Shown here in pieces: positions 1 to 32,349 of a stretch of 32,349 nt of DNA. The position numbers were made by a program, and so were the translations under genes. The DNA is taken from IMG/VR virus record IMGVR_UViG_3300001683_000032, positions 1 to 32,349 of that record; one strand, given 5' to 3'. The stretch comes from a virus. Under the pieces are notes generated by a model that did no database searches, had not been told where the DNA came from, and saw nothing but the letters and a program-made list of their open reading frames with translations. Position 1 is the stretch's first letter. Every line of letters begins with the position of its first letter.

Positions 1-1
1 C

Positions 2-922
2 ATGTCAGGCATATTAGATAAAAAGACCCGAATTTTAGATACTATCGTGACCTTTAGTGGGCGACAGCAGATTGCTGCGGGAAAATTAAAGATAGAATAT
101 GCTTCTTTCACTGATGTCCACACTTTTTATGAATCTGACATGGTTAGCGGCTCATCTGACGCACATAGTAGATTATTTTTTGAGTCAGCAAATTTGCCAC
201 AAGATCAGATAACATTTGAATCAGATGACAGTGGCTTTATGATTCCCTTTCGAGGTGGAGAGGTAAATGCTTTAAACGGCAAGGTTCTTTCTGGTTCCAG
301 TGGAAATAAAATCGTCTCAGCTGTCACAGGAACCGCGGAATTTAATAGTTCGATTTCAATATTGCTGTCTTCATCCATTAAGAATTTTGAAAAGAATGAC
401 ATCATAGGATCGATTGATCACTTTCTTGAGCATAATAAATTTGAGGTAAGTCATAATAGCATAGAATATAAAGTAACAGATAATTTTCCTTTTGAACCGG
501 GGGCCATGACAAAAACAAAGATTGAGAATGTTGAGTCATTGATCGAAGATAAGCGTCTTGCTAATAGCGCTAATTTTCTTTTTCTGCCTCCAGTCAACAA
601 GGGAAGCGGTACCGCTTTAGGAACGTATAAACGTCTAGGTCAAAAACCTTATACAAGCTATGAGGAACTGATGAGAGAGCTTTCAGGCCGCGAAAAAGAG
701 ACTATTACATTTACAAAAACTTCGCTTACTAACAATCTTATGTGCCAGTTTTTTGAATTAGGTCAAACTTCGTTCAAGAAGCTTGATGTGATTGAGTACG
801 GTGCTTTTAACACAGGCGATGAACACTATCCTGAAAAACATATATTTTTTATTGGGAAAGTCTTTGCAGACGCCAAAGGTAGTTACACCTTTGTTAATCT
901 TTTTACGTTGATATTTGAGTGA
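2..922 (+). CDS. Virion structural protein with shared N-terminal domain
   Basis: A 306-residue protein of unknown exact role, probably part of the tail or baseplate. The ATG lies one base from the window edge, so its ribosome-binding site is out of view. The N-terminus (G3-I-L-D6, T9, I11-L-D13, T17, G20-R21) matches the start of the protein at 9734, which supports this ATG as the true start. The rest is a soluble mixture of beta-rich segments with no signal peptide or membrane helix. It is followed after 4 bases by the next virion gene, so both are probably co-transcribed. I recall similar N-termini in virion proteins of large marine myoviruses, but cannot confirm this here. The reading frame is secure; the function is an inference from context. 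Confidence 0.8.
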   Translation: MSGILDKKTRILDTIVTFSGRQQIAAGKLKIEYASFTDVHTFYESDMVSGSSDAHSRLFFESANLPQDQITFESDDSGFMIPFRGGEVNALNGKVLSGSSGNKIVSAVTGTAEFNSSISILLSSSIKNFEKNDIIGSIDHFLEHNKFEVSHNSIEYKVTDNFPFEPGAMTKTKIENVESLIEDKRLANSANFLFLPPVNKGSGTALGTYKRLGQKPYTSYEELMRELSGREKETITFTKTSLTNNLMCQFFELGQTSFKKLDVIEYGAFNTGDEHYPEKHIFFIGKVFADAKGSYTFVNLFTLIFE

Positions 923-926
923 CTAG

Positions 927-3464
927 ATGAAAACATTTATTCCAAAGGGTGTTGATGCAATAGCCACTGATGATGAGTTTGCAAATCTCGAAAACTATAG
1001 CAGGCGAAGAGGCATTTTTATGTACTCATTCAGTGTAAGAATTGATCAAATAAGCGCGCTCAAGCTTAATGCTACACGATTGAGAATTACATTAAAACAT
1101 AAAGATAGAAGCAAAAGAAAGAGTCTGTTTGGTGAAGGTGCCCTGTCTCCCGATCAAGCCATCGACGCATTATTAGTAGATAAGTCGAGCAAGAAAGATG
1201 ATATACGATCAAGAAAAAAATACAATGTGATACAGCAGCGAATGATGGATATCACCTCGAGGCTTGACAACGATGTTGCAAGATATATTCATAAGTTTTC
1301 AGAAAAAGATGCCGAAACACTACTTCCGGAAATTTTTACTTATGAGTTTAAGACTGCTGCTGAGCTAAGAGCAGAAAAATCTGAGACATCATACAACAAT
1401 GCATCTTTTAAAGATGAAGATTATGATGATGTTGATACTGTAGATGTTCCTACAATGTCTTATGAAGCTGTTAACAAGCTAAATATGGACCCGGCCCGGG
1501 TCATTATGTCTAGAGAAAAATTAGTAACACAAGACGATGCACTTCATGGTACGATCCGAGCGAGCAGAACAGAAGAAGATATATTTACAAACAAGGTAAT
1601 CAGAACGCTTAGAAGAGATCTAACCGTTGTTTCTAATGATCAAACGTTAGATAGTATGGATGATGATGAACTAGTACCAGTTCGAGTAAAAAAGTATAAA
1701 AGATTTGTGACTGTTAGACGAAACTTTATATTGAGAAGAAAGCAGTTAAAAAATAAGAATTCATTCAATGTTGTATTAGAATTATTAGATAGAGAAGGTG
1801 CAATAGTTCAAAGAGAGACAGTATCAGTAAATCATAGAAAACTATTACAAGATTATTTTATACCAAGACGCGCACCTATCATTCGATTAGCATCCCAGCG
1901 CCCCGGTATAAACGTCCTTCAGGTTGCACAAAGAGATAAAAAAGCTTCGGGCATCAAGGTATACAAGCGTGTCTTTAATGATTCCAAGCCCTTAATAAAC
2001 TCTCCCTATAGTTTAGTAGGGACATATCGCCTTCGAAAGCGCGGCCGCCGCGGAGGAAGAAGTAGATTTTTAAGAATCTATGATCATACCCCAAATACTA
2101 ATCCTATGATCTATCGTGCAGTACCAATCAGGGGCAAAGAGATATTTCCACTATTCAAGACAGTAGTAGTCCCCGCAGTAACTCTGCGTAATGAAGTAAA
2201 AGTAACAAAGAACAAATTCAGCACAATGTCGTTACTATCAACTGTTACAGGCACAGAAATTCAAATTAGAAAATTTGACATGAATGCTTCCTTTATGGCC
2301 ATTCTTCGAAGAGACTTATCTGCAAGAGAGAAAAATTTTCGACTACTTTCTAAAGATCTACGCCCGGGCACCGGAGCATGGAGGACTATAACAGGCACTA
2401 CGATGGTCTTTACTGACCTGGCAGTTCAGGATGGAAGAGTATACGAATATCAAACGCGTGTAATGTATAAAGATGGGACTGTAATGGCTTTGATTGGAGG
2501 CACATTTATTGAGTATATAACGCCGTCTGATGAAGTAACTTTTACTGTAACTAAACCTAGGGTGACTAGAGGTAGAAAAAGTGCTAACTGTACGTTTAAG
2601 ATAGTAGTTAACACTGAAAATAAGGACGGAAAACCTAATCAGACAGAGCTATTAAAAGATTTTCTTAATGCTTCTGGAACTGAAAAGTTCTATGCATCCC
2701 CCGAGCAAATGCAGGAATTGCGTGATGACACAGCTGAGATCATTGTGTTTTCTATTGAGCGATTAAACTTGACAACAGGCGAAAGGGAGATGTTTAACAT
2801 TTTTAATCCCGCAGCAGGCTCTACATTTAATGATACAAGACTGTCTCGATCAAGTAATATATCAAAACTATCAGCGGGCAATCTGTATCAATATATTGTA
2901 AGGGCACATAAAGTCTCTCCTAGCGATCTTTTAAAATCAGCAAGTGTTTCTAAGATAGATTCACGAACAGGTAGGACTTATAAGACGAAGACAGCCAAGA
3001 TAACATCCCGCCGAGCACTTCGAACAGGAACGATACTTCCTGCCAAGTCACGATACAGAGTGACTGGAAGGAATGCTATATTTAATCTAGGAAAAACAGG
3101 TTCATCTCATGTAGTCAATGCAGATCTCAGCGGCGCGCTTCCAGAGATTGTTCGATCGAATGTTGAGAAGATAAGTAGACGAGAGAATGTCTTGTCATGG
3201 TCTGTGAGAGGGGACACATCAAAGATTGATCATTTTATCATAGTATTAGAAAAGAGAAAATCAACAATACCAATTTTTGTAGCACAAGCAATACCCGACG
3301 TATTGGAATATGAGTACGTAGATACATTTACTGCTCGCATCCGCGGCCCAATAGAGTTTAAAATACTCGCAGTGTATCTAGACTACACGCGAAGTGAAGA
3401 AGAGTCAATGGGTACAATAATTTCATCTGGTATTGCAAATAAGCGCCGGAGGCAAGGTAGATAA
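927..3464 (+). CDS. Large virion protein with fibronectin-III-like domains
   Basis: An 845-residue basic protein, probably a tail or baseplate component. Several segments look like fibronectin type III beta-sandwiches. The clearest are about residues 430-531, ending in a Y-x-Y-x-x-R-V strand, about 552-665, ending in Y-Q-Y-I-V-R-A, and about 742-838, with a central L-S-W strand and a late F-K-I-L-A-V strand. A weaker one may lie near 320-400. The N-terminal 300 residues are rich in charged residues and probably helical. The C-terminus ends in a basic cluster (K-R-R-R-Q-G-R). Its TAA stop shares one base with the ATG of the next gene (TAATG), pointing to translational coupling. No enzyme motif is visible. 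The FN3 assignment is by eye and moderate in confidence. Confidence 0.78.
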   Translation: MKTFIPKGVDAIATDDEFANLENYSRRRGIFMYSFSVRIDQISALKLNATRLRITLKHKDRSKRKSLFGEGALSPDQAIDALLVDKSSKKDDIRSRKKYNVIQQRMMDITSRLDNDVARYIHKFSEKDAETLLPEIFTYEFKTAAELRAEKSETSYNNASFKDEDYDDVDTVDVPTMSYEAVNKLNMDPARVIMSREKLVTQDDALHGTIRASRTEEDIFTNKVIRTLRRDLTVVSNDQTLDSMDDDELVPVRVKKYKRFVTVRRNFILRRKQLKNKNSFNVVLELLDREGAIVQRETVSVNHRKLLQDYFIPRRAPIIRLASQRPGINVLQVAQRDKKASGIKVYKRVFNDSKPLINSPYSLVGTYRLRKRGRRGGRSRFLRIYDHTPNTNPMIYRAVPIRGKEIFPLFKTVVVPAVTLRNEVKVTKNKFSTMSLLSTVTGTEIQIRKFDMNASFMAILRRDLSAREKNFRLLSKDLRPGTGAWRTITGTTMVFTDLAVQDGRVYEYQTRVMYKDGTVMALIGGTFIEYITPSDEVTFTVTKPRVTRGRKSANCTFKIVVNTENKDGKPNQTELLKDFLNASGTEKFYASPEQMQELRDDTAEIIVFSIERLNLTTGEREMFNIFNPAAGSTFNDTRLSRSSNISKLSAGNLYQYIVRAHKVSPSDLLKSASVSKIDSRTGRTYKTKTAKITSRRALRTGTILPAKSRYRVTGRNAIFNLGKTGSSHVVNADLSGALPEIVRSNVEKISRRENVLSWSVRGDTSKIDHFIIVLEKRKSTIPIFVAQAIPDVLEYEYVDTFTARIRGPIEFKILAVYLDYTRSEEESMGTIISSGIANKRRRQGR

Positions 3465-6400
3465 TGCCAGTTAAAACTTTTGCAAGGAAAAAAGTCAAAT
3501 TAAGCACGCTTCCAAAAAAGAAGCTTAGCAAGAAAGCTCGTCGAAGTAGAAAAAAAGGTAGATCGTCAACGACGCTAATAACTAAAACAGAAGAGAAGAA
3601 AAAGCCTGTCGAGCCAAATACCGATCAGCTTTCTATTGAGCAAGAGAGCGAATTTTTTCTTCAAACAGCTGGTGTTTGCAAGCAGCGCGCCGAAATTCTA
3701 ATGAATCTTGGCTTTCTTCCTGTGTATGACTCAACAGGGAAGAATAAGATAGCAGCAATGGAAGATCTATTTGAGACTCAGAAGAATCTTCGAGCCCTTT
3801 ACTATGATAACAATAACGCACTACTGGAAAAAATGGCTGAAGACAGCGACCTTGAAGATGAGGTAGCAAAAGCCCTTGCTCTGACCACAGAACAGATGGA
3901 GACTTCCATAGAAGAGATTAAACTACTGGGAGAAGTAAGGGCCAAGGTGAATATGATTAAAAAAGATCTAGACCTTAAGATGTCCGGACCGGACATTGTT
4001 GCTCAAATCAACAAGCGTGGGATCGTTGCATATGAAAAAAGAAAAGAAGAACTAGAAAAGTCAATTGAAGCTGCAGCAGCAAAAGCTGGCTCAGCCGACA
4101 CATCTCGAGCAGATGCAGCAAAAAGTAGATATGCTAAATTTGAAGCCAACAGAGACCTATCTTCACTTTCATTTTCTATAATAGAAAATTTTCATGACAT
4201 ATGGGTAGATACGGGTTTCACAGAAGCCAGTTATAGAAATTTTTCTAATACAAAACTATTAGCACAATTAATTCAGGATATGCGTGCAACTCTAGAGACA
4301 AATTCTCCAATGTTAATAAGTGATGAAAGAGAGCGAAAGAAGGATTCTCATCCATTTAATGTCCATGATTCGCCGTACTCTGGCCGAAAAAAAGGTGAAG
4401 CATTTTCTATGCAAGAGTTCGCCGGCCCCGAGCATACAGCGACTTATGCAACATATACTGACATTATGAGCAAGGTACCCATCTCATCAACAGATCGAAT
4501 AAAGATTCTTTTTAATGCATTAGCAAAAGAAGCAAGACATTCGCTGGCCATAGTAGACGGTGATGTAAGGGCATTAATAGAAGGTTTAGCATCAAGCGCC
4601 AACTCGCGCATGTTTTCTGAAATCTTTGGAACCCCCTCCGGAGTTTTGTCAGATGCAACCCAACCCAAGGGCCTATCGGAGATATTAAAAGGCGAAGTGG
4701 GAACAGAGGCTGTTCTACCATTTGAACCGGGGTACGTGTTTTCAAATGACAGTAATACTATTTTGCTTCCTGGAACTATTGCTTTTGCTGATTCTATTCT
4801 AACTAGTGGAAATTTGAACCATGGTCCCTTAGTGCAATATGCTCAAGCATATCTTGAGACAGTAGGTGAAACCCGTGCAGCTATTGGAAGTTTAAACAAC
4901 ATCGGGAATCTCCCGCGAGGTTCATTTGGTGCTCACGAACCGTTTGGTAGAGATTTTAAATTTGGAGCAACAGGCTTTTTCATTACAGTGGCGAGTATGG
5001 TTAATAGCTTCGCTCTCAAAGTAAAAACAATGATAACTACAGACATCGCACAAACCTGGGGAGAACTCGGCGCATTTATGTATTTTATTGATAAGTCTTC
5101 TTCAAATGCAAAACTAAGATTTGCACTTTTTAAATATGCAACAGTACTTCAACGAATGGTTATTCTTAAAGAACAAGAAGCGCTAGCAGAATTATTGGGT
5201 ACCAATGAAGAAGTTGCTGCAGAACTCGAAAAGCAAGCAATTATGGCCAAAGTTCAAAATCCATATGTTCAATCTGCTGCATTACAAGCCAAGCTAGATT
5301 CTCTAATGGCAGAAGAGACTACAGCTGAAGAAACAAGCGCTCTCGATACAGATGCTAGTTCTCTAGAAACATCTGCAGATGCCCTCGCCGTGCTTATTGA
5401 GCTTGGAGAAATACTCATAGAACTCGGCCTTGGTAGTGAATCTCCGGGTAGATCATCTTCCGGGATATCATCTAGAGCTACTTCACCTAGCAAAACAAGT
5501 GCCAAAGGCTCCAGGGGCAAGGGGAAAAGATCACAAGAAGAATGGGCTCAAAATGATGCTCACGTTATAAAGTCCCTCCAACTCATTGAGGCAATAAGCG
5601 ATGCAGAATCTTCATTCAATCGATCTGTTCTTCAGGTTTTTGGTGTGGGAGAGAGAATAAAACGATTAGGTAAATCCTATCGAAAGGGTGGTAATTATTT
5701 AAAAGATTGGAAAAACCCTCTGGCGACCCAGCAGAGAAATCTACAGAACCTCCAGCAGGCCCAACGTAACACAGCAGCCCGCGCGCTCCAAGCTAACCGA
5801 CAAACCGACGCCCTGGCCGCTGCAGGAAAAAAAGCTTTTAGGAAGTCCGGGCTGGGAAGAGGATTCAATAAGCACATCGATGCTCAGCGCCAGGCAAACC
5901 AAGGCCTTCAACGTCAAGCGGCAATGCAGGCCCGGGCCCTTCAAGGAAAAGAGGCTCAGATGCAGGCAGCCATGGCAGCAGCTAAAAGAAATGCTATTCT
6001 AAAAATAGATGATTATTTCGAGTCTAATCAAGAATCTGGGACAAGAACTTCAATATTCAATGGAATTAGTGAAGAAGTTTATGATATGATAATGTTTGAT
6101 GCTGTTATTACTTTGATTTCGTATATAGTAGATTTTAAAGTGACAGAATCAGAAACGACCTCAGGTAACGCGCGTGTAGCATCAGAGACCACCGCAAAAT
6201 TTGCTATCAATGCTACACGAGCTAGGGCGGGATATTATGCCCTCCAAAAATCATATGGTTACAATAGACAGGCTGATGAATATGAAGAAACGATCGAGGA
6301 TGTAGAGTTAGAGACATATACAGATATCTTGACAGGATTATTTGATATAAAAGAGTCATTGGCAGGAGAAAGTAACTTTCTCAAGAGAGGATGGACCCTC

Positions 6401-7744
6401 CTCGATGCGATAGGCGATATGCTTGTTCAAAGAGCCATGATTACACATTCATTCTTTGACGTAGCGTCAGAAGTAATTCCTCACCAAACACTTATGAAAC
6501 GTTTACTGAGTGATGCTTCTGGTGACGGAGCCTTAGTTCTTGCTAGCTTGACTAAAGAACAGTTAGCATTGAAGCACTATTCTGTCGAAAACTTCGGCGA
6601 GTTACCCAAAGATTCAGGAAAGTGTCCTTTCCCAAGCTATAAGATGATATCTGGTCAGGAGTTACTATTACTTGATGCTGTTATTAAGTCTAAGTCTTTT
6701 AGGTCTGGGACAGCTTCAAATTTAAATGTGATAGCAGTCGGCTTACCTACCGGACTCATGCAACATTTAAGTCTCGAGACTTTTGCTGACTCTTCAGTAT
6801 CGAATCGTTACGACCCATATGATAAGAATAAAATAGTAAAGATAAAGGTGTACAAGCGCGACATACAATTTGATGATATAGTATTCAAACCAATCACATT
6901 TTACTTCGATCCAAGCAGATATTTTTCTCCCGTTGATTCTTTCTCAGATATCTTGCCGGGTGACAAGTTAAGTGTCATAACAAAAAAGCTAAAGTTTATA
7001 GGTTACACTCCAGCCGGGAGGGAAGAACCGGACGGTTTACTGTATTCAGACTTATTAGCAACTGAAGACTTTCAAGTTCTAACTAGCGCACTCAAAGCTA
7101 AAGCAGTAACAAACATGATAAATAGCGAGGCTTTGAAAACGTATATTAAAATTATCACAGGGATAGATTTAAATGAGCAAGCTTTCCCGCTCAATCCCAA
7201 CGGTACCTTGTTCTTCAGCGATGAAGCAACAACAGGTGCTAACTTAGTGACAAACATCTTTATTGAGCAGGAAGAGATAGATACAGAAGAGGGCATCTTA
7301 AAAGAGCAAGCGAGATTAGCACAATTAGCGCATTTTGGAAAGTCAACAATCTTTCAAGGTGGCACACTCCGCGCAGAAGCTATGAGCCCAGTTCTTTTTG
7401 AGAGGATCTACTGTTTACCTGTTGATCCTGATGACTTTGTGATCAATTATCAAAAGACATTTTCAACAACAGCAGGAAAGAATGCTTTTAACTCTGCGCT
7501 TCGAATGAAAAAAATCCAAAGAATACGAGGCCCATCAAAAATAGTAAAAGGGAGCACCAGCGTAACATATAAGTATAAGATGACCCCGCGCAGAAAGAAT
7601 GAGGGTTCAGTTAGCGTTTTTGAATATTTTGTCAGTGTTGAAGTGTTAAAGAGCAAACTTAGCGATAGAAGCACTGATGCAGCGGCAAAAATGATTGCAG
7701 AGTCTACTCCGCCCGAATCTTATGCTTATAATCCAGAGGATTGA
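3464..7744 (+). CDS. Very large virion structural protein, function unknown
   Basis: A 1426-residue protein, one of the largest products in the window. It begins with a strongly basic tail (residues 1-50, many Lys/Arg pairs). A charged, helical region of about 200 residues follows. A Ser/Thr/Ala-rich linker spans about 618-692. An Ala/Gln-rich, probably coiled-coil segment spans about 745-845, and its codons are visibly more GC-rich than the flanks. The C-terminal 500 residues look globular and beta-rich. No catalytic motif is recognised. It starts with ATG overlapping the previous stop; GGAGG and AAGG stand upstream. Size, neighbours and composition suggest a tail-tube-associated or baseplate protein. 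A tape-measure role is conceivable for the helical parts, but the long globular C-terminus argues against it. Confidence 0.75.
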   Translation: MPVKTFARKKVKLSTLPKKKLSKKARRSRKKGRSSTTLITKTEEKKKPVEPNTDQLSIEQESEFFLQTAGVCKQRAEILMNLGFLPVYDSTGKNKIAAMEDLFETQKNLRALYYDNNNALLEKMAEDSDLEDEVAKALALTTEQMETSIEEIKLLGEVRAKVNMIKKDLDLKMSGPDIVAQINKRGIVAYEKRKEELEKSIEAAAAKAGSADTSRADAAKSRYAKFEANRDLSSLSFSIIENFHDIWVDTGFTEASYRNFSNTKLLAQLIQDMRATLETNSPMLISDERERKKDSHPFNVHDSPYSGRKKGEAFSMQEFAGPEHTATYATYTDIMSKVPISSTDRIKILFNALAKEARHSLAIVDGDVRALIEGLASSANSRMFSEIFGTPSGVLSDATQPKGLSEILKGEVGTEAVLPFEPGYVFSNDSNTILLPGTIAFADSILTSGNLNHGPLVQYAQAYLETVGETRAAIGSLNNIGNLPRGSFGAHEPFGRDFKFGATGFFITVASMVNSFALKVKTMITTDIAQTWGELGAFMYFIDKSSSNAKLRFALFKYATVLQRMVILKEQEALAELLGTNEEVAAELEKQAIMAKVQNPYVQSAALQAKLDSLMAEETTAEETSALDTDASSLETSADALAVLIELGEILIELGLGSESPGRSSSGISSRATSPSKTSAKGSRGKGKRSQEEWAQNDAHVIKSLQLIEAISDAESSFNRSVLQVFGVGERIKRLGKSYRKGGNYLKDWKNPLATQQRNLQNLQQAQRNTAARALQANRQTDALAAAGKKAFRKSGLGRGFNKHIDAQRQANQGLQRQAAMQARALQGKEAQMQAAMAAAKRNAILKIDDYFESNQESGTRTSIFNGISEEVYDMIMFDAVITLISYIVDFKVTESETTSGNARVASETTAKFAINATRARAGYYALQKSYGYNRQADEYEETIEDVELETYTDILTGLFDIKESLAGESNFLKRGWTLLDAIGDMLVQRAMITHSFFDVASEVIPHQTLMKRLLSDASGDGALVLASLTKEQLALKHYSVENFGELPKDSGKCPFPSYKMISGQELLLLDAVIKSKSFRSGTASNLNVIAVGLPTGLMQHLSLETFADSSVSNRYDPYDKNKIVKIKVYKRDIQFDDIVFKPITFYFDPSRYFSPVDSFSDILPGDKLSVITKKLKFIGYTPAGREEPDGLLYSDLLATEDFQVLTSALKAKAVTNMINSEALKTYIKIITGIDLNEQAFPLNPNGTLFFSDEATTGANLVTNIFIEQEEIDTEEGILKEQARLAQLAHFGKSTIFQGGTLRAEAMSPVLFERIYCLPVDPDDFVINYQKTFSTTAGKNAFNSALRMKKIQRIRGPSKIVKGSTSVTYKYKMTPRRKNEGSVSVFEYFVSVEVLKSKLSDRSTDAAAKMIAESTPPESYAYNPED

Positions 7745-7749
7745 TATAA

Positions 7750-9642
7750 ATGCCAAAAATGACATACCCATCATCTTTAATTTCCTTTGTAGATGTTCCA
7801 GAAATTGAAGAGATAAACGCAAAATTTTTCTATAATTTTTTTGTACCTGATGAATCAGTAAATGCTAAAGTTGACCCACGAGCCCTCAAAGTTCTAGCGA
7901 GATCAGGCCTGGGTACGTCTTTTAAGGGGATGGACAATGCTGTCTTAGAAGAACTAACAAGACGAGCACCCAGATTCGTTAAGATAACCTGGCGACCGTT
8001 TAAGACAAAATTTGTCCAGACACCTCAAAAAATTAGAGGGATGAGCATTAAAAGAAATATGGGTTTTATTCAAGAAGAAGCCACAGTCTCCAACGGTCGA
8101 TTCACAGGCCTGTCTGTTCAGGACACCGGTGCTGATCAGAAGCTAGCCGCATTTTTAGCGCTCTCGGCCGACATGTCCGAAACAACAAATACTACAGAAG
8201 ACTCTTCGAATAATGATTTAGCCAAAGCTGTGAACGACAGGACTTCTGCTAATGTTTCTCCAGAATTTTTAGCCAATGCAATGAATAGTCAGACAGCTGA
8301 ATCAGACTATATCGATGAAGAAACTAAATCAGTAAGCGACGGATTAAAAGCCTTTACAGCAAAAGACATAGTAGTGAATATGCAGCTAAACAATAAATTC
8401 ATTGGAAAATTAATTCAGTCTGCTGCAAACGATTCGGCAGGAATTTACTCTGATGAAATGTCAGATTTGCTCGATGTTGCCAAGAACATCCAGGGCAAAA
8501 CGATTGGATTGTCAAAACCATCTGCCATGACAGAGGATGAATATGAGATCACAGTTGAACCTTCTAGAGTAAGATTATTTGATGTGGACGTCGAAGCTGA
8601 CACATATGCTAAAGTTGAAGGGTTTATTATTGATAAGTTTGAAAGAAACGACGATGGATCACTGACCAAGTTAAAGGAGATAGTAATAGAAAACGAGGCC
8701 GCAACAACTTATCTCGACACAGAGGTAAAGTATGGTACGATATACATGTACCAGATACGTGCAATAGCTCAGATAGAGTTCCAATCTTTTTCAGATGATT
8801 ATGAAGATATTGTGTCTATTACAACATTTGCTTCATCTAAACCAAGTAGAAAAGCGCCCGTTATTTGTGAAGAAAAAATTCCGCCGACATCACCTGCAGA
8901 CTTTAAGCCTGTTTGGGACTTCACTAGCAACAAGTTGTATTTGATGTGGAATTTCCCTGTAAATCCACAGCGTGATATAAAAAGATTTCAAGTTTTTAGA
9001 CGAAAAGAAATAACTGATCCTTACGAATTGATTGTAATGTTAGATTTTGACGATAGTGAAGTTTTGAGTCTACCTAGAGAAACTGTAGATCCTGAGCGGA
9101 TTATGTTTTCAAAGCAACCAACATGTGCTTTTTGTGATGAAGATTTTACGATGGATTCTGTGTTCATATACACGCTTTGTTCACTTGATGCCAGAAATTA
9201 TACGTCAAATTACGGTTCCCAAATCAAAGTATGGTTTAATAAACAGAAAAATAGATTAGAATCAAAATTGGTTTCTATTGCGGGCGCGCCAAAGTCATAT
9301 CCAAACCTTTATTTGAATGAGGACTTATTTGTAGATACAATTAGAGATTCTAGTCATTCTAGAGTGCATATATATTTTGATCCGGAATACTTAGAAGTAG
9401 CCGGGGTTGAAGGTGATGATCTGGAGCTGCTTCAGACAACACGTAGGGGAAAAGGCGGAAAATATCAATTTCAAATGATAAATTTAGATCACCAGAAAGA
9501 GCAAAAAATTGCTATTTCGATAGATGATATGAGGCCTGTCGGCCGAGATGATGAGCTTTCAGAGCTAGAGAAGATTAGAAGAAATCTTAATAGAAGAAGA
9601 AGAGCATCGCAATTAAATGCAGCAAAACGTCGGAAAAAGTAA
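7750..9642 (+). CDS. Virion protein with two fibronectin-III-like domains
   Basis: A 630-residue protein. Two FN3-like domains are visible, at about residues 263-360 (late strand Y-M-Y-Q-I-R-A) and about 376-495 (strand L-Y-L-M-W-N, then F-Q-V-F-R-R and Y-T-L-C-S-L). The last 30 residues are very basic (R-R-N-L-N-R-R-R-R, then K-R-R-K-K). A C-A-F-C pair sits near residue 460; with only two nearby cysteines it is not a convincing zinc site. GAGGA at 7736-7740 lies 9 bases before the ATG. It is the last gene of the first structural run; the 91-base gap that follows carries a promoter candidate. It resembles the protein at 927 in fold and probably belongs to the same tail or baseplate assembly. 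Confidence 0.77.
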   Translation: MPKMTYPSSLISFVDVPEIEEINAKFFYNFFVPDESVNAKVDPRALKVLARSGLGTSFKGMDNAVLEELTRRAPRFVKITWRPFKTKFVQTPQKIRGMSIKRNMGFIQEEATVSNGRFTGLSVQDTGADQKLAAFLALSADMSETTNTTEDSSNNDLAKAVNDRTSANVSPEFLANAMNSQTAESDYIDEETKSVSDGLKAFTAKDIVVNMQLNNKFIGKLIQSAANDSAGIYSDEMSDLLDVAKNIQGKTIGLSKPSAMTEDEYEITVEPSRVRLFDVDVEADTYAKVEGFIIDKFERNDDGSLTKLKEIVIENEAATTYLDTEVKYGTIYMYQIRAIAQIEFQSFSDDYEDIVSITTFASSKPSRKAPVICEEKIPPTSPADFKPVWDFTSNKLYLMWNFPVNPQRDIKRFQVFRRKEITDPYELIVMLDFDDSEVLSLPRETVDPERIMFSKQPTCAFCDEDFTMDSVFIYTLCSLDARNYTSNYGSQIKVWFNKQKNRLESKLVSIAGAPKSYPNLYLNEDLFVDTIRDSSHSRVHIYFDPEYLEVAGVEGDDLELLQTTRRGKGGKYQFQMINLDHQKEQKIAISIDDMRPVGRDDELSELEKIRRNLNRRRRASQLNAAKRRKK

Positions 9643-9680
9643 GGTAGCACAGTTTTTTGTTAAGTAATAATAATTTAAGT

Positions 9681-9726
9681 TTTACTGGTTTTTTAAGGGA
9701 AATGTATAATTAAATCTAGAGGAGAG
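9681..9726 (+). promoter_or_regulatory. Promoter candidate and strong ribosome-binding site
   Basis: The 91-base gap 9643-9733 holds a perfect TATAAT at 9705-9710, read on as TATAATTAA. A weak TTTACT lies at 9681-9686 with an 18-base spacer. The AT-rich core recurs in other gaps (20850, 27311, 28791), which fits a phage late promoter of the T4 kind (a lone -10-like box) as well as a host sigma-70 promoter. AGAGGAGAG at 9718-9726 is the ribosome-binding site for the gene at 9734. No clear terminator hairpin is seen in the gap. Confidence 0.45.
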
Positions 9727-9733
9727 TTAGAAT

Positions 9734-10429
9734 ATGGGATTTCTTGATCATAGCACAAACAACATTATTCTGGACGCAGTGTTGACTGACACTGGCAGAA
9801 AGTTTCTTTCGAGAAATGATGGTTCATTTTCAATCACTAAGTTTGCATTAGCAGATGATGAGGTTGATTACGGAGTTATTAAACAGTATGGGAGGACAGT
9901 TGGTAAAGAAAAGGTTGAAAAGAACACGCCCGTCTTTGAAGCTTTAACAAATGGAAATCAAGCTTTAAAATATAGACTGGTAAGCTTGTCAAACCCAAAT
10001 ATTATCAGGCTCCCAGGCCTCACGTTAAGCGGCGAGGGCGTGAGCGGCAACGTCATCACGATGGGAAGAAACTCTAATACAACTAGAACAATCACAATCG
10101 CGCAAACGATTGAGAATGAAGATTCAATCGATATTGAGCTTCGAAATCAAGCTTTTATTGTCACATTAAGCAATTTATTCTTGCAGGCGCAAGGACAATC
10201 ACCTGATAACATCGACTTCAATAATATGGCGACATATCTTCTCATTAGAGATGAATCAGTTACATCAATCGGTGGTTCAAAACTGACCTTAACGCTAGAA
10301 GTAAAATCCTTGACAGATAATCATTTTACAATTTATGGAGGATCTAGCTCAAAGATCAGTACGTTTGTTAAAGTCGAAGGTGTCCAAGATGGCGCCGTCT
10401 ATGATTTTGAAGTACAGATAAGTAGTTAG
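9734..10429 (+). CDS. Virion structural protein, paralogue of the gene at 2
   Basis: A 231-residue protein. Its N-terminus (G2-F-L-D5, T8, I12-L-D14, L17-T, G21-R22, then an F-A-L-A-D-D stretch) matches the protein at position 2 in pattern and spacing. The two therefore share a domain of about 45 residues and then diverge. The remainder is polar and beta-rich. It opens a second structural transcription unit behind the promoter candidate at 9705 and has a strong purine-rich ribosome-binding site. It is followed 14 bases later by the gene at 10444. The role is probably tail or baseplate; nothing in the sequence identifies a catalytic activity. Confidence 0.78.
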   Translation: MGFLDHSTNNIILDAVLTDTGRKFLSRNDGSFSITKFALADDEVDYGVIKQYGRTVGKEKVEKNTPVFEALTNGNQALKYRLVSLSNPNIIRLPGLTLSGEGVSGNVITMGRNSNTTRTITIAQTIENEDSIDIELRNQAFIVTLSNLFLQAQGQSPDNIDFNNMATYLLIRDESVTSIGGSKLTLTLEVKSLTDNHFTIYGGSSSKISTFVKVEGVQDGAVYDFEVQISS

Positions 10430-10443
10430 AATAGGAAATTTCA

Positions 10444-11661
10444 ATGGCAACATTTAAAGAATTAACAGCAGCAGATATAAAAACATCTAGATCATTTCTA
10501 AATCAGCTTGTTGACGTGATCGCAGAAGATGTGTCTGGATCAACAACAAGAAGAAAATATCAGGTCTTTGTAACTGGTGGCGTCGGCCCCGGTATTACGT
10601 CTTCATTATTTCAAACTGTCTATGATCAGGACTTTTCTTTACAGACAGCAAATCCAGTATTCGATATGACTGTAGGTCTTTATCATACAGGATCAACTGT
10701 TAATAGCGCGTCTTCAGGTGAAGACTCCTTTGGAAAGAAACTATTTCCATCTCAAACAGTAATGATGAGAGAGAAGATAAATATTTATAAGCAGTATGCA
10801 CAACTTCTTTTAGGAGATGCTACTTCACAATTTGTAGCACCTTTTGGATCTTCTGATACCTCTAACGGAATGGATACAGCAATGTTTATGTCATTTAAAC
10901 GTCTGTTCTCTAGAGATGCTATCAAGCGTGAAACATTTGCGATGAAGTTTTTCCAGAGTGCTTCTGCAGCAAATGATGGAGTAACAACACCGTTCAATCT
11001 AGCAGTGACATCAGAATCTGGGTCAGCAATCTTTACAGATCTTGGATCTTCGACTAATAAGCTGGTTACAATTGGTGGAAACGTTGGTGATGTTGTAGAT
11101 GCTTCAAATACAGCCCGAGGCGTTGGTTTGATGTTTTATGACAGGGGAATAGCTGTCTTTGACATGAATAAAATGACATCAGGTTCCCAGTCGGTCTCAG
11201 GAACTATTGACTGCATGAATGATAATACAACTTATGTAGCAGCAGGTAAGACAATCATTGGCCACCATTCGGAGCAAGCCAACGCTGCATTCATACCTGA
11301 TTTTGTCGCTTCAGCCTCTATTGATAATATATGTGATCACTTATGTTCAACAAGATTTGGTAGTGGATCAAACACATCTATCACGTTCCAGAATATTACA
11401 AATATCAATAGTACTCTAATTTTCTGCAGAGCTTCAGCAGATGAGTTTAACTACTCTTCAAATCCCACATTTGTTGATTCAGACAACGCAGTTGTTGTGA
11501 TCGATGAGGGTCAAGAGGAGACTCAGCGAACTTTCTCTTTCGTGACAACAGTCGGTTTATACGATGCAAATGATAATCTTCTTGCAGCTGCAAAGCTTTC
11601 TAGACCTGTTGAAAAGAATGATGAAAAGGATGTAACATTCAGAGTTCGCTTAGATTTCTAA
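10444..11661 (+). CDS. Virion structural protein with shared C-terminal domain
   Basis: A 405-residue protein rich in Ser, Thr, Gly and Asp, with the mixed beta character of phage surface proteins. Its last 43 residues (363-405) align without gaps to the last 43 residues of the next protein, with 12 identities by eye including a P-V-x-K core and a terminal D-F. The N-terminal part holds a Y-D-Q-D-F segment followed by F-D-M-T-V-G-L-Y, which I associate from memory with virion proteins of marine myoviruses. AGGA at 10433-10436 is a modest ribosome-binding site. The function is probably tail-tip, fibre or baseplate; the exact role is unknown. Confidence 0.77.
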   Translation: MATFKELTAADIKTSRSFLNQLVDVIAEDVSGSTTRRKYQVFVTGGVGPGITSSLFQTVYDQDFSLQTANPVFDMTVGLYHTGSTVNSASSGEDSFGKKLFPSQTVMMREKINIYKQYAQLLLGDATSQFVAPFGSSDTSNGMDTAMFMSFKRLFSRDAIKRETFAMKFFQSASAANDGVTTPFNLAVTSESGSAIFTDLGSSTNKLVTIGGNVGDVVDASNTARGVGLMFYDRGIAVFDMNKMTSGSQSVSGTIDCMNDNTTYVAAGKTIIGHHSEQANAAFIPDFVASASIDNICDHLCSTRFGSGSNTSITFQNITNINSTLIFCRASADEFNYSSNPTFVDSDNAVVVIDEGQEETQRTFSFVTTVGLYDANDNLLAAAKLSRPVEKNDEKDVTFRVRLDF

Positions 11662-11682
11662 ACCTTGCGTAAGGCGTGAAAC

Positions 11683-14600
11683 ATGGCGATTATTAAATTA
11701 GGCCCTGACAATTTTGAATTATTTACTCTTGCGACGCATCCGGTAAGAACTTACACTTCGTCGTCAGCAGGAGTGACAGGCTCTGTTTATGTCTACGCCA
11801 GACGATCTAATTACGAAAAAGATGCGCAATCTTTAGCTGCATTCGATGATACAAAATTACAGGATAACAGCCTCGAAGCGTTGCGATTGGCCAGTATCAA
11901 TGCTGCTAAGAGCCCAACAAGAGCAACTGCTAACATAGTCTTTACAGGAGTTCCGCAAGACGGTGATATAATAACAATTCAGGCGCTCGATGGAACATCA
12001 AAATCATTTGAATTTGATAAGAACAGCAGCCAGTTTTCAGGATCAAGCGCAAGTCAAGTTGATATTTCAAGCGTGACAACAGCAGCTAATTCTGCAGACG
12101 CATTTAACACTGCAATTAAAGATATCGGCTCTTCTTTTGGAATAAAATCCAAGATAGACTCTTCGACAACTGTTGTATTGACACAAAAAACTGGAGGCAG
12201 TACTGGAAATACAACAATCACATCAGCATATCAGCTCACAACCTCAGGAAGTGTAACCAACATGACGGTACCATCTGTCTTTGTGGGTGGCTCTGATGCA
12301 GGTGATCTTAAAAATCCGTTAGAGTTGTATATTTCTGGAGCTCATGCAGAGCCTGTGTCAAGTAGAAAAAAGAAAGCGATGGAGCTTTACAGATTCGAGC
12401 CTTCTTTTAAATACACAAAAGACACGGGAAGAAAAAATGTTATCAAGAACATCGTGATGCCCTATCACAGAGTTTCAAACCCGTGGTCACATTACGCTTT
12501 TACCAATTATCATTCGTTGAATTTCTTCACCGCATCGCACATTCCATCAAACTCAGCGCTAATTTACGACAACTATTTTCCTAGCAATGAAAAGTTTGGC
12601 CCATACACACCTTCTAAGGGTTTTACACTTGATTTTTATGTAAACCCTAGAAGGACGTTGCTTAAACGAACAGATGAGTACAAAGCTGGTTGCATTATGC
12701 ACTTATCTTCTACTTTTGCAGTTTCATTGGTAACCGGATCGAGAAAGGATGAGTATGGTTTTCCCTCCGCGTTTAGAATACTTTTGCAATTATCTCATAG
12801 CGCTGATCGACCGCCGTCAAAAATCAATCTTTCAACAGCAAATAATAAAAGATCTTATCCTCAAGATCTAATCTTTCTTTCAAAAGATAATGTTCTTAAA
12901 AAGAATCATTGGCATCATGTTGCTATTCGATGGGGGAGTTCTGACTTCAATGCAGGCACAGGGTCCATTGTTATCGACGGCACCGATCGCGGATATTTTG
13001 TTGTGCCTTCAAGTAGCATAGCGCCCATTAATAAAACAGGAACAATGCAAGCTAGCGCAAGCTTCACTTTCGGAGGTCTTATACCAGATCAGACTGTTGT
13101 AGCACTAACAGGAACATCAGGTGGTGTCAGGTTGTTTGAATTCGACTCTTCAGCCGCACCAGCACTGATACATGGTATATCTGGTTCGAGACTCCGTCGT
13201 ATTCCAATATACGGTCTCACAACTGGTGCCGAGATTGCATCAAGATTCTCAAATAGAGTTTTAAGGTCAGGATTAAATCTAAGCTGTTCTGTAGCGTCTA
13301 ATGTTGTGACGATCAAACACAAGACTGGGGGAACATCTGGCAATACACTAATAATAACAGGCTCGGGACACTCTCTGAGTACACAAGCCAGCTACTCAGC
13401 CGGTGTCATAACTAATTTAACAGCTTCGATCTTTTCAGGTTCGGGAGCTACTGCTCAAATGTATTTTGATGGAGGCAAAGCTGCAACAACAGCCAGCATA
13501 GCAGACCCTCAATGTCTTTTCATTGGAAATTATTTTGAAGGAAAGAATAATATGACTTCTGGGTCAAATATGATCCAGTTCTTTAACCCTAATGCAAATA
13601 CAAATGAAGGGGTTAGAAGCATTGCATCTGAAAATAATGATCCTGTGAATTTTTCCTTACGTCATCCTTTGAATGCAGAAATTCATAATATAAAGATTTA
13701 TAATGAGTATCGAGGCATGCAACAGATTTTAACATCTTCAATGCAAGGCCCTGAAAATTTTAAAAATCTATTATTTTATGTTCCAGTTTTCTTTGTAAAA
13801 GAATCGCCAAAGAGAAAGTTTCTCTTGACACCATTTCAAACAGACCGCTCGTCAACAGATGATCCATTCAATGTTTCGCTCTCGTTCGGTGTAGGCGGTC
13901 ATTTATTAAATACAGAAAATTACTGTAGAGAATTTGTTCAAAAGTCATATCCAAGATTTTTTAATTTGACCGCGTCAGTGGTCGAAGGAGGCGCACAGGT
14001 TGAGCTGACAATGAATGATTATCTATACGCAACAGGCTCTGTAAGGGCTAGAAATTTATTGGTCCTTCCTTGTGATAACGGATTATTTTATCCAAACTTT
14101 GACTTGTTAAAATCTGGAACTTACACAGAGCGTCCGAAATCAACACACGATATGGGCAAGTTTGTAAATGACTTGGGTGATTTGAATCTATCTTTTGTAT
14201 CACTAAACGAGTTGATTTTAACATCTTCGTTAATTAATTCGCTAACAAAAGAGTCTGGTTCAATAGAAACACAAGTCATTGGTTCGACAGATAATCTGGG
14301 CCAATCGCCAGGCGTAGTTTTAACAATCTTTCAGCGAACTAGAGATAATTCTTCTAATGAAGTTGTCTTCTTTGATATGTCAAACTTATTTTACGGCAAA
14401 CGAATCAAGCCTGGCTCTTTAAGAATGGAAGATCCTGGGTTAACAGGCTCTGTTGATCCAACTGCTACAGGCACTAAGGCTACTTCAGGTCGGGTTCCTA
14501 TGCTGCTACGAGACAATGGTTTTGGGAACATTTATAGAGCAGATGCTCTGACCAAACATGCAACCTGGAGCTCAGTAGGGAATGTATACTATGATGAGGG

Positions 14601-14922
14601 TGTAATTATTGTCAAGTCACCGAACATCCCGCTCTATGGAAAAGATAGACATACGATCGATTTTAAGGGAGAACACGACGTACATGTAATGAAGATAATG
14701 GTTCATTCCCCCGCCGGCCAAATTAATTCGTCGTCAAATATTTCATATACAGATCTTTCAGCATCTTTCATGCGCAACGATCCGTCTAGTAAGTTTGTCT
14801 ATATTACGGGAATCAATTTCCACGATGATAATCTTAATATCATTGCCAAGACAACTTTTGCACAACCTGTTGTAAAACGTGAAGATGATGAGTATTTGTT
14901 TAAAACCAAGATAGATTTTTAG
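11683..14922 (+). CDS. Large LamG-like virion protein, possible fibre or adhesin
   Basis: A 1079-residue protein. A LamG/concanavalin-like jelly-roll fold is suggested by F-T-L-D-F-Y-V-N (near residue 309), W-H-H-V-A-I-R-W (near 410), V-I-D-G and then L-F-I-G-N-Y-F (near 612); such domains often bind sugars. Two copies of another domain of about 120 residues, each with a T-G-G-[ST]-[ST]-G-N-T motif, lie at about 84-205 and 463-590. The second copy interrupts the LamG-like domain. The last 43 residues resemble the end of the preceding protein. The ribosome-binding site AAGG (11671-11674) could pair with CCTT at 11663-11666, but the stem is only 4 base pairs. Surface recognition is an inference from the LamG-like fold. 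Confidence 0.78.
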   Translation: MAIIKLGPDNFELFTLATHPVRTYTSSSAGVTGSVYVYARRSNYEKDAQSLAAFDDTKLQDNSLEALRLASINAAKSPTRATANIVFTGVPQDGDIITIQALDGTSKSFEFDKNSSQFSGSSASQVDISSVTTAANSADAFNTAIKDIGSSFGIKSKIDSSTTVVLTQKTGGSTGNTTITSAYQLTTSGSVTNMTVPSVFVGGSDAGDLKNPLELYISGAHAEPVSSRKKKAMELYRFEPSFKYTKDTGRKNVIKNIVMPYHRVSNPWSHYAFTNYHSLNFFTASHIPSNSALIYDNYFPSNEKFGPYTPSKGFTLDFYVNPRRTLLKRTDEYKAGCIMHLSSTFAVSLVTGSRKDEYGFPSAFRILLQLSHSADRPPSKINLSTANNKRSYPQDLIFLSKDNVLKKNHWHHVAIRWGSSDFNAGTGSIVIDGTDRGYFVVPSSSIAPINKTGTMQASASFTFGGLIPDQTVVALTGTSGGVRLFEFDSSAAPALIHGISGSRLRRIPIYGLTTGAEIASRFSNRVLRSGLNLSCSVASNVVTIKHKTGGTSGNTLIITGSGHSLSTQASYSAGVITNLTASIFSGSGATAQMYFDGGKAATTASIADPQCLFIGNYFEGKNNMTSGSNMIQFFNPNANTNEGVRSIASENNDPVNFSLRHPLNAEIHNIKIYNEYRGMQQILTSSMQGPENFKNLLFYVPVFFVKESPKRKFLLTPFQTDRSSTDDPFNVSLSFGVGGHLLNTENYCREFVQKSYPRFFNLTASVVEGGAQVELTMNDYLYATGSVRARNLLVLPCDNGLFYPNFDLLKSGTYTERPKSTHDMGKFVNDLGDLNLSFVSLNELILTSSLINSLTKESGSIETQVIGSTDNLGQSPGVVLTIFQRTRDNSSNEVVFFDMSNLFYGKRIKPGSLRMEDPGLTGSVDPTATGTKATSGRVPMLLRDNGFGNIYRADALTKHATWSSVGNVYYDEGVIIVKSPNIPLYGKDRHTIDFKGEHDVHVMKIMVHSPAGQINSSSNISYTDLSASFMRNDPSSKFVYITGINFHDDNLNIIAKTTFAQPVVKREDDEYLFKTKIDF

Positions 14923-14929
14923 GAAACTT

Positions 14930-15487
14930 TTGATACTAGGTCTAGACATATCTACGAGCTGTACAGGATACTCTCTCTTTGATTCTGTGGGTAACCTGAT
15001 CGATATAGGTTATGTTAGGTTAGATCCCAAGACGAATGTCTTCAGCAGGGTCACAGACGTCTCTAACAGTATATCTGAAGTCATAGTGGGAAAAGAGCTA
15101 GATATAATTTTTATTGAGGAAAACCTTCAAGCCTTTCGCCCCGGACTGAGCTCGGCCAAAACGCTGTTGACACTTGCCAGATTTAATGGAATGGTGTCTT
15201 ATCAAATGTATGTTTTAACTGGAAAAGTTCCAACATATATTAATGTTAATGCCGCGCGAAAAGCATTGGGAATAAAGCTAGATAGGAAATCAGAAGTCAC
15301 GACAAAAGATCAAATTCATAGCTGGGTAGATAATGATCCCAGTTTCACTAATACATCTATCACTTGGCCGTATAAGATATTAAAGTCAGGTCCTAGAAAG
15401 GGCTTAGAAATTTTAGATCCAGTAGCGTATGACATGGCTGACGCATATGTGATAGCAAAAGCTGGAATTCAATTAGCGATCAAATAA
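14930..15487 (+). CDS. ruvC: RuvC-like Holliday junction resolvase
   Basis: A 185-residue nuclease of the RuvC/RNase-H-like fold, expected to cut four-way DNA junctions with metal ions and so remove branches before packaging. The visible motifs fit: D6 in L-G-L-D-I-S, E63/E64 in I-F-I-E-E-N, and D168 with D171 in A-Y-D-M-A-D-A. These correspond to the four acidic residues of RuvC (fourth position Asp or His). T4 itself uses the unrelated endonuclease VII for this job. Translation starts at TTG: AGGA at 14921-14924 sits just upstream and the protein needs this start to include the first catalytic strand. It lies 7 bases after a structural gene and 4 before the primase, with no visible promoter. 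Confidence 0.87.
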   Translation: MILGLDISTSCTGYSLFDSVGNLIDIGYVRLDPKTNVFSRVTDVSNSISEVIVGKELDIIFIEENLQAFRPGLSSAKTLLTLARFNGMVSYQMYVLTGKVPTYINVNAARKALGIKLDRKSEVTTKDQIHSWVDNDPSFTNTSITWPYKILKSGPRKGLEILDPVAYDMADAYVIAKAGIQLAIK

Positions 15488-15491
15488 AAAT

Positions 15492-16463
15492 TTGTATTCA
15501 GCAAAAGAAAAAATAGACTTTATTCAAAAAGTCTTCGGACCTTGTATCGTATCAAGTGATGGTGTGAATGTAGCTGTTCAGTGCCCAAACTGTGACTCTA
15601 ATAATCAAACGAAAAAGAAGTTGTCAATTCGATTAGATACAGATGTCTGTCATTGTTGGGTTTGTGGTCTAAAATCACGATCATTAGCGCCAATTATTAG
15701 AAAGTTTTATTCACGATCTAATTTAGAAGAGTATTATCATCGCTTTAAAGAACGTGTAGTATCATCGTTTGAGCCAGATGAAACTCAAGAGATAAAAGTA
15801 AGCATACCGATGGGATTTAAACTCTTAGCACCATCCCGGACAGTGATAGATCCCGACTTCAGATCTGTTCTAAGATACTTAAAAAAGCGAGGCCTAAACC
15901 AGCGAGCTTTGTGGTATCATCGTTTAGGAACGTGCACTTCAGGACGTTTTCGAAGAAGGGTTATAATTCCCTCTTTTGACTTTGAAGGCAGGTTAAATTA
16001 CTATGTCGGAAGATCTATTGACAATGAAGAAAATCGTCGCTATATTAATGCCCAAGTCCCTAAGGTTGATATTATTTTTAATGAATTAAACATTCGCTGG
16101 GATCAGGAACTAACAATTGTAGAAGGACCATTTGATTTAATGAAGTGCAATGATAATGCGACCTGCCTGTTGGGTTCTGGGCTATCTAATGAGTCAAAAC
16201 TTTTTAATAGAATTATTACTCATCAGACACCGGTTCTCCTTGGTCTTGATCCTGATATGAAAGACAAGATACAGAAAATTTCTAAGAAGCTATCTGAATT
16301 TAATGTTTCCGTAAGAATCCTTGATGTCGGAGAAAAAGATGATGTTGGAGAAATGACACGTCAAGAGTTTGAAAATGCTAGAATTAATGCTCAGCTGTGG
16401 TCACAAGATGACATGATCTTTCATATGATTGATTCGATTGGATCCAGCTCAATGAAATTATAA
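15492..16463 (+). CDS. dnaG: DNA primase, DnaG/gp61 type
   Basis: A 323-residue primase that would make RNA primers for lagging-strand synthesis. It has an N-terminal zinc site (C31-x2-C34 and C55-x2-C58). The catalytic core has R-V-I-I-P near 155 and V-G-R-S near 171. A TOPRIM domain has V-E210-G-P-F-D214 and L-D252-P-D254-M. The length is close to T4 gp61 (about 340 residues), without the long C-terminal helicase-binding region of bacterial DnaG. The start is TTG: an in-frame TAG lies 18 bases upstream, and the next Met (residue 106) lies beyond the zinc finger. No good Shine-Dalgarno precedes it, so initiation is probably weak or coupled to the resolvase 4 bases upstream. Its TAA overlaps the next ATG by one base. 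Confidence 0.9.
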   Translation: MYSAKEKIDFIQKVFGPCIVSSDGVNVAVQCPNCDSNNQTKKKLSIRLDTDVCHCWVCGLKSRSLAPIIRKFYSRSNLEEYYHRFKERVVSSFEPDETQEIKVSIPMGFKLLAPSRTVIDPDFRSVLRYLKKRGLNQRALWYHRLGTCTSGRFRRRVIIPSFDFEGRLNYYVGRSIDNEENRRYINAQVPKVDIIFNELNIRWDQELTIVEGPFDLMKCNDNATCLLGSGLSNESKLFNRIITHQTPVLLGLDPDMKDKIQKISKKLSEFNVSVRILDVGEKDDVGEMTRQEFENARINAQLWSQDDMIFHMIDSIGSSSMKL

Positions 16464-17365
16464 TGAAAAAACTATCTTTAAACATAAAATGGCTAAAATC
16501 ACTAAACGATCTATACGAATCGTATACGAAAGATGAGATACTAATTCAGCGAATTAAGTCTGGTCAAAAAGTTTTCATAGAAAAACAGGGGCCATCTGCC
16601 AAGATTTTATCTGCTAGTGGTTTTAATCTATCTAGTCGGTTTGCATCAGTTTGCAAGGAGTTAAGCGCATTAAATGATGATTTTGTATTGATTGGTGTCT
16701 ATAATACCTCTCTTTTTATTCATGACATAATCAGCTTAAATGGAACGAACTTAGCCATAGAAGACTTTGAAAAGCGATATGATAAATTATTAACAGTGCA
16801 GAGAGGCAATGTTTTTGAAGTAACAAAAGTTCATAAATGTACATCTCTTAGAAATTTATGGAATTTTAATGACGATGATCAGGGTGTGATGCTCAAAGTA
16901 AAGACAGCACATTTGGAAGGCGGCGAGAATAATATCTGGTATTATTATCCTAGATATCAAGATCTAAGGCAAGTTGTGATCGGTAACTTTTATCTTGGAA
17001 ATCGTATCGGGAATGAAAGAGAAGTCATTTTTAAATGCTATCAATATAGACATGGAAAGTCAGTCTTCGTAGGTAAGCTACGGGTTGATAATCCTGCTAT
17101 ACAAAAAAAGTTGATAAACCTTACTCAAAGAAAAAAGAGGGCTGTGGCTCTTGTACACGTTCGATTTGATACAAGAAATAAGCACAAGTTCGCTAAGCTT
17201 TATTTTCATTCATTGATTTTTGATGAAAAGTTTAAAGATGTTATTGTTGACGACGAGCGTTATTTCAAACCATTGATTATTGTCAATATGCGTGCTCAAA
17301 AGAAGAGTGTTATCATTACAAAGACGCTATGTAAAAATTTGAACATGGTTTCGGGCGTGATGTAA
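16463..17365 (+). CDS. DNA-ligase-fold protein with degenerate active site
   Basis: A 300-residue protein that follows the layout of an ATP-dependent DNA ligase: adenylation domain to about 170, then an OB-fold (V-V-I-G, F-V-G-K, terminal beta strands). Only traces of the motifs remain. Motif I (K-x-D-G) reads K41-Q-G-P. Motif III (D-G-E) reads I77-G-V. The following H-D-I-I-S-L-N-G-T-N-L and R105 match ligases well. Motif IV (E-G) reads Q140-G-V-M-L-K. Motif V (W-x-K-x-K) reads W159-Y-Y-Y-P. The nucleotide-binding lysine may survive, but the metal-binding acids and motif V lysines are gone. It is probably non-catalytic, or a divergent family with another role. The start overlaps the primase stop (TAATG), tying it to replication genes. 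The frame is intact and not decaying. Confidence 0.65.
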   Translation: MKKLSLNIKWLKSLNDLYESYTKDEILIQRIKSGQKVFIEKQGPSAKILSASGFNLSSRFASVCKELSALNDDFVLIGVYNTSLFIHDIISLNGTNLAIEDFEKRYDKLLTVQRGNVFEVTKVHKCTSLRNLWNFNDDDQGVMLKVKTAHLEGGENNIWYYYPRYQDLRQVVIGNFYLGNRIGNEREVIFKCYQYRHGKSVFVGKLRVDNPAIQKKLINLTQRKKRAVALVHVRFDTRNKHKFAKLYFHSLIFDEKFKDVIVDDERYFKPLIIVNMRAQKKSVIITKTLCKNLNMVSGVM

Positions 17366-17382
17366 GATATGATCGGTGTTTT

Positions 17383-20300
17383 ATGAAAATTGTCCATTTA
17401 TCTGATATCCATTTTAGGGGATTATCTAGACACGATGAGTACGTAAGATCTTTTAAAGAGTTTTTTAAAATAGTAAAGCCTTTAAAACCTGACGTAATTT
17501 ATGTGGGTGGAGATATTGTTCACTCAAAAACTCAAGGTATAAGCCCAGAACTAATTGATATTTTAAGTTGGTGGTTTACTAGTCTTGCTGATATAGCTCC
17601 CACTCACATTATTCTGGGCAATCACGACGGCCTGATTTTAAACAGAGATCGACAAGATGCAATATCACCGATAATCAAAGCCCTGAATAACCCTAGATTA
17701 TTCCTGTACAAGAAGTCTGGAACATATCCAACTGGTTTTCCAGGATTCAACTGGTGCGTTTTTTCTTGTTTTGATGAAGAACGTTGGGATTGTGTAGCAC
17801 CTTTAAGCGGTGAGATCAATCTTGCACTTTTCCACGGTGGTGTACTAGGATCAAAGACTGATATTAATTGGAATATTGAAGGAGAAGTTAAAGTTGATTT
17901 TTTCGATGGCTATGATTTTGGACTTCTGGGTGACATTCATAAGCTCCAGTATCTAGACGAAGAAAAGAGAATAGCTTATCCAGGCTCTATTATTCAGCAG
18001 AATTATGGAGAAGACCCGGGCAAAGGATTTTTACTTTGGGACATTAAAAGTAAAGATAATTTTACTAGCACGTTTTATGAAGTCCCGCATGATATGCCGT
18101 TTGTGACTATCGAATGGAAAGGTAACGTACCAGACACGATGGTAGCAGCGAACAGTTATCCGAATCTATCTCGCTTCAGAGTAAAGTCAGAATCACAAAT
18201 AAACCAAACTGATATCGTGCATCTTCATTCTGAGTTAAAACACATAAAAGAAGCATCAGAAATAGTGTACAAGTATGATGTCGATTTCGGAGAAACCTTC
18301 ATTGAGGCAGGTGATAACTTATTTTCAACAAAAGACCTGCGATCAGAAAGAACACTGCAAACTCTTTTTAAAGACTATTATAAAGATGCTGTATTAGATG
18401 ATGATGAATGGGAGTCACTCGAAGGGATGTTATCCAAACACTTTCAGAGTATTGCAGTAGTCGGTGATGCAGTTAGAAATACAAAATGGTCAATTAAAAC
18501 ATTAGAATTTGATAATACTTTTGCTTACGGAAAAGGAAACTATATTAATTTTGATTCTTTGCCTGGGATCACTGGAATTTTTGGAAGAAATCGCTCTGGA
18601 AAGTCTTCTATTGTCGGAACACTAATGTATACGCTTTTTAATACTACTGATCGCGGCCCCATTAAGAATGTTCACATAATCAATAGTAGGAAAGGTCACT
18701 GTAAGTCAACAATCTGTCTTGGAATCAATGGTAAATCGTTCAAGATCGAAAGACAATCTGTCAAACACCAAAATAGAAAAGGTGACGTTAATGCGACAAC
18801 TCACTTAAATTTCTATCGTTCAGGCCCAGACGGTGAAATGATTCAGGACTTGACAGAAGAGCAACGACGTGAAACTGAAAAAGTAGTAAGAAAGCATTTG
18901 GGCACATCAGATGATTTTCTAATGACATCAGTGGCTTCACAAGGCCAGATGAACACCTTCATCAGGGAACGGGCCACATCTAGAAAAATGATTTTGACAA
19001 AATTTTTAGACTTGGGGGTCTTTGAAAAAATGTTAGAGTCAGCAAAAGATGAATGTAAAGAACTCCAGGGACAGCTTAAAAATGTCCCAGATAGAGATTG
19101 GGATGTCGCGATTTATGAATCTAAGAGTGCACTCGACACCAATCGACAAGACATACAAATAATTGAAGATTCTTTGAGTAGAAAAAGAACAGTGCTTCAT
19201 GAGATGCGATTGGAATTATCTAAATTCGACAATGGCGATGTCGTAACACATCATGACGTAGACATGCAGAAAACTTCAATTCAGAGCTTAGAAAAGAAAA
19301 AGTTTGATAATGCTAATCTGCTACTTGATTTAAAAGAAAAGATAAAATCAAATAAAGAAAAAATTAAAAAGATAACAGATTTTAAAGAAGAATTTCCCAT
19401 TGAATCATTAACTGAAAGTCTCGAGGAACAAAGAAGTATTAAAACGAATGTGTTGCAAGTGAAAGCAACATGTGAGAAAGAAAAAATTAATCTTGAAAAT
19501 CAGCTTAGATCTATTGCACATCTATCTGAAGTCCCATGTGGTGACAAATTTCCTACATGCAAATTTATCAAAGACTCGTATAACAATCAGAGTCTACTTG
19601 AAGGTCAGTACCGTATAATAGAAAGTTTAGAAGAGCAAATTGTAACTTTTGAAAAGTTATTGACAAGATTGAAAAAAGATAAGTTAGAAGAAAAAATCAA
19701 AAAGTATAATTTGATCTTAAATCAAGAAATGAGCTTACAATCTATACACAATCACTTAAATTTTGAAATAAAAAAAATGAAAGATGATAGAGTATCAATA
19801 GCTCAAAAGATTAAAGAAGGAAAAGTGCTGTTAGAAGAGCTTAAAACGAATGTAGTAGATGCTGATATTGACACAAAGATCTTGCTTTTAAAATCTCAGA
19901 TACAAACAATTACAGATGAGATCAGCCAGACAGATGCCAAAAGAATATCTCTGGCCGAGTCAGCTGGGAAGCTAGAAAGTAAACTAACGAATCTTAGAGG
20001 TGAGAAATTAAAGTTTAAGGCTCTTAAAGATGAGCTAAAACTATATGACTTGTTTATTAACGCTGTATCTAAAAAAGGAATACCGCTTCAAATCATTTTA
20101 TCTCAATTACCAGCAATCAATGTAGAGATATCAAAAATCTTGCAGGGTGTTGTAGGTTTTACAGTCGATCTTGAAGCAGATCCTAATTCAAATCAAATGG
20201 ACATTTATATTAATTACGGTGATTCAAAGCGAGTTATTGAATTAGCCTCCGGGATGGAAAAGATGATGGCATCATTAGCTATTCGTGTAGCATTAATTAA

Positions 20301-20520
20301 TGTCTCATCGCTACCTAAGACCGATCTTCTGGTAATCGACGAAGGATTCGGAGCGTTAGATGAAATGAATGTCGAATCATGCAATCGATTGTTAATATCA
20401 CTTAAGCGTTGGTTTCGAAATATCTTAGTTATTTCTCATGTCGATGCTGTGAAAGACGTTGTTGACAATGTTATTGATATAACTCACAAAGGAAAGAATG
20501 CAAAGGTTTATGTCGAGTAA
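17383..20520 (+). CDS. 46/47: Fused Mre11-Rad50 (SbcD-SbcC) nuclease/ATPase, gp47-gp46 type
   Basis: A 1045-residue protein that joins two proteins usually encoded separately. Residues 1 to about 330 are the Mre11/SbcD phosphoesterase: D8-x-H10, G-G-D44, G-N-H81-D, H151-G and G-D-I-H186. From about 370 it is Rad50/SbcC: Walker A G401-R-N-R-S-G-K407-S-S, a long Lys/Glu-rich coiled coil, a hook with C719 and C726, a signature region E-L-A-S-G near 953 and Walker B I-D986-E987. In T4 the separate gp47 and gp46 resect DNA ends for recombination-dependent replication and degrade host DNA. No strong ribosome-binding site precedes the ATG; a five-codon ORF at 17369 ends across it. I see no internal stop or restart site, so the fusion looks real. 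Confidence 0.93.
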   Translation: MKIVHLSDIHFRGLSRHDEYVRSFKEFFKIVKPLKPDVIYVGGDIVHSKTQGISPELIDILSWWFTSLADIAPTHIILGNHDGLILNRDRQDAISPIIKALNNPRLFLYKKSGTYPTGFPGFNWCVFSCFDEERWDCVAPLSGEINLALFHGGVLGSKTDINWNIEGEVKVDFFDGYDFGLLGDIHKLQYLDEEKRIAYPGSIIQQNYGEDPGKGFLLWDIKSKDNFTSTFYEVPHDMPFVTIEWKGNVPDTMVAANSYPNLSRFRVKSESQINQTDIVHLHSELKHIKEASEIVYKYDVDFGETFIEAGDNLFSTKDLRSERTLQTLFKDYYKDAVLDDDEWESLEGMLSKHFQSIAVVGDAVRNTKWSIKTLEFDNTFAYGKGNYINFDSLPGITGIFGRNRSGKSSIVGTLMYTLFNTTDRGPIKNVHIINSRKGHCKSTICLGINGKSFKIERQSVKHQNRKGDVNATTHLNFYRSGPDGEMIQDLTEEQRRETEKVVRKHLGTSDDFLMTSVASQGQMNTFIRERATSRKMILTKFLDLGVFEKMLESAKDECKELQGQLKNVPDRDWDVAIYESKSALDTNRQDIQIIEDSLSRKRTVLHEMRLELSKFDNGDVVTHHDVDMQKTSIQSLEKKKFDNANLLLDLKEKIKSNKEKIKKITDFKEEFPIESLTESLEEQRSIKTNVLQVKATCEKEKINLENQLRSIAHLSEVPCGDKFPTCKFIKDSYNNQSLLEGQYRIIESLEEQIVTFEKLLTRLKKDKLEEKIKKYNLILNQEMSLQSIHNHLNFEIKKMKDDRVSIAQKIKEGKVLLEELKTNVVDADIDTKILLLKSQIQTITDEISQTDAKRISLAESAGKLESKLTNLRGEKLKFKALKDELKLYDLFINAVSKKGIPLQIILSQLPAINVEISKILQGVVGFTVDLEADPNSNQMDIYINYGDSKRVIELASGMEKMMASLAIRVALINVSSLPKTDLLVIDEGFGALDEMNVESCNRLLISLKRWFRNILVISHVDAVKDVVDNVIDITHKGKNAKVYVE

Positions 20521-20540
20521 TCTTTGTATTAAAATCAATT

Positions 20541-20840
20541 ATGACATGGAAAAAATTAGACAATGATAGAAAGCACCGAATCCTAAGTTCAGGTTTGACA
20601 ATAATCATACCCACGAAGAATGATGAAGTGATTCCAATAAGTTGTCCCGTATGCAATGTATTCTTTTCTTCAAACCTGGATATGCGTGCCTATCAGAACA
20701 GTCAATGCTGTTGTTATTGTGAGACAAAGTATGCCTATACAGATCGGGACAACTGGCTCGATGGCCATCGACCGCCAAGACAAGATATCATAAAAGATCT
20801 CAAGGAAAGAAAGTTATTGAAGATTGAGATTATATTTTAA
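20541..20840 (+). CDS. Small zinc-ribbon protein
   Basis: A 99-residue protein with two cysteine pairs that can form a zinc ribbon: C35-x2-C38 and C57-x2-C60, inside a run of three cysteines (56-58). Near the C-terminus W72, G75 and R77-P-P form a short conserved-looking block, followed by a basic amphipathic end. It sits 20 bases after the Mre11-Rad50 fusion. Zinc ribbons in phages often bind nucleic acid or another protein; which applies here cannot be told. It starts with ATG without a strong Shine-Dalgarno. The reading frame is supported by its position and by the paired cysteines. Confidence 0.75.
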   Translation: MTWKKLDNDRKHRILSSGLTIIIPTKNDEVIPISCPVCNVFFSSNLDMRAYQNSQCCCYCETKYAYTDRDNWLDGHRPPRQDIIKDLKERKLLKIEIIF

Positions 20841-20849
20841 CTGCAGGTC

Positions 20850-20869
20850 AATAATTAATACAACGGGAG
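20850..20869 (+). promoter_or_regulatory. Late-promoter-like box and ribosome-binding site
   Basis: The 39-base gap between 20840 and 20880 contains AATAATTAA at 20850-20858, matching the ATAATTAA core seen in three other gaps. GGGAG at 20865-20869 serves the ATG at 20880. No -35 element is obvious, as expected if a phage late sigma factor of the gp55 kind is used. Confidence 0.35.
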
Positions 20870-20879
20870 TAAACAACTA

Positions 20880-21266
20880 ATGTTAACAATACAAGAGACC
20901 CATGTCTTAGGGCAAATTTTAAATACGACGTTTGGAAAGTCTTCAACTGTATCCGCAGTAGGCTCAATAAAATGCCATCTTTATGGAGTTGAGCCAACCA
21001 AGATGTGTGTTGATTATACTTCAGTTGTTACGTTTGCAAGTGAAGCTAGCATGAGAGAACAGAAAAAAGTTTTTGAAAATGAGTCAACACAAGCAACTAA
21101 TGACAAAATGAAAGCAATAAAGAAAGAGTTTAAAGATACAGCTAGTCGCAGCTTAAAAGCCAAGCTTGTTAATACCGAAGATAGCATTGAGATAATAAAT
21201 GTATCTTCGCATTCTCCAAGAAAGACAGCTTATTATAGACGAAAAACTTTATTTGAAATCGAATAA
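20880..21266 (+). CDS. Conserved hypothetical protein upstream of terminase
   Basis: A 128-residue protein with a beta-rich first half, a charged helical middle (about 56-95, many Lys/Glu) and a C-terminal S-P-R-K-T-A-Y-Y-R-R-K stretch. I recall similar small proteins in T4-related marine phages but know no function. Its position immediately before the large terminase is where the small terminase (gp16) would be expected, but I see no helix-turn-helix or long coiled coil to support that. It has a good GGGAG ribosome-binding site and its own promoter candidate, and is separated by 4 bases from the terminase ATG. Confidence 0.75.
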   Translation: MLTIQETHVLGQILNTTFGKSSTVSAVGSIKCHLYGVEPTKMCVDYTSVVTFASEASMREQKKVFENESTQATNDKMKAIKKEFKDTASRSLKAKLVNTEDSIEIINVSSHSPRKTAYYRRKTLFEIE

Positions 21267-21270
21267 GATT

Positions 21271-22893
21271 ATGCCTCCACAAAAGCGACCAAGTAAAAAG
21301 CATCAAGTGAAGGAAATAGTACGGTGCGGTAAAGATCCAAAGTATTTTTTTAACAAGTACGTCATGATCCAGCATCCCACAAAGGGCCTAATACCATTTC
21401 ACACTTATGATTTTCAAGATAGGTGCATTACAGATTTTATCGATAATAGATTTAATGTTGTTGTCAAAGCGAGGCAGCTAGGGCTCTCAACACTTACAGC
21501 ATCATACGCATCTTGGTTAGCTTTATTCCATAAAGATAAAAATATTTTAATTATTGCAACTAAGCTTGCAGTAGCTCAAAACTTCATTAAAAAAGTTAAA
21601 GTTTTAATAAAGGGTCTGCCCAAGTGGCTTATTTTACCTGAAATAGTAGCTGATAATAAACAATCAATAGAGTTTAGCCATGGATCGTCTATTAAGGCAA
21701 TCCCAACATCTGACGATGCCGGCCGATCAGAAGCATTAACGTTATTAATCGTGGATGAGGCCGCATTTGTTAGAAATTTTGATGAGCTTTGGATGGGACT
21801 GTACTCAACGTTGTCGACAGGCGGTCGCGCAATTATTCTATCCACACCAAATGGTGTAGGAGGACTGTATCACAAACTTTATACAGACGCGCTAGAAAAT
21901 ATCAATGATTTTAATGCAATAACACTACCGTGGGATGTGCACCCAGAGCGTGACCAGGCATGGCTTGATAAAGAAACAAGTAATATGAACCCACGTCAGA
22001 TAGCTCAAGAGCTTAACTGTGATTTTACTTCTTCTGGCGATACATTTCTAACATCTCATGATATTGAATGGGTATCAAATATGATAAAACCACCAGCTTT
22101 TCGTGAGGGCCCCCAAAGAAATGTTTGGGTGTGGAAGCGCCCTCTGAGTGAGCATCAGTACATCGTGTCTGCAGATATTGCTAGAGGTGATGCACGAGAT
22201 TTTTCTGCTTTTCATATTATTGATACAGAAGCCTCTGAGATAGTTGCTGAGTATAAAGGAAAAATTCCACCAGATCGATTCGCTCAAGTATTGTATGACT
22301 GGGGTACACAATACAATAACGCATTATTGATTCCAGAAAATAATTCATTTGGCTATGCAACAATTCTTAAGCTAAAAGAGTTAAAGTATCCCAAACTTTA
22401 CTATAGAAATCGAAAGTCAGTTTATATTGGCACGTATACACCTAATTATGATACTGATAAAGCAGGTTTCGACACTCAGCGAAAATCTAGAAATCAAATA
22501 TTAACAAAACTAGAAGAGATTTTGAGGAATAAAGAAATAAAAATATACTCCAGTCGACTTTACGATGAATTGAAAACTTTTGTTTGGAAACACAGCAAGC
22601 CACAAGCAATGAAAGGTTACAATGATGATTTGATTATGAGCTTAGCAATAGGTGTGTGGTTGTATGATACGTCACCCGATTATAGTAAAGACGCCGCGGA
22701 CTTAAACAAGGCGATGCTTCAAGGTATGAAATTTACTAGAAATCAATATCGAGATAGAAATGTAGGAGGTCACATGACTGATAGAATGAATCCATTTATG
22801 CCGATTTCTATGAATCACAGTGACGTCGACAAGGATGCTGACAAGTCGGTCGGAAATAAGTTACCAGCAAATTTTGACTGGTTGTGGAAGTAA
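21271..22893 (+). CDS. terL: Terminase large subunit (gp17-like)
   Basis: A 540-residue packaging motor that pumps DNA into proheads with ATP and cuts the concatemer. The ATPase domain has a Walker A variant A67-R-Q-L-G-L-S-T74, Walker B L-L-I-V-D162-E163 and coupling motif S191-T-P. The nuclease domain has D302 in S-A-D-I-A-R-G-D, E356 in I-P-E-N-N and D452/D453 in Y-N-D-D-L. I place the start at 21271 (M-P-P-Q-K). An in-frame ATG at 21199 would add 24 residues but lies entirely within the preceding gene, and typical gp17-like proteins begin near here. It is 5 bases from the portal gene. Slightly shorter than T4 gp17 (610 residues). Confidence 0.96.
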   Translation: MPPQKRPSKKHQVKEIVRCGKDPKYFFNKYVMIQHPTKGLIPFHTYDFQDRCITDFIDNRFNVVVKARQLGLSTLTASYASWLALFHKDKNILIIATKLAVAQNFIKKVKVLIKGLPKWLILPEIVADNKQSIEFSHGSSIKAIPTSDDAGRSEALTLLIVDEAAFVRNFDELWMGLYSTLSTGGRAIILSTPNGVGGLYHKLYTDALENINDFNAITLPWDVHPERDQAWLDKETSNMNPRQIAQELNCDFTSSGDTFLTSHDIEWVSNMIKPPAFREGPQRNVWVWKRPLSEHQYIVSADIARGDARDFSAFHIIDTEASEIVAEYKGKIPPDRFAQVLYDWGTQYNNALLIPENNSFGYATILKLKELKYPKLYYRNRKSVYIGTYTPNYDTDKAGFDTQRKSRNQILTKLEEILRNKEIKIYSSRLYDELKTFVWKHSKPQAMKGYNDDLIMSLAIGVWLYDTSPDYSKDAADLNKAMLQGMKFTRNQYRDRNVGGHMTDRMNPFMPISMNHSDVDKDADKSVGNKLPANFDWLWK

Positions 22894-22898
22894 TTTAA

Positions 22899-24932
22899 AT
22901 GGCAGACAGTAACAAGAATCTATTTAAACGGTTAACAAACCTGTTTAGGTCTGGGCCTGCAGTTAAACGTAACGTTTCAAAGTATAAGTCACTATCAAAA
23001 GACACGCCTTTCGATACATTTAGAAAAACACAAGCTGGCGCGTATTCTCATGCAATGAGCGCTTATGGGTCATATGATAGGGCTTCACGGTATGCAGACT
23101 TTTCAGAAATGGAGTATATGCCCGAGATAGCATCAGCATTAGACATATACTCTGAAGAGTCTACATCACCTGATGAGGGCGGAAGAGTTCTCCACATATA
23201 CTCAGAAAACCCTCAGATTCATGATATACTCGAGGAGCTATTTTCTGATGTTTTGAATATTGATTTCAATCTTTCATCATGGGTCCGAACCCTTTGTAAG
23301 TATGGCGATTTCTTTTTGTTCAATGACGTTGACCCGGATACCGGTGTCATTAATGCCTATCCTATTCCTGTCAATGAGATGGAAAGAGAAGAGGGGTTTG
23401 ATCCAGAAGATCCCATGGCAGTAAGATTCAGGTGGGTAACACAGGGTAATCAAATATTAGAAAATTGGCAGATATCACATTTTCGTCTTTTGGGGAATGA
23501 TGCATTTCTCCCATACGGGTCTTCCGTTCTAGAGGCAGCTAGAAGAATATGGAGACAGTTGATATTGATCGAAGACGCAATGCTAGTGTACAGAGTTATT
23601 AGATCACCTGAACGTCGGGTTTTTTATATTGATGTTGGAAACGTACCGCCAGAAGAAGTTCCAAATTATATGGAGCAAGTTCAAACAACATTAAAGAGAA
23701 GTCAAGTAGTCGACAAGAAAACTGGCAGGGTGGACTTAAGATATAACCCTCTTTCTGTTGACGAGGACTATTTTCTTCCAGTAAGAGGTACAGAAACAGG
23801 GACAAAGATAGACACTTTGGCCGGCGGCACTAATCAAAATGATATCAATGATGTAGAGTACGTTCAAAAGAAACTATTTGCAGCTTTAAAAATACCAAAA
23901 GCATATCTTGGATATGAAGAAGCGCTATCTTCAAAAGCAACGCTTGCTCAAGAAGACATCAGATTTTCTAGATCTATTGCAAGAATTCAACGAACAATTA
24001 TTGCAGAGCTCAATAAAATAGCCATTATAACACTTTATGTGAAAGGTTACGATGGTGATGATCTTATTGACTTTGAATTAAAACTTTCTAATCCGTCGAC
24101 TATTGCCCAACAACAAAAATTAGAGTTAATTCGAACAAGATTTGAAATCGCAGGAACAATGCCAGAGGGAATTGTTGATAAACGGTGGGTCCGAAAAAAT
24201 GTCCTCGGACTTACAGATGAACAAATTCTTGAAATTGAAGAAGGCAGAGAGCTTGATAAAAAACGGGAACTTGAAATTGAATCAATTCAAGCACCGGCAG
24301 CACCAGGCGCCGCGGGCGCCGAAGCCGCGGCTGAACCGGGTGGTGTCTTTGGAGCCCCCGGAGCCGATTTATTCGGTGGAGGCGGTGAAGAAGCAGGCGG
24401 TGAAGAAGCAGCTGCGGAAGAGCCCGCCGGAGAAGAGGGTGGAACGGAGGTGGCAGGTTACTCACCAAATACCTTACCACTACTAATAGCCGGTGATATT
24501 GACGAGCTTGATTTTAAAGAAGTAGACTCAGCAGATGAGCTAGATCTTCTAATTGACGAAGACGACGACGACGACGAAGACGAAGACGGAAATCCTGTGA
24601 AGGCTTCTTCAAGAGTAAAAAAGAAAGACTTGAAAAGAACACCAGCACACTTGCGTCCGCCCATATACGATTTAAGCCCAGACTCTCCAGATGGGCCATA
24701 CGGCCATAAGGGCTCCCGCAGCCCTGGACGAGAACTGGCAAGAATAGGCAGCCTTTCCATGAAAGAGTCAGACATATTTTTTAATAGTTATTTTGACAAA
24801 CAGATCAATCAAACTTCAAAGTTCAACAATGAGATGCGATCTATAATAAAAAACTTACGATCAAAGATAAGTAATAATGGATCCGAATTACTAAATGAAT
24901 CCGACCCGGATAAATCAGATAGTGGAGACTAA
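22899..24932 (+). CDS. 20: Portal protein (gp20-like) with long acidic C-terminal tail
   Basis: A 677-residue portal, the dodecameric ring at one head vertex through which DNA passes and on which the prohead starts to form. The family pattern is clear in residues 1-450: the N-terminal Y-x-x-Y-D-R-A-S-R-Y-A-D segment, a helical P-E-I-A-S-A-L-D-I-Y-S-E block, and a V-Q-K-K-L-F-A-A-L-K-I-P-K-A-Y-L-G block near 325. T4 gp20 is about 524 residues. The excess lies mostly after residue 460: an Ala/Gly/Pro/Glu-rich stretch (about 465-540), an Asp/Glu run (about 553-565) and a helical, charged end. The nucleotides of this tail are much more GC-rich than the flanks. A weak GGAAG lies before the ATG. 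Confidence 0.95.
   Translation: MADSNKNLFKRLTNLFRSGPAVKRNVSKYKSLSKDTPFDTFRKTQAGAYSHAMSAYGSYDRASRYADFSEMEYMPEIASALDIYSEESTSPDEGGRVLHIYSENPQIHDILEELFSDVLNIDFNLSSWVRTLCKYGDFFLFNDVDPDTGVINAYPIPVNEMEREEGFDPEDPMAVRFRWVTQGNQILENWQISHFRLLGNDAFLPYGSSVLEAARRIWRQLILIEDAMLVYRVIRSPERRVFYIDVGNVPPEEVPNYMEQVQTTLKRSQVVDKKTGRVDLRYNPLSVDEDYFLPVRGTETGTKIDTLAGGTNQNDINDVEYVQKKLFAALKIPKAYLGYEEALSSKATLAQEDIRFSRSIARIQRTIIAELNKIAIITLYVKGYDGDDLIDFELKLSNPSTIAQQQKLELIRTRFEIAGTMPEGIVDKRWVRKNVLGLTDEQILEIEEGRELDKKRELEIESIQAPAAPGAAGAEAAAEPGGVFGAPGADLFGGGGEEAGGEEAAAEEPAGEEGGTEVAGYSPNTLPLLIAGDIDELDFKEVDSADELDLLIDEDDDDDEDEDGNPVKASSRVKKKDLKRTPAHLRPPIYDLSPDSPDGPYGHKGSRSPGRELARIGSLSMKESDIFFNSYFDKQINQTSKFNNEMRSIIKNLRSKISNNGSELLNESDPDKSDSGD
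24293..24594 (+). repeat. Low-complexity acidic tail coding segment
   Basis: Within the portal gene. The stretch codes for Ala/Gly/Pro/Glu repeats with G-G-E-E-A-G-G-E-E-A-type units, and then a run of Asp and Glu codons (GAC/GAA). GC content rises sharply against the AT-rich surroundings. It is in frame and free of stops, and is likely disordered in the protein. Confidence 0.7.
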
Positions 24933-24939
24933 GTTCTAA

Positions 24940-25779
24940 ATGGCAAAGAAAACACACAACAAAAAAAGAAATGTAGGCGTAATATATGAAGTTTTAGTTC
25001 GATATATTGCTGAGTGCATAGTCGAAAAGCGTATTGATGAGCGAAGAATTGCATCAAGAATTTTAAAGAAGTACTACGCTAAGGGTACAGAAGTTTTTAA
25101 AGAACACAGGCTTTTCAAGTCACTTGTTGAAACAACTGTAAGCACAGAAACAGTAGCTGCGTCTATTTTATCTGAAGCAAAAAAGGCATCCAAAAGTTTT
25201 AATGAGAAAAAGTTAGATAAAGAAAAATCAAGTCTAATAAGAGAAATAAACTATCAGTTGGGATCAGATTCTATCTATAATATCAGGATTAATGATTACA
25301 CTCTTTATGCTACAATTCAAACATGTTTGAATGAGTGGAAGAAACCTGTTTCTGACAACTTGGTGCTTTTAGCAGAATATGAAAATCATATTATGAATAG
25401 ACTTATTGCTTCAAAAGATGCAACTAATCCTTATTTTGATAAAATGAAAGACGTTGATAACTTTGTTGTCAAACTCATGGCCGAAAAGTTTAATGAAAGA
25501 TACAGCGGAGCACTTGATGAGTCGCAAAGAACATTATTACGATCTTATGTTTTTTCAAACGATCATAAAGACATCGCATTGAAAATGAATGAACTGAAAG
25601 AATTATCTTTGTCACAGCTAAATGAGTATGACACATCAAGTGAGTATGTTATGTTCAAGGTTAATGCAGTACGTCAGAAGATTGCTGAACAAGATTTTGA
25701 TTCTGTAGATGATGGCACAGTTAAGAAAAGTTTGACGTTAATTCAATTGATGAAACAACTGGAGAGTGAAAATGTCTAA
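24940..25779 (+). CDS. Conserved protein between portal and prohead protease
   Basis: A 279-residue, highly charged and probably all-helical protein with a basic start (K-K-T-H-N-K-K-R-N) and Lys/Glu-rich helices throughout. No motif identifies an activity. In T4 the space between genes 20 and 21 holds small prohead-core genes (67, 68), so a prohead core or assembly role is a reasonable guess from position and charge, not from homology. GGAGA at 24924-24928 is a good ribosome-binding site. Its 3' end overlaps the protease gene by 8 bases, so translation of the two is probably coupled. Confidence 0.78.
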   Translation: MAKKTHNKKRNVGVIYEVLVRYIAECIVEKRIDERRIASRILKKYYAKGTEVFKEHRLFKSLVETTVSTETVAASILSEAKKASKSFNEKKLDKEKSSLIREINYQLGSDSIYNIRINDYTLYATIQTCLNEWKKPVSDNLVLLAEYENHIMNRLIASKDATNPYFDKMKDVDNFVVKLMAEKFNERYSGALDESQRTLLRSYVFSNDHKDIALKMNELKELSLSQLNEYDTSSEYVMFKVNAVRQKIAEQDFDSVDDGTVKKSLTLIQLMKQLESENV

Positions 25780-26383
25780 AAAATTCAATGTTCTAAATTC
25801 TTACTCAACGTTTGACTACACACCTGACATGATAACAGAATCCAGAGAAGATAATGATGGAAAGATAGTCTTAAAAGGGATTCTTCAAAAGTCAGAAACA
25901 GTCAATCAAAATGGGCGAATTTATCCTCGACCCATTCTAGAGAGAGAAATTAGAAACTATCAAAAGTTTATACAGGAAAGTAGAGCACTCGGAGAATGCG
26001 ACCATCCAGATTCTTCTGTTGTTGAGCTCAAAAATGTCTCCCACATCATTCGTGAAGCACACATGGAAGGCGACACTGTGCACGGCACAGTTGAGCTGCT
26101 AGATACACCGTGCGGAAAAATACTACAAAGCCTCGTAGAATCAGGGGTAAAGTTGGGAATTTCATCTCGTGGTGTAGGCTCTACAAAACGCCAGGGCGAG
26201 TATCAAGTTGTGCAAGATGACTTTCAACTGATCTGCTGGGATTTTGTAAGTGAGCCCTCTACACCAGGTGCTTTTGTCATGAGAGAAGGAAAAGAATTAA
26301 TTGAAGAATCAGAGTTAGATCGATTCTTTAACAACTCTGATAAAGTTGATAGAATATTTAACGATATATTGGACTGGGAGTAA
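25772..26383 (+). CDS. 21: Prohead protease (gp21-like)
   Basis: A 203-residue serine protease that cleaves scaffold and capsid N-termini during prohead maturation. The family blocks are visible: N-Q-N-G-R-I-Y-P-R near 45-53, E-C-D-H78-P-D-S-S with the catalytic histidine, and L-G-I-S131-S-R-G, which should contain the nucleophilic serine. The length is close to T4 gp21 (212 residues). I chose ATG 25772 over the in-frame GTG at 25766 because GGAG at 25761-25764 is 7 bases from the ATG and too close to the GTG. It overlaps the previous gene by 8 bases, and the next gene follows after 6. Confidence 0.94.
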   Translation: MSKKFNVLNSYSTFDYTPDMITESREDNDGKIVLKGILQKSETVNQNGRIYPRPILEREIRNYQKFIQESRALGECDHPDSSVVELKNVSHIIREAHMEGDTVHGTVELLDTPCGKILQSLVESGVKLGISSRGVGSTKRQGEYQVVQDDFQLICWDFVSEPSTPGAFVMREGKELIEESELDRFFNNSDKVDRIFNDILDWE

Positions 26384-26389
26384 GGGATC

Positions 26390-26818
26390 ATGTCATTAAA
26401 ACATCCATATTCAAACCCGAACTTTGTACCTGAGTATCAAATCTCTGGTGTACCGTACGCAACAGGATCAGGTGCGGGCGAAGTAACATCACAGGATACA
26501 CCTATACGACTTAACTTTCCTGAAGTTACGAGATGGATAGTAGTTTATAATTCTGGATCTGGCGCCTTACGTGTAGGCTTTTCAAGCAATGGAGCAAGAT
26601 CAGTCAATACTGCAAACTATTTTGTTGTAAAATCAGGTGCAACCACTCCTCGAATGGAAATAAGGTGCAAGTCGCTATTTTTTACAAAGGATTCAGCAAC
26701 AGCAACAGACTTTAATATAATTGCTGGCTTAACAACAATACGCTCTGATTATTTTCCAATTCTTACTGGATCAACTTCTGGATCTATTGCTAGATCAATC
26801 TTGGGCGGTGTAGGTTAA
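26390..26818 (+). CDS. Small beta-rich virion protein
   Basis: A 142-residue protein with a proline/asparagine-rich N-terminus (H-P-Y-S-N-P-N-F-V-P-E-Y) followed by alternating beta strands (I-V-V-Y-N, L-R-V-G-F-S, Y-F-V-V, R-M-E-I-R-C, F-N-I-I-A-G-L-T) and a Gly/Ser-rich end. This is the look of a single small beta-sandwich, as in head decoration or head-completion proteins. Its place between protease and capsid supports a head role. I recall similar short proteins in marine myoviruses but cannot name a function. A GGAGTAAGGG ribosome-binding region overlaps the protease stop. Confidence 0.75.
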   Translation: MSLKHPYSNPNFVPEYQISGVPYATGSGAGEVTSQDTPIRLNFPEVTRWIVVYNSGSGALRVGFSSNGARSVNTANYFVVKSGATTPRMEIRCKSLFFTKDSATATDFNIIAGLTTIRSDYFPILTGSTSGSIARSILGGVG

Positions 26819-26820
26819 TA

Positions 26821-27276
26821 ATGGCTAAAGTGACAAAAAGAGTTCTCAAGGGTATTGTTAAAGAATGTCTTGTTGAGATTTTAGCTGAAGGTATTTCTTC
26901 TCAAGAATTGGGAACAGCACTGACTGAATCCCGTGAGAATAAAAGGCTTGCAGGCGAATCTCGAAAAGTATCAAGCGCTAGGTCAAACTTGCACCCATCA
27001 ACAGATAATATTTCTTTTTCAAGTGCTCTTGATGGCGTAACATCTGTGATGACAGATGATCCAGTCATGAGTGCAATTTTTGCTGATACTGCTAGAACAA
27101 CCCTTCAAGAACAATATGGAGCTGAAGCAACTAATCCAAGGTCGGCAATGACCGGCATGGGAAGTCGCCATGGTGATACAGCTGCTCGAGCAGCAGCGGC
27201 CAGTCCAATTGAAGATTTATTTGAGGGCGCAGGAAATTGGGAAGCACTAGCATTTGCTGAAAAGAAGTCTCGTTAA
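26821..27276 (+). CDS. Hypothetical head-region protein
   Basis: A 151-residue protein. The first 25 residues form a clear amphipathic helix (V-L-K-G-I-V-K-E-C-L-V-E-I-L-A-E-G). The rest is Ser/Thr/Ala-rich and probably mostly disordered, with an Ala run near 125-130. It begins 2 bases after the previous stop. Small proteins with such an N-terminal helix are frequent in head operons of T4-like phages and may belong to the prohead core, but no homology can be shown here. The gene ends a co-directional run; a gap of 100 bases with promoter-like repeats follows. Confidence 0.72.
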   Translation: MAKVTKRVLKGIVKECLVEILAEGISSQELGTALTESRENKRLAGESRKVSSARSNLHPSTDNISFSSALDGVTSVMTDDPVMSAIFADTARTTLQEQYGAEATNPRSAMTGMGSRHGDTAARAAAASPIEDLFEGAGNWEALAFAEKKSR

Positions 27277-27303
27277 ATCTACACTTGATGAGAAGATTTT
27301 TCG

Positions 27304-27346
27304 TTTAAGTGATAATTAACTTTGACAACACTTTTTAAGTGATAAT
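27304..27346 (+). promoter_or_regulatory. Two promoter-like boxes in direct repeat
   Basis: The 100-base gap 27277-27376 contains TTTAAGTGATAAT twice, at 27304-27316 and 27334-27346, exactly 30 bases apart. The first reads on as GATAATTAA, the same core as the other promoter candidates; the second as GATAATAAG. A TTGACA lies at 27322-27327 between them, but only 13 bases before the second GATAAT, too short for a standard sigma-70 promoter. AAAGGAG at 27362-27368 is the ribosome-binding site for the gene at 27377. Tandem late promoters or an activator-binding repeat are both possible. Confidence 0.45.
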
Positions 27347-27376
27347 AAGTCAGGTCAATTTAAAGGAGCTAAACGA

Positions 27377-27850
27377 ATGCCATCACACAATCAGAACACT
27401 GTTGATTACGTCCCTACAGAATTTGCTATGGGCGCTTCGAGTTCAACCAGTTTACAAACAGCTTTCCCTGGATCACCTATTCATGCAGGTGATTTATCTA
27501 GAGAAACAACACAAGCGCTTGGAGACGAGTTACTTCTGGGAGATATCGTAAATGATGGGGGGCATACATTTGGTGAACAGAATAGAGACTATGTCGATGC
27601 ACCCAACTATAACGATGTAGAAACAGGTTCCGGTGGATTGCCAACAACGGCATTTACTCCAAATGTTGCTTCTCCAGGTGAAGGAAGCACTAATCCTGCT
27701 GATCAGCCTGACGGCCCAGAACCTGCGGACCCTGGATCAGAGTTTGGCTCAGGCGCTTCAGCTACGTCTCGTCAACCCAATGAAAGCTCTGCGGCCATTG
27801 CTGGTCATACCCTTAAAGATTATGGACTAGGTACATCGCCAGGTTCGTGA
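27377..27850 (+). CDS. Hypothetical disordered protein
   Basis: A 157-residue acidic protein, very rich in Gly, Ser, Thr, Pro, Asp and Asn, with almost no hydrophobic clusters except L-G-D-E-L-L-L-G-D-I-V near 50. It is predicted by eye to be mostly disordered. No motif is recognised. A strong AAAGGAG ribosome-binding site and a preceding promoter-like repeat argue for good expression. Position ahead of bS21, scaffold and capsid genes suggests a minor virion or prohead part. The competing frame at 27339-27551 lacks a ribosome-binding site and is a shadow. Confidence 0.7.
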   Translation: MPSHNQNTVDYVPTEFAMGASSSTSLQTAFPGSPIHAGDLSRETTQALGDELLLGDIVNDGGHTFGEQNRDYVDAPNYNDVETGSGGLPTTAFTPNVASPGEGSTNPADQPDGPEPADPGSEFGSGASATSRQPNESSAAIAGHTLKDYGLGTSPGS

Positions 27851-27873
27851 GATTAAAGTAAGCTGAGGGATAT

Positions 27874-28515
27874 ATGGTCCACAATACATTATTGAGAGAG
27901 TATATACGGGCCACAATGTTGAGCTTGCCCGATCCCAGAACAGGGTCGGGCTACGGCTCTACGGGAAAGTCTGCATCCGGCCTAGGGACTCAGTATCAAA
28001 AAAATTCGATGTATCCATACCGCGAGCCCGATATAGAAGATGCTGAGGAAGAAGATCAAGAGGATGAAGAAACCCACCAGGCAATTCAAAATAAAACGTT
28101 AGGTGTGCATCAAACGGCAGACCCACATAAACGAAGAGACTATGGCAACTTTTCAGGTCATTCTGTAAGATTCGATCTTTATCAAGGGCATGAAATACCC
28201 GGTCCGCTTTTAACAGCAGAGACTACAGGCATAACAGGACGGAGCATATCACCTATTCCAAACCTTTATAAAGGACGCCAAGCATCCGGTGCTATGGGTG
28301 GTGCTTCACCGTCAGGTTTAACTACAGGTCAAGCACAGAAAGGCGGTCTGGGATCCAAGCGAAAATTTTCAAGTTCTCAAGCATTACCTCGAGATGAGAA
28401 TATGCCTAGAAAGTTTAAATTGATAGACATACTTTTTGGCTTTATCGACGACGACGAAACGTTGTATTATGATTTTATAGACAATACTGAGGATCAAGTT
28501 GAAGAAGAAATATAA
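27874..28515 (+). CDS. Hypothetical protein upstream of bS21
   Basis: A 213-residue protein. A short N-terminal helix (L-L-R-E-Y-I-R-A-T-M-L) leads into a Gly/Ser-rich region, an acidic patch near 60-70 (D-A-E-E-E-D-Q-E-D-E-E) and a long Gly/Pro/Ser-rich middle. A more hydrophobic C-terminus follows (K-L-I-D-I-L-F-G-F-I-D-D-D-E). No function is recognised. GAGGGA at 27865-27870 precedes the ATG. Its last 17 bases overlap the bS21 gene, and its 3' end carries that gene's ribosome-binding site (GAGGA, 28489-28493), so the two are translationally linked. A prohead-core role is possible. Confidence 0.72.
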   Translation: MVHNTLLREYIRATMLSLPDPRTGSGYGSTGKSASGLGTQYQKNSMYPYREPDIEDAEEEDQEDEETHQAIQNKTLGVHQTADPHKRRDYGNFSGHSVRFDLYQGHEIPGPLLTAETTGITGRSISPIPNLYKGRQASGAMGGASPSGLTTGQAQKGGLGSKRKFSSSQALPRDENMPRKFKLIDILFGFIDDDETLYYDFIDNTEDQVEEEI

Positions 28516-28759
28516 TATATCAGTATCAGAAAATGATTTGCGTTATCATAAAGGTAAAAGAAATAATAAACATATTGATAGCGTTTCTCAAAACGATATC
28601 TTGATACGTCGTTTTCTTAAAAAATGTAAAAAAGAGCGAATCATAAAAGAGTACACGGAAAAGACTTCGTATTATAAATCTAAGGCACAAAAGCGTCGAG
28701 AAAAGCGCTCCCGCGCTATTCGCAGAATGCGCCGCGAAGCAAATTCTAAATCTAAATGA
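28499..28759 (+). CDS. rpsU: Phage-encoded ribosomal protein bS21 homologue
   Basis: An 86-residue, very basic protein. Residues 32-82 follow the bS21 pattern: a first helix I-R-R-F-L-K-K-C-K-K-E with R37-R-F and C43, a turn into I-I-K-E, Y58-Y-K in place of the family's Y-x-K-P, then R-R-E-K-R-S-R-A-I-R-R-M-R-R. Bacterial bS21 (71 residues in E. coli) sits on the 30S subunit beside the anti-Shine-Dalgarno region and helps start translation. The phage copy has about 30 extra N-terminal residues. Start codon TTG is supported by GAGGA 5 bases upstream and by overlap with the previous gene. bS21 is known as the ribosomal protein most often found in viral genomes. Altered initiation on phage mRNA is inferred. 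Confidence 0.82.
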   Translation: MKKKYNISVSENDLRYHKGKRNNKHIDSVSQNDILIRRFLKKCKKERIIKEYTEKTSYYKSKAQKRREKRSRAIRRMRREANSKSK

Positions 28760-28790
28760 TAACTTCTAGGGAATATTTGCTTTGATAGGT

Positions 28791-28799
28791 CATAATTAA
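28791..28799 (+). promoter_or_regulatory. Late-promoter-like box before scaffold gene
   Basis: In the 95-base gap after the bS21 gene, CATAATTAA at 28791-28799 matches the core seen at 9705, 20850 and 27311. It would drive the scaffold and capsid genes. A TTGATA at 28782-28787 is far too close to act as its -35 element. No terminator hairpin is visible between 28760 and 28790. Confidence 0.4.
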
Positions 28800-28819
28800 T
28801 CATAGGTTTTTGCTCAGTT

Positions 28820-28860
28820 AAGGGTGTTATTAAATGTCAGAAGGGTGTTATTAAATGTCA
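28820..28860 (+). repeat. Tandem duplication of ribosome-binding site and start codon
   Basis: A 20-base unit, AAGGGTGTTATTAAATGTCA, occurs at 28820-28839 and again at 28841-28860 with one G between. Each copy carries an AAGGG ribosome-binding site and an ATG followed by TCA. The second ATG (28855) opens the scaffold gene. The first (28834) is in the same frame but meets TAA at 28852-28854. Confidence 0.95.
28834..28854 (+). CDS. Six-codon leader ORF directly abutting scaffold start
   Basis: ATG at 28834 reads M-S-E-G-C-Y and stops at TAA 28852-28854; the scaffold ATG follows with no gap. It has its own AAGGG ribosome-binding site at 28820-28824 in the duplicated unit. Ribosomes ending here could restart at once on the scaffold gene, or the upstream site could compete with it. 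Whether the peptide is made is unknown; the sequence layout itself is certain. Confidence 0.45.
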   Translation: MSEGCY

Positions 28861-30390
28861 AGTTCACTTTATTTAGACGCAATCGCAGAGGCTAAGCAGT
28901 TAAAAGAAGCTGCTGAAGCCAATGCTAAAAAAGCGATAATCGATGCGATGGCGCCACAAATTAGACGCCTTGTTGAAAATGAATTAATGGAAAACTCTAG
29001 TGATGTATCCAAAGAATCAGACTTCTTATCTGAAGTATTTGGTCTAACACAGACTGATATTGATCAGGAAGCGTTTGAGATCGATGAAAACTTACTTGAG
29101 ACACTTTCCACTTCAAATGCTCCTCTTTTAGAAAGAAATGTAACTTTAAGCTTTATTAAAATAGCAAAAACTTTTCAAGAGTCAGCTGTTCTTTATAACA
29201 CACTTAATGATAAAGATGAAAAAACATATCAAAAATTTGAAACAATTGCTTCTAATTTATTAGATGAGGCAAAAACTTTACGTGACGATTTAATACGTAT
29301 AGTTGAAGGTGAAGGATCAGCAGACGCTGTCTCTTCTCTAGTTGATAAACTTAACACAGTAATTAAGGAGACGGAAAAGATGTCAACACGCTCGAAAGAT
29401 GAAGTTCTTTATGAATTAGATCTCAGTGAGCTTAATCTCTTCGAGGAAGAAGGAGATGACGAGCTAGATCTAGATGTCGATGCACCTGCAGATGATGAAG
29501 GTGCTGAAGACGAAGAAGGTGGGGACGATGAAGCCCTCGATGATGAAGATATAGGAGACGAAGAAGGCGAAGATGATGTTCAACTTGAACTTGATCCCGA
29601 GTCTGCAGAAGCTCTCCGCGCCGCTTTGGTAGCTGCACTCGAAGGCGAGGAAGGCGAAGAAGACGAAGAAGGTGAGGAAGGCGAGGAATTCGAAGAGGGT
29701 GAGCTTGGCGTTGAAGCTGCTTATGAAAGTGATACTCAAGCACGTGATGAGTGGATTGAGATCGATGAAGGAATGCTTCGTCGCGAGATCGCTGCCATGC
29801 GCAAACTTCGTGAAGCTCCTGACTTCTTAAAGACCAAGGGAATCGCTAAAGACATGGCAGACAGCTGGGGCGGCAAAGGCTCCGGCAAGTCTGGTGATGA
29901 TTTCGGCGGTGGGAAGAGAGGAAAAGATCCTCTTGCCATGACCGATAAAGATTTAAACGTACATACGGAAAACCGTAAATTAAGAAAAGTTGCTAAAAGT
30001 GAGTTACGCAAGAATCGTAATCTCAAAGGCAAGCTATCTGAAGCGATGGGCGCAGTGTCCGAGCTACAGACTCAGTTGAAAGAGATGAATCTCTTCAATG
30101 CGAAGCTGCTCTATGCTAATAAACTTCTACAGAATAAGAATATGTCGACTCGACAAATGAGATCGATCGTTGAAGCTCTGGATAATGCAAGAAGTTTGAG
30201 AGAAGTTAAGCTGCTATTCAAGACAATGACAGAGTCTCTCTCGTCTAAAAAGACGGGCGGTTCTTTGACAGAGTCAACTGTAAGAAGAGCCGTCGGCTCT
30301 TCATCACGTCCGACACGCTCAGCTTCAGCTGACAATTCTCATCCTGAGATTGATCGCTGGGCTACGCTAGCCGGACTTAAAGTGAATTAA
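28855..30390 (+). CDS. 22: Prohead core / scaffolding protein (gp22-like)
   Basis: A 511-residue, very acidic protein expected to form the inner core around which the capsid assembles, then be degraded by the protease. The N-terminal 190 residues are helical and charged. Residues about 195-285 are an Asp/Glu/Gly repeat. A basic, Gly-rich segment lies near 340-360. A C-terminal helical block (about 405-465) contains N-A-K-L-L-Y-A-N-K-L-L-Q-N-K and I-V-E-A-L-D-N-A-R-S-L-R-E-V-K, the pattern I associate with gp22-type cores. It is larger than T4 gp22 (about 270 residues), mainly because of the acidic insert. It is preceded by the duplicated start region and followed by the capsid gene. Codon use shifts toward that of the capsid gene after about 29750. 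Confidence 0.82.
   Translation: MSSSLYLDAIAEAKQLKEAAEANAKKAIIDAMAPQIRRLVENELMENSSDVSKESDFLSEVFGLTQTDIDQEAFEIDENLLETLSTSNAPLLERNVTLSFIKIAKTFQESAVLYNTLNDKDEKTYQKFETIASNLLDEAKTLRDDLIRIVEGEGSADAVSSLVDKLNTVIKETEKMSTRSKDEVLYELDLSELNLFEEEGDDELDLDVDAPADDEGAEDEEGGDDEALDDEDIGDEEGEDDVQLELDPESAEALRAALVAALEGEEGEEDEEGEEGEEFEEGELGVEAAYESDTQARDEWIEIDEGMLRREIAAMRKLREAPDFLKTKGIAKDMADSWGGKGSGKSGDDFGGGKRGKDPLAMTDKDLNVHTENRKLRKVAKSELRKNRNLKGKLSEAMGAVSELQTQLKEMNLFNAKLLYANKLLQNKNMSTRQMRSIVEALDNARSLREVKLLFKTMTESLSSKKTGGSLTESTVRRAVGSSSRPTRSASADNSHPEIDRWATLAGLKVN
29440..29706 (+). repeat. Asp/Glu/Gly low-complexity segment of scaffold
   Basis: GAA/GAT/GGC-type codons repeat irregularly (units such as E-E-G-E-E-D and E-G-E-E). 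The protein segment is extremely acidic. Such sequence is prone to length change by slippage and creates long meaningless frames on the opposite strand. Confidence 0.8.
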
Positions 30391-30418
30391 CAAACTAACT
30401 TCTAAGGAGAAATTTAAA
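30391..30418 (+). promoter_or_regulatory. Strong ribosome-binding site of capsid gene
   Basis: The 28-base gap before the capsid gene carries AAGGAGA at 30404-30410, 8 bases from the ATG. It is among the best Shine-Dalgarno sequences in the window, in an unstructured AT-rich context. No promoter box is seen here, so capsid mRNA probably begins upstream of the scaffold gene. Confidence 0.7.
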
Positions 30419-32305
30419 ATGAGCAAATTCACATTAGAGCAGCTCACCGAAGATATCCGTTCACGCCATATGGGCGCTGAGGGAAATCGCCTTACAGAGA
30501 AGTGGAACAGAACTGGACTTCTGCGTGGACTTGACGGTGTACACCGTGAAAACATGTCTATGCTTTTAGAAAACCAGGCTGCACAGCTTCTTCGTGAGAC
30601 CAACTCCCTTTCAACAGGTGGTGGTGCTCTTTCAACATCAAACGATATTCGTGGTTTTACGAATATTGCTTTTCCAATCGTTCGTCGCGTGTTCGGAGGC
30701 TTAGTTGCCAACGAACTTGTTTCAATCCAGCCAATGAGCCTTCCTTCCGGACTGCTCTTCTATCTTGACTACACCTACGGCACAACCGTTGGTGGTGACT
30801 ATGGTCCCAACGGTAGTAAGATGGGTGGACGAAGTTCAACAGACTCCACGTACGCAGCTGGTCAGTCAATCTACAATAACCCCCGCGGTAAGGGTGTCCG
30901 TTCAGGATCACTTGCAGCTGGTGGTATGTATGATCTTGGCGGTATCGGTTACTCACGTGTACACAGTGGTTCTTCACTCCCTATTATGAACGCATTTGGC
31001 GCCTGGGGTGGATCAGCAGGTACTACCTGGACAGCTTCACATACAGTTGCTGCACTAACAGACTTCTCAGGTTCTAACGCCAAGTATCTTGGATTTGATC
31101 CTCAGGTTCGACGTTCAGTTGATGACGCTGATCTTGACGTAGCATTCTGTATGATCCAGACAGGTCAGCTTTCTGGTTCGGATCTTTCTATGCTTAACCA
31201 GATTTCCATTACAGACTTCGGTACTGCTGGTGGCGTCTCGGCATGGGGTGAGAAGTTCCAGGCAGGTAATGGTGTTCTTAATCTCCGACGTGCAACACGT
31301 CGTGGTGACTGGGCATCTTCCAAATGGACAGACGATCCGATGGGTGGAACACACGTTCTTTTCGCTCTTGGTCTAACCAATGGTGGAGCAGTTCCTTCTG
31401 GGATAACTGATATATCATGGGTCAAGGGTCCGTCACTTAGTGCAAACGCTGATCAAGGTGATACAATTACTATTCCGGCTTTCGAGTCTGACTTTGGAAC
31501 AGGTACTCCTTCTCCGTTGATCCCTGAGATCGATATTAAGATTGAGTCCATCGCAGTTACGGCAGCTACTCGTAAGCTCCGTGCTCGTTGGTCACCAGAG
31601 CTCGCTCAGGACCTGAACGCTTACCACAGCATGGATGCTGAGGTTGAGCTTACCCAGATCCTTTCCGAACAGATTGCTCTTGAGCTTGATCGTGAGATCC
31701 TTAACGACCTCCTTACAGAGGCTAACGGTGCTAACCTTTACTGGTCACGTGCTCCCGGCAAGTTCCTTGATAAGGAATCCGGCGCAGAGGTTGATCTTTC
31801 AAGCACCCTTTCGGCAGGACCCGCCTTCACAGGTACAGTCCGCGAGTGGTACGAGACATTGACTGAGACAATTATCGATGTCGCAAATACCATTCACCGT
31901 AAGACCCTCCGCGGTTCCGCTAACTTCATCGTTGTCGGTCCTGATGTTGCAACCATTCTTGAGTCTTCCGTGCTTTATAAGCCGAACTACACTCTCGATG
32001 GTTCAGGTCAGGTTGCCTCTCCGATGAGTCTTGGAGCTGAGAAGGTTGGTTCTCTGAGCAATCGTTTCACAGTCTATAAGGACCCCTACTTCCCACGCAA
32101 CAAGATTCTTGTTGGGTACAAGGGCGGTAGCTACCTTGAGACTGGTTACGTATACGCTCCGTATGTACCGCTTATCGTCACTCCGACGATCTTCGCGCCA
32201 GAGGATTTCACACCCCGCAAGGGCGTGATGACTCGCTACGGCAAGAAGATGGTTCGTTCTGACTTCTATGGTACAGTAACCGTTGTGGATCTCCATATTA
32301 TCTAA
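30419..32305 (+). CDS. 23: Major capsid protein (gp23-like)
   Basis: A 628-residue shell protein of the HK97-fold, T4 gp23 type. The N-terminal region (L-L-E-N-Q-A-A-Q-L-L-R-E) is helical and probably removed on maturation: L58-R-E60 before T61 fits the T4 protease rule (Leu/Ile-x-Glu), near the known T4 cut after residue 65. The following block (F-P-I-V-R-R-V-F-G-G-L-V-A-N-E-L-V-S-I-Q-P-M) and the late Y-K-G-G-S-Y-L-E-T-G-Y-V-Y-A-P-Y-V-P-L block are hallmarks of gp23-type proteins. It is about 100 residues longer than T4 gp23 (521), consistent with an insertion around residues 120-300. Arginine codons are mostly CGT/CGC, unlike the AGA-rich neighbours, as expected for the most abundant phage protein. 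Confidence 0.96.
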   Translation: MSKFTLEQLTEDIRSRHMGAEGNRLTEKWNRTGLLRGLDGVHRENMSMLLENQAAQLLRETNSLSTGGGALSTSNDIRGFTNIAFPIVRRVFGGLVANELVSIQPMSLPSGLLFYLDYTYGTTVGGDYGPNGSKMGGRSSTDSTYAAGQSIYNNPRGKGVRSGSLAAGGMYDLGGIGYSRVHSGSSLPIMNAFGAWGGSAGTTWTASHTVAALTDFSGSNAKYLGFDPQVRRSVDDADLDVAFCMIQTGQLSGSDLSMLNQISITDFGTAGGVSAWGEKFQAGNGVLNLRRATRRGDWASSKWTDDPMGGTHVLFALGLTNGGAVPSGITDISWVKGPSLSANADQGDTITIPAFESDFGTGTPSPLIPEIDIKIESIAVTAATRKLRARWSPELAQDLNAYHSMDAEVELTQILSEQIALELDREILNDLLTEANGANLYWSRAPGKFLDKESGAEVDLSSTLSAGPAFTGTVREWYETLTETIIDVANTIHRKTLRGSANFIVVGPDVATILESSVLYKPNYTLDGSGQVASPMSLGAEKVGSLSNRFTVYKDPYFPRNKILVGYKGGSYLETGYVYAPYVPLIVTPTIFAPEDFTPRKGVMTRYGKKMVRSDFYGTVTVVDLHII

Positions 32306-32349
32306 TATAAGAGAGACTGGTTAAACAAACAAACTTACGGGCGGCCAAA
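32306..32349. other. Non-coding end of window
   Basis: Forty-four bases after the capsid stop. They are A-rich and end in a GC-rich GGGCGGCC at the window edge. This could be the left arm of a terminator hairpin, but the rest lies outside the window, so nothing can be concluded. Confidence 0.3.

Follow-up and report, generated by a model that had tools for sequence, protein, structure and literature searches.

The stretch of DNA analysed here, hereafter the window, comprises 32,349 nucleotides of a 46,931-base virus record (IMGVR_UViG_3300001683_000032), whose other 14.6 kb were also read (as L006), and contains homologues of gp17, gp20, gp21 and gp23 in a T4-like order, all on the + strand. 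These correspond to a T4-type (gp17) terminase large subunit (21199–22893; Pfam Terminase_6N, 2e-14), a portal protein of the gp20 family (22899–24932; Pfam Portal_T4, 2.9e-77), a gp21-like prohead maturation protease (25766–26383; phrog_207, 3.2e-52), in which an ATG at 25772 is preceded by a Shine-Dalgarno (SD) site, and a major capsid protein of the gp23 family (30419–32305; Pfam Gp23, 2.7e-75). Directly before gp23, at the gp22 position, is a probable prohead scaffold gene (28855–30390, + strand) whose acidic product has many [LIF]xE protease-type motifs, and which is homologous to the gene preceding gp23 in phage Mel-JY01 and the immuto phages. The nearest isolates by capsid sequence are Mel-JY01, immuto and RM378, and these genes and their order mark the virus as a T4-like, probably Far-T4-type, phage. 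Between the protease and scaffold genes lies a small gene encoding a protein like ribosomal protein bS21, so that it lies between head genes, as the initial annotation described; four open reading frames (ORFs) without assigned families separate it from the protease gene. Elsewhere in the window, positions 2–14922 (+ strand) are occupied by seven large ORFs of 231–1,426 aa, six of which have no PHROGs match; the 1,426-aa ORF, searched against Pfam alone, has no match there. The products are large, unassigned proteins belonging to this phage lineage. No tRNA genes were found, and a search for the T4 late promoter TATAAATA gave one match, which is the chance level.

The bS21-like gene (28499–28759, + strand) encodes 86 residues from a TTG start codon, with the SD sequence GAGG (28489–28492, + strand) located six bases before it. 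Its first 17 bases (28499–28515) overlap the end of the upstream neighbour on the same strand (27874–28515), a 213-aa ORF for which no family was found. The start codon and overlap are as initially annotated, and both of these, together with the GAGG site, are conserved in the related contigs L004 and L005, the overlap being of equal length in all three. The protein is identical in contigs L002 and L003, 86% identical in L004 and 68–72% identical in L005. Comparison of the window and L004 genes shows 56 identical codons, 18 with synonymous and 12 with non-synonymous changes (dN 0.072, dS 0.72), and by this measure the gene is under purifying selection.

The intergenic gap between the bS21-like and scaffold genes (28760–28854) is nearly unchanged in L004, and L005 too conserves it well, the sequence GTCATAATTAATCATAGG included. 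At 28820–28860 in the window, approximately 21 bases over the scaffold start (GGGTGTTATTAAATGTCA) are tandemly duplicated, where L004 and L005 have a single copy; the duplication yields an upstream ATG opening a short frame (MSEGCY) followed by a stop codon. The + strand of the record has five copies of the sequence ATAATTAA, four of them no more than 110 bases ahead of a gene start, and the sequence may be a phage promoter, although this is a post hoc observation on small numbers.

Several independent comparisons identify the small protein as a bS21. Pfam PF01165 (Ribosomal_S21) matches residues 35–78 with E=1.1e-5 and 25.4 bits, and the NCBIfam model TIGR00030 matches with E=2e-5 and 24.3 bits; both matches are significant yet lie below the curated cut-offs of 27 and 28.95 bits, which are annotation thresholds and not biological features, and which the proteins at the same position in related phages do pass. 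Since Lys and Arg make up 36% of the protein, composition was controlled with shuffled sequences. A profile of 27 viral relatives, from which the window's own clade was excluded, scores the window protein at 47.4 bits, against 8.6 bits for the best of 5,000 composition-preserving shuffles. With a single E. coli bS21 as query the score is 18.2 bits, the best shuffle reaching 13.4. When a profile of 14 viral homologues was compared with the PDB it matched 28 distinct sequences, all of them bS21 (best 1.5e-8), and a phmmer search of the PDB with the window protein itself returned almost exclusively bS21 chains (E 0.001–0.1). No family was assigned in PHROGs, and a tblastn search of 50,697 phage records was without a match, the protein being too divergent for such a search.

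The core of the protein (residues 33–79; 28595–28735, + strand) consists of helix 1 with the sequence RRFLKKCKK, the aromatic pair in YYK, and a basic helix 2, and aligns with helices 1 and 2 of the cellular bS21 proteins of E. coli and Acinetobacter (RpsU). The hallmarks retained are the RRF triplet, the helix-1 Cys, the aromatic residue before Lys and the basic second helix; the KP[ST] motif that follows the aromatic residue is absent, the sequence reading YYKSKAQ. AlphaFold2 models two long helices (31–56 and 62–85; mean pLDDT 74.9, pTM 0.33) with a low-confidence N-terminal third, a predicted fold that is compatible with bS21 without being diagnostic of it, and Foldseek searches of the model against the PDB and BFVD gave no meaningful match. 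Neither outcome that would have spoken against the initial annotation was observed, as the S21 profile matches significantly and two long helices are modelled. Collectively, these comparisons confirm the ORF, at the level of sequence, as a genuine, divergent viral bS21 gene within a head-assembly cluster. An alternative is that an ancestral bS21 has given up its ribosomal function and now serves in the prohead or binds nucleic acid, which would fit the missing KPS motif, the additional basic segment, the sub-threshold family scores and the location among head genes. We regard this as very unlikely, given that the core helices and hallmark residues are kept and that the corresponding genes of related phages encode canonical bS21 proteins with KPS, scoring up to 65 bits.

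The N-terminal segment (residues 1–32; 28499–28594, + strand) is basic, varies in length among relatives, and is predicted with low confidence. In alignments with E. coli-type bS21 chains, residue 12 of those chains pairs with residue 32 of the window protein, so the excess is about 20 residues and not the approximately 30 first proposed. To judge from sequence patterns among relatives, these extra residues may have been inserted after the first strand and ahead of helix 1, as opposed to forming a tail; the MAFFT alignment does not decide between the two. Three loci with similar capsids (L038, L081 and L100) encode a short strand near the start (such as YNFSV or FNFQV) and then a loop, differing in length, that leads into helix 1, and several more distant relatives (L011, L013–L016, L018 and L019) have Arg/Asn-rich tails ahead of a normal first strand. 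The L076 protein has a normal, short N-terminus and a helix 2 close to that of the window protein (TGYHKTKSQKRRDKK compared with TSYYKSKAQKRREKR). The L038, L081 and L100 proteins form a divergent bS21-like subgroup in the same genomic slot, in which FxxKWKxSG and P-V-T-[KR]-G-x-K-x-R-K-K-K replace the YEKPS motif, and score only 20–24 bits against the first viral bS21 profile.

The position of the gene recurs among related phages. In the loci recovered with a bS21 query containing RFLKKCKK (L004, L005 and L010–L020), which by their selection are uninformative on frequency, bS21 shares a strand with the scaffold and/or capsid genes that follow it, the protease gene precedes it wherever the contig extends far enough, and in most of them the scaffold is the next gene. 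L021 has the portal and protease genes upstream of bS21 and no capsid match within the stretch examined. Of 59 other loci surveyed from the capsid gene, each with 2.2 kb or more of upstream sequence, 12 (counted by hand) have a bS21-like gene, in each case on the same strand as the capsid gene and 1,150–1,850 bases before it; three further loci have a bS21-like gene slightly farther upstream, beyond the stretch first read. At the start of the L126 stretch, approximately 5.9 kb before the capsid gene, is a fragment resembling bS21 (E=0.0017). In the 484-kb uncultured phage LR756508, bS21 directly precedes the scaffold and capsid genes and is on their strand. Flavobacterium phage immuto and Rhodothermus phage RM378 have no Pfam-detectable bS21, and a small ORF following the protease gene in the immuto phages, considered as a candidate, is not bS21. 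Within this T4-like lineage the presence of bS21 is therefore sporadic and its position recurrent, and because many related phages have no detectable bS21 at this slot the gene is not essential to the lineage.

The closest parallel in a cultivated phage is Microcystis phage Mel-JY01 (PP395634.1), whose annotated RpsU (WWT39311.1) is encoded, as in the window, between the protease and scaffold/capsid genes on the same strand. The two phages share only 35–45% identity in their capsid and terminase proteins, and the Mel-JY01 RpsU differs in being 75 aa long, with a canonical KPS motif and a Pfam score of 45 bits. Given a slot that recurs, is sporadically filled and is annotated in a cultivated phage, the initial emphasis on the placement as special is less well supported. 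Viral bS21 genes are themselves already known, as the initial annotation acknowledged (PMC9723584, PMC6375957), and the arrangement of a phage bS21 beside head genes is likewise not new: Chen et al. 2022 (PMC9723584) described phages in which bS21 neighbours terminase, protease, portal and capsid genes, and suggested the same role in late translation, with bS21 and structural genes co-expressed in late infection of other phages. Those phages resemble the window in having bS21 inside the terminase/portal/protease/capsid block, but are ~300 kb in length with predicted Bacteroidetes hosts, encode bS21 on the opposite strand, and have an aromatic residue at the position of Tyr54 in Flavobacterium johnsoniae bS21 where the window has Ile. 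Roux et al. 2015 (PMC4360716), in their survey of Far-T4 phages, do not mention S21 in the main text. Pelagibacter phage HTVC008M, a T4-like myovirus, also encodes a bS21 (AGE60443; PMC6375957, PMC7029224), which at 67 aa is shorter than that of the window and is of a type reported in pelagimyophages to lie outside any specific gene cluster.

In many relatives bS21 is flanked by prohead genes, with the scaffold gene following it immediately, and this location allows another explanation, in which the protein is assembled into the head along with scaffold and internal proteins, is injected with the DNA, and acts on ribosomes from the start of infection. Chen et al. also raised this possibility (PMC9723584). 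We consider it highly improbable, as the bS21 protein contains none of the gp21-type [LIF]xE cleavage motifs, compared with 16 in the scaffold.

The phage genes make extensive use of SD sites, which precede 20 of 35 phage gene starts and 51 of 953 other ATGs. A protein acting on SD/anti-SD pairing would therefore affect the phage's own messages, and SD use by phage genes would be predicted were SD-dependent initiation the target. The Bacteroidota-type bS21 that sequesters the anti-SD has as a trait an aromatic residue at position Tyr54 (checked against 7jil), which is absent here; the window, L004 and L005 all have Ile74 at the equivalent place, in an alignment made by eye in which F. johnsoniae Lys40 corresponds to Lys60. 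Together, SD use and the non-aromatic residue argue against a Bacteroidota host with a sequestered anti-SD. Assignment of a host through contigs of metagenome-assembled genomes with related capsid genes was rejected because their labels are inconsistent (Halobacteriovorax, Methylococcaceae, Flavobacteriales and others).

A role for the protein in ribosome loading and late translation is plausible on this analysis, and we think it likely that the phage bS21 enters host 30S subunits and biases late translation toward abundant phage messages. The shared strand and 17-base overlap make co-transcription with the head genes plausible, and bS21 would thus be produced together with the head proteins. 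The core binds 16S rRNA in known bS21 proteins, and its retention makes incorporation into the 30S likely, such that the phage protein would replace host bS21 through the conserved two-helix core. Once there it would alter initiation, with the extended basic N-terminal segment perhaps placed near the mRNA/anti-SD region, and abundant late phage messages would be translated well. Homology, selection, synteny and the use of SD sites by phage genes are what the analysis shows; that bS21 is co-expressed with the head genes, enters the ribosome, alters which messages are chosen and acts there through its N-terminal segment is inferred. Points against this reading are the loss of KP[ST], the family scores below cut-off, the extra segment, and the sporadic presence of the gene in the lineage.

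The effect on the ribosome could also be inhibition and not promotion, as indicated by Mizuno et al. 2019 (PMC6375957), who found that E. coli ribosomes take up the HTVC008M bS21 and that their in vitro GFP synthesis then falls to ~5% of the control. Accordingly, the phage bS21 might displace that of the host and leave ribosomes poor at translating host messages, while those of the phage persist owing to strong SD sites or other factors; strong AAGGAG sites do precede late genes such as the capsid gene. We view such a shutdown or filtering of host translation as unlikely, since the GFP result comes from a heterologous host and may reflect incompatibility, and SD sites are used at a similar rate by genes of the late region (15 of 25) and by the remainder (5 of 10). 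Less probable again is a more specific proposal, suggested by the basic N-terminal segment and altered motif, that bS21 remodels the mRNA/anti-SD platform to favour late messages, or travels in the virion and does this as soon as infection begins.

The window gene is thus a divergent, well-placed addition to the set of viral bS21 genes, of modest interest for its extra N-terminal segment and for the lineage-wide slot it occupies. Across this T4-like lineage a same-strand bS21 gene repeatedly fills the interval from the protease to the scaffold and capsid genes, a pattern that adds weight to the connection already published between phage bS21 and the synthesis of late structural proteins. As Mel-JY01 is cultivated and has the same arrangement, this function can be tested in the laboratory; in the virus described here, bS21 probably steers host ribosomes while particles are being made.
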